From: Planctomycetota bacterium | Lineage (GTDB): Bacteria > Planctomycetota > Planctomycetia > Pirellulales > UBA1268 | Assembly (NCBI GenBank): GCA_003669585.1 | Contig: QWOQ01000005.1 | Span: 124,001-188,000, forward strand | Length of the DNA: 64,000 nt | Direction: 5' to 3' | Shown here: piece after piece, positions 1-64,000 of the stretch | Numbering within the stretch: position 1 is the stretch's first letter | How the letters are laid out: every line of letters starts with the position of its first letter | Notes under the pieces: model-generated | What the model saw: only the letters and a program-made list of their open reading frames with translations | Told to the model about the DNA's origin: nothing | Databases searched by the model: none | Program-made: the position numbers and the translations under genes

Positions 1-780
1 GTCGATGTTCCTGCGTGCACGGCTCAGGATGTCGTGCTTTGCATTGCCACAGGCGCAGTCGATCGGCCTGTTGCGGAAGCGACGGTTGGATGGATGCTGG
101 CCTTAACGCATCACCTGCGGACGAAGGACCGTCTCGTTCGGGAGTCACGGTGGGGCGAGCGTAGTGTGTTTATGGGTTGCGAGCTGCGCGAACGAACGCT
201 CGGAGTCATCGGTTTTGGTGGCATTGGTCGCTCATTGGTAAAGCTGCTTTCAAATTTTGGAATGAATCCACCACTGGTATACGATCCATTTATGACTCCT
301 TCGACGGTGCAAGAACATGGTGCCACGTCGGTGAGTCTTGATGAGCTTCTCACGCGAGCCGATTTTGTTTCTATTCACTGCCCGCTGAGCGAGCAAACAA
401 GAAATCTGATTGGTGATCGTGAACTTTCCATGATGAAGTCCTCGTCGTATCTGATCAATACGGCCAGAGGTGGAATCGTCGATGAGAGTGCCCTTGCGAA
501 AGCACTTGCCTCACAGAGCATCGCAGGAGCTGCTCTGGACTGTTTTGTTGACGAACCGCTTACGTCTCCAACGATTTTTGCGCAGTTTGAAAATGTCTTG
601 CTTGCACCGCACTGTATCGCGTGGACCAATGAGATGTTTCGAGATACCGGCCGCACTGCATTTCAGTCAATCATCGATCTGGCAGCAGGAATAACGCCAA
701 AAGGAGTCGTGAACCCAGAGGTTTTGTCCCGGCCTGGCTTTCTTCAGAAATGGAATCGGCTTCAGCATCAATCGCCGTAA
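1..780 (+). CDS. D-isomer-specific 2-hydroxyacid dehydrogenase, 3' part (5' end outside window)
   Basis: The reading frame is open from base 1, so the gene starts outside the window; the visible part is the NAD-binding and C-terminal part of a D-2-hydroxyacid dehydrogenase. Visible landmarks are the Rossmann glycine motif GFGGIG, the catalytic Arg in NTARGGIVDE, the Glu in VDEP and the catalytic His in APHCIAW. Family members reduce 2-oxoacids or oxidise D-2-hydroxyacids with NAD(H) in the cytoplasm. It lies 59 bases before an SMP-30 lactonase gene on the same strand and belongs to a region with two more enzymes of this family (2763-3773 and 18718-19689, minus strand), which suggests repeated hydroxyacid/oxoacid interconversion. 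The exact substrate cannot be read from the sequence. Confidence 0.9.
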   Translation, partial: VDVPACTAQDVVLCIATGAVDRPVAEATVGWMLALTHHLRTKDRLVRESRWGERSVFMGCELRERTLGVIGFGGIGRSLVKLLSNFGMNPPLVYDPFMTPSTVQEHGATSVSLDELLTRADFVSIHCPLSEQTRNLIGDRELSMMKSSSYLINTARGGIVDESALAKALASQSIAGAALDCFVDEPLTSPTIFAQFENVLLAPHCIAWTNEMFRDTGRTAFQSIIDLAAGITPKGVVNPEVLSRPGFLQKWNRLQHQSP

Positions 781-839
781 TCCATCACCCGTTAATCGAT
801 TTGTTTTGAATTCGTATCCCTCCACAAAAAGGAATTATC

Positions 840-1919
840 ATGCGAAAGTTTGAGTCAGCGTGGAGCTTTATGTGCACGCTGCTGCTTGTGATTGTGATGT
901 GTGAGCATGGCGCCTTTGAGCGTAAAGTCACTGCAGAAAATCCCATCGTTGAACCAGGAGCGGTCGTCAAAAAACTTTTTGAGTCACATATTCTTACCGA
1001 AGGCGTGGCGGTGGCACCGGATGGGCAGGTGTATTTCAGCGAAATTACGTTCTCACACCGCTCGCGAGATACCAGCGGAACCATTGAGGCAGGATTCATC
1101 TGGAAACTCGATCCATCGACGCTAAAAGCGTCGATTTTTCGTTCACCCAGCGGAATGTCCAACGGGATCAAGTTTGATGCCGCTGGCAATATGATTGTCG
1201 CCGAGGGAGCCGATTACGGCGGGCGGCGCGTCACTCGCACCGACATGAAATCTGGAAAGGCGAGGATCATCGCCGGATTATTTGAGGGTCGTCCGTTGAA
1301 TTCTCCAAACGATATTACGATTGACGAAAAGGGCAGAATCTATTTCAGCGATCCCCGTTACGCTGGCCACGAACCCATCGATCAGCCAATTGTTGGTGTC
1401 TACCGTATTGATACTGACGGTTCCTTACATCGAGTCATCACGGATGCAGGGAAGGCCAACGGCGTCTGCGTCTCGCCAGATCAAAAGAGCTTGTATGTTG
1501 TGAGCAACGACAACGGTGGAACCGCGATTGAGCGTTTTGGAAGCGGGAACGCAAACTCTGACAATCCGCCAATTCCCTTAAGAAAAGGATTGATGGCACT
1601 GCTGGCCTACGATCTTCACGCCGATGGAACGGCAACATTTCGCAAGACGCTCGTTGATTATGCGCCGTTTGACGGTCCCGACGGACTCGTAGTCGATACA
1701 GAAGGAAATCTTTACGTCGCGGTCCGCGCTGAAAATCGTCCAGGAATAGTGGTTTATTCTCCCGATGGCGTAGAGCTGGCATATATCAAGACAGAAATTC
1801 CCACCAATGTTGGATTTGGTCGTGGGAAGGATGCTTCGTTGCTCTACATCACCGCTGGCTCGAGCCTCTATTGTATTCGAGTGAATCGCGAAGGCTACCA
1901 CCTGCCAATGGTGCACTAG
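840..1919 (+). CDS. Exported SMP-30/gluconolactonase-family protein
   Basis: A protein of 359 residues with a Sec-type signal (Lys/Arg start, hydrophobic stretch to about residue 25) followed by a six-bladed SMP-30/Gluconolactonase/LRE-like propeller. Typical family stretches are visible: EGVAVAPDGQVYFSE near residue 50, NSPNDITIDEKGRIYFSD near 155, NGVCVSPDQKSLYV near 205 and GPDGLVVDTEGNLYV near 280; the acidic and Asn residues in these bind the divalent metal in characterised members. The start is supported by AAGGA a few bases upstream. Members hydrolyse sugar lactones or other cyclic esters; here the enzyme would act outside the cytoplasm. It follows a 2-hydroxyacid dehydrogenase gene and is convergent with the HpcH/HpaI aldolase gene, so it fits a lactone/hydroxyacid pathway. 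The substrate is unknown. Confidence 0.88.
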   Translation: MRKFESAWSFMCTLLLVIVMCEHGAFERKVTAENPIVEPGAVVKKLFESHILTEGVAVAPDGQVYFSEITFSHRSRDTSGTIEAGFIWKLDPSTLKASIFRSPSGMSNGIKFDAAGNMIVAEGADYGGRRVTRTDMKSGKARIIAGLFEGRPLNSPNDITIDEKGRIYFSDPRYAGHEPIDQPIVGVYRIDTDGSLHRVITDAGKANGVCVSPDQKSLYVVSNDNGGTAIERFGSGNANSDNPPIPLRKGLMALLAYDLHADGTATFRKTLVDYAPFDGPDGLVVDTEGNLYVAVRAENRPGIVVYSPDGVELAYIKTEIPTNVGFGRGKDASLLYITAGSSLYCIRVNREGYHLPMVH

Positions 1920-1965
1920 TATCGATGCACCTTTGTGCTGACTCCCAACACTCGACCACAGGTCA

Positions 1966-2763
1966 TTAGTAACGAACCGATCCCGGTTGATGATCGTGTG
2001 TTCGCACGACGCTGAGAACTTCGTTTGCGCGCTCGCTTATATACCGCAGCTCACTCCCAATGGCGATAAATTGCATGCCTTGCGTCGCTCTGGCAATCGC
2101 TGTTTGAGGGTCCATAACGTGCATGCCCGTAGGAGTACCAGACGTCCGCCCCGCCGCGATAATTTTTTCAATCGCCGCCTCAAACTCGGCATCGGTTGCT
2201 TCTGCGCCGTCGGCGGCTCGCATCTGAGCTCGTAAATCGACAGGGCCTACAAAAATCGCATCGACTCCTGGGAGACTGTAAATGGAATTCGCATTGGCAA
2301 TCCCTCGTGGACTTTCAGTCTGGAGCACAACCAGAATTTCATCATTGGCCTTCGCGAAATAATCGTCGGCTGATGCATCAAAGTTCAGCATGTGATGACT
2401 GCCACCGAGACTGCGATTTCCGCAAGGAGGATATTTCGCAGCCGCAATTGCAATGGTTGCCTGCTCGACGGTATCGATCATCGGAGCGACGATTCCCCAT
2501 GCCCCGGCGTCGAGCACTCGTTTGATGTAATCGTGGTTTCCCTTTGGCACGCGCGCCAACGGAACGCCACCAGCATCGGCAATCGCGCCAAACACAGCAG
2601 CGGCCTGCGCCCAATCAATCGGAGAATGCTCAAGATCAAGAGTGAGCCAGTCGAAACCCATACGAGCAAGCACACGGGCCGCCAGAAGATCACCTGTTGA
2701 AAGCCACGTTCCAAAAACAGGTTCCCCGCGTTTCAATTTGTCCTTGACGGGATTGTGCCTCAT
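1966..2763 (-). CDS. HpcH/HpaI-family class II aldolase
   Basis: A protein of 265 residues of the HpcH/HpaI aldolase (2-dehydro-3-deoxyglucarate/4-hydroxy-2-oxoheptanedioate aldolase) family, a TIM barrel that cleaves 2-oxo-3-deoxy acids to pyruvate or a related oxoacid plus an aldehyde. Visible landmarks are [20 protein letters not shown], the RSLGG segment, the metal-ligand Glu in LQTESPRG and the Asp in VGPVDL. I place the start at [10 protein letters not shown]: it overlaps the stop of the upstream dehydrogenase gene (TGATG), which implies translational coupling; a longer reading frame to 2856 would run into that gene. The pairing with a 2-hydroxyacid dehydrogenase suggests that the oxoacid or aldehyde formed here is interconverted with a hydroxyacid. 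Confidence 0.9.
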
Positions 2764-3773
2764 CAGTTGACCTTCCAATTCCATGCAGTTGTTAACGTGC
2801 GATTGATCAGACTGCCTTCGGGAAGAGCCTTTCCTGCATGAAGACTGACAATACATTCGGCGGCAAGTCTCCCCATATCTCTCACCGAAATGTGATCGAG
2901 CCCCGCAGTGTGCGGAGTGAGTAGCACGTTTGGCAGATGCAGCAGCCGATTGGTGGTGTGAGGAGGTTCTACAACGAATGCATCTAGACCAGCGCCACCG
3001 AGATGTCCGCTTTGGATTGCATCGGCTAGAGCCTCTTCATCGACGAGTCCGCCTCGTGCGGTATTGATCAAGATGCTCTTGGGTCGCATCTTTTGAAGCG
3101 TCGCGGAGTTGATGATGTTTTGGGTTGCAGACGTGCAAGGAAGATGCAGGCTGACAATGTCAGACTGCGAGAGAACCTGATCAAACTCGAGAAGTTGCAC
3201 GTTGTTTTTTTGAGCAAAAATTCTGTCCGGCATTGGATCGTAGGCAACAATGGTGACACCAAAGGCACTAGCGCGAACAACAACCTCTTTTCCAATGCGG
3301 CCGAGTCCGAGCAGACCGAGTGTTGCTCCCCCAAATCTCGCCAGCGGTGGACGAGTCCATGAGCCATCGCGAACGGTTTTGTCGCGGTGCGGAAATCCGC
3401 GAAGCACTCCCAGAATCAAGGCCATCGTATGTTCAGCGGCCGAAATCTGATTGGCTCCGGGTGTGATCGTCACTGCAATGTTGCATTCGGTTGCCGCCGA
3501 GACATCAATGGCATCGTATCCTACGCCAAAACGTGCAATCACTTTGAGGCTGCTCGACTGAAGTACGTCGGCAGACAGTGGCTCCACGCCTGCAAGCATT
3601 GCATCAATGCCCTGAAGGTGCGTTTTCAATCGCTGCTGGTCATACAGATCGATCCCCTCGGGTGGATAAACGATCTCAAAACCGCCTGCCACAAGAACGT
3701 CCTGGCAAGGCTCATGGCGACGAATCAATTCGATCGGTGTGATAAGAACGCGAGGCAAGACGTTATGCTCCAC
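2763..3773 (-). CDS. D-2-hydroxyacid dehydrogenase (phosphoglycerate dehydrogenase-like)
   Basis: A full-length 336-residue D-isomer-specific 2-hydroxyacid dehydrogenase. The N-terminal catalytic domain contains [13 protein letters not shown]; the NAD-binding domain has GLGRIG; the catalytic triad is visible as Arg in [10 protein letters not shown], Glu in VVEPP and His in TPHTAG. The hydroxypyruvate/phosphoglycerate dehydrogenase subgroup fits the length, and there is no C-terminal ACT domain, so serine-type feedback control is unlikely. It is translationally coupled to the HpcH/HpaI aldolase gene (stop and start share a base) and lies about 100 bases downstream of the HEAT-repeat gene on the same strand. 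Substrate specificity is not decidable from sequence. Confidence 0.92.
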
Positions 3774-3877
3774 AAGAGAACAAAGACGAAAAATTCAACA
3801 GCGTCACTCCATTTGAAAATTTATGCGTCGTTGCCAGAGACGTCGCATGAATCAAGGAATGCCAAAAATTCAGAGTA

Positions 3878-6031
3878 TTACTTTGGCATGGGTAGAACGA
3901 TTGTGGCATCCTCGGCAAAGGAAGCTTCCCCAGTCTTGCCGTTGATGCGGTAGACAATTTTCAACTGCTTGACGCTGCCTGGGATCGGATCGCCACCAAA
4001 GTTGGTGTTATAGCTTGCCGATGCAAAGGTGATCAGTGGCAGATTGCCAGCCTGTTTTTGAAGAATGCTAGTCACATCTTTTTGCGTGGCACCAGCGCCA
4101 TATTCAGCCTTGACGATTTCGAGTTTGACATGATCAAGCCCGGCTGTGGCCAGAAGTGCTTTCAGATCGAGTCCCTTTCCGTCGAGCTTTTGTGCAATTG
4201 CCAAGGTGGCTGCAGTGGCATCTTCCTTGAGTTCCGGAATTTTCATCGCGGCGATGGAGAGCGCGAGCGATTCGGAACTCGGATAGCGTTTCAGCACTTC
4301 CAGCACCATTTTTTTCTCAGCAGGCTGACGCGAGGCCTCAAACGCCTTGCGACACATTTCGTTTCGCTCTGCTTCAGGTAGGACAAACTGTCTGGCAATA
4401 CGAATATAACCGCGTAGCGCCCGAACCTGATATTGAGCCAGATCTGTCGAATGGGCTAAATCAAGAAGCACCGGTGCTGCATCCTGGGTCATCCATTCGC
4501 CGAGCAAACGAGTGCTGGTGTCTTGAAGCTTTGGTTCAGCAGTTTTTGCCGCAAGACCGATCGTTGCCAGAGCTTTGGTACCACCAACGGCACCAAGAAT
4601 TTCTAGGAGAGTGACCTTTGTCGGTATGGATGAAGTTTTTTCGACGGCCTGAGCAAGCAACGCTGCACACGCCTCCCGGTCTGGCATGCGAACGCTCGCC
4701 GCCTTGAGTGCACCGTGAGCAACCAAGGTTTCTTCGGGATTCGATGTATCGGTTGGTGAAACAACCTGCGAAATCAGCACCGGAAGATCCTTGAGCGTGA
4801 CGGTTTCTCCAAGGGCGACAAGTGCGGCACTGCGCACGGCTTTTTCTGAATGCTTGAGTGCCTTTAAAAGTGCAGGGGTGGCTTCAATGCGTCTTTGGCC
4901 AATGATCTCAATGAGCAGTGGATAGGCTCCTGCTTTGGCTTGGGGCAAAAGTGAAACAATCTGGGCATTCACTTTTTCTCCGGAAAGATCGGCGAGCGTT
5001 CCCTTGGCGGCTTGCGACAAACTTGTGTCGGGTTCGATCGCAGTTGCAAGCAGTACCGAAAGGCACGACGCATCTCCCACTCGTCCAAGTGCGGTGATCG
5101 CCGCAAGTCGTACCGTAGGAGGGCCCTGTTCAGCAGCTTTCAACACCGCCGACACAATGACAGTTTTTGGACGATCTGCCATGGCACACACGATCAACGC
5201 CGCTTTCTCGGCGTTCGCTCGATTCAATTCAGCTGCAAGGAGCGTGTCAATTTCTGTGCCAGGAAACTCTCTCGAAACAGTCAGCGCAAGTTGAAATAAT
5301 TTCTTATCAGAGCTCTGTAAGATCTCACCCAACAACTTAAGCCCCGCTTGTTGACGCGCGAGAATCGCTCCTCGAGTTGCTTCGAGAACTCGCTGCTTGG
5401 GAACTTCTGATGTGCGAACCGCATCATAAAGTTCAGCCGCTTCTGCAGATTTTCCATCGGCGTGCAATCGCTCAGCGCAGAGAATGCAGCCTTCTGCAAC
5501 CGAAGAACGAACGGCTCCTTGTGCAGAAGAGAGAGACTGTCGAAGAGGCTTTGCGGCCGCTTGAGTGCCGATGCGGCCAAGTGCAACTGCGGCTGCTGAT
5601 GCGACCTCGGGATCTTTATCCTGAAGATACTTTGTGAGAATTTCGATCGACGCCGCATCCCGGCGTACACCGATTGAGTTGAGCGTGCCGACGAGAAGCT
5701 TCCCGCTGAGCGATGCACAGGCCCGGCGCAGCTCATCAACAGACTCCGAACCTGGAATTGCCTCGAGTGCGATTCTCGCCCACGAAGAAAGCTGGATATT
5801 AGGAAGCAACTTTCCTAGATCGGCCACCGACGCACTACTTCCGTCGACCGCTAATTGCTTGCACGCGAGTGCCTTTTCCGCTGCCGGAGCATCGCTGCGA
5901 AGAATTGCGATGAGTGCTTTTTCTTTTTCAGGCGAGACACCAAAGGTGGTGTCTGCTGCGAATGACGCCGAGGATGCCAAAAGGCATACCGCACAAAGAA
6001 TGGATCGAGCAAGGTCACGGATTGGAAACAT
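3878..6031 (-). CDS. Exported HEAT-repeat protein with a C-terminal DUF3395-like domain
   Basis: A 717-residue protein with a Sec signal peptide (cleavage probably after ASFA, near residue 25) and a long array of HEAT/armadillo-type helical repeats, recognisable by recurring patterns such as VASAAAVALGRIG, VRLAAITALGRVGD and VRSAALVALGE. The last 80 residues differ: they contain NFGGDPIPGSVKQLKIVYRI, which resembles the DUF3395 domain found at the C-terminus of some DnaJ-type and planctomycete secreted proteins (family assignment from memory). HEAT arrays are scaffolds for protein-protein contacts. It sits between the Gfo/Idh/MocA gene and the coupled dehydrogenase-aldolase pair, so it may organise an exported complex of the cluster; this is inference. 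No enzymatic motif is visible. Confidence 0.8.
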   Translation of the reverse strand: MFPIRDLARSILCAVCLLASSASFAADTTFGVSPEKEKALIAILRSDAPAAEKALACKQLAVDGSSASVADLGKLLPNIQLSSWARIALEAIPGSESVDELRRACASLSGKLLVGTLNSIGVRRDAASIEILTKYLQDKDPEVASAAAVALGRIGTQAAAKPLRQSLSSAQGAVRSSVAEGCILCAERLHADGKSAEAAELYDAVRTSEVPKQRVLEATRGAILARQQAGLKLLGEILQSSDKKLFQLALTVSREFPGTEIDTLLAAELNRANAEKAALIVCAMADRPKTVIVSAVLKAAEQGPPTVRLAAITALGRVGDASCLSVLLATAIEPDTSLSQAAKGTLADLSGEKVNAQIVSLLPQAKAGAYPLLIEIIGQRRIEATPALLKALKHSEKAVRSAALVALGETVTLKDLPVLISQVVSPTDTSNPEETLVAHGALKAASVRMPDREACAALLAQAVEKTSSIPTKVTLLEILGAVGGTKALATIGLAAKTAEPKLQDTSTRLLGEWMTQDAAPVLLDLAHSTDLAQYQVRALRGYIRIARQFVLPEAERNEMCRKAFEASRQPAEKKMVLEVLKRYPSSESLALSIAAMKIPELKEDATAATLAIAQKLDGKGLDLKALLATAGLDHVKLEIVKAEYGAGATQKDVTSILQKQAGNLPLITFASASYNTNFGGDPIPGSVKQLKIVYRINGKTGEASFAEDATIVLPMPK

Positions 6032-6142
6032 AGTTTTGGTCCAAAGGTGAAATAACGGTGTTCAAGTGATTGTGATGAAAAGTACGAGAGCGCTGAGTGA
6101 AATCTTTTAAGAACAGGAGGGAGACTTTTTGAGCGAAAAAGT

Positions 6143-7429
6143 TTAGAGCCGCCACGGTTCACGCAATGCCTCGGATCGCAGGCGGTTGGCTGGTTCGTCA
6201 TTGAGAAACATGTTGGTCTTGTTGTCGTACTTCACTTGACGCCCCAAGAAGAGCGCAATATTGGCCGCATGGCAGGCGATATGCGCATTGCAGGCAGCCT
6301 CGGCATTTCCCTTTGTGAGGCTGCGGGTTTTCACGCAGTCAAGAAAGTCGCGAACGTGATAGGTCGCCGGGTAGCCATCGATTTCGGCAACTGTTCTACC
6401 GGCAAGTAATCCTGGTGAACTCAGCACGATTTTGCCACTATCACCAGCTTCGACCCAGCCAGATTCACCTTCGAATCGTACTGGGCAAGAACCCAGAGGA
6501 ATCCAGCCGGTTTCTCGGAAGATCAGTTCGGTACCATTTTCATAACGGGCAACGAGTTGTCCATCCTTTGGCGGGTTGTATTCAACAGGTGGAGGACAAT
6601 CTCCAACAGCCCACTGGCACAAATCAACGCAGTGTGAACCCCATTCAAGAACGCCACCACCGACCATGCCGCCACCTTTTTCGAAATTAAATCCATCAAG
6701 TTGCTTGGCGTTGAATGGTCTCCACGCAGCTGGTCCAAGATACATGTCCCAGTCGACACTCTCTTTATTAGGTTCGTCTTGGGGCACTAGCCAGCCGCTC
6801 ATCATGGCTTGCATGCCGGCTGGATGCGCGAAAACCTTCTGAAGTTTTCCGAGTTTTCCTGTCCTGGCCAACTCGCAGGCAAATGCAAAGTGAGGAAGGT
6901 TTCGTCTTTGAGTGCCTGCCTGAAAAACACGGCCGGTGCGGCGCATCGTTTCGGCCAAAATCAGACTTTGATCAATGTTTTTTGTAACTGGTTTTTCACA
7001 GTACATATCCTTGCCGGCCTTCGCTGCGGCCATCGCCGCGGTTGCATGCCAGTTGGGACCGGTGGCGATTAACACCGCATCAATGTCGGGACGATCAAGC
7101 AGTTCGCGAAAATCGCGATAGGTCGCACAATTTCCATTTCCATATTTTTCGTCAGCGATTTTTTTGATCGCAATCCGCTTTGCTTCCTTGATGTCACAGA
7201 CGGCTATAAATTGAACATCTTTTTGTTCGAGGAAGCAGCCTAGGTCGTATGTTCCTCGGTTTCCGATTCCAATGCCGCCAACCACAATCCGCTCGCTCGG
7301 GGCAATGGCTCCATCAAGACCCAAGGCCGAACTCGGAATAATAGTCGGCGCGATCGCTGCAGCACTGCCTACTGCAAGTGCAGTTTTCAGAAACTGTCGA
7401 CGAGGAACATTGGTTTTGTTGTGTCTCAT
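6143..7429 (-). CDS. Tat-exported Gfo/Idh/MocA-family oxidoreductase
   Basis: A 428-residue NAD(P)-dependent sugar-type oxidoreductase. The N-terminus carries a twin-arginine signal (PRRQFLKTALAVG) ending before the mature Rossmann domain, whose glycine motif reads GGIGIGNRG. The family catalytic EKP motif is intact (MYCEKPVTK, near residue 140), followed by the C-terminal alpha/beta domain typical of planctomycete members. The start is set at MRHNKTNVPRR because it has an AGGAG ribosome-binding site seven bases upstream; a frame to 7552 would add 41 unlikely residues. Being Tat-exported it would fold with its cofactor in the cytoplasm and act outside. It is separated from the upstream LssY-like gene by 173 bases, so it may have its own promoter. 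Confidence 0.9.
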   Translation of the reverse strand: MRHNKTNVPRRQFLKTALAVGSAAAIAPTIIPSSALGLDGAIAPSERIVVGGIGIGNRGTYDLGCFLEQKDVQFIAVCDIKEAKRIAIKKIADEKYGNGNCATYRDFRELLDRPDIDAVLIATGPNWHATAAMAAAKAGKDMYCEKPVTKNIDQSLILAETMRRTGRVFQAGTQRRNLPHFAFACELARTGKLGKLQKVFAHPAGMQAMMSGWLVPQDEPNKESVDWDMYLGPAAWRPFNAKQLDGFNFEKGGGMVGGGVLEWGSHCVDLCQWAVGDCPPPVEYNPPKDGQLVARYENGTELIFRETGWIPLGSCPVRFEGESGWVEAGDSGKIVLSSPGLLAGRTVAEIDGYPATYHVRDFLDCVKTRSLTKGNAEAACNAHIACHAANIALFLGRQVKYDNKTNMFLNDEPANRLRSEALREPWRL

Positions 7430-7602
7430 GACTTTTCTCCTGAACGTGATAGTTGTCTGACGCCTGTCGAAGGCACTCGTATCAAAATCGTCCCTAAGAC
7501 TATAAACCGACGAAGGGTTGGGAGCATACTCCTGCGAAAAGCTGCGTTCCACGGTCGTCTTGCCATCGGCTCAAAATCGCATCGTTTTCTGCCCAGAGAG
7601 TA

Positions 7603-9000
7603 TTACTGGTGACCATTGCTTTGGGCGGATCCAGACAAAATTGTCGGGCACCCAACCTGTTGTGGCTCAATTCGGGAAGGTGAGAGAACAACGACGACTC
7701 TTTGTCCATCGGTGTAGTAGGGATCGCCAGTGAGGTTGTATTTCGGTGCATCTTCAAGACAGATTCCAGCGCCGTCGACATAGCCTACGGCCTCGACACG
7801 CTTTGCTCGTAGCAAATCTTCAAGCACGTAATCGCGCGATTCATCGACATTGGGATCGACTCGATGGGTTGTGAGATTCCAAGCCCTCAAGGTAAAGCGA
7901 ATGCCGATGTCCCGACTGACTTGTCCCACCCAGACTTCTTTGTCGGAAAAGCGGAGAGGTGTCAGCCAGAGTCGAAGGTGCAATCGCTCGTTGATAGAAC
8001 TTCGAATTCGCTGCAGCGCGACATCCTGACCGCGGCCAAAGAGATACAGCGGACTGACCGGTGAGTAGCGGTATTCTTGACCGAGGAGAAACGAACGAAA
8101 AGTTTTCCAGCAGGTACCAAAAGTGATCGACTCGCATTCGTCCCATCGAGCAGCAAAAGCACTTAACAGGGTTTCGAAATTGCCGATGATCACCAAATTC
8201 ACAGGATCCCCATGCCGCACATGGCTGACGCTTGCGTTTGTTGTGGCCGCAGGCATATCGACCAGATGCGTAACCAACTGTTTGTGATCGCAGCAAATAA
8301 TCGGAGAAACGGGAGAACCTTCAGGAGCGATGAGCCTCGAATAGTCAGTCGACAGGCCGACAACAGGAATCAGAAATGTGATATTCACCGCCGGCGTACA
8401 AGGAGTCTGGGACAGTTCGCTGAGAAATGAACAGTCATCGTCTTTCGATATGCCAAGAGTGGTATAGAGACACGCTCGCACAGTTTTATTTCCTGCATCA
8501 AGAGTTGTGTAGACAAATCCTTCAACGGTTTTCCCCGGTGGAATTGGTCGCAGTGGAAATCCCAACGTATCGAAGCAGCGATCCATCCGGGTGTTCGCGC
8601 GAGATGCCGCAAACAACTTCAGCGGCAAGAAGATCAGCAGTGGCAGAAAATAAAAGGCGGCAATGCCAAATGCTGAAAGCTGTTTGAGAACCGAGAAATG
8701 ATTGAGACTCGATGCTTCAAGCGGCGTGTAATACTGCGGATCGATGTCTAATGCAAATAATCGCAGCGGCACGTTGTGGCGATTGGTAATTCTCAAAAAT
8801 ACTGGCTGTATGCTTCGCCGGGCCATAGGAACGCCAAAAACCTGCCGGCTTTCCTTTGCCGATAACACTGCAGCGGTGATTTCTGCCAGCGGCGTTGCCT
8901 TGGTCTGGCTGTCGCGCGCAAGAAAAGATCGCATCAAGGGCTGCGGTGCGTATCCGGTGGCGAAGATTCGTTCGAAAAATAGCCAGATGCGTAGAGTCAT
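7603..9000 (-). CDS. LssY C-terminal-like membrane-anchored protein
   Basis: A protein of about 465 residues with one clear hydrophobic segment (FGIAAFYFLPLLIFLPLKLF, near residue 120) and a C-terminal region resembling the LssY C-terminal domain: GDPVNLVIIGN, AFAARWDE, SPVSPLYLFGRGQDVALQ, RLHLRLW and VWVGQVSRDIGIRF. The biochemical role of this domain is not established. I chose the ATG at 9000; an in-frame TTG at 9057 that overlaps the E2 stop codon (TTGA) is the alternative and would imply coupling. It follows the E2 gene in the same direction. Why a 2-oxoacid dehydrogenase operon should carry such a protein is unclear; it might act at the membrane on the same substrate or simply be co-transcribed. 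Confidence 0.7.
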   Translation of the reverse strand: MTLRIWLFFERIFATGYAPQPLMRSFLARDSQTKATPLAEITAAVLSAKESRQVFGVPMARRSIQPVFLRITNRHNVPLRLFALDIDPQYYTPLEASSLNHFSVLKQLSAFGIAAFYFLPLLIFLPLKLFAASRANTRMDRCFDTLGFPLRPIPPGKTVEGFVYTTLDAGNKTVRACLYTTLGISKDDDCSFLSELSQTPCTPAVNITFLIPVVGLSTDYSRLIAPEGSPVSPIICCDHKQLVTHLVDMPAATTNASVSHVRHGDPVNLVIIGNFETLLSAFAARWDECESITFGTCWKTFRSFLLGQEYRYSPVSPLYLFGRGQDVALQRIRSSINERLHLRLWLTPLRFSDKEVWVGQVSRDIGIRFTLRAWNLTTHRVDPNVDESRDYVLEDLLRAKRVEAVGYVDGAGICLEDAPKYNLTGDPYYTDGQRVVVVLSPSRIEPQQVGCPTILSGSAQSNGHQ

Positions 9001-9053
9001 CGAAGATCTTTTTGCGGTGAGTTGCAAGGATTGCTTTCCAACGAATATACGAC

Positions 9054-10295
9054 TCAAGCAACATCCATAATCGACGGCGAAGGGTTGTTGATGGCACGTA
9101 CGATGTCTTGCAGGAAGCGTGCAGCAGGAGCTCCGTCGATCATGCGATGATCAAATGTCAGACTCAGCGTTATCTGATGGGTCGGGCAAATCTGCCCATC
9201 GTCCAGCACTGTCGGTTCGCGACGAATTGCACCGAGTCCTAGGATGGATGCTTCGGGAGCATTGATTATTGGCGTGAAACCATCCACGCCAAAGGCGCCG
9301 AGATTCGTGATTGTGAATACGCCTCCCCGCATTTCGTCTCGAGTGAGTTTTCCTTGACGGGCACGTTCGACTGCATCGCGCGACTGCCTTGCAATTTCCA
9401 TGATCGTATGCCCAACAATATTTCGTAACACCGGCACGAGAAGGCCATCAGACGTGTCAACTGCCATGCCGATATGAATTTCATGATCGGGTGGTAGGAC
9501 GATTGCATCCTCCTCGAGACGACCGGCGAGCAAACGGTGCTTCGCGAGAGCGTTGCCGACGAGTTTCGTAATGAAATCTTGATAGCTCGGAACCAATGCC
9601 GCATCGCTTACGGATTTAAACTGCTCGCGAAGGTTGACAAGATTGTCAGCATTTGCCTTTGAAAACAGCGTTACGGGAATCATATTCTGACGACTCGCGA
9701 CCATTCGTTGTGCGATCACCCGGCGGCGATTGGACAGAATCATTCGCTCTGCCTGAAAGTTCGGCTCCGACGAGTGTTGGGCCAGCGCCGCCTGCACGTC
9801 GCGTTGTCGCACTTGTCCTTTGGATCCGCTTCCAGCCAACTGCGTCCAGTCGAGGTTGTGGTCTCTGGCAACTCTTTTTGCTCGCGGGCTGGCAACCGTC
9901 GAGGGTCGCGGTTGGACTACAGTGCGGGCAGCTTCGTCTGTGACTTGCTCGCCAGACGCTGGCTTTTGATCGTTTGCAGAAATCTCTGGTGCGACAGTCG
10001 TCGCTTGTGGCAAAGGGGTCGTGGTCAACGCAGAATCGGAAATCGATTCGCCTTCGGCTGCCAGGTATCCCAGGAGTTGTCCAACCGGCACAACGCTTCC
10101 TTCTTTTGGAGCATCGGGAGGAATCCGTAAAATTCCATCATCGAGCGATTCAATTTCTTGAAGCGCCTTCTCGCCCTCGAGTTCAAACAGTGCCTCTCCT
10201 CGTCGTACGAAATCACCGTCTCGCTTGAGCCAGCGAATAAAAATGCCTTCCTCCATCGACCAGCCGAGTCGAGGAACCGAAATTTCGTGTGCCAT
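9054..10295 (-). CDS. 2-oxoacid dehydrogenase E2 (dihydrolipoamide acyltransferase)
   Basis: A 413-residue E2 subunit with the three standard parts: one lipoyl domain (residues 1-80, lipoyl-lysine probably Lys43 in EGEKALQE), a peripheral subunit-binding domain (about 133-172, ASPRAKRVARDHNLDW), and the acyltransferase domain with the catalytic motif DHRMIDG at 382-388 (His383, Asp387). E2 transfers the acyl group from the E1-bound intermediate to CoA. Nine bases separate it from the E1 stop codon, so the two are clearly one transcriptional unit. No E3 (lipoamide dehydrogenase) gene is in the window; a shared housekeeping E3 is presumed. Whether the complex acts on pyruvate, branched-chain oxoacids or acetoin cannot be decided here. 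Confidence 0.95.
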   Translation of the reverse strand: MAHEISVPRLGWSMEEGIFIRWLKRDGDFVRRGEALFELEGEKALQEIESLDDGILRIPPDAPKEGSVVPVGQLLGYLAAEGESISDSALTTTPLPQATTVAPEISANDQKPASGEQVTDEAARTVVQPRPSTVASPRAKRVARDHNLDWTQLAGSGSKGQVRQRDVQAALAQHSSEPNFQAERMILSNRRRVIAQRMVASRQNMIPVTLFSKANADNLVNLREQFKSVSDAALVPSYQDFITKLVGNALAKHRLLAGRLEEDAIVLPPDHEIHIGMAVDTSDGLLVPVLRNIVGHTIMEIARQSRDAVERARQGKLTRDEMRGGVFTITNLGAFGVDGFTPIINAPEASILGLGAIRREPTVLDDGQICPTHQITLSLTFDHRMIDGAPAARFLQDIVRAINNPSPSIMDVA

Positions 10296-10304
10296 GATTT
10301 CTGA

Positions 10305-12290
10305 CTACTCCTTGACGAGTGAACGAATCTCATCGGCAATTGCTGCTGCCGTCGGCACAACAGCCTGCTCGAGTGGTGGACTATACGGAGTCGGTGTAAA
10401 GACGCCTGTCAGTCGACGAATCGGAGCGTCGAGATCATCGAAACCAAAAGCGGCGACGTGTGCCGCGATTTCAGCAGCGAAGCCACAGGGTGCCGGTGGC
10501 TCATCAACGATCAGCAGGCGGCCCGTTTTGGCAACCGAGCGAAGAATTGTTTCTGTATCGAGTGGCGAGACGGTGCGAGGATCGATGAGCTCGACAGATA
10601 TGCCGTCGCGATCGAGTTGATCGCAGACCGATAGTGCCAGATGCACCATTCGAGCAAGTGCCACAACGGTAATGCTCGTGCCGGATCGAACAATATTCGC
10701 TTGACCGAATTCAATTTCGTAGTCATCCGTCGGAACGTGGCACTTGGTTGTCAGAAGCTCACGGTGTTCAAGAAACATGACCGGATCATCACACCGCAGA
10801 GCGTAGGTAAAGAGTCCTTTGGCATCGAATGCGTTTGACGGCACAACCACTCGCAGGCCCGGCACTTGGCCATACATTGCGTAATAACTGCCAGAGTGGT
10901 GGGTTGCGGCAGAATGGCCGATGCCGATGCATCCACGGAGCACGATAGGCATTGTGAGACGACCGCTCGACATGTACTGAATTTTTGCAATCTGGTTTAC
11001 GATTTCTCCAACCGAATCCAAAAGAAAGTCGGCAAACATAAAGTCGATCACCGGTCGACTGCCGGTCATGGCCGCCCCTCCGGCAAGTCCGACAAAACCT
11101 CGTTCGCAAATCGGCGTGTCGCACAGGCGGGTAGATCCATAAAGATCATAAAGACCTTTGGTCGTCATGAAGTTTCCACCGCGCTCCCCAATGCCTTCGC
11201 CCATAACAAAAATGCCAGGATTGATAGCCATTTCATGTTGAAGTGCCTCGTGTGTCGCTTGCGTGAAGGTGATTATTCTCACGTCAGATGGCACGGAGGG
11301 AATTGTCGCAGCGCGTACTGAAATCGCTCGAGGTGCACTGTAGATATTTGCTGAAGCGAGCGATGCTTCGGGCAATGGACTTGCTTCGGCGAAGAGCCGC
11401 GACTGTGTCACAAGCGATTGAATCTCAGACTCGATGTGGATGATCCGGGCTTCGTCGATGCCAAAGTCGCTGAGCATCCGAGATCGCAGCGATAGAATCG
11501 GACAACGTTTTTTCCACTGTTCAACCTGATCGCGAGTTCTATAGGAGAAGTCCCCCATTCCTTCGGCATGCGCGCGAGTGCGGTATGTTTTGCATTCAAT
11601 TAAGGTTGCGCCATCACCGCTGCGGGCTCGTGTCACCGCCTCGCGAGCGACTTCTGCGACGGCCAGTACGTCGTTTCCATCGACTTCAAACCCGGGCAGG
11701 CCGTAGTTACTTGCGCGACGACCTACTTCTGGAATGCCGCTGGAGTAGGTAAACGGCACCTCTGTGGCAAATTGATTGTTTTCGCAGATAAAAAGAACTG
11801 GGAGTTTCCAGATGCTCGCCATGTTGAGCCCTTCATGGAACGCGCCATTGTTGACAGCGCCATCACCGAAGAACGCTACAGAGACTCGCCCTGTTTTGAG
11901 AAGTTTTGAACTGTATCCGCCTCCGCATGCCTGAAGAATGCAGGGGCCGACGATGCCGCTGGTGCCCATCATGCCGATCTCGGGCGAAAATAGATGCATC
12001 GACCCACCTCGTCCACGCGAGCAGCCAGTCGCTCGGCCAAAGAGTTCAGCCATCAGTTCTTGCGGAGGCATTCCTTTTGCCAGAGCATGGCCGTGTCCGC
12101 GATGGGTACTGAAGATTGAATCGTCTCGATTCAGAAATGCACAGACTCCTGTTGAGATTGCTTCCTGACCGACGTAGGTATGGCATGCTCCGAAAATGAG
12201 TCCTTGCTGATGGCAACGAGCCAATTCCTCTTCCGTAAGACGGATGATGAGCATGGTGCGATAGAGGGCAAGCAGTTCGGATGCGTCCAT
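10305..12290 (-). CDS. 2-oxoacid dehydrogenase E1, fused alpha and beta subunits
   Basis: A 661-residue single-chain E1. The alpha part (residues 1 to about 335) contains the thiamine diphosphate motif beginning at GDGAVNNG (142-149) and ending at ENN (170-172), and the phosphorylation-loop-like YRTRAHAEGMGDFSYRT segment. The beta part (about 345-661) has the typical CERGFVGLAGGAAMTGSRPV and HSAATHHSGSYYA stretches and ends with the transketolase C-terminal fold (LLIVDEPP). In most bacteria alpha and beta are separate genes; fusion is known in some lineages. The start MDASELL at 12290 matches family N-termini; the frame extends upstream only as non-homologous sequence overlapping the SDR gene. 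It forms an operon with the E2 gene. Confidence 0.93.
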   Translation of the reverse strand: MDASELLALYRTMLIIRLTEEELARCHQQGLIFGACHTYVGQEAISTGVCAFLNRDDSIFSTHRGHGHALAKGMPPQELMAELFGRATGCSRGRGGSMHLFSPEIGMMGTSGIVGPCILQACGGGYSSKLLKTGRVSVAFFGDGAVNNGAFHEGLNMASIWKLPVLFICENNQFATEVPFTYSSGIPEVGRRASNYGLPGFEVDGNDVLAVAEVAREAVTRARSGDGATLIECKTYRTRAHAEGMGDFSYRTRDQVEQWKKRCPILSLRSRMLSDFGIDEARIIHIESEIQSLVTQSRLFAEASPLPEASLASANIYSAPRAISVRAATIPSVPSDVRIITFTQATHEALQHEMAINPGIFVMGEGIGERGGNFMTTKGLYDLYGSTRLCDTPICERGFVGLAGGAAMTGSRPVIDFMFADFLLDSVGEIVNQIAKIQYMSSGRLTMPIVLRGCIGIGHSAATHHSGSYYAMYGQVPGLRVVVPSNAFDAKGLFTYALRCDDPVMFLEHRELLTTKCHVPTDDYEIEFGQANIVRSGTSITVVALARMVHLALSVCDQLDRDGISVELIDPRTVSPLDTETILRSVAKTGRLLIVDEPPAPCGFAAEIAAHVAAFGFDDLDAPIRRLTGVFTPTPYSPPLEQAVVPTAAAIADEIRSLVKE

Positions 12291-12372
12291 AGAATATTCC
12301 GATTTGTAGAAATCAATCTGTGAAGGTGAAAAAACTGAAAACTTGTTTTGCCGGCATGAGGCTAAAGAAAAA

Positions 12373-13182
12373 CTATTGCAAGGGAGGGGATGCTGCATGC
12401 CGCATTGTCGCGCCAGCATTGGCTGCAAGATTGCCACCATCCATGGCAATGATGGCTCCGGTAATCCAGCTCGATGCATCTGACGCCAGCAGCACGACAA
12501 GCCCCTGAATGTCATTGGGCTGACCGAGTCGCCCGCGGGGAATACCGCGCAACCACTGCTCCTCGAGTGACGGATCGGCCATCATGCGCTTGAGAAGACC
12601 GGGATTGACAACCTGTGCCGGCAAAATCGAGTTGACTCGCACACCGTGCCCCGACCATTCGGTGCTGAGTTCGCGAGTCATCTGCACAACTGCTCCCATC
12701 GCCATGCTGTAGGCAATGTGGCCGCGGCCAAGCGATGAAACACTGGCAAGTGACCCAATATTGAGAATGCTTCCTCGACCAGCGGAAAGCATTCGGCGTC
12801 CCGCTTCCTGACACATAATAAATCGACCAAACACAAGGTTGTCAAAAACCTGGTGCACTTTTTCAAGAGAAATGTCCTCGGGATTTCCGAGCAGACCTTC
12901 GCCGGCAAAATTCCCCAGAAAATCAATCCTTCCAAACTCCGTATCGAGTGTTGCAAACATCTTTCGAATGGCTTCAGGTTCAGAGACATTGCAGGAAACA
13001 GCAACGGCTCGCCTGCCAATGGCACAAATAGCATCGGCAGTTTCACGAAGCCCTTCGGCATTGATGTCGCATATCAAGAGATCTGCACCATGCTCCGCTA
13101 AAGCCAGCGACGCAGCGCGCCCCATGCCGCTGGCCGCACCCGAGACGAGTGCGACAGTGCCAGTAAGATCAAACAGAGACAT
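12373..13182 (-). CDS. SDR-family oxidoreductase with the catalytic lysine replaced by methionine
   Basis: A 269-residue classical short-chain dehydrogenase/reductase. The cofactor motif is SGAASGMG (residues 14-21), the structural motif is NFAG at 91-94, the catalytic Ser lies in NIGSLASVS (141-149) and the Tyr is Tyr158. The YxxxK motif, however, reads YSMAM: Met162 replaces the lysine that lowers the Tyr pKa and binds the nicotinamide ribose. An ATG for AAG change at that codon explains it. The protein may be inactive, altered, or have lost redox function. The start at 13182 has GAGGA upstream and matches family N-termini; the longer frame to 13302 overlaps the transporter gene. It lies 32 bases after the Nramp-like gene. 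Confidence 0.9.
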   Translation of the reverse strand: MSLFDLTGTVALVSGAASGMGRAASLALAEHGADLLICDINAEGLRETADAICAIGRRAVAVSCNVSEPEAIRKMFATLDTEFGRIDFLGNFAGEGLLGNPEDISLEKVHQVFDNLVFGRFIMCQEAGRRMLSAGRGSILNIGSLASVSSLGRGHIAYSMAMGAVVQMTRELSTEWSGHGVRVNSILPAQVVNPGLLKRMMADPSLEEQWLRGIPRGRLGQPNDIQGLVVLLASDASSWITGAIIAMDGGNLAANAGATMRHAASPPLQ

Positions 13183-13214
13183 CAGAGAAATCCTCATCGC
13201 GAGTGACGGCCTGG

Positions 13215-14798
13215 CTATTGTGCCCACCAGTGCATCAGCGCTGGCCATTGTTTTTCGAAAAATACAAGGAGTGCGAGACCGAGATAAAAAATTGCACAGC
13301 ATCCAACCCCGAGTGTTTGGTACCAGCGGGGACGAAGCTCTCGGGGCAAAAGCGTGTGGTTGATCCAGAGAAGCTGAATCGACGTGATGCCGATGGCGAG
13401 GTTGTTGAGGTTCGCGATGACGATGGTCATTAGTTTCGGAGTACCGTAAGTGCTAAAGAGGTAGGCGCAGACAAGGGACCAAAGCACATAGCTTGCGAGA
13501 ATCCCATAGTAGATTTTTTTTACGTCGCGAGGACGAAAAGAATCACGAACGCGTTGATGAGAAGTCCAGATGGCATCTGTCCATCGACGACTGAAGTCAT
13601 CGATGATCGACATCTGGCTCGGTAGCATTACCGCGATACCGGCAAAAAGAGCAGTGATCCAGAGAAGTTTTGTGACTGCAGGAGCCAGACCCGGCGCCAA
13701 TCGCATTCCGTCTGCAGTAATAATTGCCGCAGACCATGCAAGACCGCTTTCCTGAAGAGTGGAGTAGGGGGCGAATCTGATCGACATCAACGCCGGAAGC
13801 GCCATGCCCATAAAACAACCCGGCCCCCAAATATAGATCTGATCCGTCAGAATGTATCGCCACCAACCACGCCAGCGCCGGAGGTTGTCAGCGTTTATGG
13901 GAAAGACTGTGCCGACGTGGCTCAAAGTTACGTGAGTGCCGCCGACGGCACTGCCAATGGCCCCAACGAGACTCCCCATTCCCCAGCCTTTGTCGCGTAC
14001 AAAATTGCTGTAGGTTGAATTCGATAATCCACCGCCGCCAGCATAGCCAGCAAAGGCACCGAGCACAGCGATATGCGCCATGGACACTGTTGGCCATTGT
14101 CCATACTCGTAGTAATAGCCAAACGCGTTGACGAGCGTTTCACCAGATTGGCCATCGGAAACGGGAACATTTCCAAACTTTACAAATCCACTGAAGATCT
14201 GCCACCACTGATACGGCTCGACAAAACAAATTCCGATGAACAGACAAAAGCCCAGTACGAACAATACTTTCGCGGCCATCACCGTCTGCAGCATGTTGTA
14301 GACTTTTCCTCCAACAAGAATCGGAAGTGCCACTGCCAGAAGGCATGCATAGGCCAGGCCGATCACAAGCCACTTATCGTCAGCGGTTGGTGGTCGCCCT
14401 AACACCAGCGAAGCGATGATCGCCGCACCGTGAGTTGAGAGTCCTGGAATCAGGGCACTGCCATTGAGCAGCAACATGAACCCCATCCAAAGACCAGGCC
14501 CCGGTCGCATGCGCATGAAACCGGTAAAGACTGGCTCGCCGCAGTAGAGTGCGTAGCGGCCACACTCGAGGTTGTAAAAGACTTGCAGCACGATTGCGAC
14601 CGTCGCAATCCACATGAGTCCACCGCCATATTTCGCAGTGATTTCTGGACCAAAAAGCCATTCGCCGCCGCCGATCTGAATTCCCATCATGACGATGCCT
14701 GGACCGATAAAACTTTTCCAGTTTTTCCATGAAAGGGGCTTCGGTTCAGGAAGGTCAGCGGTATTCCAGGTGGGAATGGGGGAGATTGGTGGAAGCAT
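13215..14798 (-). CDS. Nramp-like membrane transporter without the canonical metal-binding motif
   Basis: A 527-residue polytopic membrane protein with about eleven hydrophobic segments. The start of the first segment, SFIGPGIVMMGIQIGGGEW, aligns with the Nramp/MntH TM1 pattern, but the DPGN metal-binding sequence is missing (IGGGEW stands there), and no MPH motif is seen in the TM6 region, where VGGTHVTLSHVGT is found. Planctomycete proteins of this kind are often labelled Nramp-family metal transporters from overall similarity, but loss of these ligands argues that the substrate here is not a transition metal. Sitting inside a catabolic gene cluster, it may import the cluster's organic substrate, perhaps as an APC-superfold symporter. 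This is inference. Confidence 0.75.
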   Translation of the reverse strand: MLPPISPIPTWNTADLPEPKPLSWKNWKSFIGPGIVMMGIQIGGGEWLFGPEITAKYGGGLMWIATVAIVLQVFYNLECGRYALYCGEPVFTGFMRMRPGPGLWMGFMLLLNGSALIPGLSTHGAAIIASLVLGRPPTADDKWLVIGLAYACLLAVALPILVGGKVYNMLQTVMAAKVLFVLGFCLFIGICFVEPYQWWQIFSGFVKFGNVPVSDGQSGETLVNAFGYYYEYGQWPTVSMAHIAVLGAFAGYAGGGGLSNSTYSNFVRDKGWGMGSLVGAIGSAVGGTHVTLSHVGTVFPINADNLRRWRGWWRYILTDQIYIWGPGCFMGMALPALMSIRFAPYSTLQESGLAWSAAIITADGMRLAPGLAPAVTKLLWITALFAGIAVMLPSQMSIIDDFSRRWTDAIWTSHQRVRDSFRPRDVKKIYYGILASYVLWSLVCAYLFSTYGTPKLMTIVIANLNNLAIGITSIQLLWINHTLLPRELRPRWYQTLGVGCCAIFYLGLALLVFFEKQWPALMHWWAQ

Positions 14799-14861
14799 GA
14801 TTGATTGATTCGTACGACGGATGATCCCTGAAGAGTCAGTGACGTGAGGCTTTCTACAAAG

Positions 14862-16607
14862 TCATTCCAAAACAATTGCTCTGCCGGGACCACCGTGGCA
14901 GTCGCGAACCTTGATAGCCGCAAAGAGAAAATATCCTGTCGGTGAAATGTTTCCGAAGTTCTGTAAGAACTCGACGCCGACCATCTCGCGGCTTCCAAGT
15001 GCCCAGTAGGTCATAAGAGCCCGTTTGGGATCGACACCGCCAAGATCGGGAGCATCGGTAGCGATACAACGAATTCCTTTGCTCTTGAGATAGACAATGG
15101 CCTCAGGGCCCGGAGCTGGCCAGCCTTCGCTGGTGCCACGAAGAGGATCCAGCCAAACGCCCTTCTCGTTGGGCAGCGGTCTGTAATGTCTGTCGAGATG
15201 GCCTGTATAAAAAAGAACAATATCTGTGGGATTGAGAGGACCGTGCTCTTTTTCGTAGCCCTCGATATGAGTCCGAAGAATTTCTGGTGACGCCGGCCAT
15301 GATGCTTGACGAGTGCTACCGACGAGCGAACGAACGTCAATGACTCTTGCCGGTCCGCAGGTCCATTGAAGCGGAACTTTTTCTGTGGTCATCGAACTTG
15401 TGCCGCGCGGCCCATAGTTTTTTTCGTATTCGATCAGCCATCCGCGTACCTCCGGGGAATGTATTGGAGGTGTTCCTTCAAGAGGAAGTGAATACGAAGG
15501 TGGAACCAGATGGCTTCCTGCCATCGAATCCATCAGATGCGCGTGGTGCCAAAGATCGAGATACTCCGAGTACAGAAAATCAATTTTGAGATAGACCTGC
15601 CGATGCTGTCCGGTTGCGATGCCTGGAGACGTGATCGGCATTTGTGTTCCAAGCGTTGGCGAGAGGTCGAGTGCCCGCTTGTTTTTGGCCGCATCGATGA
15701 GCCGCTTTGGTAATTCACCACCAACAATTGAGAACGCTCGTCCTTCGCCATAGGGAGCCCCTTGATGTTTTGGGCCGAGCATGCAGGTGAAGGCTCCCGT
15801 TGGCGGCAGGGCTTTATAATTTGTGGCACTTTCCGTCCAGATCATGCCGTGTTTGAGACCCGCATAGTGCGTTGGTTCGGCGAGATCCGGTAGCGGCCCC
15901 ATGCTCGCACTGTCGGTTCCAAGAGTCATCACACCGCGCGACGCTAGAAATTCCATGCAATCTGGATTTGGGTCTGGAAACCCCGGGGCTTTGCGATCGA
16001 GTGCATCGGCGATAAATCGACTTCCTTCAGGAAACGGTCTGTAATAGAGATCCGAATAATCGCTCCGAAAAAGTACCACATCCCCTTGTCGCAAGCGTCG
16101 ATTGCGCTTTTCAAACTCCATCACACGCTCTGGCGTCACCAGCGGGCTGACACCCTTGGGAGCCTTGTCGAGCAGATCGCACACATCGATTACGCAGGCC
16201 TCGCCCCCAAACTGCCACGGCTCGATCGTGTCGGTGTAAGCCAGCCCCAAAGGCCCCGACTTCTCTCGCATGAGTTCGGGACGAGCAACGGAGTGTGGTG
16301 GCACGTCGAGTTGCGTTCCGGTGTTTCCATCAATCAACAGTACGTCAACATTGTATGCAGAATCTGGACCAATCGTGCGTTGATGCGTGATCTGAAACCT
16401 TGGAAATGGAGCCGATGGCCAGGTGCATGGATACTCTGGAGCGATGATTAACGAGTGGTCAACAAAAGTAGATTCACTCGATCCGATCACCGCTGAGGGC
16501 TGTGTCGTGGTCTCTAAGGCGCTGAGATGTTGGATCAGAAGGATGCCAATCATCACAGCCACACATGCCGAGTAGCATCGTAAAAAAAAAGAATCTCTTC
16601 TACTCAT
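14862..16607 (-). CDS. Exported tandem-domain cyclase-family (kynurenine formamidase-like) protein
   Basis: A 581-residue protein with a hydrophobic signal segment near residues 13-30 and two consecutive cyclase-family (PF04199-type) domains, each ending with a similar block: QGDVVLFRSDYSDLYYRP in the first and TDIVLFYTGHLDRHYRP in the second. Family enzymes are Mn/Zn hydrolases that open cyclic amides, esters or formamides through an HxGTHxDxPxH motif. Here the motif is degenerate: domain 1 reads NTGTQLDVPPH (residues 95-105, two His lost), domain 2 reads MAGSHLVPPSY (first His, Asp and last His lost). The start at 16607 is an ATG with GGGG upstream; the frame to 16637 begins with TTG inside the upstream gene boundary. 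It follows the Ldh-type gene by 30 bases. Confidence 0.85.
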   Translation of the reverse strand: MSRRDSFFLRCYSACVAVMIGILLIQHLSALETTTQPSAVIGSSESTFVDHSLIIAPEYPCTWPSAPFPRFQITHQRTIGPDSAYNVDVLLIDGNTGTQLDVPPHSVARPELMREKSGPLGLAYTDTIEPWQFGGEACVIDVCDLLDKAPKGVSPLVTPERVMEFEKRNRRLRQGDVVLFRSDYSDLYYRPFPEGSRFIADALDRKAPGFPDPNPDCMEFLASRGVMTLGTDSASMGPLPDLAEPTHYAGLKHGMIWTESATNYKALPPTGAFTCMLGPKHQGAPYGEGRAFSIVGGELPKRLIDAAKNKRALDLSPTLGTQMPITSPGIATGQHRQVYLKIDFLYSEYLDLWHHAHLMDSMAGSHLVPPSYSLPLEGTPPIHSPEVRGWLIEYEKNYGPRGTSSMTTEKVPLQWTCGPARVIDVRSLVGSTRQASWPASPEILRTHIEGYEKEHGPLNPTDIVLFYTGHLDRHYRPLPNEKGVWLDPLRGTSEGWPAPGPEAIVYLKSKGIRCIATDAPDLGGVDPKRALMTYWALGSREMVGVEFLQNFGNISPTGYFLFAAIKVRDCHGGPGRAIVLE

Positions 16608-16637
16608 AGGTACGTTCCCCAAAAGGTCCAATAACAA

Positions 16638-17720
16638 TCATTGCGACGCTTGCCCTTCAAAAGGAGAAGAGAGTCCGACGGTCTTGGCTGCATTTGATAA
16701 TGTGGCAACGACATCTGCAGGGAGTGCGATTCCGTCGGTATGCGCTTGCCGATAGAGTTGCCATTCGCGTTCGCCAGGGAGGAGAACCCGCTCGATACCT
16801 TCTGCAGTTGCGGCAGCATGGATCTCATCAATCAGAGTTCCCAGACGTTTATAAAACTGCTCGATTGGAACGATGGCTGCAATATCAATCGCGATGAACG
16901 AAGCGTTGTGGTGGCTTGGAACAGTGGCATCATCAAACATCCAGCTTCCAACCTGCCAGGTCGAATGCCCGCCGGGTAGAATGGCCGAAAGAATTTCGCA
17001 CCACAGTCCGAAGGCATAGCCCTTGTGTCCTGCCATCGGCGCCAGCGATGCAGCCTGAGGATAGAGGCTGCCGTCAGAAGTGGGTTGGCCGTTATGATCG
17101 ATCAACCAAGAGGGTGGAATCGGTTCTCCTCTTTGAATCGCGGCATAGACCTTGCCTCCGGCAACTGCTGCGGTTGCCATGTCAAGCAGGATTGGATCAC
17201 CGTTGCCAACGGGAATTCCATAGGCAATAGGATTGCTTCCAAGCACTGCTCTTCGCGAGCCAGGGGCAGCGACACTCGGAATATCATTTCCGGTGACAAG
17301 TCCGATCAAGCCTTCGCGAGCGGCCAAGGCTGCGTAGTATCCTGCGGCGCCGATGTGACCAGTATGACGAAGAGCAACGTAAGCGATTCCAACGTGATGG
17401 GCTTTTTTTATGGCTGTCTGCATGGCAAAGACGCTGCCCACTTGTCCCAGTGCGTTTTGGCCGTCGATGAGTGCAAAACCGAGCCCCTCTCGTTCAATGC
17501 AAGGACGAGCTGTTGGCCGATAGCCGCCCGCTTTGAGTTTGTTGAGATAGCCGGCGAGCAATTTTGTGCCGTGTGTAAAAACCCCCATCGCATCAGTGGT
17601 GACGAGTGCATCAGAAGCGATTGCGGAATCCGAGGAATTCATTCCCACTCGCAGAAAGGCAGAGCAGCAAAACTCAGAAAGTTTTTGGGGTGAAATTCGG
17701 AAATGTTCGCAGGTGGTCAT
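16638..17720 (-). CDS. Ldh-family (malate/L-lactate/ureidoglycolate-type) dehydrogenase
   Basis: A 360-residue member of the type-2 malate/L-lactate dehydrogenase family (Ldh_2, PF02615-type), which uses a fold unrelated to classical lactate dehydrogenase and oxidises 2-hydroxyacids, ureidoglycolate, 2,3-diketogulonate or delta-1-piperideine-2-carboxylate with NAD(P). Visible family blocks are DAMGVFTHGTKLL near residue 45, the catalytic-His region LRHTGHIGAAGYYA near 120, RRAVLGSNPIAYGIP near 155 and MAGHKGYAFGLWCEILS near 228. Six bases separate it from the upstream DapA-type gene, so the two are co-translated. Its product could feed the aldolase or the 2-hydroxyacid dehydrogenases encoded around it. 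Confidence 0.92.
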   Translation of the reverse strand: MTTCEHFRISPQKLSEFCCSAFLRVGMNSSDSAIASDALVTTDAMGVFTHGTKLLAGYLNKLKAGGYRPTARPCIEREGLGFALIDGQNALGQVGSVFAMQTAIKKAHHVGIAYVALRHTGHIGAAGYYAALAAREGLIGLVTGNDIPSVAAPGSRRAVLGSNPIAYGIPVGNGDPILLDMATAAVAGGKVYAAIQRGEPIPPSWLIDHNGQPTSDGSLYPQAASLAPMAGHKGYAFGLWCEILSAILPGGHSTWQVGSWMFDDATVPSHHNASFIAIDIAAIVPIEQFYKRLGTLIDEIHAAATAEGIERVLLPGEREWQLYRQAHTDGIALPADVVATLSNAAKTVGLSSPFEGQASQ

Positions 17721-17726
17721 CGTAGA

Positions 17727-18653
17727 TTACGTCTCTCGCACGGTGTAGCCGAGAGATCGAAGACTCGCGGCGAGAGTTGCTCGATGCGATGCCTCGAGTG
17801 GAAGAATCGGCGGGCAGGGGTCACCCACAGGCGGCCCGATCATGTTGAGAGCTGCCTTCATCACGCCCAACCAGTGCGCACCGTCACCTTTGGAGTGATA
17901 GGCACTAAATTGAAGCCGCATCAGTGGCCCGAGTTGCTTCCAGAGAGTGCGAGCTTCGTGTAAATCACCGCGCACACGAACCGCTTCGTAGAATCGCTTT
18001 GCAACAGCAGGCACCATGCTAGGAATCCCGGAAATCCATCCGTGTGCGCCGTGGCAAAGTCCTTCGAAGGCGACCGTGTCGATGCCCGCGTAGACGAAAA
18101 GACGACCGTCTGTGGCTTGAAGCAGTTCGCAGATGCGATCGGGTTCTGGGTTTGACATCTTCACGCCGCCGATTGCTCCCTCAGAAAAAAGTGCAACAAG
18201 ATGCTCGGTCTTCAGATCGATCCCCGTGAGTGGAATATTGTGGTAGAGAATGATCGGAATCGAAACCGCCTCGGCCACGCGGCGATAGTGATCCATCACC
18301 TGACTTGGCGTGGGGGCCATATAGTAGGGAGGCACGATCAAAAGCGCATCCGCGCCAGCCTTTTCGGCATGCCGTGACAGCTCAACGGTGAGCTTTGTGG
18401 AGATATGATGCGTTCCGGCTACCATCGGGACCCGGCCTGCATTTGCCTCCAGAGCAGCCTCGAGCACACGCTTTCGATCATCGACTTCAAGTGAAGAAAA
18501 CTCTCCGGAACTTCCGAGCGGCGAAAGTGCGTCGGCCCCTTCGCGAATCAGCCAATCAATGTGTGCGGGCAACTGTTGAAATGCAACGCTTCCGTCAGAA
18601 TGAAAGGGAGTAATGCTTGAAGCGCACACGCCGCGAAAAAGTGGTTTGGTCAT
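17727..18653 (-). CDS. Dihydrodipicolinate synthase/N-acetylneuraminate lyase-family aldolase
   Basis: A 308-residue class I (Schiff base) aldolase of the DapA/NanA superfamily. The substrate carboxylate loop reads LGSSGEFSSL (normally GTTGE), the Tyr that shuttles protons is in ILYHNIP, and the Schiff-base lysine is in GGVKMSNPE. Members cleave or form 2-oxo-3-deoxy acids, or dehydrate/decarboxylate sugar acids. Its place in a cluster with hydroxyacid dehydrogenases, an SMP-30 lactonase and a second, class II aldolase argues for a sugar-acid-like degradation step rather than lysine synthesis. The start at 18653 has AGGAG eight bases upstream; the frame to 18740 would overlap the neighbouring dehydrogenase gene. 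Confidence 0.92.
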   Translation of the reverse strand: MTKPLFRGVCASSITPFHSDGSVAFQQLPAHIDWLIREGADALSPLGSSGEFSSLEVDDRKRVLEAALEANAGRVPMVAGTHHISTKLTVELSRHAEKAGADALLIVPPYYMAPTPSQVMDHYRRVAEAVSIPIILYHNIPLTGIDLKTEHLVALFSEGAIGGVKMSNPEPDRICELLQATDGRLFVYAGIDTVAFEGLCHGAHGWISGIPSMVPAVAKRFYEAVRVRGDLHEARTLWKQLGPLMRLQFSAYHSKGDGAHWLGVMKAALNMIGPPVGDPCPPILPLEASHRATLAASLRSLGYTVRET

Positions 18654-18717
18654 GCAAGGACTCCTGAAAATATCTCTCACTCGTGCGTCAATTCGTCGTC
18701 TGAAAACAGCCTTGTGT

Positions 18718-19689
18718 TCAGGTGCTCTTTCCGACCCCATTTACAATATTCGGGAGCGGTTCTCCTCGCAGGGCCATCGCCGCAATCGTCGCTGCTGTTT
18801 CCCGTAATGTGCGAACTGCTCGCACACTGCACGAAGCAATGTGTGAGGCGAAAATGACGTTTTCCATCTGCAACATTGGATGGTCAGACGGAATTGGTTC
18901 TGGTGTGAAAACGTCGAGAGCCGCCGCCGAAAGATGTTTTTTGAGTAGAGCTTCGCACAAGGCATCGGAATCGATCAGGTCTCCGCGAGCAACATTGATC
19001 AGGATCGCACCTTGCTTCATAGCAGAGAGTGAATCACGATTGATCATTCCACGAGTCTGGGGCATTGAAGGACAGTGCAACGAAATCAAATCTGATTCAG
19101 CAAACAATTGATCCATACGAACGCTGTGGCAACCTGATTTCTCGACGGCCGCATCGGTGACAGCAGGATCGTGTACGAGTACGCGACAGTGAAACGGTTG
19201 CAGCCGAGCCGCCACTTCGCGACCAATCCTTCCGAAACCAACAAGGCCGACCGTCAGATCGCGAAGAGTTCGCATCTGCTCGAGCGGCGTGGCCAATCCC
19301 CAACGTCCTTCGCGAACCGCATGGCAGTTGCTCAAGACCTGCCGAGTGGTTGCGAGCATGAAAGCGAGAGTCTGGTCGGCGACTTCATCAATGCAATAAT
19401 CGGGAACATTGCAGACGGGAATCCCTCTTGCTTTTGCCGCGAGAAGGTCGACGTTGTCTACGCCGATGCCGTATCGCACGATCACCCGCGCTCGCTGCAT
19501 GCTCTGGATTACGTCAGCGGTAAGTGGTGCAAACTGCGTAATCACCGCATCGGCGTCGGCAAGGAGCTCTGACAACTGTTGTGCGGAATGTTTTTCTTTC
19601 CACGCGGCAATCTGGTGTCCCTGGGGGCACAGAATGCCTTCCTCAACGTCGAGGTTTGGGAATGAGTAATCGGTGATTGCAACTTTCAT
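18718..19689 (-). CDS. D-2-hydroxyacid dehydrogenase (C-terminal-binding-protein-like)
   Basis: A 323-residue D-2-hydroxyacid dehydrogenase, first gene of the minus-strand cluster. It contains VRYGIGVDNVDLLAA and CIDEVADQTLAF, typical of the C-terminal-binding-protein-like subgroup, the NAD motif GFGRIG, and the catalytic Arg (INVARGDLID), Glu (TPEP) and His (FASHIAS). It is divergent from the FadR-type regulator gene (165 bases between start codons), with an operator-like palindrome in between, so it probably starts the regulated transcript. This is the third member of the family in the window; the three differ clearly in sequence and are not recent copies. Confidence 0.92.
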   Translation of the reverse strand: MKVAITDYSFPNLDVEEGILCPQGHQIAAWKEKHSAQQLSELLADADAVITQFAPLTADVIQSMQRARVIVRYGIGVDNVDLLAAKARGIPVCNVPDYCIDEVADQTLAFMLATTRQVLSNCHAVREGRWGLATPLEQMRTLRDLTVGLVGFGRIGREVAARLQPFHCRVLVHDPAVTDAAVEKSGCHSVRMDQLFAESDLISLHCPSMPQTRGMINRDSLSAMKQGAILINVARGDLIDSDALCEALLKKHLSAAALDVFTPEPIPSDHPMLQMENVIFASHIASCSVRAVRTLRETAATIAAMALRGEPLPNIVNGVGKST

Positions 19690-19729
19690 GTCAGATCACT
19701 GCTTTCTTTCCCCGTGTAAAAGGTCTTGA

Positions 19730-19751
19730 TGCGTCCTAAAAACTGGACGTA
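19730..19751. promoter_or_regulatory. Inverted repeat in the divergent promoter region
   Basis: The arms TGCGTCC and GGACGTA are separated by eight bases; six of seven positions pair. It lies 40-62 bases upstream of the dehydrogenase start codon at 19689 and next to the palindrome at 19756-19772. It could be a second operator for the divergent regulator or a transcript hairpin. Function is inferred only from symmetry and place. Confidence 0.35.
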
Positions 19752-19755
19752 ATAA

Positions 19756-19772
19756 AGATTGTCTGATAATCT
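19756..19772. promoter_or_regulatory. Candidate operator of the FadR/GntR-type regulator (17-bp near-palindrome)
   Basis: AGATTGTCTGATAATCT pairs at seven of eight positions around the central T, with a single mismatch. Such odd-length, T/A-ended palindromes with a GTC-N-GA-like core resemble binding sites of FCD-type GntR regulators. It lies 83 bases upstream of the regulator start (19855) and 66 bases upstream of the divergent dehydrogenase start (19689), so one site could control both directions. Confidence 0.55.
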
Positions 19773-19854
19773 AATGAACGCACGAGCACTTGGCAACTCA
19801 CTCCATGTGAGAAACTTTTGTGAGAGGATTTGGTTGGTACGGAAGGTCTATTCA

Positions 19855-20574
19855 ATGCCTCTTGTAAAACAGATGAACGTGATTGGCCGTCCAAAGCTGC
19901 GCACGATTGTGGCCGATCGGCTAAAGACATTTATTGTCAAACACAATCTTCAATCGGGCGATCGTTTGCCGACAGAAACAGAGCTTGCAAAAAAGTTCGG
20001 GGTGAGTCGGCTGAGTTTGCGTGAAGCCACCAAGTCGTTTGAGTTTCTGGGGATTCTTGAATCGAAGCCGGGCCGCGGTCTGACCGTTGGCAGTGTGAAT
20101 ATGGAACGAGTCACCGAGTATCTCGGATTTCATCCGGCGTTGCACGGCATCTCACTGAGCGAATTAATTGACACTCGAGTGTTGATCGAAACGGGTGTTC
20201 TTGCACATGTTTCGCAGCGCATGAAACAGAATGATGTGCTCTACGATAAACTCAGCACAATCAATGAGAGTCTTCGTCAGGCCAGGAGTCTGGCCCGATG
20301 GATCGAACTCGATAGTGCGTTTCATCGTGAACTGATCTGTGCCAGCGGCCTTTCGCCCCTGATGGCGTTTACGGACGTGCTTGCTGTGTTTTTCAAGCGA
20401 TTTCGAGAAAGCATTCAAAAAGCAGAGTGGTCGCAGGGAATTCAAAGTCATCAGCAGATCATCGAGTTCTTGAAGGCTGGCCGCGTGGTTGATGCGAAAA
20501 AGGAACTGCGATTTCATATCGAGAGTCATTCACAGCGAGTGAAAACGCCTACTCAGTATCGTGATCGCAAATAG
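19855..20574 (+). CDS. FadR/GntR-family (FCD domain) transcriptional regulator
   Basis: A 239-residue regulator. Residues about 10-75 form the GntR winged helix-turn-helix (LQSGDRLPTETELAKKFGVS, then LREATKSFEFLGILESKPGRGLTV), and residues about 95-230 the FCD ligand-binding domain with the conserved D..FH motif (ELDSAFHRELICASG) and the downstream SHQQIIEFLKAG helix whose His residues usually bind a metal. Such regulators usually bind small carboxylic acids. The start at ATG 19855 has GGAAGG upstream; the frame extends to 19759 only through the operator-like sequence. Divergent position from the catabolic cluster suggests it represses that cluster and perhaps itself, with a pathway acid as the inducer. 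It ends 20 bases before the PSCyt1-type gene, so it may be co-transcribed with it. Confidence 0.92.
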   Translation: MPLVKQMNVIGRPKLRTIVADRLKTFIVKHNLQSGDRLPTETELAKKFGVSRLSLREATKSFEFLGILESKPGRGLTVGSVNMERVTEYLGFHPALHGISLSELIDTRVLIETGVLAHVSQRMKQNDVLYDKLSTINESLRQARSLARWIELDSAFHRELICASGLSPLMAFTDVLAVFFKRFRESIQKAEWSQGIQSHQQIIEFLKAGRVVDAKKELRFHIESHSQRVKTPTQYRDRK

Positions 20575-20594
20575 ACTTGTGGGGGAGACTGACC

Positions 20595-23500
20595 GTGATA
20601 CAGAAAAAAAAGCTTCCTCTTCGCTGCCGAGTCTTTGGCGAGTCGAGTGCAACAACGACACTCTGTGCATGTCTGGTATGGGGCATGGCAAGTGTGTTGG
20701 CGGTGTTAGCAATAAGCCAACCCTCAGCACACGCTGGTGAAGGGGAAGATTTTTTCGAATCGCACATTCGTCCGGTACTTGCTGGAACCTGTTTTCGCTG
20801 TCACGGCACTGAAAAAACTGGAGGTGGTCTGCGCGTTGATTCGCTGGAATCGATTCTCAAGGGGGGAGATTCGGGGCCTGCGATCGTGATTGGAAAACCG
20901 TTGGAAAGCCTGCTGTTAAAGGCTGTTCGACGACAGTCCGACGTTTCCGCGATGCCTCCAGAAATCGACAAGGCGCTGCGAGTCGATCAGGTGAATGCGT
21001 TTTCCAAATGGATTGAGGAGGGAGCGGTCTGGCCCGCATCGACCGTTGCGTTTGAAACGACCAAACATTGGGCGTTTCAAGTCATTAGCGATCCGGAGCT
21101 TCCTGAGGTGAGAGATGCCACATGGGGAAAAAAGAGTATCGATGCGTTTATCCAGGACAGGCGAGAAAAATTAGGTGTTCGGCCTTTTCCTGCAGCCGAT
21201 CCGCTCACGCTGATTCGTCGCGCAACATTTGATCTCACTGGCTTTCCTTGCACACCCAATGAAATTCAGGCGTTTCAAAATGATAAATCTCCGCGTGCAT
21301 TCGAAACGGTGATCGATCGTTTGCTCGCTTCGAATGCGTATGGTGAGCGATGGGGAAGGCACTGGCTCGATGTGGTGCGTTATGCCGATACGGCCGGGGA
21401 GACTGCGGACTATCCGATACCACTGGCGTGGCGGTATAGAAACTATGTCATCGACGCATTCAACGCCGACAAACCGTACGACGAGTTTCTCCGAGAACAG
21501 ATTGCCGGTGACATTCTGGCCGATCGAGGCCCTCGTGAAAAATATGCCGAACGGGTCATTGCGACAGGGTATCTCGCGATTTCACGCCGATTCGGTTTCG
21601 ACTCAGAGAATTATCATCACCTCACGATTCAGGACACAATCGATACGTTGGGTCAATCAGTTCTGGGTTTAAGCATCGGCTGTGCAAGGTGTCATGATCA
21701 CAAATTCGATGCGATCACGATGTCCGATTATTATGGTTTGTACGGCATTTTTGACAGCAGCCGGTATGCATTTCCAGGCTCAGAGCAAAAACAAAAACTG
21801 CGAGCGATGCTCCCACTCGTGCCGCAGTCAGAATCGCTTTCACTGTGGCGGGCATTCGATGTAAAAGTTGCCATGCTTGCCAGTGCTCTTGAAACACAGA
21901 AGCAACCTGTTCCAGCCGCATTGCTGCGTTCGCTCCATGACTGCGACGGCGATTTCGAGATGCAAGCGGTAGCGGCAGGCGGCAGCAATGGAGTGCTTGT
22001 TCCACCATGGCTTTCCCGAGGAACAATTGCAGTCACGAACGCGGCACAAAGTCCGTTTAAAAATTTCTATTCACGAGGAAAAGTTGGTGTACACATTCCC
22101 GCCGGCACAGGTGAATACACAATAGCGCAGGCGATTTATCCACGCCGAAGTGATGCAAACTGCGAGAAAGTCTTTGGGAATTTTGATTTTCGCGTTGCTG
22201 CCCCGAATGCAGAGGAAAAAGGAATTCATCGCGTGTGGATTGGAGGCATGCCGTCGATGCCCGCATTTGAGCTGCTCATTTCGTCAGAGTCTCTCTCTCT
22301 GCGAACGGGTGAAAGAGTTGAGAATCTAGGAACGCTCGCGCCAAACCAGTGGCATACCATCACGTTTCAGATCGACCTCAAACGCCGGACTGTTTCTTGC
22401 ACATTCGGAGTGCCTGGAAATACTACAGATTTTCCCGAGAGACCACTTTCGCCAGACTACAACGGTGTGATTGAATTTGTTGCGATCGGCTCACCGGCTC
22501 AGACAGATACAAAAACCCCATCGCTTGAATGTGACAATTTTGGTCTGCAGGAGTCAGCGATTGGCAAGGTGACCACAGAATTGCCACAGTCGTCTGCTTT
22601 GTTGCCGGAGTTTCATTCCGAGTCGCTGCTCAAGGAACTTGCAACGATCACGGGCATCGATGGCGATTTTGAATTTCAGGTATCAGGAAAGGCTCCCGCT
22701 GCACCGTGGAATCCTGGTCCCAACAGTGTTGTAAAGCTTGCAACAACTTCGCAGAGTCCTTTTTCGAACCTCTTTCCGACAGGTGAGCTTGGCATTCACA
22801 TGCCCAATCGAAGCGAGTACGACGGTTTTGGACTGGCGATACAGGATGGAAAGCCTGACGAACATGGCCGTCTGTTCATCACTTTTGACTTCCGCTGTGA
22901 GAATATCACAGCTGGCGGCAGTGGTTCGTGGCGATATTACATCGGTCATGGTCCGGGAAACTCTGCCGCCATCGAACTGTTTCTAAATGGTAATGAGTTT
23001 TTTCGTCGCAGTGCCGACACAAAAGAAAAAGTCTGTCCATTGATTGTTGGTGAGTGGTATCAGGTCTCTCTTACGTTTGATACCAAAGCAAAAACCTACA
23101 CAGGTAGGCTTTCCTCCCAAACGTCATCGGTCGAATACAGCGGTCAGGCGGCGACTGGCTGGGATGGAACAATTGACTACACATTTATCGATAGCTACGG
23201 CCACATTCCGGGAGTGCGGCCTTCGCTCGACGCAGACAACTTCTCCATCTCATCCTCTGCGCGGCCGCTGCTCGATCTCACTGCGATTGAGGCGTTGCAA
23301 GCAGCCCGAATATCGTATCGTGAAAAGGCATCTGAAATGCGAAGGCAGATTGCTGCACGGGTAGAAAGCAATAAAAGTCGAACGCAGGAACTTAGCGCAC
23401 TGCTGACCGATGGCCCCTTCGAAATGACGTATGGCATGGCTGAAGGCACGCCCCACAATGTTCGGATGCAGATGCGAGGTGAGCCGGATCAGCCCGGCAT

Positions 23501-24461
23501 CGAAGTGCCACGAGGATTTATTCAGGCTCTTGGTGAGAGTCGGGTGATTGATGAGAGTTCTGGAAGCGGTCGGCTCGAACTTGCGCAGTGGCTTTCGGGA
23601 TCAAAGAACCCACTCACGGCACGAGTTATGGTCAACCGAATTTGGCAATATCACTTTGGACGAGGGCTCGTTCAAACGCCGAATGACTTTGGTGTCCGCG
23701 GAAAACCACCAACGCATCCCGAGCTTCTGGATCACCTTGCAAACAAATTTATTCACAGTGGATGGAGCGTCAAAGCGATGCATCGTGAAATTATGTTGAG
23801 TGCGACGTACCAGCAGGCATCGAGAAGCGATGTGAGCGATGCGTTGTTGTCTGATCAATCAGCACACGATGCCACGGATGCCTACATCGGTTTCTCACGA
23901 CGGCGATTGGATGCGGAAGAAATTCGCGACGCCATTCTCTTTGTCAGCGAACAACTCGATACGGAGCCTGCGAGAGAGCATCCTTTTCCAACGCCGATCA
24001 ACTGGGGATTTACTCAGCATGGCCCGTTTAATGCCGTCTACGACCATAACAAACGCAGCATCTACCTCATGACTCAGAGGCTTAAACGCCATCCATTTCT
24101 CGCCCTTTTTGACGGTGCTGATCCCAACGCAACCACCGCTGATCGCCTCAACACAACCGTGCCGACACAGGCTCTCTTTTTTTTAAACGATCCGTTTGTT
24201 CATGAAAAAGCTGAAAAATGGGCCGCTCGTCTTGTGAGTCAATCATCCAAGGAAGGTGACTGGGTCGATCTGGTATGGCTTCACGCCATGGGGCACACTC
24301 CAAACGATGTCGAGCGGTCTGAGGCGACAGAATTTCTTGCTCTTTCTCGCGCCGAACTCGCTGGAACAAAACGAATACCGGCCGATCAATGTTCACTCGA
24401 TTCATTGGCGGCCTACATTCGAACGCTTTTTGGAAGCAATGAATTTCTTCACGTAGACTGA
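20595..24461 (+). CDS. PSCyt1-DUF1549-DUF1553 cytochrome-like exported protein with two inserted beta-domains
   Basis: A 1288-residue exported protein. After a signal segment (about 22-47) comes a planctomycete cytochrome C domain with CFRCH at 66-70, then DUF1549 (about 160-380, with a second haem-type motif CARCH at 363-367), and the C-terminal DUF1553 (about 991-1288, starting at SGRLELAQWL). Unusually, some 500 residues lie between DUF1549 and DUF1553 and hold two copies of a concanavalin/LamG-like domain: both begin with a DGDFE motif (about 451 and 688) and share SPF-NF/NLF, GVHIP/GIHMP and a final LECDNFGL/LDADNFSI. The GTG start at 20595 has GGGGGAGA upstream; a TTG start at 20577 is less likely. 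It is followed by a DUF1501 gene, the usual partner. The reaction of such pairs is unknown. Confidence 0.9.
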   Translation: MIQKKKLPLRCRVFGESSATTTLCACLVWGMASVLAVLAISQPSAHAGEGEDFFESHIRPVLAGTCFRCHGTEKTGGGLRVDSLESILKGGDSGPAIVIGKPLESLLLKAVRRQSDVSAMPPEIDKALRVDQVNAFSKWIEEGAVWPASTVAFETTKHWAFQVISDPELPEVRDATWGKKSIDAFIQDRREKLGVRPFPAADPLTLIRRATFDLTGFPCTPNEIQAFQNDKSPRAFETVIDRLLASNAYGERWGRHWLDVVRYADTAGETADYPIPLAWRYRNYVIDAFNADKPYDEFLREQIAGDILADRGPREKYAERVIATGYLAISRRFGFDSENYHHLTIQDTIDTLGQSVLGLSIGCARCHDHKFDAITMSDYYGLYGIFDSSRYAFPGSEQKQKLRAMLPLVPQSESLSLWRAFDVKVAMLASALETQKQPVPAALLRSLHDCDGDFEMQAVAAGGSNGVLVPPWLSRGTIAVTNAAQSPFKNFYSRGKVGVHIPAGTGEYTIAQAIYPRRSDANCEKVFGNFDFRVAAPNAEEKGIHRVWIGGMPSMPAFELLISSESLSLRTGERVENLGTLAPNQWHTITFQIDLKRRTVSCTFGVPGNTTDFPERPLSPDYNGVIEFVAIGSPAQTDTKTPSLECDNFGLQESAIGKVTTELPQSSALLPEFHSESLLKELATITGIDGDFEFQVSGKAPAAPWNPGPNSVVKLATTSQSPFSNLFPTGELGIHMPNRSEYDGFGLAIQDGKPDEHGRLFITFDFRCENITAGGSGSWRYYIGHGPGNSAAIELFLNGNEFFRRSADTKEKVCPLIVGEWYQVSLTFDTKAKTYTGRLSSQTSSVEYSGQAATGWDGTIDYTFIDSYGHIPGVRPSLDADNFSISSSARPLLDLTAIEALQAARISYREKASEMRRQIAARVESNKSRTQELSALLTDGPFEMTYGMAEGTPHNVRMQMRGEPDQPGIEVPRGFIQALGESRVIDESSGSGRLELAQWLSGSKNPLTARVMVNRIWQYHFGRGLVQTPNDFGVRGKPPTHPELLDHLANKFIHSGWSVKAMHREIMLSATYQQASRSDVSDALLSDQSAHDATDAYIGFSRRRLDAEEIRDAILFVSEQLDTEPAREHPFPTPINWGFTQHGPFNAVYDHNKRSIYLMTQRLKRHPFLALFDGADPNATTADRLNTTVPTQALFFLNDPFVHEKAEKWAARLVSQSSKEGDWVDLVWLHAMGHTPNDVERSEATEFLALSRAELAGTKRIPADQCSLDSLAAYIRTLFGSNEFLHVD

Positions 24462-24468
24462 GGGTCTT

Positions 24469-25884
24469 ATGCGTTACAAATCTCAGTTTGATCAATCGCG
24501 TCGAGGCGTTTTGCGTTCGATGGTCGCTGGCTCGCTCCTCATGCCGGGGATTGTGTCGCACCTACTCTCACAGGATGCCAACGCAGAAAATGCGGACAAT
24601 CCACTGGCTGTTCGTCCGACGCATTTTCCACCGAAGGCAAAGCGAGTTATTTTTCTCTACATGAGTGGCGGAGTTTCTCACGTCGATTCATGGGATCCCA
24701 AGCCAAAGCTCTTTGCCGACGCCGGAAAGACAGTCCCTATTCGAGAGTTTCAAGGCCGCAAGGGGGACTACAGCATGTTTCTCAAGCGACCGCAGTGGGA
24801 ATTTTCTGCGCACGGGAAATGCGGCACTCATGTCAGTTCACTTTTTCCACATATGGCAAAGTGTGTTGACGATCTATGCGTTGTTCGATCAATGAAGTCG
24901 GACCACACCAACCACTACGAAGCAACGTTGGGAATTCATACCGGATCATTTACGTTTGCCAGGCCAAGTATCGGTTCGTGGGTGAGTTACGGTCTTGGTA
25001 CGGAAAATCAAAATCTTCCATCGTTTGTTGTGATTGCACCGCAATCTCCTTACGCGGGCGGACAGGTCTGGGGGAGTGATTTTCTGCCTGGTGCACATCA
25101 GGGAACGCTGATGGTTCCCGGTGCTCAGCCAGTTTCAAATATTACGCGCCGCGCTGTCAGCGATCGGCTGCAACAATTAGAGCTTGGAACATTATCCAGA
25201 ATGAATCAGCGGCATCTTGATTCTCGACGAGGTGATCCGCTGCTCACTGCGAGAATCAAATCTTTTGAGACAGCATTCGGTATGCAGGCGGAAATGCCCG
25301 AAGTGTTCGATCTCTCAAAGGAGACCGACGCAACGCTGAGTCTCTACGGATTAGAACGAGGAAGTACAAAGGGATTTGCATGGCAGTGCCTTATTGCTCG
25401 CCGGCTTGCCGAGCACGGAGTTCGTTTTGTCGAGCTGATTGATGTTGGATCATCGTCGAATTGGGATGCCCATGGCGACATGCTCACACACGCCCCGCTG
25501 GCGAAAAATGTAGATCAACCAATAGCCGGCCTGCTGTGCGACTTAAAGCAGCGGGGCATGCTGGATGATACGCTCGTTGTCTGGACCACTGAATTTGGTC
25601 GGACTCCCTTTAATGCTGCCGCCGGTGCCGCAGGACGCGAGCACCATCACTGGGTTTTTTCATCGTGGCTGGCAGGTGCAGGAGTAAAGCCTGGAATCAC
25701 CTACGGCGAATCGGACGAGTACGGAATCGATGTAGCTCAGGATCCGGTTCACGTTCATGATTTTCATGCGACGATTCTGCATCTGCTTGGTCTGGATCAC
25801 ACAAAACTGACATATCGTCACACTGGCCGTGACTATCGACTGACCGACGTGCACGGTCGCGTGGTACACGAAATTCTGGCCTGA
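24469..25884 (+). CDS. DUF1501-family Tat-exported protein
   Basis: A 471-residue DUF1501 (PF07394-type) protein, distantly related to the alkaline phosphatase/sulfatase fold. The N-terminus has a Tat-like signal, SRRGVLRSMVAGSLLMPG. Typical family blocks are FLYMSGGVSHVDSWDPK, SDHTNHYEA, the SNWDAHGD segment and WTTEFGRTPF followed by GREHHHWVFS, whose Asp and His residues resemble metal ligands of that fold. It starts seven bases after the PSCyt1/DUF1549/DUF1553 stop codon, the standard planctomycete two-gene unit. The biochemical function of this pair has not been shown to my knowledge; a role in breakdown of complex extracellular substrates has been suggested from gene context. Confidence 0.93.
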   Translation: MRYKSQFDQSRRGVLRSMVAGSLLMPGIVSHLLSQDANAENADNPLAVRPTHFPPKAKRVIFLYMSGGVSHVDSWDPKPKLFADAGKTVPIREFQGRKGDYSMFLKRPQWEFSAHGKCGTHVSSLFPHMAKCVDDLCVVRSMKSDHTNHYEATLGIHTGSFTFARPSIGSWVSYGLGTENQNLPSFVVIAPQSPYAGGQVWGSDFLPGAHQGTLMVPGAQPVSNITRRAVSDRLQQLELGTLSRMNQRHLDSRRGDPLLTARIKSFETAFGMQAEMPEVFDLSKETDATLSLYGLERGSTKGFAWQCLIARRLAEHGVRFVELIDVGSSSNWDAHGDMLTHAPLAKNVDQPIAGLLCDLKQRGMLDDTLVVWTTEFGRTPFNAAAGAAGREHHHWVFSSWLAGAGVKPGITYGESDEYGIDVAQDPVHVHDFHATILHLLGLDHTKLTYRHTGRDYRLTDVHGRVVHEILA

Positions 25885-25964
25885 CGCTATTTCTTCATTA
25901 CGCATTTGACGCTAAAAAATAGAACGTCGACGAATGTAAAAGTGTTCTTGTTTTTACAAAGCAA

Positions 25965-26321
25965 GTGTTTGTCCTTGCAAACGCGTTGAACTCTTTACGG
26001 AAAGTTTCTTGGTGCCGCACCAAGCCTTGGGTCACAGTGAATACAAAAGAAGATCGGACATTCGCGAGCCACTACGCGTATTCGATCGTTCAGGCAGACG
26101 GTTTGTTCGATTTGGAACGCAAGGCGAATGAAGGTGATGCCGGCGATCTATTTTCGCAAGGGAAGAGCTTGTCCGATTCCGAACCTGATCAGCATCCAAA
26201 TTCTCGCTGGTGGGATGGCAGCAAATCAGAACTCCACATCAGCAACATTCGCTTTCTTTCAGATCATAAGATATCTTTTTCGACGAAGCGGAGCGATCCA
26301 TCGACTGAGAAAAACAAATAA
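25965..26321 (+). pseudogene. C-terminal remnant resembling M6-type (immune inhibitor A-like) secreted peptidases
   Basis: The frame encodes a stretch typical of the region after the catalytic domain in M6-type metallopeptidases: SIVQADGLFDLERKANEGD, then GDLF, HPNSRWWDGS and HISNIRFLSDHKISFS. No zinc-binding HExxH region or signal peptide precedes it, and the frame opens only at a GTG in non-homologous sequence, so I read it as the surviving tail of a gene whose front was lost. Whether anything is expressed is unknown. The rest of the 704-base gap 25885-26588 shows no other feature apart from a short 5-bp hairpin near 26467 (GGCGAAAGTTCGCC) without a T-run. Confidence 0.45.
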
Positions 26322-26588
26322 GCCACGAGAAAATTTTGCGACGATGAGCGTGGTTGAAGGGTGCGTTTTGCGGCTGAAATCGTGATGAGAGTGTGGCCGT
26401 CGCGAGGCTTTGTTCAAGCTGTAAAGCCGGCGCGAAAGCCTGGAGTGTTTTTGAAAACATTTCAACGGCGAAAGTTCGCCAGCAGTCCCATCGACACGAG
26501 AAAGTTGTCGCGGGCAATTGATTTGCTATTCTAAAGAGCGAGGTGTCTCGTTTACAACAATCCACGTTTGCAAAAAGTAAAGTAAGCC

Positions 26589-29096
26589 ATGAACATTCTG
26601 ACGCGTTGCCTGTTGCCGGTCGTGATGGTGCTGATGTGGAGCGATGTCGCGACGCTGCCTGCCGCTGATCCCTTCGGCCCCTCGGTGACGGATCTTACAC
26701 TTGAGCAGGCGGTCAAACTTGCCGGCACGCAAGGTGATCTGGAGCTCAGCCATCTCCGCGTCTTGCCGCCGCAGGTTGCTGCGATGCTCGCCCGTTCCAC
26801 TGGCTCGATTCAGCTCAACGGTCTCGCGTCACTCTCGCCGGAGTCGGCCGCCGCCCTGTCGCAGCCAGACGCCTTCCTCGAGTTAGATGGTCTCACCGAA
26901 CTGCCGCTCGACACCGCCCGGGCCCTCATCACCGTCACGAACCCGCGATCCCTCACGCTCCGGGGCCTGCAATCCATCAGCGACGAGGTTGCAGAGCTGA
27001 TGGGGCAGCACAGCGGCTATCTGAGGCTGTCGGGCTTGGAGTCCGTCACCGACCGACAGATTGAACTGCTCACTGCACACCGGGGATTTCTTGGGCTCTC
27101 CGGCCTGCAGCAGCTTTCCGAACGGGCCGCCAAAGCGATCGGACAACACGAAGGGATTCTCGGGCTCAATGGTCTCACGTCGCTTTCGCCAGAGGCGGCG
27201 GTAGCCCTCGCACCGCACGCCCAGTTTATACGGATGGATGGTCTCAAGACGATCTCGGACGAGGTCGCCACGGCTCTCGCCCAACACAAAGGCCCGCTGG
27301 GGCTTCACGGGATCACCACGCTCTCCGACACCTCGGCCGAATCGCTGGCCCAACACAAGGGCACCCTCTATCTGATGGGACTGGAAACGCTCTCTGACCG
27401 GGCCGCCAAAGCGCTCAGGACCAACCCCGAGATCCGTCTTCCAGCGCGATTCGGTCTGCAGGCATCGACAAGCCTGCAGGCGACCGCTCCCGCCGATGCC
27501 CCGCCCGCTCCGCCTTCTGACCACCAGTCGCAGCGCACCAAGGAGCTCATCGCCGCCGGCCGGCCCATCGATGCCGGCAAACTGGAGATCGAGAGTCGCT
27601 TCCATCTGGCCAGAGGGATGTGGAGCTACGACGGCCTCGAGACGCTCAACGAGGCGTGGGCCGAGGAGGCTATCGACGAGGCCGAACGGGCCCGTCTCAA
27701 TAGCGTTCGGGAGTTCAGCCCGGCCTGGTGGCGTGAAATGGAATATCGCTACGGCATGCATCCGCCTGTGCCGGAGAGCCATCAGGATTTCACCGTGGCG
27801 ATTGGGCTCATCCGCACTCAGGCGAACGTCGTGGGCGGAAGCTCGCCCGGCATGGTCTCGAGTTGCCGTCTCTGCCATTCAACGATGCTTTTTACGAGTC
27901 CCGATCCCCGTAATCCCGAGCCGCGTTTTGCGGAGGGCATTCCAAACGCGTTTCTCGACTTCGAGCGATTCCATCAGAACGTCGCGACGAGCGGTGGAAC
28001 GAGCCCTGGCTTCCTGTTTGCAAAAAACCTCCCCAGATTCTTCGTTGACTCCGCCGACTTCTTCGGAATCCTTGTGCCCGTGGTCCGGCCCGACGGGCTC
28101 AAGCCGAGCCTGCTCCGCTACGACAAGTTTTTCGTGGCCGACCACGGTAGCAGCTACACCAAGAAGATCGAGGGGCAGGTGCCGCTGATTCCGTTCCTCA
28201 AGCCCCTGCCCTGGACCAATTACAAATACAAGACTGCTGGCACAGAGGGTCAAGGACTCTATGTCGACGGCGGCTTTACCGGCAACGTCGCCGATGTGAC
28301 CTATGCGATGGCGATCAGCCGCGACCACCTCGGCGCCGATTACGCCGATGCCCGTGAGGTGTTCGCGCATTGCGTTCCCGAGTATTTCAAATCGCTCACC
28401 ACGCCTCGGTATCCGTTCATCGGCGACGTCAGTGAAGAGCAGGCCGACGCGGGGCACGCGGTCTTCGTGGAGACCTGTGCGCGTTGCCACGGTGACTTCA
28501 AAAAGACCGGATCGAAAACCTACGACCTCGTGAGCTTCCCCAACACGCTCGTGGACCAGGATGAGCTCGGCACCGATCCGCTGCGGATCACGGGAGTATT
28601 TGATATGGACGCCGAGGAGAAGAAGCGATTCCTGAGCGGCACTGTGACGTTGACGCACAAGTATGTTGCACCCCCCTTGGTGGGCATCTGGGCCCGCGGC
28701 CCCTATCTCCACAATGCGTCGGTGCCCACGGTCTACAATCTGCTCAAGTCTTCGAGCCGGCCGCGAAAATACTCCATGCGTCCGACCAGCACCGATCCAA
28801 ATAACTACGATCAGGCCCGCATCGGTTGGAAGTTTGTTGACGAATCGGCCAAGAGCCACCAGCAGATTCTAGAGCAGATGGAACAGGAGCCATACGTGCG
28901 GATTTTTGATCCCGACTGGCGATCGCCGGAACAATGGGAAGCGCTTCGACAGTCGCTGGCCAACGTCAAGAGCGTGAAGGTCGACCCCACAAAGCCGGAG
29001 CTCTACACCGGCATGCTCAACACCGGCCACACCTTCGGCGACGATCTTTCGGAGGAGCAGCGACTGGCGGTGCTCGAGTTTCTCAAGTGCCTGTAG
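26589..29096 (+). CDS. Exported dihaem cytochrome c with N-terminal LRR-like repeats
   Basis: An 835-residue protein. After a signal peptide (about 1-26) comes a run of roughly ten repeats of about 22-24 residues of the form L-GL-sLsdeaA-aLaqh-G-L (residues about 40-280), reminiscent of irregular leucine-rich repeats. A proline-rich linker (APADAPPAPPS) leads to a C-terminal dihaem cytochrome with CRLCH at 426-430 and CARCH at 630-634, and the block WARGPYLHNASVPTVYNLL, as in dihaem peroxidase/rubber-oxygenase (MauG/RoxA-like) proteins. It probably performs an oxidative reaction outside the cytoplasm, with the repeats serving for binding; this is inference. The DNA from here on is visibly more GC-rich than the preceding 26 kb. 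No partner gene is adjacent. Confidence 0.82.
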   Translation: MNILTRCLLPVVMVLMWSDVATLPAADPFGPSVTDLTLEQAVKLAGTQGDLELSHLRVLPPQVAAMLARSTGSIQLNGLASLSPESAAALSQPDAFLELDGLTELPLDTARALITVTNPRSLTLRGLQSISDEVAELMGQHSGYLRLSGLESVTDRQIELLTAHRGFLGLSGLQQLSERAAKAIGQHEGILGLNGLTSLSPEAAVALAPHAQFIRMDGLKTISDEVATALAQHKGPLGLHGITTLSDTSAESLAQHKGTLYLMGLETLSDRAAKALRTNPEIRLPARFGLQASTSLQATAPADAPPAPPSDHQSQRTKELIAAGRPIDAGKLEIESRFHLARGMWSYDGLETLNEAWAEEAIDEAERARLNSVREFSPAWWREMEYRYGMHPPVPESHQDFTVAIGLIRTQANVVGGSSPGMVSSCRLCHSTMLFTSPDPRNPEPRFAEGIPNAFLDFERFHQNVATSGGTSPGFLFAKNLPRFFVDSADFFGILVPVVRPDGLKPSLLRYDKFFVADHGSSYTKKIEGQVPLIPFLKPLPWTNYKYKTAGTEGQGLYVDGGFTGNVADVTYAMAISRDHLGADYADAREVFAHCVPEYFKSLTTPRYPFIGDVSEEQADAGHAVFVETCARCHGDFKKTGSKTYDLVSFPNTLVDQDELGTDPLRITGVFDMDAEEKKRFLSGTVTLTHKYVAPPLVGIWARGPYLHNASVPTVYNLLKSSSRPRKYSMRPTSTDPNNYDQARIGWKFVDESAKSHQQILEQMEQEPYVRIFDPDWRSPEQWEALRQSLANVKSVKVDPTKPELYTGMLNTGHTFGDDLSEEQRLAVLEFLKCL

Positions 29097-29474
29097 CCTG
29101 GGCCCGAACGGAAAAAAGGGGAGCAGGACCAATAGGAGTGTGCGGCTGAAAGACATCGACCATACGCTCGTATTGGTCGACATCTATTTTGAGTCACAAT
29201 CAAAACGGGCATCATAGGCTTCAAACGTATTGTGTGATCATCGCCTGTCTTTTGATCAGCGTGTGGACAAGCCGCAAGCCGACGAAACGGACCTACGAGA
29301 TGATTTGCTTTTGCTTCCTTGGCTTGGCCTGACTGCCACCGCGAGTCACCCACGACAAGTTATTCTGACAGTCGATTCTCTCTCCCCGCCGTCCCGCCCG
29401 CTCTTGCGTTTCACTACAGCGAATACAGCGAATGTCGTGCCGAACAGTATTGGGTCAGATCTCTTTTAAATCCC
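29097..29474. other. Intergenic gap with no recognised feature
   Basis: Between the dihaem cytochrome gene and corA, 378 bases hold only short frames without recognisable protein similarity; no clear terminator or promoter stands out. Confidence 0.5.
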
Positions 29475-30509
29475 ATGATGACCATTTTCGTTGATCCATC
29501 GCTCGAAGAAGCTCTTGGACGGGACGGACTCCGCGCCGAGTTTTTCGACTTTTCCGACCGCTCGCGGTGCGGAATACGACTCGACGAGGTGCGTTCACAG
29601 ATTGCAAATGGGCGGTTCGTGTGGATCGATGTCGACAGTGCGGAGGCCGACGCAAAGACAATCATCGGTGCCCTGCCCGAAGACGTCGACAGAGGAGTCC
29701 ACATCGGTGCCATCCTCGCGGTGCACTTGAACGTTAACGTCGAACATGTCTCCTCGCTGCACCGGTCAGAAAGCCTCCTGCACATGGTGCTCGTCAGCGC
29801 AGCGTCCCACGAAACGACACGCATCAGCCAGCGGCTCGACGTGGTGATCAGAGAGGGCCTACTCCTCACGATCCATCGCGGGCCGCACGAGGTCATCTCC
29901 GCTGTCCGTCGCGATTACGTGTCTGACTTCCAGCAGCACGCGACAACCCCGAGCTTTCTCATCTACGAGATTTGCAACCAGCATGTTGAGCAGTTTCTCG
30001 TCGCGGAGGGCCAGTTAGAAAAGGAGGTGGAGGAGACGCGCCTTGCGCTGCGGCAGGCCGCGGACGATAAGATGTTCAACCGGCTGGCGGAGATTTCTGA
30101 CAGTCTGCTTGCGCTACGGAAGTTGATCGTGCCGGTGCGGCGCGTCTTAGAGGAACTCGTGTCGCGCAAGACCACGCTCATCAGCGAAGCGTCTCTTGGC
30201 TTTCTCGGCGTAATGATCGGCACGCTCGAACGGCTACTCGACGACATCGCATCGAACCGTGAAATTCTCGAATCCTCGCTACAATTTTCGATCACTGTCA
30301 TGTCGCACCGTACGAGCCAAACAATGAATCGACTGGCAGTGGTCAGTACGATCTTCCTGCCGCTGACGTTCCTCTGCGGCGTGTATGGCATGAATTTCGA
30401 CGTCATGCCGGAGACCCGCTGGGCCCACGGCTATACCTTTTTTTGGATACTCTCCGGCGTCGTCACGCTGACGCTGCTGTTTCTGCTTCGGCGAGCTCGA
30501 CTCCTGTAG
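29475..30509 (+). CDS. CorA-family divalent cation (Mg/Co/Ni-type) transporter
   Basis: A 344-residue CorA-type channel. The N-terminal part is a cytoplasmic alpha/beta domain; a long coiled-coil-like helix follows (VEQFLVAEGQLEKEVEETRL and on to about residue 285), ending in two transmembrane helices. The signature GMN lies at 305-307 (VYGMNFD) directly after TM1 (STIFLPLTFLCG), and TM2 is FFWILSGVVTLTLLFLL, ending with a basic tail. CorA forms homopentamers in the inner membrane and conducts Mg2+ or other divalent ions down the gradient. I take the ATG at 29475 (another at 29478); the frame continues upstream to 29319 through sequence not found in the family. It appears to be a single-gene unit. 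Confidence 0.92.
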   Translation: MMTIFVDPSLEEALGRDGLRAEFFDFSDRSRCGIRLDEVRSQIANGRFVWIDVDSAEADAKTIIGALPEDVDRGVHIGAILAVHLNVNVEHVSSLHRSESLLHMVLVSAASHETTRISQRLDVVIREGLLLTIHRGPHEVISAVRRDYVSDFQQHATTPSFLIYEICNQHVEQFLVAEGQLEKEVEETRLALRQAADDKMFNRLAEISDSLLALRKLIVPVRRVLEELVSRKTTLISEASLGFLGVMIGTLERLLDDIASNREILESSLQFSITVMSHRTSQTMNRLAVVSTIFLPLTFLCGVYGMNFDVMPETRWAHGYTFFWILSGVVTLTLLFLLRRARLL

Positions 30510-30580
30510 GAAAGTAGAGGGCGCCGAGCTCAACTCTGGCGTTTCAGGAGGCGTCTGGGAGTGGCGGGGTCAAAGTTGGT

Positions 30581-30859
30581 GTGAAGACTTTGTTTATCGA
30601 GCCATTGCTCACCTTAGGGAGAAGGGCTCCATCGAGAGCTTCTTTTGTATTGCTTCGAGACGAGTTGCTCCAACGCGCAGCGTTGGACACGCTGCTCGAG
30701 GCCAGCGGTGCTATTTCGATCGCTGGCGGGCCGCACTACACGATCCGGCCACACAGAGCCTTGGGCTATCGGCCGGCGCTTCCAAGTGTGGCAGCGCCGT
30801 TTGTTCGCATGGCGTTCGCCTCAGCCAACACACGGGGCTGGTCTATTTCTATTCGATAG
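30581..30859 (+). pseudogene. IS3-family transposase (OrfB integrase) relic, C-terminal part, frameshifted
   Basis: The translation contains the end of the DDE integrase core of IS3-type elements: TLFIEP, then in another frame SPWEKGSIESF (restored by dropping one A near 30616), then LRDELLQRAALDTLLEA and RPHRALGYRPALP. In intact elements these form one continuous TLFIEPGSPWENG...ESF...LRDELL...RPHSSLGYRPP region. At least one frameshift, the missing N-terminus and the absence of visible inverted repeats show a decayed remnant. It lies in the 400-base gap between corA and the sialidase gene; the rest of that gap shows nothing. Confidence 0.8.
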
Positions 30860-30909
30860 AGGGCAAAATCCTCGCTGAATTACTGGCGTCATTCATGGAG
30901 GCAGGTCAG

Positions 30910-31977
30910 TCATCTCGGCCACTCGCTGTTGATGATAGGTTTCAGCGTCAGCGTTGCCAGATCAATGACCACATGGCGGATGTTCATGCGCCGATAGGTG
31001 TAGGTGATGTGGATGAGATCGTCGCTGGTTTGAATCACGGCGGGATAGCTGAACTCCTGCCTCGGTGTGCTCTCCAGCACGAGTGCGGCCTTCCAGATTT
31101 TGCCATCGTTGGAGACAGCGACATTCAGCGGCGAGCGATCACCTTTGGTTTGTCCGTCGCGGTTTCCGGTGTGATTATAGACGAGCACATGGCGGCCATC
31201 ACGCAACGTTACTGCATCCGTGCCGGAGTTGTTGTTCGGCAAATCCATCAGGCTCATCTTGCCCCAGCTCAGACCGCCATCCTCGGACCAGATTTCAAAC
31301 AAGCGCCCTTGCTGCGTGCGGCCCAGTGCCTGGAATCGATTGTTCGGATGAAACAGGATACTCGGCTGGATGGCTTGAATTTCGTGCCCGTCATTCACCG
31401 GCCCGATGCGATCCCATGACTTGCCGCCATTCGTGCTGCGCTCGAAATGCACGCGCCAGCAGCTGCCTTTCGGTGAAGGAATCTCGACGCTCGCCGGACT
31501 CAAAATGGAACCGTCTGCGAGCAGCACGGGTTTGTTTTTGATCGGCCCGTATAGCCCATTGTAAAGCCTGTCAGGCTTCGACCACGTCGCGCCGTCATCG
31601 GCAGATCGCTTCACATAAGCCCACCACTTGCCCGTCTTATAAAACAGCAGCAGCGGCCCATTCGGCACTTGAAACAACACCGGATTCAGGCAGTTCACAC
31701 GCGGATCTTCCGTTTCCGCGCCGTTGGCGACTTCCACGGGTACCGACCACTTGCTATCTCGGTGATGTGACAACCAGATGCCCACATCCGGATGGCCCTC
31801 CTTCGTCCCGCCAAACCATGCCGCGACCAACCCGCTTGATGTCTCGACAATGGTGCTTGAATGACACTGCGAATGCGGCGCCGAATCGAAGATGAACTCC
31901 GTTTTGATAATGCCCGGCTGCTCGGCGAACGCCGAAACTGCCAACGTCAACCAGACACATGCGAAGGATAGTCTCAT
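30910..31977 (-). CDS. Exported sialidase-type (BNR repeat) protein
   Basis: A protein of about 355 residues with a Sec signal (SFACVWLTLAVSAFA) and a six-bladed propeller of the sialidase superfamily. BNR/Asp-box-like repeats are visible (SADDGATWSKPD, STNGGKSWDRIG, SEDGGLSWGKM), along with AAWFGGTKEGHPDVGIWLS near the N-terminus and ALVLESTPRQEFSYPAVIQT near the C-terminus. Many planctomycete and verrucomicrobial members with this architecture are annotated exo-alpha-sialidase although their true substrates may be other uronic or acidic sugars. The ATG at 31977 is preferred to an in-frame TTG at 31989. It follows the GH88/105-type gene by 21 bases, so both probably degrade the same polysaccharide. 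Confidence 0.87.
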   Translation of the reverse strand: MRLSFACVWLTLAVSAFAEQPGIIKTEFIFDSAPHSQCHSSTIVETSSGLVAAWFGGTKEGHPDVGIWLSHHRDSKWSVPVEVANGAETEDPRVNCLNPVLFQVPNGPLLLFYKTGKWWAYVKRSADDGATWSKPDRLYNGLYGPIKNKPVLLADGSILSPASVEIPSPKGSCWRVHFERSTNGGKSWDRIGPVNDGHEIQAIQPSILFHPNNRFQALGRTQQGRLFEIWSEDGGLSWGKMSLMDLPNNNSGTDAVTLRDGRHVLVYNHTGNRDGQTKGDRSPLNVAVSNDGKIWKAALVLESTPRQEFSYPAVIQTSDDLIHITYTYRRMNIRHVVIDLATLTLKPIINSEWPR

Positions 31978-31998
31978 AGTGATCTTCAAATGGGATGA

Positions 31999-33186
31999 TT
32001 ATTTTCCCAGCTTGTAAATCTCGCTCGCTGCCAGCAGGAACGCTCCAGTGACGTACTCGTGGGTATTTTCCTGTTTAATCTCGGTCGGCCGGTCGCCGAC
32101 GAGCTGGCCGTATTGCACCTGGCCTTCCGAACTCACCACACCAGTCAGTCCCCTCCATGCCTTGCGGACCACCGGCTCGAAAGTGATCCGGTCGAGGATG
32201 CCGCGGTTCATTCCCCAGGTAATCGCATAACAGAGAAATCCGGAGCCGCTGCTCTCGGGCATGGGAAAATGCGAGGGATCGTCCAGATTGCAACGCCACA
32301 GGCCATCGGACGGCTGACGATTGGAAACGGCGACCGCCATGGCCTTGAACTGTTCAACATACTGGCCGCGCGCCGGATCGTCCGTTGGTAGATACTCCAG
32401 CACGCGTACCAAGCCGCCCATCACCCAGCCATTGCCGCGCGACCAAAAAATCTTTTTCCCACCGGAGGACCGCTTGCCAATAAACGAGCGGTCCCGATAG
32501 AAGAGCGAGTCGTCCTTGTCGAAAAGTTCTTCCGACACGTCCGCCCAGAAGGGGTGCAGGTATGCGAGATATTTTCGGTCGCCGGTGGCTTGGGCGAGCA
32601 TGGCCAGCGCGGGCGCGCCGTAGAGCGAGTCCGCGTACACCCCGCCTTTTCCGCGATACCAGATTTTAGCGCCGGCGGGCGAATTGGACGCCGGGGTCGC
32701 GAGCCATTGGATGGTGGGAGCAATCATGGCCGGGTCTTTTTTCTCCAAATACAATTCCACCCAGGTTTCAACACAAAACAGACGGTTGCCGCCCAGAATC
32801 CCCGGACTGACCTGCCAATGGTGTTGTTGACCCCAAGCCATGGCTTGGTCGAGGAAGCGTGGATCCCTGGTCGTCTTGTGAGCGGCCATGACGCCGGTGT
32901 ACCAGGTGCCGCGCTCCCAGTTGCGATCCGTTTCCTTCACTCGCGGATGCGCCTTTTGCCAGTCATTGGTCAGGTGCATCAATTTGAGAACGGCTTCCGG
33001 TTGAAACACCGCGTCCACCGGCGGGGTTTCCGCTGAAACGGGAGCCGAAAACGCTGGTAGCCCGAGCATAACGGTGGCGAGAAACGCCCGCCCTTTTTCG
33101 AAGAAACACAAGAATGAGCGTATTCGACGGTTTCCGCCGTTTGTTACTTGTTGTGCCGCCGAGTATGACTTTCCGCTAATGTTCAT
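31999..33186 (-). CDS. Glycoside hydrolase family 88/105-type unsaturated uronyl hydrolase
   Basis: A 395-residue exported (alpha/alpha)6-barrel enzyme resembling YesR/YteR unsaturated rhamnogalacturonyl hydrolases and GH88 glucuronyl hydrolases. Visible blocks: WYTGVMAAHKTTRD (near residue 90), YADSLYGAPALAMLA (near 195), IFWSRGNGWVMGGLVRVLEYL (near 250) and the C-terminal GTGAFLLAASEIYKL-like end (TGAFLLAASEIYKLG). The acid residues normally act by hydrating the double bond left by polysaccharide lyases. The N-terminus has a hydrophobic segment (AFLATVMLGLPAFSAPVSA) preceded by an unusually long basic stretch of 33 residues, so a later start is possible. It lies 19 bases after the RND pump stop codon and precedes the sialidase-type gene in the same operon. 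Confidence 0.87.
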   Translation of the reverse strand: MNISGKSYSAAQQVTNGGNRRIRSFLCFFEKGRAFLATVMLGLPAFSAPVSAETPPVDAVFQPEAVLKLMHLTNDWQKAHPRVKETDRNWERGTWYTGVMAAHKTTRDPRFLDQAMAWGQQHHWQVSPGILGGNRLFCVETWVELYLEKKDPAMIAPTIQWLATPASNSPAGAKIWYRGKGGVYADSLYGAPALAMLAQATGDRKYLAYLHPFWADVSEELFDKDDSLFYRDRSFIGKRSSGGKKIFWSRGNGWVMGGLVRVLEYLPTDDPARGQYVEQFKAMAVAVSNRQPSDGLWRCNLDDPSHFPMPESSGSGFLCYAITWGMNRGILDRITFEPVVRKAWRGLTGVVSSEGQVQYGQLVGDRPTEIKQENTHEYVTGAFLLAASEIYKLGK

Positions 33187-33205
33187 GGCGTTAGAGTATC
33201 TTTTT

Positions 33206-36200
33206 CTAGGTGGACGATGATGGGCACGGCGTAGTTGATGCTACCCACGGGCCATCGGTCGCTCGTCCATCCATTGCGGAAGTGCCGCTGATCGGACGAT
33301 CCTCTCCACTCCTCGGCAGGTTACTGCCGGGCACATCGCTGGAATGATCGCGACGCCGAGTGCCCAAGATCAACTGTTGCAACTCAATCATCACGCTTAG
33401 CAGCGCGGGGACGAATACCAGTGTCACCGCTGTGGAGATGAGCAAACCGCCGAGCAACACCGCGCCGATGCCGCGATACAGTTCACTGCCGGCACCCGGC
33501 GCGAGCACCAGGGGCAACAAACCAACCAGGCCGCCGATTGTAGTCATGAAGATCGGGCGAATACGTGTGCGCACGCTTTCAATCACCGCGTCGCCGATGC
33601 TCATGTGATCATCGTGAAAGTGAATCAGCGATTGCTCGACGATCAGAATCGGGTTATTCACGACGGTGCCGACCAGCATGATGAAGCCGAGCATCGTGAG
33701 CACATCGAGCGGCTGCAGCACCCACATGTTGAGTAACCACAGACCGGCGAAACCACCCACGGCACCGAGCGGCACCGTCATGATCACGACGAAGGGATAA
33801 ACCCACGATTCAAACGTCGCAGCCATCAGCAAGTACGTGATGACGACGGCGAGCACGAGATTCCACCGCAGCGACTGCCAGGCGCTGCGCAGTTTATCAG
33901 CCGTTCCTTCCAGACTAATGCGATAGCCACCCTTCAACTGGCCGCTGGCTTGCAACGGCCGAATCACCTGCTTGGTGATCATGTCCATCGCAAGTTCAAG
34001 CGGCATTTCCGGCGGCGGGCTCACTTCGAGTGTGATGGCCCGTTGCCGCGTGCGGTGATTCACCTGTTCCGGGCCCGGTTCCAAGCGGATGTCAGCGAGG
34101 GCTTCGAGCGGCACCAGCTGTCCGCTCGGAGTCGCAATCGGCACAGTTTGCAGGCTCTGTTCGCTATTGGCGAAGCGATCTTCGCCGACGATCCGCAGGT
34201 CGATCTTCTCGCCACCTTTGTAATAGTCTGTGGCGTACGCACCATCGACGAGAGCGTCGACCGCGTAACCAAGTTCTTGCGCCGACATGCGCAGGTCAGC
34301 CGCCTGTTCAAACTTCGGATAGATCCGCATTTCTGGATTCGCCAGATCCAAACTGGGCGTGGGCCGAATTTGTGCAGCCGGCATCAGGCCGCGTGCATCG
34401 GGCGAACCTTTCAACTGCCCAAAGATCTGGCCGCCCAACGCAACCAATTGATTGATATCTGGCCCGGTAATTTCAATATCGACCGTGCGTCCGCCGGTGA
34501 GTCCTTGTTCAAACAAACTTGCCTGCTTGGCGATCAGAAAAGTGCCGGGAAGCTTGTCGCCCACTTTTTGAATGACGCCGACCAGATCTTTCGCGCGAGT
34601 GGGATCAAGTGCTCTCGCTCCGATGAACACCTGACGATTGCGGGCCACGAAAAAGAAATCGTCGATCACCAGTTTTTTGCCGCTGATGACGTCGGGATCC
34701 GTCGACTCGACATCCCAAAACGGCCGTAATTCCTCTTCCACCAGATTGCCCATTTTCAGCAAGTGGTCGAGGTTGTAGCCCGGCGGCGGAATGATGATGC
34801 CGAAGACCAGATTGCGATCGCCGCTCGGCAAATACTCCACCTTCGGCAACAGCATCCAAGTGAGCACGCACGAGGCAGCTACCACACCACACACGAGGAT
34901 GATCCGCGGCAACAGGCCGACCTGGAGTGTGCGGTTGATCCCGATCAACAGTGCGACCATCCATTCGGCGACCCGATCTGCCACGCCCAAGATCATTCGA
35001 ATCGGCAGCATCAGCAGGTCGACGACTCCTCCCACGCCGTAGCGGCGTTCTCGGTGTGGGTTCGGCACGGTCAGAATGACATTCCCCTCGCGGTCGCGCT
35101 TGTGTTTTTTCAGGATGCGCATCGCTGCCGTCGGCACCACCGCCACCGCGACGAGCATTGAAAGGGCCACCGCCGCCGAAATAGAGATCGCAATATCGCG
35201 AAATAGCTGCCCGGCCTCGTCACGAATGAAGAGGACCGGAATAAACACGGCAAGGTTTGCCAGCGTGGCGTTGAGCAGCGCTCCCCACACTTCGCCGGCC
35301 CCTTTGACCGCGGCCGTTTCGGGATCTTCGCCCCGCTGATAGCGGCGGAAAATGTTTTCGAGCATGACAATCGCGTTGTCGACGAGCATGCCGACCGCAA
35401 AGGCCAAGCCGCCGAGCGCGGGGACGTTCAACGAGCGACCGAGCGCCGCCATAACGAGAAAGGCACCGACGGTGCTGATGATGATGTGCGCGAAAATGAT
35501 CACGGTCGACCAGCCGCTGCGGAGAAAGACCAGCAGCGTTACAAACGTGAAAATACTCCCCCAGAATAAGTTGTCGCTGACGAGGTTCATGGCCGAGTAG
35601 ATGTAATCGGTCTCGTCGTAAACCTGTACCAACTGCAGTTCGTTATTGCGCAGGATGTCTTCATTCAAATCCTTTGTGGCAACGCGAACTCCCTTCATCA
35701 CATCGAGCACGTTTTCACCAACGCCACGCTGCACGTTGATGGCAATGCTCGTCGTGCCGAATCGTTTCACGATGCCGTCGGGCTTTTTGTAGCCCTCCAC
35801 CACTTTCGCAATATCGCGAACATACACGGGAACGCCGTCGCGTCGGGCGACGATCGCGTTTTCGACTTGTTCCGGAGAGCGAAACTGCCCCAGCGTCCGA
35901 ACGACATACCGGCGTTTCCCTTCCCAATAGTCACCGCCCGATGTGTCTTCGTTCTGGCCTCGCAAAGCGAGTCGAATGTCGTTCATCGTCAGACCGCGGG
36001 CCGCGAGATGCTCGGGATTGACGACTATCTGCAGTTCTTCCTCGCGGCCGCCGAGCACGTTGGCATTCGAAACTCCATCGACTCGCTCGAGCGCCGATTC
36101 GATGTAATCTTCCGCAAACTTGCGGAGCGTAGTGACATCGCGATCCTTCGGCATCCAGGCCTTGATGCGCGGCTCTTTTTCGGCCAGCTCCTTCAGCCGG

Positions 36201-36739
36201 TGCATCGTCAGCCCTTCATTTTTGGTGGAATACGCCTTATCAAGAATGGGCTTGAGATCCGGATTCTTTTCGACACACTCGTCCTTTTCAGCGCGCGTCG
36301 GCACGCGCTCGCCGAGGATCAACCAAGCAATGGGCCGATTCGCAGCGCTCGAGGTATTGATCACCGGCTCGTCAACATCTTCGGGATAGCTGGCGACCTG
36401 CGAGAGCTTGGTGTTGACTTTGAGCAGCGCTTCACTCACGTCGATGCCGACGGGAAACTCCAGCGTGATCCGCCCCATCGAGTCCATGCTTTCGGAAGTC
36501 ATCTTCCGCACGCCTTCGACGCTCTTCAGCTGCTCCTCCTGCTCGTGGATGATCTGTTTTTCCACTTCTTCGGGGCTGGCACCGGGCCACGCCGTTTCGA
36601 TGGTCAGCGTGGGGACTTCCACTTCCGGCGTGAGCTGCATCGGCATCGTGAAGACCGACAGAATGCCGAACAATAAGAGCAGGATCACGCCCACTGTGAC
36701 TTTCACAGGGTTATGCACAAAGATCGAAATCACATTCAT
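33206..36739 (-). CDS. RND-family efflux transporter inner-membrane pump
   Basis: A 1177-residue resistance-nodulation-division pump with the standard duplicated layout: TM1 at the N-terminus (TVGVILLLLFGILSVFTMP), a large periplasmic loop, TM2-7, then a second half starting near residue 610. The family block GLAFAVGMLVDNAIVMLENI in TM4 carries the proton-relay Asp. The first loop has an insertion of about 70 residues (ERVPTRAEKDECVEKNPDLK onward) not found in AcrB-type pumps, and the C-terminus carries about 70 hydrophilic residues. With the adaptor gene upstream it would form an efflux or lipid/solute export pump; an outer-membrane TolC-type partner is not in the window. The preceding marR gene suggests inducible expression. 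Confidence 0.92.
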   Translation of the reverse strand: MNVISIFVHNPVKVTVGVILLLLFGILSVFTMPMQLTPEVEVPTLTIETAWPGASPEEVEKQIIHEQEEQLKSVEGVRKMTSESMDSMGRITLEFPVGIDVSEALLKVNTKLSQVASYPEDVDEPVINTSSAANRPIAWLILGERVPTRAEKDECVEKNPDLKPILDKAYSTKNEGLTMHRLKELAEKEPRIKAWMPKDRDVTTLRKFAEDYIESALERVDGVSNANVLGGREEELQIVVNPEHLAARGLTMNDIRLALRGQNEDTSGGDYWEGKRRYVVRTLGQFRSPEQVENAIVARRDGVPVYVRDIAKVVEGYKKPDGIVKRFGTTSIAINVQRGVGENVLDVMKGVRVATKDLNEDILRNNELQLVQVYDETDYIYSAMNLVSDNLFWGSIFTFVTLLVFLRSGWSTVIIFAHIIISTVGAFLVMAALGRSLNVPALGGLAFAVGMLVDNAIVMLENIFRRYQRGEDPETAAVKGAGEVWGALLNATLANLAVFIPVLFIRDEAGQLFRDIAISISAAVALSMLVAVAVVPTAAMRILKKHKRDREGNVILTVPNPHRERRYGVGGVVDLLMLPIRMILGVADRVAEWMVALLIGINRTLQVGLLPRIILVCGVVAASCVLTWMLLPKVEYLPSGDRNLVFGIIIPPPGYNLDHLLKMGNLVEEELRPFWDVESTDPDVISGKKLVIDDFFFVARNRQVFIGARALDPTRAKDLVGVIQKVGDKLPGTFLIAKQASLFEQGLTGGRTVDIEITGPDINQLVALGGQIFGQLKGSPDARGLMPAAQIRPTPSLDLANPEMRIYPKFEQAADLRMSAQELGYAVDALVDGAYATDYYKGGEKIDLRIVGEDRFANSEQSLQTVPIATPSGQLVPLEALADIRLEPGPEQVNHRTRQRAITLEVSPPPEMPLELAMDMITKQVIRPLQASGQLKGGYRISLEGTADKLRSAWQSLRWNLVLAVVITYLLMAATFESWVYPFVVIMTVPLGAVGGFAGLWLLNMWVLQPLDVLTMLGFIMLVGTVVNNPILIVEQSLIHFHDDHMSIGDAVIESVRTRIRPIFMTTIGGLVGLLPLVLAPGAGSELYRGIGAVLLGGLLISTAVTLVFVPALLSVMIELQQLILGTRRRDHSSDVPGSNLPRSGEDRPISGTSAMDGRATDGPWVASTTPCPSSST

Positions 36740-36814
36740 AATTCAGGCTCTCGTCACGGGCAGGCGACGGTGAGTTATTTCAGGCAGGTGCTCGGCAGAT
36801 GCTGATAAACAGGT

Positions 36815-38077
36815 TTACGGAAAGCTGATCTGAATTGGCTCGGCGCGCACTTCCATCCCGGGGCGCAGGCGTTCATTTCCTTCAACAACGACAATGTCAC
36901 CTGCATTGAGTTCATTCGCGCCCACACTCACCCATTGACCTTGCGCAACGCCCAGCGTCACAGGTACAGGCCGCACGGTGCTTTTGCCGCCAGCGGTCTC
37001 GACAACATAGATCACCGGAGTGCGACCACCGATGGAGATGGCATCTTTGGGAACGAGCGGGAGCGGCTTCTCATCGCCGACGGGAAGCGTCACGCGTGCG
37101 AACATGCCGGCCTTGAGAAGCGGGCCGCGCTCGTCCACAACGTTTTCGACGCGGACTTTCACTGGAAAGGTGCGAGCTCGCGCGTCGGCTTGGGGATTGA
37201 TGATCGCAACTTTACCCACGAAGCGCTGACCGTGCAGTGCGTGAACTTCGACATTGCCCATCACGCCGGGCGTGAGCTTGGTGACGTAATCTTCGAGCAC
37301 TGCGATTTCGACATCGACGCTGCCGAGTTCGGCGATTTCGGCAGCTTTATCGCCTTGCATCAGCCACTGGCCCACTTCGGTGAACTCCGCCGTAACCCAA
37401 CCGTCGAAGGGCGCGAACATGGTATGGCGATCGAATTGTTCGCTGATGCGTTCGACTTCGGCTTGTTGAACCGCGACACGGGCCCGCCATTGTTCGCGCT
37501 TTTGTTCCCAGGAAGTGCCGGTCAGCAAACGCAAGACGGCGGTCGCATTATTCTCGGTCGCGTGCGCTTGCTGCTCGAGACTCAGCGCTTCTTCGAGGGC
37601 TTCTTTCGTGATGGCGTTGGCTAATTGCTTTGCACGTTCGGCCTTGGCATGTTGAAAGCGACGATTGGCTTCGGCAATGGCCACTTGAGCTTTTGCCTGC
37701 GCGATTTCATCTTGCAGCGAGTTCTCCATTTCGGCGAGAGCTGCCTTGCGAACTTCGAGCTCGGCTTCGGCGGCCCGCTTTTCAGCGCCAATGATGCCGC
37801 GGCGGAGATGCGCGATGGGTGCACCCTTTTTGACGAAGTCGCCTTCGTTGACGAGATATTCTTCCACCCGGCCCGGTGCAGCGCTGCCAACGACGCTTTT
37901 GCGCAAGGGCATGACCGTGCCAACGAAGCTCTTGGGTTCGTCGAGCGTTTCTACTCGCGCAGTGGCGACAAACACACGCGGCGCTGGAGGAGCGGCGGGG
38001 CCTTTGGGCGCTTGCGCAAAAAGCGGCGATGTCATGTTGAAGAGCAGCGTAAATGCGATTGCAATGGTGCGATTCAT
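36815..38077 (-). CDS. RND efflux periplasmic adaptor (membrane fusion protein)
   Basis: A 420-residue exported adaptor with a signal peptide (IAIAFTLLFNMTSPLFAQ), a lipoyl-like half-motif GSAAPGRVEEYLVNEGDFVKKG near residue 60, a long alpha-hairpin (about 85-200, rich in Ala/Glu/Gln), the returning half-motif MFAPFDGWVTAEFTEVGQWLMQGD and beta-barrel and membrane-proximal domains. Such proteins connect an RND pump to an outer-membrane channel. The start at 38077 overlaps the marR stop codon (ATGA), so translation is coupled to the regulator; the frame running to 38281 lies inside marR and is discarded. Seventy-five bases separate it from the pump gene. Confidence 0.93.
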   Translation of the reverse strand: MNRTIAIAFTLLFNMTSPLFAQAPKGPAAPPAPRVFVATARVETLDEPKSFVGTVMPLRKSVVGSAAPGRVEEYLVNEGDFVKKGAPIAHLRRGIIGAEKRAAEAELEVRKAALAEMENSLQDEIAQAKAQVAIAEANRRFQHAKAERAKQLANAITKEALEEALSLEQQAHATENNATAVLRLLTGTSWEQKREQWRARVAVQQAEVERISEQFDRHTMFAPFDGWVTAEFTEVGQWLMQGDKAAEIAELGSVDVEIAVLEDYVTKLTPGVMGNVEVHALHGQRFVGKVAIINPQADARARTFPVKVRVENVVDERGPLLKAGMFARVTLPVGDEKPLPLVPKDAISIGGRTPVIYVVETAGGKSTVRPVPVTLGVAQGQWVSVGANELNAGDIVVVEGNERLRPGMEVRAEPIQISFP

Positions 38078-38532
38078 GAGACTGTCTCCAGAGCAGAAAG
38101 CCCCTGGTTGATGTTCTTTTGCACTTGATTCAATAATCGTTTGAGTGTCGCCAGTTCGCTGGGCTTCATCCCATGAGTTGCCCGTGCCCGCACGCGTTTC
38201 ACGCACGCGACGATCTTCGTCCAGACCGGCTTGGCCGACGGTTGTGGGTGAATCAACTTTCGCCGGCGATCGTTGTGGCAAGCGAGGCGCTTGATCCAGC
38301 CGTCGCGTTCCATGCGATCGAGAATGCCGACGAGGGTGGCCGGCTCCAGATGCATCCGCTCGGCCAGTTCGGCTTGAGCGAGCGGCCCTTCGAGCGCGAG
38401 AAAGCCGAGCACCTGGGCCTGCCGGTACGTAATGCCGGTTGGCGCGAGTTCTTCGTTAATCGCCCGCTGATATTTGTGCGCCGCGGTCATGATCCAAAAC
38501 CCGACGCTATTCTCGAAGTCGTATTCAAGCAC
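38074..38532 (-). CDS. MarR-family transcriptional regulator
   Basis: A 152-residue MarR-type winged-helix repressor with GTG start and the common N-terminus MLEYDFENSVGFW. The recognition region reads LAQAELAERMHLEPATLVGILDRMERDGWIKR (residues about 52-83, shown here as two parts: LAQAELAERMHLEPATL then VGILDRMERDGWI), followed by the wing with HNDRRRKL. MarR dimers usually repress their own operon and release DNA on binding phenolic or other small compounds. It is the first gene of the marR-adaptor-RND operon and overlaps the adaptor gene by four bases, so it most likely regulates the pump. A pair of direct repeats lies just upstream. Confidence 0.92.
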   Translation of the reverse strand: MLEYDFENSVGFWIMTAAHKYQRAINEELAPTGITYRQAQVLGFLALEGPLAQAELAERMHLEPATLVGILDRMERDGWIKRLACHNDRRRKLIHPQPSAKPVWTKIVACVKRVRARATHGMKPSELATLKRLLNQVQKNINQGLSALETVS

Positions 38533-38540
38533 GGGAATGG

Positions 38541-38578
38541 TTTCCGTACAAATGGTAAGCGCCCTAACGATTTCCGTA
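38541..38578. promoter_or_regulatory. Direct repeat upstream of marR, possible operator
   Basis: TTTCCGTA occurs at 38541-38548 and again at 38571-38578, 30 bases apart (about three helical turns), starting 8 bases upstream of the marR start codon. Its position fits an autoregulatory binding site; MarR sites are usually palindromic, so this remains tentative. Confidence 0.3.
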
Positions 38579-38629
38579 TATTAGATATGCCGCTTCCAGA
38601 ATGCAAGGTCCGACGTACTGGTGAGACGA

Positions 38630-38839
38630 CTACCAGTTCGATTCCTCCGACGTATACCCATGAACCCGATAAACTTCTTGCGCCTGATACTTCGTCAGCT
38701 TCTTCTGGCGAATGAGTTCACGGGCCAGTTCCTCGACATCTTTTCGGGATGCTTTGGGTGGATGAAGTCCGTCCTTGAGCGTATCGCCAGCAAGAATCTT
38801 GCTGTCTTCAAGCTGCTGAACGAATTCTTTGAGCTTCAA
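38630..38839 (-). pseudogene. N-terminal fragment of a planctomycete Ser/Thr protein kinase
   Basis: The 69 codons match the helical N-terminal extension of planctomycete Ser/Thr kinases: LKEFVQQLEDSKILAGDTL, then DVEELARELIRQKKLTKYQ followed by AQEVYR. In intact kinases this is directly followed by the glycine-rich loop of the kinase domain; here the frame ends seven codons after YRVHGY with a stop and no kinase domain follows. The frame begins with TTG and lacks a convincing ribosome-binding site. It is a truncated relic (or, less likely, a free-standing small protein). It lies in the 750-base gap between marR and the MFS gene. Confidence 0.65.
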
Positions 38840-39094
38840 GATAAAGTTTTTTACCTGCCGTATGGCGAGGGTTTTAGTCCAAGAAATATCTCCAGCGACG
38901 AGGCTCCCTCCACCATCAATGTTATCCGGATCAGAGGTTTTGTCGCGGATTGACCTGCCCCTTAAACACCACCAGATTCTCTCTCTGAAAGTGGTGCCGA
39001 TTCAAGGATGGGCAATTTTTACTACATCGATTTGAACTCGAGAAGCCAGGAAATGCCTCGCGATCGCTACGTCGATCGCTCATCGCGGGTTCAA

Positions 39095-39129
39095 CGCTTG
39101 TGGAAGTGCCTTTGACCGGGCTATCTTTT
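39095..39129 (+). repeat. Dispersed 35-bp motif, copy A (upstream of MFS operon)
   Basis: Starts with CGCTTGTGGAAGTGCC and continues TTTGACCGGGCTATCTTTT. It is 152 bases upstream of the MFS start and in the same orientation. This is the most divergent copy at its 3' end (CTATCTTTT instead of CTATCCTTT). Confidence 0.85.
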
Positions 39130-39281
39130 GCGTTCGGGACAATAGTGACTGTTCTTGAGTCTTGGTGTCGAGTCCATACTGACTTTTGTGGTTCGCTCTA
39201 CATCGCGAGTCGAAGCGGTCTTCGATTCCCAGTCACGATTCATCTGCTGGAACAAGACTCCAGTTTTCAACGGAATCTTCC

Positions 39282-40619
39282 ATGCACGAGTCCTTACGAT
39301 CTCCTTCATCGTCTACCGACACTGCAATTGTTTCGGTCTCCTCTCGCGAGGCGACTTGTCTGAGCGAACTTTCCCCCCAACAGGTAAAGTCGGGTCTTGC
39401 AGCCTGGCTGGGCTGGTTGTTTGACGGACTCGACATGCACTTGTACGTGCTGGTGGCGACTCCGTTTGTGGCGGAATTGTTGGGAGTCACCAATCAGAAA
39501 GACCCGCAGGTTGGCTACTACAGCTCGTTGATTCAGGCTGCGTTTCTGATCGGCTGGGCCTTGGGAGGAAGCTTCTTTGGCCGTGTCGCTGATCGTGTGG
39601 GTCGCAGTCGGGCTCTCATGCTGACGATCCTCACCTATGCCGCATTTACCGGTCTCTCGTTCTTTGCACAGACGTGGTGGCATCTGCTCATCTTTCGATT
39701 TTTGGCGGCGCTCGGCATCGGGGGCGAGTGGGCTGTCGGAGCGGCGCTACTGTCCGAGACGTGGCCGCGTCGCTGGAGGCCGTGGATGGCTGCTGTCCTT
39801 CAAACGGGAGTGAATCTCGGTGTGATGCTGGCGGGTCTGGCGATCTTTTTGCTGGCAGACTATCCGAAGCGAACGGTGTTTCTGGTGGGAATTCTCCCGG
39901 CACTGTTAGTGCTTTGGATTCGACAAGCCGTCCCGGAGCCGGAGGAGTGGCATGCGGCCAAGCAGCAGTCTTTGGACTCGCCGCCGAAGTTTCTCGATCT
40001 CTTTCGCGGAGATGTCCGTCGCACGACAGTGCTGACGCTGATCGTCTGCACACTCTCTTTGACGGGGCATTGGGCCTTTCTGTTCTGGCATCTGCAACAT
40101 GTGAGAAACCTTCCGGAAATCAGCCAATGGGCCGATGCAGAGAAGAGCCAGTTGATTAGCCAGATGGTGTGGGTGGTGATGCTGATGTCGATTGTGGGGA
40201 ACTTTCTGGCTGGATTTATGGCTCAGTGGTTGAAGTACCGGACGGCCATCGCACTGCTGTTTCTGGGGTACTTTGTGTCGATGACGGTCACCTACTCCAC
40301 CCCTCGCGATCACCATGCGTTATGGTATTGTTTTGTCCCCATCGGGTTGTGTCATGGGTGCTTCGCCCTGTTCACGATGTATTTGCCGCCGTTGTTTCCC
40401 ACGTTACTCAGGACGACTGGAGCCGGTTTCTGTTACAACTTTGGCCGCATCGTGGCTGGAGTGGGGACGGTGTTCTTTGGACTCTTTTCCAAGGTCGGCG
40501 ATTCGCGGCTCGCTCTGTTTTATGCGGGTTTCCTTTTTCTGCCTGCTGCATGTTTTGCCATTCTGTTGCCCGAGCCTCCTGCCGAACCATCGATAATTCC
40601 TCCCCGAACAGTTGAGTAA
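39282..40619 (+). CDS. MFS transporter (sugar-acid/anion type)
   Basis: A 445-residue major facilitator with twelve predicted membrane segments. The cytoplasmic loop 2-3 signature is visible as GRVADRVGRSRAL near residue 110, and the first segment reads GLAAWLGWLFDGLDMHLYVL, as in MHS/aromatic-acid or sugar-acid importers (the Asp in FDGLD is characteristic of that group). The first 35 residues are Ser/Thr-rich and hydrophilic. The ATG at 39282 is chosen as the first ATG before the family-like region; a GTG/TTG-type extension upstream is not supported. One base separates its stop from the NHL-type gene, followed by an MDR dehydrogenase, so uptake and oxidation of one substrate is likely. Confidence 0.88.
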   Translation: MHESLRSPSSSTDTAIVSVSSREATCLSELSPQQVKSGLAAWLGWLFDGLDMHLYVLVATPFVAELLGVTNQKDPQVGYYSSLIQAAFLIGWALGGSFFGRVADRVGRSRALMLTILTYAAFTGLSFFAQTWWHLLIFRFLAALGIGGEWAVGAALLSETWPRRWRPWMAAVLQTGVNLGVMLAGLAIFLLADYPKRTVFLVGILPALLVLWIRQAVPEPEEWHAAKQQSLDSPPKFLDLFRGDVRRTTVLTLIVCTLSLTGHWAFLFWHLQHVRNLPEISQWADAEKSQLISQMVWVVMLMSIVGNFLAGFMAQWLKYRTAIALLFLGYFVSMTVTYSTPRDHHALWYCFVPIGLCHGCFALFTMYLPPLFPTLLRTTGAGFCYNFGRIVAGVGTVFFGLFSKVGDSRLALFYAGFLFLPAACFAILLPEPPAEPSIIPPRTVE

Positions 40620-40620
40620 G

Positions 40621-41649
40621 ATGAAAAGTTCTTTCCCGTCGACTGCGGCCTCTGGCAATTCTGCAGGAGCGTTTCGCTACGACGCACACGACCACTGGGC
40701 GCAGCTGCCGCACGGTTGGAGTTGGAATGAAGTCACTGCAGTGGCTGTGGATTCCCAAGATCGAGTCTTGGTATTCAATCGGGGAGATCATCCAGTGCTG
40801 GTCTTCGAACGCGACGGAGCGTTCGTGACTTCTTGGGGCGAAGGAGCCTTCGCCCGCCCGCATGGGATTACGATCGGTGCGGATGATTGTGTCTACTGCA
40901 CGGATGACCTCGATCATACTGTCAAGAAATTCACGCCCGACGGACACTTGTTGATGACTCTGGGTACGAGCGGAAAACCCTCGAATACCGGGGCGACGAG
41001 CATTGATTATCGCACGATTTGTCACGCTGGTGAGCCGTTTTATTTTCCGACCAATATCGCATTGGCTGCCGATGGAGCAATCTATGTGACGGATGGGTAT
41101 GGCAACGCTCGCGTTCATAAGTTCAATGCCGATGGCCAGTTGCTGTTCTCGTGGGGAGAGCCAGGCAGCGATCCGGGACAGTTTCGTGTCCCGCATGGGA
41201 TCGCGATTGATCGCGAGGGACAGGTCTTCGTGGCGGATCGCGAGAATAGCCGCATCCAGGTCTTCTCGCCCACCGGGGAATTCCTTCGTGAGATGACGAA
41301 CATGGCGCGTCCGTGTCAGGTTGTATTCGACGCAGCGGGCAATCTCTACGTCGCTGAATTGGGATACCGCGCAGGCATGTGGCCCGGCACCACCGCTCCG
41401 TCGCCGGATGCGACCGGGGGGCGAGTGAGCATCTTCGCCTCCGCTGGCCAATTACTGGCTCGTTGGGGCGGGGGTGAGAACCCGACAGCTCTCGGAGACT
41501 TCTTCGCCCCACATGACATTCGTGTCGATTCCCACGGGGATGTCTACGTGTCGGAAGTCGTCATGTCAGCGGGCGGGAATCGCGGACTGGTTTCACCGAC
41601 CTGTCACAGTCTTCAGAAGTTCACGCGGCGACACGATACGATGGAATGA
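40621..41649 (+). CDS. NHL-repeat (peptidyl-amidating lyase-like) propeller protein
   Basis: A 342-residue protein made of NHL-type beta-propeller repeats, e.g. WNEVTAVAVDSQDRVLVFNR (near residue 35), RPHGITIGADDCVYCTDD (near 82), VPHGIAIDREGQVFVADREN (near 195) and APHDIRVDSHGDVYVSEV (near 300). This architecture is often labelled peptidyl-alpha-hydroxyglycine alpha-amidating lyase from general propeller similarity. There is no signal peptide, so it is cytoplasmic. It lies between a transporter and an alcohol dehydrogenase; an intracellular lyase or lactonase step on the imported compound would fit, but no specific catalytic residues can be asserted. Start ATG at 40621, one base after the MFS stop. 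Confidence 0.83.
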   Translation: MKSSFPSTAASGNSAGAFRYDAHDHWAQLPHGWSWNEVTAVAVDSQDRVLVFNRGDHPVLVFERDGAFVTSWGEGAFARPHGITIGADDCVYCTDDLDHTVKKFTPDGHLLMTLGTSGKPSNTGATSIDYRTICHAGEPFYFPTNIALAADGAIYVTDGYGNARVHKFNADGQLLFSWGEPGSDPGQFRVPHGIAIDREGQVFVADRENSRIQVFSPTGEFLREMTNMARPCQVVFDAAGNLYVAELGYRAGMWPGTTAPSPDATGGRVSIFASAGQLLARWGGGENPTALGDFFAPHDIRVDSHGDVYVSEVVMSAGGNRGLVSPTCHSLQKFTRRHDTME

Positions 41650-41700
41650 TCTCGTACTCCTTGCGACGATTCACGGTTCATCCACGAGAGGCACAGACCA

Positions 41701-42795
41701 ATGCGAGCATGGCGTTTTTACGGGTTCGGTGATTTTCGTCTCGAAGAAGTCGCTCCACCCGAGTTGCGACCGCGGCACGTGCTTGTGGAACCATTGTGCG
41801 TCCAGCCCAGCGTGACAGAGGCCCAGCTGGCGTTTGGGATTCCGACATTGGCGTATGATCGTGTCAAACGACGACTCGAAGCCGATGCTCCACTCCAGTT
41901 GTTTGGACACGAGTTCTGTGCCCGCATCATTGAAGTCGGTCCCGGTGTGACTCGCTTTCATGTCGGCGACCGTGTGGCGGCCCGTGCAAAGCTGCCGTGT
42001 GAGCAGTGCCTCTTGTGTTTGAGTGAGCGGAGTTCACTCTGTCGCACAGGTCCCGTGATCGGTTTCGACCAGCCGGGTTGTTTCAGTGAGATTGCGCTGC
42101 TCCCTGAGATTTCTCTGGTGCGTGTCGATGACAGCATCTCGGACAGCGAGGCCGCTTGCCTGCAATCTCTGAGCGATAGCGTGGCTGCAGTCGAGACCGC
42201 TCAAATTCAGATTGGCAATTCGATCGTGATCTTCGGTCAGGGCAGCATGGGGTTGGAGTGTTTGCAGATCGCAAGGATCAGCGGAGCAGGGCGAGTTATT
42301 ACGGTCGACGTGCGTGACGAGTCGTGCCGTATGTCGAAGGAGTTGGGGGCTGACTACGCTCTTAATGCAACCCGGTGCGATGTCGTGGCTGAGATTCGCA
42401 ACTTGACCGATGGCATTGGAGCTGACGTCGTATTTGAGTGCGCTGGAGGAAGTCCCAAGCAAGGGCTGGCTGGAACGCAAACGCTGCGGCAGGCCATCGA
42501 TACCGCGCGATCTGGCGGCAAGGTTATCGGGGTCTCCTGGTTCGGTGGTCCGCTGGAACTCGATGTCGATCTCCTGCGTGAGCGCAGCTTGCGCTACATT
42601 TTTCCAGACATCAGCACGCAGGCCCATCTCGAACACACCGTCCGCCTCGTCGCTTCGGGGCGGGTCAACCTGCGTCCCACGATTACGCACGTCTTACAGG
42701 GGATTGAGTCGGTGGCCGAGGCCTTTGAGATCACCGCGAACAAAGGCAAATACAAGGCGATTAACCCGGCCCAGGTGATGTTCCAGCGAGGATAA
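41701..42795 (+). CDS. Zinc-dependent medium-chain alcohol/polyol dehydrogenase
   Basis: A 364-residue MDR-superfamily dehydrogenase. The catalytic-zinc region is GHEFCARIIEVG (His, Glu), the structural-zinc loop is complete (CEQCLLCLSERSSLC, four Cys with spacing 3-3-8), and the Rossmann motif GQGSMGLECLQIA follows near residue 180. The position of the first catalytic Cys, normally in a CGSD-type motif near residue 40, is occupied by a VQPSVTEAQ segment (residues 37-45), so zinc coordination at the active site may differ from textbook enzymes. It oxidises a secondary alcohol or polyol with NAD. A GAGAGG ribosome-binding site lies about ten bases upstream. It is the third gene of the MFS-NHL-MDR unit. 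Confidence 0.88.
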   Translation: MRAWRFYGFGDFRLEEVAPPELRPRHVLVEPLCVQPSVTEAQLAFGIPTLAYDRVKRRLEADAPLQLFGHEFCARIIEVGPGVTRFHVGDRVAARAKLPCEQCLLCLSERSSLCRTGPVIGFDQPGCFSEIALLPEISLVRVDDSISDSEAACLQSLSDSVAAVETAQIQIGNSIVIFGQGSMGLECLQIARISGAGRVITVDVRDESCRMSKELGADYALNATRCDVVAEIRNLTDGIGADVVFECAGGSPKQGLAGTQTLRQAIDTARSGGKVIGVSWFGGPLELDVDLLRERSLRYIFPDISTQAHLEHTVRLVASGRVNLRPTITHVLQGIESVAEAFEITANKGKYKAINPAQVMFQRG

Positions 42796-42969
42796 ATCTA
42801 CCCATGCCCTGCCTGCGAGAAGTCACCGGAACCGTCATGCGTTCGCAGCGGTGCAGCCCGCCAGCAGGAGCCGTTTCACTTCGAATTCGAGGTTCGCAAG
42901 CAGACGAAGGCTAGGGATCGCTTCGTACGCGTGAAGATAAGAACCTGACACACCTCGGCGAACTGCTCC

Positions 42970-42987
42970 GTGCCGTGAACGGCCTCA
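42970..42987 (+). repeat. Upstream module shared by motif copies B and D
   Basis: GTGCCGTGAACGGCCTCA occurs here and, on the other strand, at 56511-56528. In both places it precedes the 35-bp core by 23-35 bases, and a shared CGTCAACCG-CCAA block directly abuts the core. Copies B and D therefore belong to a longer repeat of about 85 bases. Apart from this and copy B, the gap 42796-43148 shows no other feature. Confidence 0.8.
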
Positions 42988-43022
42988 ACCTTCACCCAAT
43001 CGACCGTTCGTCAACCGGCCAA

Positions 43023-43056
43023 CGCTTGCCGAAGTGTCGTTGACCGGGCTATCCTT
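43023..43056 (+). repeat. Dispersed 35-bp motif, copy B (upstream of exported Gfo/Idh gene)
   Basis: Reads CGCTTGCCGAAGTG, then TCGTTGACCGGGCTATCCTT. It ends 92 bases before the Gfo/Idh start codon at 43149, same orientation. It shares the CCG variant (instead of TGG) with copy D. Confidence 0.85.
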
Positions 43057-43148
43057 GGCTCCGCATTCGTTCGTCGTCTCCTTTCATTCGTCGGGCACTT
43101 CCAGATTTGTCTTTGGATTCGTCTCACCATCTTACAAAGGAGAGCCAC

Positions 43149-44219
43149 TTGATCCGTCACCTCATCACACTCGCAACGTTGATCGTCTTGGGACTTTTCT
43201 CCACCGTAAGTGTCCAAGCTGCGGATCTGATTCGCATCGGAATTCTCGGCATCGATAACTATGGGTCGGTCGCGTACACGGAATTTCTCAACAAGCCGCA
43301 TGCCGAGGGAGTCTTCGAGGGGATGCGAGTCGTCGCCGCGTATCCCATCGGCAGCGATGACTACCCAGAGAGCAAGACGCTGGGAGACAAGTGGAAAGAT
43401 CAGCTCTCGAAGATGTATCAGACTCCGAAAGACCCGAAGGACGCGGTGCCGCCGATCGATTGGGTCGATTCGCTCGACGAACTGTTGAAGCGCGTCGATT
43501 GCGTGATGATCTTCAGCCTCGACGCTCGACTGCATCGCAAACAGGCGGAATCGGTGCTGCGAGCAGGTAAGAAACTTTTTATCGGCCGGCCGTTGGCGTC
43601 TTCGCCGGAAGATGCGGTCGCGATCATGAAGCTCGCCGCCGAAACAAAGACCCCGTGCTGGAGCGGTTCACAGCATCGCTTCAGCACCGGCTTCGCCGGG
43701 ATGGTCAATCATCCTGAAGTCGGCAAGGTGATCGGCTGCGATGTCTATGGTGGCTGGGATCCGAAGACTCCCGAAGTGGATAAGTTCTGGCTTCCGCTGC
43801 ATAGCCTCGAAACGCTCTACACGATCATGGGGGGACCGGGCGTCGTGTCAGTGACGTGTGCTTCGACGCCAACCACCGAATCCATCACCGCCACTTGGAA
43901 AGACGGCCGCGTCGGAACGTACCGAGGCATCAAAGAGGGAGCGGTCAAATACAGCGCGACGGTCTTCGGCGACAAAGGAGTTTCGACGGCTGGCATCTAC
44001 GGCCACGGCATCCCGGTCATGGGAGTTGTCCCGACGAACGACGAATACGTCGGCTACAAACCGCTGGCCACCGAGATCGCCAAGTTCTTCAAGACCGGCC
44101 AAGTCCCGGTCCAGCCCGGCGAAACGCTGGAGATCTTCGCTCTGATGCAGGCCGCCGAAGAAAGTAAAGCCAAAGGCGGAGCCGTCGTGCCGCTGAAGAA
44201 CCTTTGGGAAACGAAGTAA
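43149..44219 (+). CDS. Sec-exported Gfo/Idh/MocA-family protein with altered EKP motif
   Basis: A 356-residue exported oxidoreductase-like protein. The signal peptide is LITLATLIVLGLFSTVSVQA; the mature Rossmann domain starts with LIRIGILGIDNYG, giving GIDNYG where GxGxxG is usual. The family's catalytic EKP is replaced: the corresponding segment reads KKLFIGRPLASS, so the lysine is an arginine and the glutamate a glycine. Export by Sec means the protein would have to bind its cofactor outside, which together with the altered motifs suggests a non-redox role such as sugar binding. The TTG start at 43149 is strongly supported by AAAGGAGAG eight bases upstream. It appears to be a single-gene unit behind motif copy B. 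Confidence 0.85.
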   Translation: MIRHLITLATLIVLGLFSTVSVQAADLIRIGILGIDNYGSVAYTEFLNKPHAEGVFEGMRVVAAYPIGSDDYPESKTLGDKWKDQLSKMYQTPKDPKDAVPPIDWVDSLDELLKRVDCVMIFSLDARLHRKQAESVLRAGKKLFIGRPLASSPEDAVAIMKLAAETKTPCWSGSQHRFSTGFAGMVNHPEVGKVIGCDVYGGWDPKTPEVDKFWLPLHSLETLYTIMGGPGVVSVTCASTPTTESITATWKDGRVGTYRGIKEGAVKYSATVFGDKGVSTAGIYGHGIPVMGVVPTNDEYVGYKPLATEIAKFFKTGQVPVQPGETLEIFALMQAAEESKAKGGAVVPLKNLWETK

Positions 44220-44449
44220 TCGTCGGCGAGTTGCTCCCTTGATTTGCATTCCGAGCGTCGTTGAACACCCGATGTGGCATTTCGTGTTAGTTTCCAATCG
44301 CCTTGAAAATCTCAATTGCGGGAGCAACTGAGCTACGTTTATTTGTCGTCTGCAACCGCGGTGAAGACAGCCGCATCGAGAGAGTCCGCGAGGTGCAGCC
44401 GCGGCACTTTGGCCGGCAACTGGGCCGGCCCGGCTCGTCATCGGTCACG

Positions 44450-44484
44450 CGTTTGTGGAAGTGCCGTTGACCGGGCTATCCTTT
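44450..44484 (+). repeat. Dispersed 35-bp motif, copy C (upstream of MNT-HEPN pair)
   Basis: Reads CGTTTGTGGAAGTGCC, then GTTGACCGGGCTATCCTTT. It ends 200 bases before the nucleotidyltransferase start, the greatest distance of the five copies, with no other gene between. The rest of the gap 44220-44684 holds only the candidate promoter listed separately. Confidence 0.85.
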
Positions 44485-44577
44485 GGCGAACGTCTACACG
44501 CTGCTGTCGAAGAACTCCGGCCAGACGCATGCGCCGCCGAGCTGCGTCCCATTCCATACGCGGATCAGGCAAGACGA

Positions 44578-44607
44578 TTCGACAATTTGTGTACGGGCGT
44601 ATATATT
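44578..44607 (+). promoter_or_regulatory. Candidate sigma-70-type promoter for the MNT-HEPN pair
   Basis: TTCGAC (44578-44583) and TATATT (44602-44607) are separated by 18 bases, about 78 bases before the nucleotidyltransferase start codon. The AT-rich box stands out in GC-rich surroundings, but the -35 match is only partial. Confidence 0.3.
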
Positions 44608-44684
44608 CTTGCGAAGAACATGCGTCTTGTTGACCTCCGCTCTGTGCAGCGGCTTCCCCCGAAAACGACAGTTCTTCCGCAGCC

Positions 44685-45029
44685 ATGAAGACCGCCGCAA
44701 CCAACCTCCGCCTCACGCCGAGCGAGCGCGACGGGATACGAGCCGCAGTACAAAAGGCCTGCGGGGAGACGGGGGCAGTCTGGCGGCGGATTGTGGTTTT
44801 CGGTTCGCGTACTGATCCGAACCGTCGCGGGGGCGACATCGACCTACTCGTCGAGTTGGAGCCAGCAAGACCGGCTGACACGTTTCGTCTGAACCAAAGG
44901 CTACGGATGGCGCTTGAAGACGAACTCGGCGAGCAACGCATCGATCTTGTCCTCGATGACGGCAACGCGGACAGCGTGTTCCCGACGCTTGCACGCGAGA
45001 CAGGAGTCGAGTTGTGGTCGAACACCTGA
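44685..45029 (+). CDS. Minimal nucleotidyltransferase (MntA-like antitoxin candidate)
   Basis: A 114-residue protein of the DNA-polymerase-beta-like minimal nucleotidyltransferase family. The active-site motif is GSRTDPNRRGGDID (residues 40-53): GS, nine residues, then DxD; MntA antitoxins usually have ten residues there. A third acidic strand is seen in QRIDLVLDD near residue 85. In MntA/HepT systems the nucleotidyltransferase adds AMP groups to the HEPN toxin near its active site and so neutralises it. It overlaps the next gene by 16 bases. Here the nucleotidyltransferase comes first and the HEPN gene second. Both genes are short, self-contained and preceded by a motif copy and a candidate promoter. 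Confidence 0.85.
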   Translation: MKTAATNLRLTPSERDGIRAAVQKACGETGAVWRRIVVFGSRTDPNRRGGDIDLLVELEPARPADTFRLNQRLRMALEDELGEQRIDLVLDDGNADSVFPTLARETGVELWSNT

Positions 45030-45415
45030 AGAAGTTGCTCACAGACCAAATCGCTCTGATGCGGGCCGCGGTTCAAGTGCTCGACGAGTCCCGTATTCGT
45101 GTTTCTGCCTTTGCTGATCGGCTGGATAGCGAGCTGACCATAAGCGAGCGGGAGTCGTGCGAGGCGCTGACTTCTCGCTTCGCGAGACTCAATGATTTCC
45201 TGTTGCAGCGAGTGTTTCGCACCCTCGACCAAATCGAACTGGCGGACGAAGGGACGGTCCTTGATCGTCTGCAGCGGGCGGAGGCTCGTGGGCTTATCTC
45301 CTCCGCTGAGCGTTGGCGGGAGTTGCGACTGCTCCGGAACGCGATCGCACACGACTACCTGATTGAGAGTGTCGATCGCGTGCTTCGCGAGTCGCTGATC
45401 GCAGCCCCGAACTGA
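45014..45415 (+). CDS. HEPN-domain protein (HepT-like toxin candidate)
   Basis: A 133-residue all-alpha HEPN protein. The ribonuclease motif RX4HXY is intact at residues 108-115 (RNAIAHDY): Arg108, His113, Tyr115, the Tyr being the residue that is AMPylated by MntA-type partners. Such toxins cut RNA (for example tRNA) when released. The GTG start at 45014 lies inside the end of the nucleotidyltransferase gene and has AGGAG seven bases upstream, so translation of the two is coupled. The pair is a plausible type VII-like toxin-antitoxin module and may contribute to phage defence or plasmid/region stability; the region beyond it is full of broken genes. Confidence 0.85.
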   Translation: MVEHLKKLLTDQIALMRAAVQVLDESRIRVSAFADRLDSELTISERESCEALTSRFARLNDFLLQRVFRTLDQIELADEGTVLDRLQRAEARGLISSAERWRELRLLRNAIAHDYLIESVDRVLRESLIAAPN

Positions 45416-45599
45416 TCGAGACCGCCGAATGTGTCGGCCGTTATGTCCATGCAAAGGGCTACAGCGGCGAGAGTTATTAAGCCCGATGACTCCCCGACAA
45501 TCATCTGAAACTGGTTCTGAGCTTTGACTCAGTGCCCGTAAAGCATCCGGGCGACCCGTTGTGTAACGTTTCTTCTGTAAATAACCGGTATGGGCCTGA

Positions 45600-46360
45600 C
45601 AGTTTGAAAAGGCGGGTCATAGAGGTTTTCTTGGAAGTGAGCCCCGTTTTCTTCCCATGATTGGTTCGTCGCTTGTGACAGGCACCAACAAACTCATTCC
45701 GGCGGAGGAATTTCGGCATTCCCAGACAGACGAGACCGGCGAGGTTCAGAAGGATGCCAACGGGCACGAACTGAAAGGCAGAGCAATCGATCGGGCGCTT
45801 GCTACCTCGCGCACGGTGAGAGTCCGCATTCCATCTGTCCACTCTTCGGCTCCCTCTTCGGCACGATCTACGACATCAGTAGGATCTTCATTCTGTGGTT
45901 TGCGGGTGCATCGGCGATGGCCGGACTTTTGAACATGGTGCCCCGCTATCTGGCGCGTTACGGTATGGCACCCCAGTGGGCAGCCGCCTATCGGCCTCTG
46001 GTGGTTACGTTCACGATTATCAATCTGATCGTGACCTGGTTTTTCCGGGCGAATGTCGCGGCGCAGGGAGGTGCCTATGCCACCGACGTGCTGGTTCTCA
46101 TGACCAGCGCGTGTGTTGGATCATGGGTGCACATCTATCGAAAAAAACCCCTGACAACTCAAGACCTCCGTGGGCGGTTGCGAATGCTGATCGGTTTCGG
46201 CCTGATCACCGTTGTTTTCATCAACACCACGATCGCCAACATGATCGCACGGCCCAACGGCGTTGTGATCGCCTCCATTTTTATCCTGTGCGTGATGATC
46301 ATTTCCATTATGTCGCGAGTCCTGCGCAGCGTCGCAATTCCTGATCGCTGGGTTCGCCTG
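45600..46360 (+). pseudogene. APC-family permease, C-terminal remnant with a frameshift
   Basis: Two frames together read as the second half of a large APC-type permease. The first (from about 45600) gives [20 protein letters not shown] and [14 protein letters not shown]; a one-base shift near 45797 then continues in the other frame as [46 protein letters not shown], and later [15 protein letters not shown] and [20 protein letters not shown]-like helices. The N-terminal half is absent. The remnant is clearly non-functional. The segment 45416-45600 before it shows nothing recognisable. Confidence 0.7.
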
Positions 46361-46410
46361 CATCGTTCTTGTGAACGGCCCACGGATCACACGCTCAGGA
46401 CCAAAGCCCT

Positions 46411-46530
46411 CGCCGCGATTGACTCGAAGCTAGCAGAGCCGATTGTGAAAGGGCAGAGGATCTTCACCTGTGGGCACAGCTTTCATGTCTGGGTGCCGGG
46501 GATTGTCGTCGACCACATTCGCGAACTATG
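46411..46530 (+). pseudogene. N-terminal fragment resembling an SGNH/GDSL-type hydrolase
   Basis: In the same frame as the permease tail, [20 protein letters not shown] followed by [11 protein letters not shown] resembles the start of planctomycete SGNH-type hydrolases, where GHSFH holds the nucleophilic Ser block. Homology stops after about 40 codons; the following frame to 46732 has no family features. It is a second broken gene joined to the first, which shows that this interval has been rearranged by deletion. Confidence 0.5.
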
Positions 46531-46721
46531 TTCGTCGAATAACGATGCAATTGGAAGAAAAGCGACAGCGGAAGCTATAAACAAAAACGAGGGGATGCCT
46601 GATACGCAGTTCTGTGACACGCGTTATCACCGGACTTCTCAATCTGAGTTGCCTGCAAGAACAGGTTGGATCTTCGATGGGCATTCAGTCCAGTGCGAGG
46701 GTGATCGATTACCCTGTCGAC

Positions 46722-49082
46722 TTATCGCTTGAAGAACAGATCTGACAAAATCAGGTTCTCAATGACTGTGCGGAGTTTGTATTCCTCTTTCTGACTCGCG
46801 ACCGTGATGGCTTTGATCTGTGCTGTATCATCGATCGTCATGACTCTCCGCAGAGCATAGGTTGCGAGTTGTTCGACGAAGGCTTCGGCAAAGCGGTCGG
46901 TGTCTTGAGCGAGTAATTGTTTGAACTCCTCCGAGCCGTTGTAAGAACGGCCATCCATCAGTTGGCCACTGGCGTTGACGGGGGGGGAGATTCCTTGTCC
47001 TCCCGGCACTTGTTCGCTCGTTCGCCAGCGGCCAATGGCGTCGAAGTTGTCAAAGGCAAAACCCAACGGGTCGATCTTCTGATGGCACGAAGCGCAGGTG
47101 GCATGCGTGGCATGGGATTCTAGCTGCATGCGGATCGTAGCCTTCGGTTGGTCGCTGGGAGTCGGTGCGAGCGGCTCGACGTTGGGTGGAGGTGGAGGGG
47201 GAGTGCGGCCAAAGACAGCTTCTGAAACCCAAACGCCGCGATGCACCGGGCGATGCCGCGTGCCGTCCGATGTCAACGAGAGAATCGATGCCTGCGTCAG
47301 TAACCCGCCGCGATGCTCCTCGGGGCGGAGCAACACTCGCTGCAGGCTGCTGACCTCTGGACGAGGCAATCCATAGTGCATGGCCAGTCGCGGATTCATC
47401 ATCGTCCAATCCGAAACCAGGAATTCCCGGAGCTGCAGGTTCTTGGAAAACACTTCACCGAAATAGCCAGTTGTCTCCTGCACCATGCTCTGTTCGAGCC
47501 ACTTGTCGTAGTCGGGGAAGAGACTCGCATCGGGTGGGAACGCTCCAACACGGTGCAGCTGCAACCACTGGCGAGGAAACGATTCCGTGAAGCGACCGAT
47601 CTTGGGATCGGCAAGCATCCGCGTCAGCTGCGCCCGCAGAACTTCTGGACGATGGAGCGTCCCTTGCTGAGCGAGGCCGTACAGCTCGTCGTCCGGCATC
47701 GAACTCCACAGGAAGTAGGACAGCCGGGAAGCAAGTTCCCAATCGTTGACGGTGTCACGTCGTAGCGAGGGCGAACCCTCTTCCAGGTAATAAAAGTTCT
47801 TGGAGGACAGCACGGCGACCATGGCCGCCCGATACGCGGAACGGAAAGTCTCCCCGGCAGCGACTTCGCTTTCGATCAGTTGGATGTAGCGATTTAGGTC
47901 CGCATCGGTCACAGGACGCCGCCAGGCCAGAGTCACAAATCGGTTCAGGCTCTCGCGGGCTGCCTTCAGGTCGTCAGCCTGAGCGGGGATCAGTCCTGCA
48001 CGTTTCTTCTGATCCGATGCAGGAAGTATTGGACCCTCGGTCTCCACCCAATCGACAATCAGCAGCGGAAAGATCGATTGCCCAGCGTCGTTGAACAGCC
48101 GGTAGGCGGTCGGCTGATTCGAGCGGCTGTCAGTGGTGTTCACAAATGGGGACTGAGAGACACTGGGAGTCTGACCGTCGGCCAACATCCCCGGGGATTC
48201 GTTCATCACATTGAACTGGCCTTCGGGGAGAAACGTCTCGATTTCAATGACCGTCGGCTTGTCTTCCGGAGCGTCAACATCCAGACCGACGATCGAGCGT
48301 TTTAATTGATGATGCCAGAGCGCGAGATGCGGTAAACGGCCTTTGAAGGAGGGCAGGGCACTGAGCCGAATCCGAATTCGGTACAAGCCGGGCATGCTGG
48401 CGGTGACAAGGTGCTGCCCATGCCCTGGCCAAAGGGGCCAGCGAACCGGACCGACCAGACCTTGCCCCGCGCTGGCTTCGCGGCGTGTCTTCTGTGAAGT
48501 CGGTTCCTGGTCGGGAAAGGCCCGTTCGAGGACCGTCTCAGCTGCTCGAAAGTAACGATCGACGTGCGACGGAGAGAGTGTCAGCAACGAACCGATGCGG
48601 TCGAAACCATGCCAGCGCGGATCTTCGTTAAACGCTCCCGGCAGGTTCACATCGAAGTAGACACCAAGCAGGTCGTAGACCGTGTGTCCGTATTCCTCAC
48701 GGCTGAGACGGTAGTGCGAGACTGGCCCTCGCTGGGCCATCCTCGCGGCTTCGCCTTCCTGGATTCGCGTCGAGAGCCAATCGACAACTGCCCCCAGTTC
48801 TTGGGGCTTGGGCTGAGGTTCTTTCGTGGGCGGCATCTCGCCGGAGTTCAGCCGGAAGACGACTTCGGCCCATCGCTGCGCCGTGGCTTGAACGACGAAT
48901 TCGCGAGGGAGAGTATCGAGCCGAAACTTGCCTTCCTGCTTCTGAGCGTTATGACAGCGCAGGCAATGGGTCTCAATAAAGGGTAGGACCGATTGGTCAA
49001 ATCCGGCTACTCCATCGGCGGCGTTCGCTTCTGTGTTCACTGCGAACAACAGTGCCCACAGCGAGAGTCTCATGACGAACAT
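46722..49082 (-). CDS. DUF1587/DUF1592/DUF1588/DUF1585 haem-type exported protein (second copy in operon)
   Basis: A protein of about 786 residues, last gene of the operon that starts at 56385. It has a signal peptide ([16 protein letters not shown]), a planctomycete cytochrome-like segment with CLRCH near residue 40, DUF1587 ([20 protein letters not shown]), DUF1595 ([19 protein letters not shown]), DUF1592 ([19 protein letters not shown]), DUF1588 ([19 protein letters not shown] and the second haem-type motif CASCH) and DUF1585 at the end ([11 protein letters not shown]). It is closely similar over its whole length to the protein encoded at 53962-56385, so the operon carries two paralogues. 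ATG 49082 has GGAGGG upstream; ATG 49073 is an alternative. Such proteins are thought to be c-type-cytochrome-like surface enzymes; the reaction is unknown. Confidence 0.9.
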
Positions 49083-49141
49083 CGTCCCTCCAGTCGTCAT
49101 TGGCCATGTTTCGCGAACGTCTTCGAGGGCGTGTCTGTCGG

Positions 49142-50083
49142 TCACCATATGGCTCCCACCGGCTTCGCCCCAGCGTGCTTCATCCGAACGCTATAGAGTG
49201 AAGTTTTCGCCGTGATGAACAGTGTCTTGTAGTCCTCGCCACCGAAGTTGACGTTGGCGGGGCCTTCCGGGACTTCGATCTTCTCCAGCAGTTTGCCATC
49301 GGCGTTGTAAATAGTAACACCACCATGAGTCGTGTAGAGGTTGCCTAGCTCGTCAACGGTCATGCCGTCGCTTCCTTCCGAGATTGTGAAGAGCTTCTTG
49401 CCGAGTTGACCATCGTTATGAACCTCGTAGCAATGGACTCCGGCCGGGAGATTGTGGAATGCCGGATCGGGATGCTTGGGATGTCCACCCGTGTCGGCGA
49501 TGTAGAGGCGGCTTTCATCGGGCGAGAAGTTGATCCCATTCGGCATGGCCAGATCCTTGACGACAGGCTCGACCTTGCCCGTTGTCGGATCGAGCTTGAA
49601 GACCCAATGGCCGGGCAGTTCGCCGGGTCCGTTCAGTCCCCACGGCGGGTCGGTGAACCAGAGCGTGCCATCGGATTTCACCTCCACATCATTCGGAGAG
49701 TTGAATCGTTTGCCGTCGTATTTATCGGCCAGCACGGTGATGGAGCCATCCGCCTCGGTCCGCACAAGGTTGCGAGCGGCGTGCTGACAGGAGATGAGCC
49801 GCCCCTGAAGATCGAGGATGTTTCCGTTGGCTTGCTCGCAGGGACGAAACACCGACAGTCCGTCGCCTGCTTTCCACTGCATCAGTTTACTATTGGGAAT
49901 ATCAGAGAAGACGAGCGTCTTCTTCGCGGGAATCCACACCGGTCCTTCGGTGAATTTCATGTCGCCCGCGAGCTTCTGCACCTTCTCACCGGGGGCGATC
50001 AGTGATATTTTTTCGTCAGCGCGAGCCGAACCGGCGATCACGGCCAGCAGTAGAACGAGAGTGGTAAGAACAGACTTCATCAT
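49142..50083 (-). CDS. Exported SMP-30/gluconolactonase-family protein
   Basis: A 313-residue exported propeller with signal peptide VLTTLVLLLAVIAGSARA. Family blocks: KFTEGPVWIPAKKTLVFSDI (metal-ligand Glu), RFNSPNDVEVKSDGTLWFTD near residue 130, MPNGINFSPDESRLYIADTG near 180 and SEGSDGMTVDELGNLYTTHG near 240. It is clearly different from the SMP-30 protein at 840-1919. Members hydrolyse lactones; between two DUF1592 proteins and their partners it suggests that an oxidation product formed by the haem proteins is a lactone that must be opened. This is inference from gene order. Confidence 0.9.
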   Translation of the reverse strand: MMKSVLTTLVLLLAVIAGSARADEKISLIAPGEKVQKLAGDMKFTEGPVWIPAKKTLVFSDIPNSKLMQWKAGDGLSVFRPCEQANGNILDLQGRLISCQHAARNLVRTEADGSITVLADKYDGKRFNSPNDVEVKSDGTLWFTDPPWGLNGPGELPGHWVFKLDPTTGKVEPVVKDLAMPNGINFSPDESRLYIADTGGHPKHPDPAFHNLPAGVHCYEVHNDGQLGKKLFTISEGSDGMTVDELGNLYTTHGGVTIYNADGKLLEKIEVPEGPANVNFGGEDYKTLFITAKTSLYSVRMKHAGAKPVGAIW

Positions 50084-50132
50084 CGAGACCTCCAGCGGTA
50101 TAAGGGACGTTGCTTCAGGGTCAGAGGAGTTT

Positions 50133-51314
50133 TCACGGCAGGCGAAACAGGGTCGATCGCTGCTGCTCTTCCATCGTCTTGACTCGCTCTTCCGACGGCA
50201 TGGTCACGAAGAGCCAGTCGTGGCACTTCACGCGAACGACTCGACCGGGACGGTAACCATCGAGTAACTCGGTGAACTTCATGCGGACCTGAATGCCACT
50301 GCTGCCGGAGGGTGGGTTCTCGGATTCTTTCCACTCGATTACCTGGCCGATCTTCTTGTCACTGCGGTGAAACCACGTGCGCAGAGACTTCTCAGCCACA
50401 GCGACACCGAAGCCTTTGTCCTGCGTCGCTTTCAACTCGGCATACAGCGAAGGGTCCATGCCGCCGAAAAGCGTCAGCGTGATGATGCCCCCGCCGTAGT
50501 CATTGTCTTCCACGGAGTCGATCCAACCGGGAAGCCAGCGCTGCTTCTGATACTTCACATGACGGCGGCGCTGGAGATCGGTCGCGAACTTCCGACTTTC
50601 GTCGTCGAGCCAGAGTTCCGAGACGGTGAATTCCCTGTCTCGCCAACCGGGTGACCAGCCCAGGTTGAACTGCACGATTTGGTCTGGGGCGATATCAGTC
50701 AACTCGACCAGTGTGTGGCCTTTCCAGACTTTGGTGAGGTCGTCGATATCAAAGGTGGAGGGCGTATTGATGCCGTCCTGGGCCATCTGGCCTGCCGGGG
50801 CGACATGGATTTTCCCCTTCTTGGAATCAATCGAGACCACCTTCCAGCTCTGACCGCGACGCTGATAGAAGCTGAAGTCGTCTTCCAGCGACACGGCATG
50901 ATTCTGCTTGATTTCGTACCGCTCCATGTCTTTGGGTAGCGGCGGGATCGTGGCTTCTTCTCCAACTGGAGGCAGGTAGAAGTAACCGTGGACGTGAGTC
51001 CCGAGCGGGATGTCTCGTAGTTCAGCGGGAGCGCCGTTGAACGAGAGCATTCCATAGGGGAGCATCGCGAAATAATGCAGCGGCCCGCTGTGATAGCGAT
51101 CGTGAGGCTCATTGCCATCCAGCCGCAAGCCCCCCCGACGATTGACCGGGTCGATAATAACCAGCTCGCCTGCGAGGTACGTGCCGGTGTTCGGTGGCGG
51201 AAACTCGCCAGCCTTTGGGACGGGGTGAGCGGATTCCTGCGCAGTGGCAGGATCAAGGAGCAGACAGCACACAGCGGAACAAACGATCGACAGCAACCAA
51301 GAACGACGCATCAC
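50133..51314 (-). CDS. Exported protein of an unrecognised family, paralogue of 52751-53938 (Sec signal)
   Basis: I do not recognise this 393-residue protein. It has a Sec signal peptide (LSIVCSAVCCLLLDPATA), then PNTGTYLAGELVIIDPVNRR, RYHSGPLHYFAMLPYG, APAELRDIPLGTHVHGYFYL, SLEDDFSFYQRRGQSWKV, IAPDQIVQFNLGWSPGW, RWLPGWIDSVEDNDYGGGII and ESENPPSGSSGIQVRMKF. All these blocks recur in the protein at 52751-53938, with about 40-50 % identical residues by eye. Small beta-barrel (OB-like) folds are likely in the first third (GTHVHGYFYLPP). It overlaps the DUF1552 gene by four bases (ATGA), so translation is coupled. Genomic position implies a role with the DUF1592/DUF1552 proteins. Confidence 0.85.
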   Translation of the reverse strand: MMRRSWLLSIVCSAVCCLLLDPATAQESAHPVPKAGEFPPPNTGTYLAGELVIIDPVNRRGGLRLDGNEPHDRYHSGPLHYFAMLPYGMLSFNGAPAELRDIPLGTHVHGYFYLPPVGEEATIPPLPKDMERYEIKQNHAVSLEDDFSFYQRRGQSWKVVSIDSKKGKIHVAPAGQMAQDGINTPSTFDIDDLTKVWKGHTLVELTDIAPDQIVQFNLGWSPGWRDREFTVSELWLDDESRKFATDLQRRRHVKYQKQRWLPGWIDSVEDNDYGGGIITLTLFGGMDPSLYAELKATQDKGFGVAVAEKSLRTWFHRSDKKIGQVIEWKESENPPSGSSGIQVRMKFTELLDGYRPGRVVRVKCHDWLFVTMPSEERVKTMEEQQRSTLFRLP

Positions 51315-52687
51315 GACAACACCTCTGAGATCGTGCCGTTGCTGTCGGCGAATCTTTCCGTGGGGACATCCATCTTCTGAGCCATCGTCAGCAGCAAGTT
51401 ACTGAGGTGTGCCTTGCTGTTCACGGGGCTGTGGCAGATCGCATAGTGTTTGCCAGGAGTGTCGAGGTCATATGTGTAGCCTTCTGGCTTCGACATCGCG
51501 TTGTAGTCAATGTGTCGACCGTGCTTGATCCCCAGTCCACCGCCGCCCGCGAAGATGAGCGGTAGGTTCGCATTGCCGTGGCTGTGACCGAAGGCCATGC
51601 CACTGCCGTAGAGGGCCATCGTCGAATCGAGCAACGGTCCGTCCGCGTCCTGCACCTGGCTCAGTCGGTCGAGGAAGTAGCTGAACTGTTGAATGTTGAA
51701 CGTGTCACTCGCCGTCAGATCCTGCATCAGCTTAGGATTGGCGTTGTGGTGAGAGAGCGAATGGCGATCCTGCTTCACGCCGATTTCCGGGACCGATGGG
51801 CCAGTGCCTTCGTTGCCGGTGCTGAAAGTTGCTACGCGAGTCATGTCGGTCTGAAACGCCAGAACGATAATGTCGTACATCGTGCGCAGATACTCGCCGA
51901 GTCGTTCGAGGGAGATATCGCGATTGAGCTGCGACTCGACTGCCGGATCGACTTTGGGCCGAGGTGTATCGAGCCACTTGTCGGATCGCTCCGTGCGAAT
52001 CTCCACTTCGCGAACCGAAGTCAGATACTGCTCCAGACGGCCGCGATCCTCTTTCCCGAGTTGATCACCCAGAGACTGAGCTTCGCCCAGAATCGCGTCG
52101 AGAATGCTGCCTCGACGTTGCAGGCCACGCCGCTGCTTGGCAATGCCGCCTTGTGGTTCCGTGAACATATCTCGAAACACAACGCTGGGATTGCCTTGAG
52201 CCGGCAGGCCAATCCCATCGGCTGTACAGGCGAGGGAGTGTCCCTGATTACTCATCTCGATTGACGAGTAGCGGGTGAGCGGCGCAGTGACGTGCGTCAT
52301 CAGCTGGTCGACTGAGATCGTGTTTCGTTCCGATTGCCCGATCTTGCCGCCAGTGAGCCAGATACTGCTGCAGTTATGGTGATGTCCCAAGCCATGCGGG
52401 TGATGGAGCCCGCTGATCGGCGTGAGGCTCGCGCGATGTTTCTTTAGCGGCAGGAGAGACTTGGAAAACTGGTAATCCGCACCGGCCTGCTTGATCTGGA
52501 AGTCGAGCGTATTCACGCCGTTGGGCAGATAGATGAAGACGCTTCGTTTGGCACGCGTCCGGGTTTCTGCAGCAGCCAGCGGTTGCATGCAGTCAAGCAG
52601 AGGGAGCGCGACAGCAACTCCGAGTCCTCGCAAGAAGTGTCGACGGTGAAGCAGCCGTCGTTGCGAGAGGAAGTGAGCCATTTCCAA
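51311..52687 (-). CDS. DUF1552-family Tat-exported protein
   Basis: A 458-residue DUF1552 (PF07586-type) protein, the usual partner of DUF1592 proteins in planctomycetes. The N-terminus has a twin-arginine signal, HRRHFLRGLGVAVALPLLD. Typical blocks are FIYLPNGVNTLDFQI, GLHHPHGLGHHHNCSSIWLT, SVDQLMTHVTAPLTRYSSIE, YDIIVLAFQTDMTRVATFST and LYGSGMAFGHSHGNANLPLI. The His-rich segments suggest a metal site, as in related DUF1501 proteins. It overlaps the following gene by four bases and lies third in the operon that begins with motif copy D. The catalytic reaction has not been established. Confidence 0.92.
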   Translation of the reverse strand: MEMAHFLSQRRLLHRRHFLRGLGVAVALPLLDCMQPLAAAETRTRAKRSVFIYLPNGVNTLDFQIKQAGADYQFSKSLLPLKKHRASLTPISGLHHPHGLGHHHNCSSIWLTGGKIGQSERNTISVDQLMTHVTAPLTRYSSIEMSNQGHSLACTADGIGLPAQGNPSVVFRDMFTEPQGGIAKQRRGLQRRGSILDAILGEAQSLGDQLGKEDRGRLEQYLTSVREVEIRTERSDKWLDTPRPKVDPAVESQLNRDISLERLGEYLRTMYDIIVLAFQTDMTRVATFSTGNEGTGPSVPEIGVKQDRHSLSHHNANPKLMQDLTASDTFNIQQFSYFLDRLSQVQDADGPLLDSTMALYGSGMAFGHSHGNANLPLIFAGGGGLGIKHGRHIDYNAMSKPEGYTYDLDTPGKHYAICHSPVNSKAHLSNLLLTMAQKMDVPTERFADSNGTISEVLS

Positions 52688-52750
52688 TTCTCCTGTTCGA
52701 CTATGATCATCAGTACGACATGTTAGCCAGATTTCGCCACGAAGAACGGA

Positions 52751-53938
52751 TCATCGCTCATCCAAACTGTTGATTCGTGCTTCGGGCGGCAGTTTGACGT
52801 TTGGGAAACTGTTGGGGCGAAATCGAATGATTCGTCCCGCGCGATAGCCTTCGAGCAGACGGCTGAATTGTACACGCAGTTGCAATCCACTGCTGCCGGG
52901 CGGGGGATTCGGGGAGTCTTTGAAGTCGAGTACCGGGCCGTTTCTTGAATCGTGCTCCTGCCACCAAGTGCGAAGCGTCCATTCGGCAGCTGCCATCGAG
53001 GCACCTCCGCCGGGCTTGGCCTCGGCCCGAGCAGCATCGTACAACGTTTGATCCATTCCGCTGAATAAGGTGACCGAGACAATGCCGCCACCGCCTGGCT
53101 GATGCTCCACATGATCGACCCAGCCTGGCAGCCAGCGAGTCCGCATATGGCGAATATGGACCTGCCGTTGCACCTCGCGGGCCACATCTCGACTTTCCGG
53201 GTCAATCCAGACATCGGCGACGTGGAACATTCCGTTTTTCCATTCAGGAGCCCAGGTCAGATTCAACTGCATACTTTGGTCGGGTGCCAGATCCTTGAGT
53301 TCTCCAAACGCACGTCCGTTCCAGACTCGCGTACTGCGATCGATTTCAAACACACAATCGCCCGTCAATCCTGCGGAGGATGGCTGTCCTAATGAGCTGA
53401 CATTCAGCGTCCCCTTGCTGATATCAACAGCTGTGATTTTCCAAGACTGCCCCTGACGCTCATAGAAGCTGAAGTCGTCTTCCAGAGTCAGAGCCTGATT
53501 CTGTGCGGGAACATACTTGGACTGGTTTTTCTCGATCGGTGGGTATGCGGTAATCCCTTCAGCAGGCAACAGAAATGTGCCATGCAGCAGAGTGCCAATC
53601 GGAACGTCGCGAAGCTCTGCTGGTGCTCCGTGATAACGCACGGTTCCATAAGGCAGCATCGCGAAGCGATGGCTCGGAGCGGAGTGATAGCGACTATCGT
53701 CATTGTCACCGACCAGCCGGATCGCACCGCGTCGATTGACATGATCGACCGACACCAATTCTCCCGCCAGGGACACACCCGTGCCGAGTGCTGGAAACGT
53801 TCCAGGCTTGGGCACGACATCGGTCTCTGCGGCAAGAGATGGTGACGCGTCATTCAGCAACGGCAATGCAACCACCATCCCAAGCGATTGCAGGATGCGA
53901 CGACGGCTCACAGTGTGATCCCTGTTGACTTCATGCAT
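52751..53938 (-). CDS. Exported protein of an unrecognised family, paralogue of 50133-51314 (Tat-like signal)
   Basis: I do not recognise this 395-residue protein, but it is a paralogue of the one two genes downstream, sharing SLAGELVSVDHVNRRGAIRL, RYHSAPSHRFAMLPYG, GAPAELRDVPIGTLLHGTF, LEDDFSFYERQGQSWKI, RTRWLPGWVDHVEHQPGGGG and SPNPPPGSSGLQLRVQF. Unlike that paralogue it begins with a Tat-like signal (SRRRILQSLGMVVALPLL), so it may fold before export; the two family members thus appear to use different export routes. It lies 23 bases after the first DUF1592 gene. No catalytic motif is obvious; conserved His, Tyr and Trp clusters are the best candidates for function. Confidence 0.85.
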   Translation of the reverse strand: MHEVNRDHTVSRRRILQSLGMVVALPLLNDASPSLAAETDVVPKPGTFPALGTGVSLAGELVSVDHVNRRGAIRLVGDNDDSRYHSAPSHRFAMLPYGTVRYHGAPAELRDVPIGTLLHGTFLLPAEGITAYPPIEKNQSKYVPAQNQALTLEDDFSFYERQGQSWKITAVDISKGTLNVSSLGQPSSAGLTGDCVFEIDRSTRVWNGRAFGELKDLAPDQSMQLNLTWAPEWKNGMFHVADVWIDPESRDVAREVQRQVHIRHMRTRWLPGWVDHVEHQPGGGGIVSVTLFSGMDQTLYDAARAEAKPGGGASMAAAEWTLRTWWQEHDSRNGPVLDFKDSPNPPPGSSGLQLRVQFSRLLEGYRAGRIIRFRPNSFPNVKLPPEARINSLDER

Positions 53939-53961
53939 GTGGGCGACTTCGTCCTTCTCGA

Positions 53962-56385
53962 TCAGCGCTTTTGGAACAGGTCGGACAGGATCAGGTTCTC
54001 GATCAATGAGCGGAGCTTGTAACCTTCCGGCTTGCTGGCAGTTGCGATGGCCTTGATCTGCGGGGCATCGTCGATCGTCATCACACGTCGCAAGGCATAG
54101 GTGGCGAGCTGTTCGACAAACGCCTCGGCAAAATGATCGAGGTCCTGCAGCAAGAGATGTTTGAACTCGTCTGGTCCTTGGAATTGCTGGCCCTGGAGGA
54201 GGACGCCGCTGGCATTCACCAGTGGATTGCTGCCTTGCCCGGTGGCCACGTGCTCTTCCGTTCGCCAGCCACCAATGGCATCAAAGTTTTCGAAGGCAAA
54301 GCCGAGCGGGTCGATCTTCTGATGACACGAAGCACATGTGGAATGCGTGGCGTGTGCTTCGAGTTGCATGCGGATTGTGGCCTTGGGCTTGTCGCTGAGT
54401 GTTGGGGCCAGCGGTTCAACATTTGGCGGTGGTGGCGGGGGAGTTCGACCGAAGATCGCCTCCGACACCCACACTCCGCGATGCACTGGGCGATGACGCG
54501 TCCCATCCGAGGTAAGCGAAAGGATCGCGGCTTGTGTCAGCAGTCCGCCGCGATGATCCTCGGGCCGCAGCTTAACCTTCTGGAGGCCAGTGGTGGCAAG
54601 CGGCGGGAGTTGGTAGTGGGCTGCCAGTCGCGGGTTCGCCATCGTCCAGTCTGAGGAAATGAACTCGCGCAGCGAAAGATTCTGCGAGTCAACCTCATTG
54701 AAGAACGCCAGCGTCTCCAGGGACATACTTGTTTCCAGCCATTTGTCGTAGCCGGGATAAAGTCCCGGATCGGGCGGAAACATGCCGACGCGATGCAGTT
54801 GCAGCCACTGCTTCGGGAACGACTCCGTGAAACGACGATACTTTGAGTCCGCCAGCATCCGCCGGGTCTGTGATTTCAGTCCGTCCGGATGAGCGAGTGA
54901 ACCGGCTTGGGCGGCCGCCAGCAGTTCGTCATCGGGCATTGAACTCCAGAGAAAGTACGACAACCGTGAGGCCAGTTCCCAATCGTTGACCGTGTCGCGT
55001 TTCTGACTGACGGAGCCCTCTTCGAGGTAATAGAAGTTTTTCGACGTGAGGACGCCGACGAGCGCAGCTCGATAAGCCGTGTCGGGGGTTTCCCCCGCCT
55101 GGAGTTCGCTCTCGACGATCGTGACGTAGCGATCGACTTCGGCATCGGTCATGGGGCGTCGCCACGCGCGACTGGCGAATCGCTTCAGTTGAGTCCGCAT
55201 CTCGCCTGGGTCGATTTTCATCGCGGTGATATTTACGGGGAAGACATCCGAGCGTTTCTTTTGTTCCTCGTCGGTGATGATCGGACCTTCCCACTCGATC
55301 CAGTCAATGAGCAACATGGGGTAGATCGGCTCACCAGTATCCGTGAAGAGCAGATAGCCGGTTGGATTGATCCGGCGCATGTCGCGTGTGCTGGTAAAGA
55401 CACTGCCGCCAGCATGCAGAATGTTGGCCGTGTGATCCCCTTCACCTTGCTGCTTAAATGCACCGGCAACTTCATTGATCAAACTTAATCCCCCGGGCGA
55501 CAACGCGGATTCAAATTCGACGAGGATCGGCTTGTCTTCCGGAGCAAGAATATCTTGGTCGTAGATCGACTTCTTCAACTCCTGATGCCAAATCGAAAGG
55601 TGTGGTGCCGGTCCTTGTGGCGGTTGAAGACCGCTTAGTTGAATGCGAACTCGATAGTTTCCTGGCTGCGAGATGTTCATCAAATTCTCCCGACGACCGG
55701 GAAAGACCTGCCAACGAACGCTCCCCGTGATCTTTTGCTCGGCCAGTAGTATCTCGTGTCCCTGGTTGGCGTCGCGACGAACAATGGCAGACTTCGTGGG
55801 CTGATCCGGAAAGGCGAGATTGAACGACTTCTCAGCGGCGAGGAAGTAGCGGTCGATATGCGATGGGGAGAGCGAGAGCAACGCGCCGATGCGATTGAAG
55901 CCATGCCAACGCGGGTCGTCGTTGAACAGTCCGGGCTGGTTGACATCGAGATAGACGCCAAGCAGATCGTAGATCGTATGGCCGTACTCCTCGCGACTCA
56001 GTCGGTAGAGCGACACTGGCCCACGCTGGGCCAGCCTCGCGGCTTCGCCATCCTTGATCCGTGTCGACAGCCAATCGACGACCGCGCCGAGTTCTAAAGC
56101 CTTCGGTTGTGGTTCGTTCTTGGGCGGCATCTCACCGGAGTTCATCCGAAACACGATCTCGCCCCAGCGCTGAGCCGTGGCTTGATCGACGAATTCGCGA
56201 GGGAGAGTATCGAGCCGAAACTTGCCTTCCTGCTTCTGGGCATCATGACAACGCTGGCAATATGTCGTGAAAAACGGCTGAATGCTCGTGTCAAACCCAG
56301 CCGGTTTTGCCGCGAATGTCGTGCTCGCCGTGCTCGCAAATAGCAAGATTATCCACAGTGCCAGGGGCGACTTCTGTCGTATCAT
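53962..56385 (-). CDS. DUF1587/DUF1592/DUF1588/DUF1585 haem-type exported protein (first gene of operon)
   Basis: An 807-residue exported protein with signal peptide LALWIILLFASTASTTFA, N-terminal haem-type motif CQRCH followed by [14 protein letters not shown]1587 ([19 protein letters not shown]), DUF1595 (FASRAWRRPMTDAEVDRYV), DUF1592 ([19 protein letters not shown]), DUF1588 ([20 protein letters not shown], then CASCH and DPLGFAFENFDAIGGW) and DUF1585 ([20 protein letters not shown]). The ATG at 56385 begins the signal peptide; the frame to 56454 runs into motif copy D. It is a paralogue of the protein at 46722-49082 and is the first gene of a six-gene unit in which gaps are 23-63 bases or negative. 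Confidence 0.92.
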   Translation of the reverse strand: MIRQKSPLALWIILLFASTASTTFAAKPAGFDTSIQPFFTTYCQRCHDAQKQEGKFRLDTLPREFVDQATAQRWGEIVFRMNSGEMPPKNEPQPKALELGAVVDWLSTRIKDGEAARLAQRGPVSLYRLSREEYGHTIYDLLGVYLDVNQPGLFNDDPRWHGFNRIGALLSLSPSHIDRYFLAAEKSFNLAFPDQPTKSAIVRRDANQGHEILLAEQKITGSVRWQVFPGRRENLMNISQPGNYRVRIQLSGLQPPQGPAPHLSIWHQELKKSIYDQDILAPEDKPILVEFESALSPGGLSLINEVAGAFKQQGEGDHTANILHAGGSVFTSTRDMRRINPTGYLLFTDTGEPIYPMLLIDWIEWEGPIITDEEQKKRSDVFPVNITAMKIDPGEMRTQLKRFASRAWRRPMTDAEVDRYVTIVESELQAGETPDTAYRAALVGVLTSKNFYYLEEGSVSQKRDTVNDWELASRLSYFLWSSMPDDELLAAAQAGSLAHPDGLKSQTRRMLADSKYRRFTESFPKQWLQLHRVGMFPPDPGLYPGYDKWLETSMSLETLAFFNEVDSQNLSLREFISSDWTMANPRLAAHYQLPPLATTGLQKVKLRPEDHRGGLLTQAAILSLTSDGTRHRPVHRGVWVSEAIFGRTPPPPPPNVEPLAPTLSDKPKATIRMQLEAHATHSTCASCHQKIDPLGFAFENFDAIGGWRTEEHVATGQGSNPLVNASGVLLQGQQFQGPDEFKHLLLQDLDHFAEAFVEQLATYALRRVMTIDDAPQIKAIATASKPEGYKLRSLIENLILSDLFQKR

Positions 56386-56452
56386 CCCGATCACTTTCAG
56401 TCTTGGTGACAAATCTGGAATTTGGCACTTTCGCAAACGGTTGTCTCGGGTC

Positions 56453-56487
56453 AAAGGATAGCCCGGTCAACGGCACTTCGGCAAGCG
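56453..56487 (-). repeat. Dispersed 35-bp motif, copy D (upstream of the six-gene DUF1592/DUF1552 operon)
   Basis: On the minus strand it reads CGCTTGCCGAAGTGCC, then GTTGACCGGGCTATCCTTT, and ends 67 bases before the DUF1592 start codon, the shortest distance of the five. Confidence 0.88.
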
Positions 56488-56510
56488 TTGGACGGTTGAC
56501 GAGGCAACGC

Positions 56511-56544
56511 TGAGGCCGTTCACGGCACGTCGGTCGGTGCCGTG
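56511..56544. repeat. Upstream module of copy D with an 8-bp inverted repeat
   Basis: 56511-56528 is the reverse complement of 42970-42987. CACGGCAC (56521-56528) and GTGCCGTG (56537-56544) form a perfect inverted repeat with eight bases between, a possible protein-binding site or cruciform 34 bases upstream of the core motif. The remaining gap, 56545-56973, shows no credible gene. Confidence 0.7.
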
Positions 56545-56973
56545 ACTTCAAAGCTCACACCCAAACTGCCGCTGTGTGAACAGTTTTTCGCCGCCAAAGC
56601 AGCCCTTCCGGAATTCGACCAGCGGTTCGCTGCTTGTGGCCGCCCTCAACGCGAGCGGATTTCGATCACTGGCAGTTCATCGTGCGCGATCTCTACGTCG
56701 TCATGCCCCTGCCTACGCAAGTGCCGTCACGGCGGGTGGTTCGGCGCAAACACGTCGTGATAGCGGGTGCTTCCGCAGCGGTGGCACGCGAGTCGCACAC
56801 GACCGAGAAACTCAACAGGTAAGAAGATTAGATTGTAGGAATGCCGGCGTTCAGCATGGTCGAAAGAATTTGCAGCGAAGCCGTGCGAGGAGGACGCCGC
56901 CAGCACCGCAATCAGACACAGTAGAAAACTTTTTTATGACAAAATCTCGTTCACAAGCTGTAGAGAGCCCGGA

Positions 56974-58275
56974 TCAAATGCCCGTCAATCGCTCTGTCGA
57001 ATCGCCAAAACTGTCGAGTTCCAAGCCACCCCACTCCATCAGGCTGAGGAACAGGCTACACATGCGCCGGTTCGGCGAATCGAGGTAATCGAGCATGCGG
57101 CCACCGCGGAGTTTTCCCCCTGCGCCTCCGAGCAGGATGATTGGCAACTGCTTCGCGTCGTGACTGCCGTGCAACATGCTCGAACAGTGCATGATCGAGG
57201 TGTTGTCGAGCAGCGTGCGATCCCCTTCCTTGACTTCTGACATCCGTTCGCAGAGGTAGGCGAGCTGGGACGTGAAGAACTGGTTGAGTGGGATAAGTTC
57301 CGGCGGCTGGGTGTGGGCCATCTGGTGATGCTGATCTTTGGCGCCGCAGTGAGTGTGGGTTTCGGCGGAGCCGTCGTTGCAATACTTGAGGGTCGCGATC
57401 CGGGTGGTGTCGGTGCGAAAGGCAAGCAGCACGATGTCGTTCATCAGTTTCCAATACTCAGGAATCTCGGTGGGAATCCCGTCAGATGGCCGCGGGCGAT
57501 CAGGGGCGGCCAGAGTTGGCTGCCAGCCGTTGGCATCGCGCTGAGTGTCGGTTCTTTTGATGCGACCTTCGATCTCGTGAACGCTGCCCAGGTACTCTTC
57601 AAACCGCTGACGGTCCGAGAGGGAGAGCCGCAGACGCAGCGACTTCGCGTCTTCGAGCACGGCATCGACAACGCGGCGGTCGCCACGATTGCGATCGGTG
57701 CGGAAGAGTTGGTCGAAGGCCAGCGCAGGCCGCGTCTCGGTCCAGGTCGGCGACACCGCCGTGCTCCAGGAAATGTGCGAACTGTAGAGCAAGGGAAGCC
57801 CGTCCTGGAGTCCAGGGATCGGTCCTTCACAGCCTAGCACCAGCGACGGGATTCGCGTGCGGTCGCCAATTCGCTGAGCCATCACTTGATCAAAACTGAC
57901 GCCCGTGCGGACTTCGGCCCCCGACAACGGCGCGCCGCTGAGCATGTTCCCTGTCTGCATGCAGTGAATGGCGCTCTTGTTGGCCTGCTCGTTCCACAGG
58001 CCGCGAAGGAAGACCATCCGCTCTTTCCACGGCTCGAGCGGTTCTAGGCACGGCCCAAGTTCCATGCCTGCTCCCTCCCCCTTGGCCCACCAGTGATTCG
58101 AGTGGAAGCCCATGCCCGTGAAAGTGACGAGCGTGCGAATGGGCGGCTGATCGCCGGCGCTTGTTTTTTCGCCCGCTGCGAACGAGAGCGATTCGAGCCA
58201 GGGCAGAGCCATCGAAACGCCGAGTCCACGCAGCAGGGTGCGTCGCGAGAAAATGGAAGAAGGTGTGGTGGGCAT
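56974..58275 (-). CDS. DUF1552-family Tat-exported protein
   Basis: A 433-residue DUF1552 protein with Tat signal SRRTLLRGLGVSMALPWLE. Family blocks: LVTFTGMGFHSNHWWAKGEG, SGAPLSGAEVRTGVSFDQVM, LRLSLSDRQRFEEYLGSVHE, LLAFRTDTTRIATLKYCNDG and IMHCSSMLHGSHDAKQLPII. It begins 21 bases after the long DUF1592 gene and is the second and last gene of that two-gene unit. It is only moderately similar to the DUF1552 protein at 51311-52687, so the two operons are separate representatives of the DUF1592-DUF1552 theme rather than a recent copy. Confidence 0.92.
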   Translation of the reverse strand: MPTTPSSIFSRRTLLRGLGVSMALPWLESLSFAAGEKTSAGDQPPIRTLVTFTGMGFHSNHWWAKGEGAGMELGPCLEPLEPWKERMVFLRGLWNEQANKSAIHCMQTGNMLSGAPLSGAEVRTGVSFDQVMAQRIGDRTRIPSLVLGCEGPIPGLQDGLPLLYSSHISWSTAVSPTWTETRPALAFDQLFRTDRNRGDRRVVDAVLEDAKSLRLRLSLSDRQRFEEYLGSVHEIEGRIKRTDTQRDANGWQPTLAAPDRPRPSDGIPTEIPEYWKLMNDIVLLAFRTDTTRIATLKYCNDGSAETHTHCGAKDQHHQMAHTQPPELIPLNQFFTSQLAYLCERMSEVKEGDRTLLDNTSIMHCSSMLHGSHDAKQLPIILLGGAGGKLRGGRMLDYLDSPNRRMCSLFLSLMEWGGLELDSFGDSTERLTGI

Positions 58276-58296
58276 GAGAACGTCCTTTCGTGAGTG

Positions 58297-61200
58297 TCAG
58301 GGGAATGTAGCAGCAGCAGTGGACGCTGGGCGAATGCAGCGGAACTGCTCACTGTGAACAATCATGAGTAAGACATCCGACCAGCGGCCGCCGTCGACCA
58401 TGGTCTTCGTCAGTTCGTTGACCAGCTTCCGATCGGAAAGCTGCACAGCGCGTCCCAACGCGTAGCCCGTCAGTTTGTGAGCGAGTTCTCGCAGTAAGTC
58501 CTTACGCCGCGGACCGGCGATATAGTCGCGCAGGCCAACGAAGCCATCGATATCGACGCCGTCACGCGTGGTTGCCCTGGCATCACCAGGCTTCTGATCT
58601 TTGGCGGGCCGCAGTCGGCCGAGGGCGTCGAATTGTTCAAGCGTCATGCCGTAGGGATCGATGCGGACGTGGCAGCCGGCACAGGCTGCTTCCTGACGAT
58701 GCCGCTCGGTGATCTCACGCACGCTGAGTCCGTCGGGCGGAGTCTCCGGCAGCGGTGGCACGCCGGGCGGGACCTTCGGCAGCCGCTCGCCGATCAGCTG
58801 AACCACCCACGCGCCACGCTTGACGGGGCTCGTACGGGACGCCGCTGACTGCTTGGCGAGCACCGCGCCAAATCCGAGCAACCCGCCGCGACCGTAGGCT
58901 GAAACCTTCTCGACGCGACGCCACTGCGGACCGGTGACGCCGGGGATCCCGTAGTACTCGGCGAGGAGATCGTTGGCGACCACCGCGTCGGCTGCAATCA
59001 CGTCGCCGACCGGACGGTCGTTCACGAGCAAATCCGCGAAAAATCGCACCGGCTCTTCGGCCAGCGCGTCGCGCACAGCCGGCGTGAACTCGGGAAAGTG
59101 CTTCAGGTTCCGGCCGTGGTTGGTGACGAAGTCCCGCACGCCCAGCCAGCGGGCGCCGAACTCCGCGGCCATGCCCTGCACCCGAACGTCGGTCAGCATC
59201 CGTCGCAGTTGCTCCTCCATGACCGCCGGCTCGTGGAGCCGCGCGGCCTTCGCCCGCAGTTGGTCGTCGGGAATCGAGTCCCACAGTAGGAAACTCAGCC
59301 GCGTCGCCAGTTCGTCGCCCGAGACCGGCTGCCAGTGCGGTCCCGGCGCGGGTTGTTCCGCCCGATAGAGGAACCAGGGCGACGACAGGACGCGGGCCAT
59401 TGCGGCACGGAACGCCGGATCATGCTTGGCGCCTTCGGCACGGTCGGCGCGGTAAGACGTGAGGATCGCCTTCCGCTCGTCGGCGGCGAGTGGGCGGCGC
59501 CATGCTCGGGTAGCGAAGGCTAGTAGCGTCTCCAGATGCCCCGGCTCCGCAGCGACTTGAGTCGCGAGAAAGGCTTTCTCCTCACGTTTGATCTGTTCCT
59601 CGAACAGCTGGATGTAGAAGAACATGATCCGCGCGCCGTCGTTCGGCTTGCGGTAGTACTGCACGAGTCCCTCATACGCGATCGGGGTGGCGAACGCTTG
59701 CTCGCTCACAAACTCCAGTTCGCTCCACAGCCGGTCGATCTCAGCCCGGCCCGCCTCGTCGAGCAGGAGCCGACGCAGCGGCTCGTCTTCGCGGCGGTAC
59801 AGGAAGACGCTGCCTTGAGCGTCTCGCGGGATGATCGGTTGAAAGAGGACCGCTGGCGGGAAGAGAGCACGAAACTCCGCCGCCGGCCGCGCCCGTTCGG
59901 CGGCGACGCGTGGATGCACGATCTGCGCGGCATGCGGGTCGCCCACTTCAGCTTTGGCGACCGGCTCAGCCAGATTGCCGCCGCCGCCTGTGGCACCGAT
60001 CAGGAACGCTTCAACGGAGGCCGTTTCCGGACTCGCTTCGTCGAGGCTCACATCGGCGCGGAGAAACCGAGGCAGCGTGAGCGCCTTCTGCAGATCTGCT
60101 GGCAGTTTCGTCAGATCGATGATGACCTCGGTACCGGCAGCCGTGACGAGAGCAGACTTTGGCACCGGTCGCCCCTGCGGGTGATGGCCGAATTTGAGTC
60201 CCGATGCTTGCTCGACGACCGCCGCCAGTTCTGGATGCTCCGCAAACACCAGCGGCGGACCGTCACCACCTTCCAGTCGCAGCCGGTCCCAGACCACAAA
60301 GGTGTTGGGCTGAGCTGGCAACGCAACCATACGGAAGAGCGGTTCACGGGCGGCGCCTTGCACCCGCTCACGAGCGACCACGCGACGCAGATCCTCCCAG
60401 GCGGGAAAGCCATTGCCAACCGCCATGGCCGCATTCTTCCCGTAGTTGCCTTGAAACAACTGGTCCTGCGCGGCCTTGATCGCCGCCAAGACCGGTGCCG
60501 GATCGGTGGTTGCCTCCCGCCACTTTTCTCGAATGTGGTCGAGCAGTGCCGGAGCCGGACCGGGATCCGGCAGATCAGTGGACGCACTGCCCAGATCGGC
60601 CAGCGCCTGCCCCAAGTCTGGAGCCGCGACATGTGACAGCTCGAACGAGACTCCGTCGCCACCCGAGGGATGGGCATCGGCAACGCGGCCCGCGACCACT
60701 AACTCACCAGCAATCGGACTCGTCCAGGCGATCGCCACAGGTCGTTTCTGTCCGGGATGCACGAAGACCGATCGTGCGGGCAATGTCGTCCATACACTAA
60801 TTGGTTCCGCAGCGGAGTTCACGAAGACCGAGGGTTCGGAACCGAGGCTCCACGATTTCAGTTCGGACTTCCCTGCGATACTGTCGCGGCGTTCGGTGAG
60901 GAACGTCGGGAGGGATGTCGTTTCCAAAAAGCTCCAGCGGGCCTCGTGCTTGTCCGACCAGGGGTTTCCCATCAGCAGATTGGGCACCAGATCGGCGACG
61001 CTCCAGGTTCGCCCATCAGCGGCTGTTTCGTGGATCGTCCATTCGACGAGCGTGCTGTCGGCCCCGTGATTTTCGTTCGGAAGCACAGTCAAGAGGAGCA
61101 GTTCGCCACGCTCGACCAAGACCTTGTGCTCGAAGGGAACAGAGCCCCCTTCCGCAACTTTGGACTCCGCAAGGACACGTTTCGACGATGCCCAACGGGA

Positions 61201-62187
61201 CTCGATCTTTGGCAAAGCGGCCTTGCGTCGTTGCTTCTCGGCTTCAAACTGGGCCGTCTTCTCCCGCCACTGCTTCATCCGAGCATCGACTTCCGCTGAC
61301 GGTAACGACGAGGCCGTCGTGCCGCTGAGCCCCGCCCAAAGCGCGGTCAGGTAAGTCGTATTAAGCTTCTCCTCGGCGGCCACTCCAGCGATGTCGGCGG
61401 CCCCGCCGCTGGTGAACTTGTCGCGGTAGCGCAGGGTCGCCGCGAGGTGCGCTGCTAGCGGCGGCTCTCCATTGGGTCCGGCATAGCGAGCGTGGAAACT
61501 GCGGAGCGGCTTGAGAGCCTCCTCAGTCCAATCCGGGCGTTCGGTGGAAGGGGAAAATCGGAAACCGCCGGGCAGGAGCACTACCCGCGCGGCGACGTCA
61601 CGAGCGGCGTGGTGATAGCGTTCGACCAGTTCGGGCGTGACCGGCATCGCCTCCCCGACGTTGGCAAAGCCCTCGCCGCCGACGCTGTCGACGGGAAACT
61701 CGCGAGCCTGTGTTGGTCGCATGTCTACGCCGGTGAGATCACGGACCGCGTTGTCGTACTCCGTGTTGCTCAGTCGACGCAGCGTGACCTGCCCGGGATC
61801 ACCGGCCCGCGCGGCCGCCTCGGCATCGAGTGCCGCCGTGATCCAGCCCAGCAGTTGCTCCCTCTCGGCCTCACTTGGCTGCGGCGCGTCTTTCGGCGGC
61901 ATGTCGCCCAGTCGCAACCGGTCGGCAACGTCACCGAGCAGTTTGGGCTTGGCGAGTATCGCCTGGGCGGAGCCAAAGCCCGTGAGATCGAGATCGTTAT
62001 CGTTGGGCATTTCCCCGTGGCAATTCCCGCAGGACCTGACGAGTAGCGGCTGGATCTGTGTGGTATACGTTTGCGCGAGGTCGTCTGCACTATCGGCAGA
62101 CGCGGCCGCGAGTGTGAGAGAGGCAATAAGCAGCACAGCGCAAGCCGTCCGGTTCCGCCGTGCCCCTACTTCTATGAGGCATCGCAT
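58297..62187 (-). CDS. Long DUF1592-type haem-containing exported protein
   Basis: A 1296-residue relative of the DUF1592 proteins, about 500 residues longer. It has a signal peptide (TACAVLLIASLTLAAASADS), a haem-type motif CGNCH followed by DMPPKDAPQPSEAE, DUF1587 (RRLSNTEYDNAVRDLTGVDM), an inserted region of roughly 550 residues with no recognised motif, then DUF1595 (FATRAWRRPLAADERKAIL), DUF1592 (LATRLSFLLWDSIPDDQLR), DUF1588 (CAGCHVRIDPYGMTLEQFDA) and DUF1585 (HKLTGYALGRAVQLSDRKLV). ATG 62187 has AGGAG eight bases upstream; the GTG at 62268 would add 27 residues without family likeness. It forms a two-gene operon with the DUF1552 gene behind motif copy E. Confidence 0.9.
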   Translation of the reverse strand: MRCLIEVGARRNRTACAVLLIASLTLAAASADSADDLAQTYTTQIQPLLVRSCGNCHGEMPNDNDLDLTGFGSAQAILAKPKLLGDVADRLRLGDMPPKDAPQPSEAEREQLLGWITAALDAEAAARAGDPGQVTLRRLSNTEYDNAVRDLTGVDMRPTQAREFPVDSVGGEGFANVGEAMPVTPELVERYHHAARDVAARVVLLPGGFRFSPSTERPDWTEEALKPLRSFHARYAGPNGEPPLAAHLAATLRYRDKFTSGGAADIAGVAAEEKLNTTYLTALWAGLSGTTASSLPSAEVDARMKQWREKTAQFEAEKQRRKAALPKIESRWASSKRVLAESKVAEGGSVPFEHKVLVERGELLLLTVLPNENHGADSTLVEWTIHETAADGRTWSVADLVPNLLMGNPWSDKHEARWSFLETTSLPTFLTERRDSIAGKSELKSWSLGSEPSVFVNSAAEPISVWTTLPARSVFVHPGQKRPVAIAWTSPIAGELVVAGRVADAHPSGGDGVSFELSHVAAPDLGQALADLGSASTDLPDPGPAPALLDHIREKWREATTDPAPVLAAIKAAQDQLFQGNYGKNAAMAVGNGFPAWEDLRRVVARERVQGAAREPLFRMVALPAQPNTFVVWDRLRLEGGDGPPLVFAEHPELAAVVEQASGLKFGHHPQGRPVPKSALVTAAGTEVIIDLTKLPADLQKALTLPRFLRADVSLDEASPETASVEAFLIGATGGGGNLAEPVAKAEVGDPHAAQIVHPRVAAERARPAAEFRALFPPAVLFQPIIPRDAQGSVFLYRREDEPLRRLLLDEAGRAEIDRLWSELEFVSEQAFATPIAYEGLVQYYRKPNDGARIMFFYIQLFEEQIKREEKAFLATQVAAEPGHLETLLAFATRAWRRPLAADERKAILTSYRADRAEGAKHDPAFRAAMARVLSSPWFLYRAEQPAPGPHWQPVSGDELATRLSFLLWDSIPDDQLRAKAARLHEPAVMEEQLRRMLTDVRVQGMAAEFGARWLGVRDFVTNHGRNLKHFPEFTPAVRDALAEEPVRFFADLLVNDRPVGDVIAADAVVANDLLAEYYGIPGVTGPQWRRVEKVSAYGRGGLLGFGAVLAKQSAASRTSPVKRGAWVVQLIGERLPKVPPGVPPLPETPPDGLSVREITERHRQEAACAGCHVRIDPYGMTLEQFDALGRLRPAKDQKPGDARATTRDGVDIDGFVGLRDYIAGPRRKDLLRELAHKLTGYALGRAVQLSDRKLVNELTKTMVDGGRWSDVLLMIVHSEQFRCIRPASTAAATFP

Positions 62188-62311
62188 CAGATTCGCTCCT
62201 TGGCTCTCGATATGCTTGCACAGTTCGGCCGTCACCGCAGCGACATCAACTTTTGCCAGTTTGTCCACAATGAGCTGGTGGCTTTCGACTCCGGCCTTCC
62301 ACTCTTAGGAT

Positions 62312-62346
62312 AAAGGATAGCCCGGTCAACGGCACTTCCACAAGCG
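62312..62346 (-). repeat. Dispersed 35-bp motif, copy E (upstream of the long DUF1592 gene)
   Basis: On the minus strand it reads CGCTTGTGGAAGTGCC, then GTTGACCGGGCTATCCTTT, identical to copy C except near its first bases, and ends 124 bases before the start codon at 62187. Confidence 0.88.
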
Positions 62347-62484
62347 TCGAACCTGTCAAAGTGATGCTCTCGGCATCAGCGAACGCACCCTTTGGAGTTT
62401 GACAGCCCCTCGCGGTTCGATTCCCTGTGTGCGGTGTGGTCACGGGAAGGCTTGTTTACAACTGAAGGCCTAGAGATGGCCTTG

Positions 62485-62610
62485 CGCTGCGGCAACGTCA
62501 GGCTTCGGCATCCGCCTCACCAGCAATAGTCTGCGCTTACTGTCACTGTTTACTGAACCGACTGCCTGCGGGACACACGAAAACCCAGGTAGTAGTAGCG
62601 GCTCGACGGG
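62485..62610. repeat. Direct repeat 1 (126 bp), left copy
   Basis: Aligns without gaps to 63798-63923 with 9 mismatches (93 % identity). It covers the last 20 codons of a formylglycine-generating-enzyme-like frame (minus strand) and 65 bases beyond its stop codon. Confidence 0.9.
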
Positions 62611-62640
62611 CCGCGGCTGACGCGGAACGCCCGGAAGTTG
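62550..62640 (-). pseudogene. 3'-end remnant of a formylglycine-generating-enzyme-like (SUMF1-type) gene
   Basis: On the minus strand the frame reads NFRAFRVSRGPSSRYYYLGF then RVSRRQSVQ and stop. The ending is identical to the last 18 residues of the partial gene at the window end (63863-64000). Upstream of this the frame soon loses family likeness; the characteristic RVLRGG and W motifs are missing. It is the tail of a broken second copy. Confidence 0.65.
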
Positions 62641-62717
62641 GCACAAGAGCAGGTGAACAATGGCGGCAGACGCTTCAACAATCCGAGTCCCTCAACACAG
62701 AGGAGCCGAAGAGGGGT

Positions 62718-63539
62718 TCACCCGATTTTTATCAATAATCCCTCGACTGTCGTCGACGAGTACGATTTCAGTGAGAGCGCGGCCCCCTTCACGCTCGTAA
62801 CTCCTGTTGACGTTAATTTCGCAGACCCCGTTCCATTAATTTCAGCACATCCTGCGCTGACGGTGTAATTGCCGGCTGTGACTTTCCTTGACAAACATGT
62901 TAAGCCATCCATTCCCGCAACAGTCGTGTCCATGGTTACATAGCATCCCGTTTCCTCGCCAATTATTTTCTTAACAGCGAGAGCTAGCTTGGTATTTTTT
63001 CCGTGCGAGGCTATTCTATCCGTTGCCGTTTCACATTTTGTTGATGTGTCAATAACGTATCCCGGGCCTTTTTTTACCGTTACGCTATTCGCATTGGATA
63101 TATCGATCTTGAATCCCCCCACGGGCAGAGCCCCCCCAAGCAACGGAAGAAGTCCGAAAGCGCTAACCTGTAATCCCGACGTACTGGAAATATTTGCTCC
63201 AACGACAGCGGTCAATTTCAGGCCGTAGTGACTACTCGAACCAAAGCCAGCCTGCACGCTGGCCGAGTTTCCTTCCAGGAAACTGTTGCTGTTGCCAAAA
63301 TGCACCCCCCTTTTGGTTCCCTCAAGAAACCCATAAGAATCACCTTTCTGTGTGTTGGCACTGTCTCCAATCTGCTCTTTATAGCTGTCGCCTGTTTGAA
63401 GCTCGGCCGAAGAACCCTTCGTGTTAAAATTCGCGGACTCTTCTGTTATGCCGGTTGTGTTACCGCTGAATCTAAATTTTTTCTGCCCGGAACCAAAATT
63501 ATCCGTAAACCATCCGGTAAATTTTTCTAAGGTCGTCAT
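62718..63539 (-). CDS. AT-rich hypothetical protein with an RHS/VgrG-like beta-helical C-terminus
   Basis: A 273-residue protein I do not recognise as a whole. The first half is polar and repetitive, with repeated GDS motifs (LQTGDSYKEQIGDSANTQKG, then DSYGFLEG and NSNSFLEGNSASVQAG), suggesting a fibrous solenoid. The middle has a short hydrophobic glycine-rich stretch (GLLPLLGGALPVGG). The C-terminus (CAEINGTGSAKLTSTGV, then TTVEGLLIKIG) resembles the beta-helical ends of VgrG/phage spike proteins. There is no signal peptide. The ATG at 63539 has AAGGA upstream. The gene is visibly richer in A/T than its neighbours and lies exactly between two direct repeats, signs of acquisition by transfer. 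A spike, toxin-carrier or adhesion role is possible but unproven. Confidence 0.6.
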   Translation of the reverse strand: MTTLEKFTGWFTDNFGSGQKKFRFSGNTTGITEESANFNTKGSSAELQTGDSYKEQIGDSANTQKGDSYGFLEGTKRGVHFGNSNSFLEGNSASVQAGFGSSSHYGLKLTAVVGANISSTSGLQVSAFGLLPLLGGALPVGGFKIDISNANSVTVKKGPGYVIDTSTKCETATDRIASHGKNTKLALAVKKIIGEETGCYVTMDTTVAGMDGLTCLSRKVTAGNYTVSAGCAEINGTGSAKLTSTGVTSVKGAALSLKSYSSTTVEGLLIKIG

Positions 63540-63687
63540 GGGGAGATCCTTTCTAACGAGCGAAATGATTGAAGTGAATAAATTCGTGCACCAGGCTATC
63601 ACAGAAAAACTTTTCCCAAGCCATCATCTCTCTACAATCCCAAAAATAAATGTGTCGGTAACGAACATCAGAACAGACTATTTTCTG

Positions 63688-63714
63688 TTTTTAGATGTGT
63701 TCAAAAAATGTCAA
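63688..63714 (-). promoter_or_regulatory. Candidate promoter of the AT-rich gene
   Basis: A perfect TTGACA (minus strand, 63709-63714) is followed 15 bases later by TAAAAA (63688-63693), about 150 bases upstream of the start codon at 63539. The spacing is short for a standard promoter, so this is tentative. The surrounding gap 63540-63862 shows no gene. Confidence 0.35.
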
Positions 63715-63797
63715 ACACCCTAACCGATTTCTAACTCTTTGGTCACCGGGGTGAGCTTACGCTCGAGACGTGGGACGGGTAGCGATGAGAGCTGCCT

Positions 63798-63923
63798 CGC
63801 TGCGGAAAAGTCAGGCTGCGGCATCTGCCTCACGAGCAATAGTCTGCGCTTACTGTCACTATTTACTGAACCGACTGCCTGCGGGACACACGGAAACCCA
63901 GGTAGTAGTAGTGGCCCGACGGG
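63798..63923. repeat. Direct repeat 1 (126 bp), right copy
   Basis: Partner of 62485-62610; the two copies are 1313 bases apart, start to start, and enclose the AT-rich gene. Confidence 0.9.
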
Positions 63924-64000
63924 ACGTAGAAGCTGTTGCGGAGCGCCGACCGACAGCCGCCTGGATAGAACCACCAGCCGCCTCCGCGAAGCACGCGGGA
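63863..64000 (-). CDS. Formylglycine-generating enzyme-like (SUMF1 family) protein, C-terminal end only
   Basis: The last 45 codons of a gene that extends beyond the window. On the minus strand the frame reads SRVLRGGGWWFYPGGCRSAL, then RNSFYVPSGHYYYLGFRVS and ends RRQSVQ-stop. RVLRGG.W, CRSA.R and YYLGFR are hallmarks of the FGE-sulfatase C-type-lectin-like fold. Such proteins oxidise a Cys of sulfatases to formylglycine, hydroxylate other substrates, or serve as binding proteins; planctomycetes have many. The Cys in GGCRSA corresponds to one of the conserved positions. The shorter frame in another phase over the same bases is spurious. Confidence 0.75.
   Translation of the reverse strand, partial: SRVLRGGGWWFYPGGCRSALRNSFYVPSGHYYYLGFRVSRRQSVQ

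Follow-up and report, generated by a model that had tools for sequence, protein, structure and literature searches.

We report that the gene at positions 13215-14798 of the window (the whole stretch of planctomycete DNA that was analysed, 64,000 nucleotides) encodes an Nramp-related protein, P0001, which probably is a secondary carrier of the GxGE group with an Nramp (LeuT-type) fold, taking up a small hydroxy- or oxo-carboxylate for use by its own operon. This reading is based on the predicted fold, the loss of the metal and TM3 proton-path residues, the placement of the clade, and the linkage to genes for an SDR oxidoreductase and the E1 and E2 components of a dehydrogenase complex. Because the metal ligands are lost and the gene travels together with genes for organic-acid catabolism, the imported compound is probably a small organic acid and not a metal. 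The preliminary description of this DNA had raised a new substrate for the fold, possibly an organic acid; a non-metal, probably organic-acid substrate is indeed the likeliest, its nature being read from the gene neighbourhood only, while the novelty has to be reduced given that PxpT, an NRAMP family member, is needed for 5-oxoproline use according to PMC13274462.

The operon and its divergent regulator comprise the following genes:

19759..20574, plus strand: GntR/FCD regulator, divergent
18718..19689, minus strand: D-2-hydroxyacid dehydrogenase family (PF00389/PF02826)
17727..18740, minus strand: DHDPS/aldolase family protein (PF00701)
16638..17720, minus strand: LDH2-type malate/lactate/sulfolactate/ureidoglycolate dehydrogenase family (PF02615)
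14862..16637, minus strand: tandem protein of the cyclase family (PF04199), with 591 aa if the listed TTG start is used; both halves have a degenerate metal motif
13215..14798, minus strand: P0001, Nramp-related carrier, 527 aa, with GGGE (residues 43-46) replacing DPGN and AGGGGLSN in TM6
12373..13302, minus strand: SDR oxidoreductase, for which the Rossmann domain agrees with a start at 13182 (residue 40 of the listed ORF, counting from 0)
10305..12515, minus strand: E1 with fused alpha and beta parts, from a dehydrogenase complex of the 2-oxoacid/acetoin type; its true start is probably further downstream than listed
9054..10295, minus strand: lipoyl E2 acyltransferase of the same complex as E1
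7603..9057, minus strand: LssY_C protein, overlapping E2 by 4 nt; operon membership by position only

The gene order is D-2-hydroxyacid dehydrogenase, DHDPS/aldolase, LDH2-type, cyclase-family, carrier, SDR, E1 and E2, with gaps of -23, 6, 0 and 63 nt from the 2-hydroxyacid dehydrogenase gene to the carrier gene. With the SDR start at 13182, 32 nt separate this gene from that of the carrier; as listed, both SDR and E1 begin within the preceding genes. That the carrier is part of a catabolic operon, as suggested before, was borne out, since the genes from 2-hydroxyacid dehydrogenase to LssY_C are on the same strand and, as far as the E2/LssY_C junction, no gap exceeds 63 nt. In two other loci (L011 and L051) a GntR/FCD orthologue is likewise encoded close to the carrier gene but on the other strand. 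A palindromic operator sought between the GntR and the 2-hydroxyacid dehydrogenase genes was not found.

In the cyclase-family protein the HxGTHxDxPxH metal motif is mostly lost (GNTGTQLDVPPH in the N-terminal half and MAGSHLVPPSY in the C-terminal half); the orthologues closely agree in this degenerate motif, with the N-terminal half of the L008 protein being nearer to the canonical form. Judged by eye, the cyclase-like orthologues begin with Sec-type signal peptides. As far as can be read from its sequence, the protein may have been repurposed or may serve to bind a substrate after export, and it may not be an active hydrolase. Its nearest solved structure is isatin hydrolase, which opens a lactam. 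For the operon enzymes as a group, family and PDB searches did not pinpoint the exact substrate. The genome carries a separate housekeeping AceE (1393 bits), and the operon E1/E2 is therefore not its sole PDH-type enzyme and was rejected as the housekeeping PDH; a second PF00676 match is located on contig C14. The genome also carries FeoB, such that iron has another entry route.

The carrier ORF runs from 14798 to 13215 on the minus strand, which the preliminary description did not give, and encodes 527 aa. It is a genuine gene: the ORF is kept across an 18-row clade and scores 159.3 bits against NCBIfam NF037982 (Nramp_1; curated cut-off 50), a match that says nothing on whether the name "divalent metal transporter" is correct. 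NF037982 matches 22 of 22 family members (E 0.001). PF01566 of Pfam gave no match to P0001 at E 0.1 and to none of the 22 members at E 1. No Nramp was retrieved in a PDB sequence search with P0001, nor in one with the 22-row profile, where the 29 matches were all ribosomal protein L4; as a consequence, the link between P0001 and Nramp rests on NCBIfam, hhalign and the fold. NF037982 is an "equivalog" model named divalent metal transporter, yet it covers proteins without any metal ligand, and its label therefore passes to all of them. Our best reading is that P0001 is mislabelled as a "divalent metal transporter".

Among 294 genomes of the phylum, 51 have a match to P0001 (E 0.001), in many cases through distant paralogues. 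The genome analysed here has a second Nramp-related gene of the GSGE type on contig C16 (locus L069, 9086-10717), which has a methyltransferase gene as its neighbour; nothing else in the genome matches PF01566. Moreover, several carrier homologues (L013-L019 and L059-L061) have DxDxDG-repeat-rich inserts of up to about 170 residues between TM5 and TM6; these are EF-hand/FG-GAP-like (FG-GAP_3 matches weakly in 4 of 22 members) and, as predicted from the alignment, the insert loop should face outward.

The AlphaFold model of P0001, generated from a 22-row alignment, has a mean pLDDT of 83.1 and a pTM of 0.86. When aligned to the PDB using VIA-align, the 16 best rows were all from the Nramp family (Z 29.2-27.4) and included DraNramp, YcsG, BfraNramp, human NRAMP1, DMT1 and EleNRMT, in keeping with the Nramp-like fold proposed earlier. 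A DraNramp chain was best (Z 29.2, rmsd 3.2, 383 aligned) and the YcsG model 9a52 (Z 29.0) tied with it; the first non-Nramp was KimA (Z 24.9), and some Nramp chains (ScaDMT, EcoDMT and NRAT) score no better than other LeuT-fold carriers. Foldseek placed the YcsG-FabL model 9a52 at the top and NKCC1 second, followed by Nramp chains and other APC carriers. On the basis of the model, the predicted fold of P0001 is that of Nramp, with other LeuT-fold carriers behind. Using hhalign, the 22-row profile aligned to four canonical Nramps only locally (56%, 109 columns) and to a six-member Nramp-related (GxGE/GxAD) set over the full length (99.7%, E 2.5e-25, 421 columns), and this set bridges to the canonical Nramps (99.3%). 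The closest profile to P0001 is consequently the GxGE/GxAD set and not the canonical Nramps.

For the metal ligands we used the DraNramp numbering (Asp56, Asn59, Glu134, Met230 and His232). DPGN and MPH are both absent from the P0001 translation, as first noticed, and IGGGEW (residues 42-47) occupies the DPGN position, with hhalign pairing QIGGGEWL and YIDPGNFA of canonical Nramps. In the 78-row alignment the DPGN columns of P0001 are changed from D to G, P to G, G to G and N to E. The MPH columns are G-G-L, with neither Met nor His at 230 and 232, and AGGGGLSN replaces the TM6 motif, the register of TM6 relative to canonical Nramps being less certain than that of TM1. The five ligand and proton-path residues are all kept in 6 of 6 canonical rows, and each of them is found in 0/18 rows of the P0001 clade, 0/9 of the sister clade and 0/41 of the other Nramp-related rows. 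Overall, none of the 68 Nramp-related rows retains the TM1 Asp, the TM1 Asn, the TM6 Met or the TM3 Glu134, where the TM3 result is weaker than that of TM1 because the TM3 register has gaps. The selectivity-defining ligands are hence replaced, as claimed: metal ligands are kept in 0/68 Nramp-related rows compared to 6/6 canonical. The Asn59 column is Glu in 67/68 rows (the exception being His in L104, a long branch) and the Met230 column is Gly in 66/68; two GxAD rows (L105 and L106), tallied separately, have Asp at the Asn59 column. TM9 residues were also tabulated, the register there being unsure. In the AlphaFold model TM1 is broken at residues 42-44 (helices 33-41 and 45-57), i.e. at the motif. 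DraNramp D56A serves as an inactive control according to PMC13060092.

The phylogenetic tree was computed from 78 rows under LG+C20 PMSF, excluding L012 and L017 (both partial). Canonical Nramps and NRMT constitute one clade (100/100) with P0001 outside; P0001 belongs to an 18-row clade (100/100) nested among the GxGE planctomycete proteins that make up a 30-row clade (100/100). The GxAD relatives L105 and L106 fall on the canonical side, away from P0001 (94/91), while L103, L104, L098 and L110 have long branches and unsure positions. The preliminary description had named phylogenetic placement as its check, with a position within the true metal transporters speaking against it; P0001 is placed outside them. 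Full-length profile similarity and tree placement both make P0001 a member of the GxGE/GxAD set. It is one of the "Nramp-related" proteins, with the predicted fold and without DPGN/MPH and the TM3 proton residues. Proteins lacking both motifs have already been described as a large paraphyletic group, and the groups other than NRMT and MntG were called "entirely uncharacterized", in a 2026 preprint (PMC12873925). Those proteins (NRMT-like and G-motif groups) resemble P0001 in having the Nramp fold without DPGN/MPH and proton-path residues, and we infer that the GxGE set falls in the G-motif groups; the available text of the preprint names neither the GGGE planctomycete clade nor the operon or an acid link. 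Literature searches on Nramp combined with planctomycetes, organic acid or lactate returned no paper on the P0001 clade or operon. For further Nramp sources, see PMC10606218 and PMC9606685.

Canonical Nramp/MntH/DMT1 (SLC11) proteins share the fold with P0001 at 9-13% identity over 334-429 aligned residues, but they have DPGN, MPH and the TM3 Glu, and P0001 and the 22 members are unmatched by PF01566. The NRMT (Mg2+) motifs are DxxG in TM1 and TxxA/T in TM6 (see PMC8806188); in the 78-row alignment P0001 lacks the TM1 Asp. Like P0001, the EleNRMT Mg2+ transporters have an altered binding site in an Nramp fold; unlike P0001, EleNRMT keeps the TM1 Asp (DAGG) and groups with the canonical Nramps (100/100).

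To score conservation of the linkage, the operon genes were searched at 1e-20 in 19 close-clade, 9 sister-clade and 28 other planctomycete loci. A same-strand SDR gene is present within 300 bp of the carrier in 15 of the 16 close-clade loci with more than 1 kb downstream (exception L005), and E1 in 13 of the 15 loci that extend 1.8 kb or more downstream (exceptions L005 and L007). The cyclase-like gene is the direct upstream neighbour of the carrier in seven loci (L013-L016, L018, L019 and L051) and after SDR in L008. SDR, E1, E2 and cyclase were detected at this threshold in 0/9 sister-clade and 0/28 other planctomycete loci; LDH2-family matches with 29% identity were found in L061 and L064. 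The carriers of L004 and L012 (the latter partial) share 97-98% identity with P0001, but other genes stand upstream of them, namely two SDR-like genes and a 2-hydroxyacid dehydrogenase (34%), with the downstream DNA missing. Compared to window positions 14862-19689, this suggests that supply modules are swapped around a fixed carrier. The linkage counts together with the L004/L012 differences lead to a stable carrier-SDR-E1-E2 core with variable upstream supply genes. Counted against an acid substrate are the L005 carrier, which is 79% identical to P0001 and has none of the operon genes, and the lack of the operon in all nine sister-clade loci. In L005 a gluconolactonase-family (SGL) gene (12003-12896) adjoins the carrier on the other strand.

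A Pfam scan of neighbours took in 40 out of a much larger number of proteins; 30 of the 40 came from planctomycete loci of the sister clade or further away and from the locus of the genome's second Nramp-related gene. The outcome was mixed, i.e. mannonate dehydratase, gluconolactonase and LDH2-type genes, and also LepA, PrmA, a tRNA synthetase, a sulfatase-modifying-type protein, DUF1501/DUF1553 and others; a mannonate dehydratase is near the carrier in L062. Given these mixed neighbour functions, only in the operon clade and in some of the distant groups can the link to acids be called strong.

Distant relatives were represented by 12 annotated GxGE plasmid loci (L092-L103; L091 is unannotated) with flanks of 6 to 9 kb, and canonical carriers by seven plasmid loci (L107, L108, L109 and L129-L132), both samples being small and not scored blind. 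Clear hydroxy- or sugar-acid genes are near the GxGE gene in 6 of the 12 (L092, L093, L095, L096, L101 and L103). Specifically, the Nramp-related genes of L092 are near LutABC, lactate racemase, a four-carbon acid kinase and PdxA; L093 and L095 have L-lactate permease and an FAD/Fe-S dehydrogenase, L101 PdxA/acid kinase/aldolase, and L103 mannonate dehydratase and a DHDPS family gene near the carrier. The cases of L094, with isocitrate lyase, and L098, with D-arabinono-1,4-lactone oxidase, are arguable, and in L097, L099, L100 and L102 the neighbours are not of the acid-metabolism kind. The L092 locus (Rubrobacter indicoceani plasmid) has two different Nramp-related genes in a single acid-catabolism cluster, which also includes two cyclase-family genes and a UxaA hydrolase. 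The L100 gene (Roseomonas marmotae plasmid) is of the GSGE type and comes immediately after a cluster for the synthesis of a 2,3-dihydroxybenzoate siderophore, a position that speaks for a metal or siderophore link of that branch. This unevenness, with six clear loci out of 12 and one bordering a siderophore cluster, counts against an acid substrate. For the canonical controls, a gene annotated as MntR or as a metal-dependent regulator is within two genes of the carrier in 4 of 7 loci (L108, L129, L130 and L131) compared to 0/12 beside the GxGE carrier, where L096 has an ArsR-family neighbour; in the canonical L132 a D-lactate dehydrogenase is four genes away, which also counts against the acid reading.

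If P0001 imports such an acid, the SDR would oxidise the hydroxyacid (or acyloin) that is taken up, and E1/E2 would convert the resulting 2-oxo compound into an acyl-CoA. The LDH2-type and 2-hydroxyacid dehydrogenases, the aldolase and the exported cyclase-like protein might feed in other stereoisomers or precursors, and the GntR/FCD regulator would sense the acid. In the carrier, the invariant Glu46 in the TM1 break (Asn in metal Nramps) could carry H+ or bind Na+ to drive uptake, and the glycine-rich TM1 and TM6 breaks could give room and backbone NH groups for the carboxylate.

We regard it as unlikely, though deserving attention, that P0001 has remained an importer of a divalent metal (Mn2+, Mg2+ or other), which would pass through a rebuilt Glu46 site and serve the operon enzymes as a cofactor. 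Cyclase-family enzymes and TPP-dependent E1 use divalent metals, which counts in favour of metal import, as does the GSGE-type gene beside siderophore genes in L100. However, metal import would not serve the cyclase-like enzymes because the orthologues carry export signals, and "metal for the cyclase" was set aside on that ground. Metal import by a related protein has been proposed for YcsG/MntG: B. subtilis YcsG is reported as a Mn2+ importer in PMC10448178, where overexpression raised cell Mn2+, MntR binds the ycsG promoter, an mntH mntA ycsG triple mutant was unobtainable without ectopic ycsG, and an earlier 5-oxoproline phenotype is said to be open to polar effects. This report counts against the acid reading, and EleNRMT demonstrates that the fold can take Mg2+ with an altered site (according to PMC8806188). 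What argues against metal import by P0001 is the loss of four ligand/proton-path positions in 68 of 68 rows, and a regulator of the GntR/FCD type together with the contrast in MntR-type neighbours given above.

It is quite unlikely that the substrate of P0001 resembles an amino acid or is a cyclic amide (5-oxoproline type), with the cyclase-like protein and the dehydrogenases serving that compound. The precedent is C. glutamicum PxpT, which is 50% identical to YcsG, NRAMP by TCDB, and whose deletion abolishes growth on 5-oxoproline, with the pxp operon under the GntR-type repressor PxpR (all as given in PMC13274462); like P0001 it thus combines the NRAMP family, a catabolic operon and a GntR-type regulator. 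The wider APC fold includes amino-acid carriers (Z about 24), and the isatin hydrolase match of the cyclase-like protein points the same way. Unlike P0001, the GxAD-type stand-ins for PxpT/YcsG (L105 and L106, YcsG-like by inference) branch on the canonical side, the relation having been judged through these two and not through verified PxpT/YcsG sequences; four plasmid stretches searched for a verified PxpT beside pxpA (gene tables and tblastn) had no Nramp gene. Moreover, pxpA, pxpB and pxpC gave no match at 1e-9 in 56 planctomycete loci (a set without the window), nine scanned window neighbours include no pxpABC Pfam family, no aminotransferase or amidase family is present among the scanned window neighbours, and the conserved SDR-E1-E2 core handles oxo-compounds. 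Finally, a non-transporting membrane sensor or scaffold linked to the operon would agree with the finding of no published transport assay for the Nramp-related group (as far as PMC12873925 reports), but is highly improbable considering the full-length LeuT-type fold predicted with a TM1 break at the motif, and that P0001 is the only carrier-like gene among ten scanned neighbours.

Nramp is the textbook metal-ion family, and pipelines label its distant members divalent metal transporters too. Beyond P0001, we tentatively raise the possibility, to which we give somewhat less than even weight, that GxGE Nramp-related proteins are widespread unrecognised carriers of hydroxycarboxylates (lactate, glycerate, tetronate and sugar acids) in planctomycetes, haloarchaea, actinobacteria and others, all filed as "divalent metal transporter", and that canonical Nramp metal transport arose inside this organic-anion lineage by the change from GxGE to DPGN. 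If organic acids are indeed what the GxGE branch transports, the annotation of a large block of proteins would be wrong, and the origin of Nramp metal selectivity would become a testable swap of a few residues in an anion carrier. The planctomycete operon, which combines a single carrier and a single SDR with a dedicated 2-oxoacid dehydrogenase complex, the substrate of which is open to biochemical identification, offers a ready system.

Follow-up and report, generated by a model that had tools for sequence, protein, structure and literature searches.

Genes and Features of the Operon

The stretch of DNA that was analysed (the window, 64,000 nucleotides) is part of a 4.27 Mb planctomycete assembly, with Planctomycetaceae as its nearest named relatives, and carries, at 46722–56385 of the minus strand, an operon of six genes. 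According to the open reading frames of the window, the six co-directional genes follow the order DUF1592a – Xa – DUF1552 – Xb – SMP-30 lactonase – DUF1592b, exactly as the original prediction had described. The first gene, DUF1592a (53962–56385), encodes an exported protein with two haem-c motifs and the Pfam architecture PSCyt1-PSD3-PSD5-PSD4-PSCyt3-PSD2; its open reading frame reaches 56454, and the likely start is the ATG at 56385, where the signal peptide begins. The last gene, DUF1592b (46722–49082), encodes another haem protein, whose identity with DUF1592a is 65%. Both copies contain PSD3, PSD5, PSD4, PSCyt3, and PSD2 in this order, above the curated cut-offs. DUF1552 (51311–52681; HXXSHH family, PF07586, E 4.6e-80) has a twin-arginine signal, a likely start at the ATG 52681 and not at the TTG 52687, and a low-confidence model that suggests an alkaline-phosphatase-superfamily fold; it belongs to the clade of DUF1552 genes that are followed by X. 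The lactonase gene (49142–50083) encodes an SMP-30/gluconolactonase-type beta-propeller with a signal peptide and a match to the SGL/SMP-30 family of Pfam (E 1.8e-44).

The two remaining genes, Xa (52751–53938) and Xb (50133–51311, with the likely start at the ATG 51311), encode the family X proteins. The family is indeed unrecognised, as neither copy has a significant match in Pfam or NCBIfam, and the identity between the two copies, estimated by eye at 40–50%, was measured at 47% over 388 residues (E 2e-130). Tandem small beta-barrels are predicted for Xa. Its export signal is Tat-like (RRRILQSLG) and that of Xb is Sec-like. This difference, already pointed out for the two copies, is seen in the window but is not conserved, the Xb protein of locus L008 being Tat-like and the Xa protein of L006 Sec-like. 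A meaningful role of the Tat/Sec difference was therefore rejected, because the orthologues do not keep it. The scan for Tat signals was heuristic and of low sensitivity, and it was employed only as support.

With the corrected starts, the gaps along the operon are 23, 69, -1, 49, and 59 bp. From the two overlaps that had been proposed, the one between the DUF1552 stop and the Xb start is real (one base, TGATG), but that of the lactonase with DUF1592b is probably only apparent, because the signal peptide of DUF1592b begins at its likely start, the ATG 49082.

Several other genes of the window deserve mention. A second DUF1552–DUF1592 pair (56974–62268, encoding 433 and 1323 aa) lies on the same strand, 520 bp upstream of the operon; it has no X of its own, and its two genes are from other subfamilies. 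A PSCyt1-PSCyt2-PSD1 (DUF1549/DUF1553) protein of 1294 aa is encoded at 20577–24461, and the gene at 26589–29096 specifies a protein of 835 aa that contains a cytochrome c domain of the RoxA-like type (E 1.2e-16). The region 31999–44219 is carbohydrate-related, with GH88, an RND transporter, an MFS sugar transporter, an NHL propeller, a Zn-dehydrogenase and, by eye, a Gfo/Idh-like oxidoreductase. A further SMP-30/NHL-type propeller is found at 840–1919.

Family X Accompanies One Subfamily of DUF1552 and DUF1592

The linkage of family X was studied in a sample of 199 genomes of the class, in which the DUF1552 genes matching the window copy at E <= 1e-125 were taken as clade DUF1552 (n = 64). 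In 62 of these 64 genes, X is located directly downstream on the same strand, with a gap of 0–411 bp. The two others are a contig end (L141) and a real miss (L140). All the 46 class genomes with clade DUF1552 carry X, and clade DUF1552 is absent from the genomes without an X match. Four more class genomes contain X-like matches that are only fragments, a solo relative, or L109. The original prediction had left it to a survey of this kind whether X might occur mainly away from DUF1592 and DUF1552; it was found beside them almost without exception.

In a sample of the phylum, X is present in 17 out of 294 genomes. In the loci extracted together with their flanks, it neighbours DUF1552, DUF1592, or both and is encoded on their strand, except in L044 (contig end), L060 (pseudogene fragment), and L065 (weak partial match). 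A second panel covering family, order, and class again placed X beside DUF1552/DUF1592, and the linkage is kept in different families and also in MAGs that bear the label Verrucomicrobiota. The module was seen in the orders 1592-1552-X, 1552-X-1592, 1592-X, and 1592-X-1552-X-SGL-1592, the first of them being the commonest among the phylum loci. The six-gene layout with two X genes, on which the original prediction was built, is consequently not the basic unit, which is DUF1592-DUF1552-X. Outside the Xb lineage, the comparison of 94 flanking genes of the phylum sample with Pfam revealed no fourth constant partner; since no other gene recurs there beside the module, the neighbours give no pointer to the substrate. 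X is an exported bacterial family not described before and, at the gene level, its condition of dedicated partner of one DUF1592–DUF1552 subfamily is well supported.

On the side of X, the true exceptions are the full-length genes of L109 and L142, away from DUF1592/DUF1552. The former (L109:2390-3539) adjoins DUF1549/DUF1553, DUF1501, and a seven-bladed lactonase. Solo exported relatives of about 330 aa also occur away from DUF1592/DUF1552 (L118:6185-7177, L119:6992-7984, L120:7719-8658, and L121:7033-8028), and this branch is alignable with X. In L059, a relative from the solo branch (6943–7950) lies inside a module, between DUF1592 and DUF1552. Fusions of two X units, about 700–850 aa long, were noticed in L057, L058, L059, L061, L063, L096, L117, and L123.

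Co-inheritance of the Three Partners

The X-positive genomes contain 5–36 DUF1552 matches each, a number far above that of X, and most of these matches are without X; the window genome has 10 DUF1552 and 12 PSD4 matches. The tree of DUF1552 comprised 55 domains, including 20 from loci chosen away from X, which lack X by choice and serve only to show placement in other clades. All but one of the 30 X-linked DUF1552 fall in a single clade (100/100) that has no X-less member, and the thirtieth is part of an additional pair that lies inserted within the operon of L006. Similarly, 30 of the 32 X-linked DUF1592 are in one clade of 31 (100/100), whose row labelled as X-less (L008_1596) comes from a locus that carries X further on. 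The tree of X gives the same groupings as those of DUF1552 and DUF1592. In two genomes with two modules (G121 and G205), the matching partners stay in separate clades in all three trees. The pairwise distances in 39 modules are correlated (X–1552, r 0.82; X–1592, r 0.87; 1552–1592, r 0.78; permutation maximum 0.28 for the two comparisons with X and 0.39 for all three), and these correlations reflect in part shared descent rather than contact. The idea of a complex or pathway, present in the original prediction, is strengthened by this co-inheritance and by the matching trees. The extracellular and oxidative character that it gave to such a pathway is putative; haem motifs and a lactonase are present in the operon.

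Origin of the Doubled Operon and of the Lactonase

In the tree of X, Xa shares its group with L004, L005, L006, and the X that comes first in L008. The group of Xb contains the second X from each of L006 and L008 as well as L009, with L042/L043 at a greater distance. In the DUF1592 tree, DUF1592a goes with the Xa-adjacent copies of L004, L005, and L006, and DUF1592b with the Xb-adjacent copy of L006. From these groupings, the window operon can therefore be read as DUF1592a-Xa plus DUF1552-Xb-SGL-DUF1592b. The DUF1552-Xb-SGL-DUF1592 half stands alone in L103, and in L101 and L102 it has one more exported gene ahead of DUF1592, which by Pfam contains leucine-rich repeats; these three loci are from three genomes of a family other than that of the window. 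Beside this set, L101:10870-12741 and L103:5581-7506 encode an exported protein that is leucine-rich-repeat by Pfam and, by eye only, SGNH-hydrolase-like at its N-terminus.

The possibility of a lactonase exclusive to the window was rejected with these three more loci of the class sample. DUF1552-Xb-SGL recurs in another family, but the enzyme is an accessory of one sublineage, since an SGL lactonase with the module recurs in the Xb lineage only. For this lineage alone, it would argue for a sugar-lactone product.

Features of the Three Proteins

All 39 linked DUF1592 proteins have exactly two CxxCH motifs together with an MPP motif. The linked DUF1552 proteins have HxxSHH and an N-terminal RR, likewise in 39 of 39, which makes Tat export likely throughout. 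The PDB entries that come first for the DUF1552 model (pLDDT 61) are enzymes of the alkaline-phosphatase superfamily, with weak E-values (best 0.037), and they tentatively suggest this fold for the protein. A sequence search of the PDB with X, DUF1552, and DUF1592 gave no significant relative, and a search of the available literature found no published function of DUF1592 or DUF1552.

The model of X (mean pLDDT 62, from 10 sequences) presents beta-barrel segments, and its Foldseek matches are IF2-type barrels and CusF (best E 2e-3, none below 1e-3), which suggests an arrangement of tandem OB/CusF-like barrels. In our reading, three OB-like barrels may be recognised from the strand pattern and a repeated turn motif (ELRDVPIG, ELKDLAPD, and LLEGYRAG). 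In a profile comparison of internal repeats, barrels 1 and 2 came out in register, without significance. The residues D65, R69, R74, D111, D154, W166, and W244 are conserved, and H261 is found in 38 of 39 sequences, in a helix.

A Proposed Dedicated Third Component and Its Possible Roles

Our best explanation, in which we place about even confidence, is that X serves a single DUF1592–DUF1552 subfamily as its dedicated third component, and that the window contains a doubled form of this module to which a lactonase has been joined. Since X almost always adjoins this one subfamily, the three proteins very likely cooperate in the cell envelope of planctomycetes and certain relatives, and they likely associate in an exported complex of redox or hydrolytic function. 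The gene association is strong; the chemistry we infer. DUF1552, exported already folded by the Tat route and carrying a metal, would be the subunit with the alkaline-phosphatase fold that acts on the substrate. DUF1592, exported through Sec, would take up two c-type haems and carry electrons. X would be an exported and probably non-catalytic accessory of tandem OB-like barrels that might hold the partners together or present the substrate. In the Xb lineage, a sugar might be oxidised to a lactone, which the SMP-30-type enzyme would then open. This scheme presumes a physical complex, the predicted fold of X, a metal in DUF1552, a redox function, and a sugar or lactone as the substrate. A further-reaching version, in which di-haem DUF1592, metal-dependent DUF1552, and multi-barrel X make up one exported redox enzyme of three subunits that oxidises a carbohydrate in the periplasm, the product passing to the lactonase in one lineage, is for the moment rather unlikely.

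Other readings give X or the doubled operon a different meaning. The operon might encode a mixed complex, in which one DUF1552 serves two DUF1592–X pairs whose substrates perhaps differ. Xa and Xb and their adjoining DUF1592 copies do belong to different groups, for which L006 supplies orthologues (as does L008 in the case of X), and L006 has two X and two X-clade DUF1592 for one X-clade DUF1552; nonetheless, mere duplication could explain such an operon and only three loci of this kind were seen, so that we regard the proposal as possible but somewhat unlikely. An unlikely, although conceivable, function of X would be that of a carbohydrate-binding-like subunit supplying the haem/metal enzyme pair with polysaccharide or sugar. 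In this sense, X keeps Asp, Arg, and Trp residues, fused double-X forms exist in some genomes, the surroundings of the operon are carbohydrate-catabolic (GH88, sugar transporter, Zn-dehydrogenase) and, in the available text of PMC5615132, PSCyt genes carry CBMs and are located near sulfatases. However, X has no similarity to known carbohydrate-binding families, and no constant carbohydrate gene accompanies the module in the phylum sample.

The resemblance to CusF raises the idea that X binds or delivers metal (copper) in the periplasm and loads it into DUF1552 or DUF1592, which we find doubtful. The CusF structures are among the top small-domain Foldseek matches of X (TM by target 0.67–0.74), but small barrels in general give such a match and those of IF2 score equally. 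At the sequence level, the CusF_Ec profile had no match in 35 X proteins, and one solo relative matched it (E 3.8e-4, 20.7 bits) under the curated cut-off of 27. His and Met are frequent in the first barrel (H90 in 26, M94 in 30, H103 in 31, and H119 in 34 of the 39 sequences), but they are never invariant; H261 is outside this set, and the 39 aligned sequences contain no conserved Cys. Finally, genome neighbours may persist through descent, and trees alone are no proof of interaction; X could thus have been kept by ancient linkage and vertical inheritance without any joint function. This seems very improbable, because the linkage outlasts changes of gene order, duplications of the whole set within a genome, family boundaries, and the step to MAGs labelled Verrucomicrobiota, and because no other gene shares it.

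In planctomycetes and verrucomicrobia, the PSCyt/PSD proteins and their partners rank among the most abundant exported proteins that still lack an explanation. The near-exclusive pairing of X with one clade defines a three-gene unit and hence offers a handle on the whole protein class. If the three-subunit redox enzyme were confirmed, it would be the first functional unit named in the planctomycete PSCyt/PSD complement.

Comparison with Known Systems

The available text of PMC5615132 describes PSCyt genes in PVC bacteria as genes without an assigned function that have conserved uncharacterised neighbours. The PSCyt3/PSD genes treated there, of the DUF1592 type, are like those of the operon in encoding an exported haem-c protein, in having a conserved neighbour, and in the many copies per genome. 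The difference is that its main text, in the part available, gives one neighbouring family per PSCyt type and mentions no third partner restricted to a subfamily. A parallel system of haem protein and partner, DUF1549/DUF1553 (PSCyt2/PSD1) with DUF1501, exists in the same genomes, but it is made of other Pfam families and does not usually have X as a neighbour; one X gene, that of L109, lies in such a cluster.

With CusF and other small OB-fold barrels, the resemblance is a weak one of fold that spans some 80 residues in the X model. X is about 390 aa long, with several tandem barrels predicted; it has no significant sequence match and shows no invariant Met/His ligand set of the CusF type. 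The alkaline-phosphatase superfamily (LtaP, choline sulfatase, and phosphonoacetate hydrolase) provides the leading matches of the DUF1552 model, with E-values of 0.04 and above, and shares with it His-rich conserved motifs, although the sulfatase-type C/S-x-P-x-R pattern is present in only 2 of 39 DUF1552 proteins. The window lactonase (P0006) aligns over most of its length with two SMP-30 gluconolactonases of the PDB, 3e5z (E 3.6e-47) and 3dr2 (E 2.8e-42).
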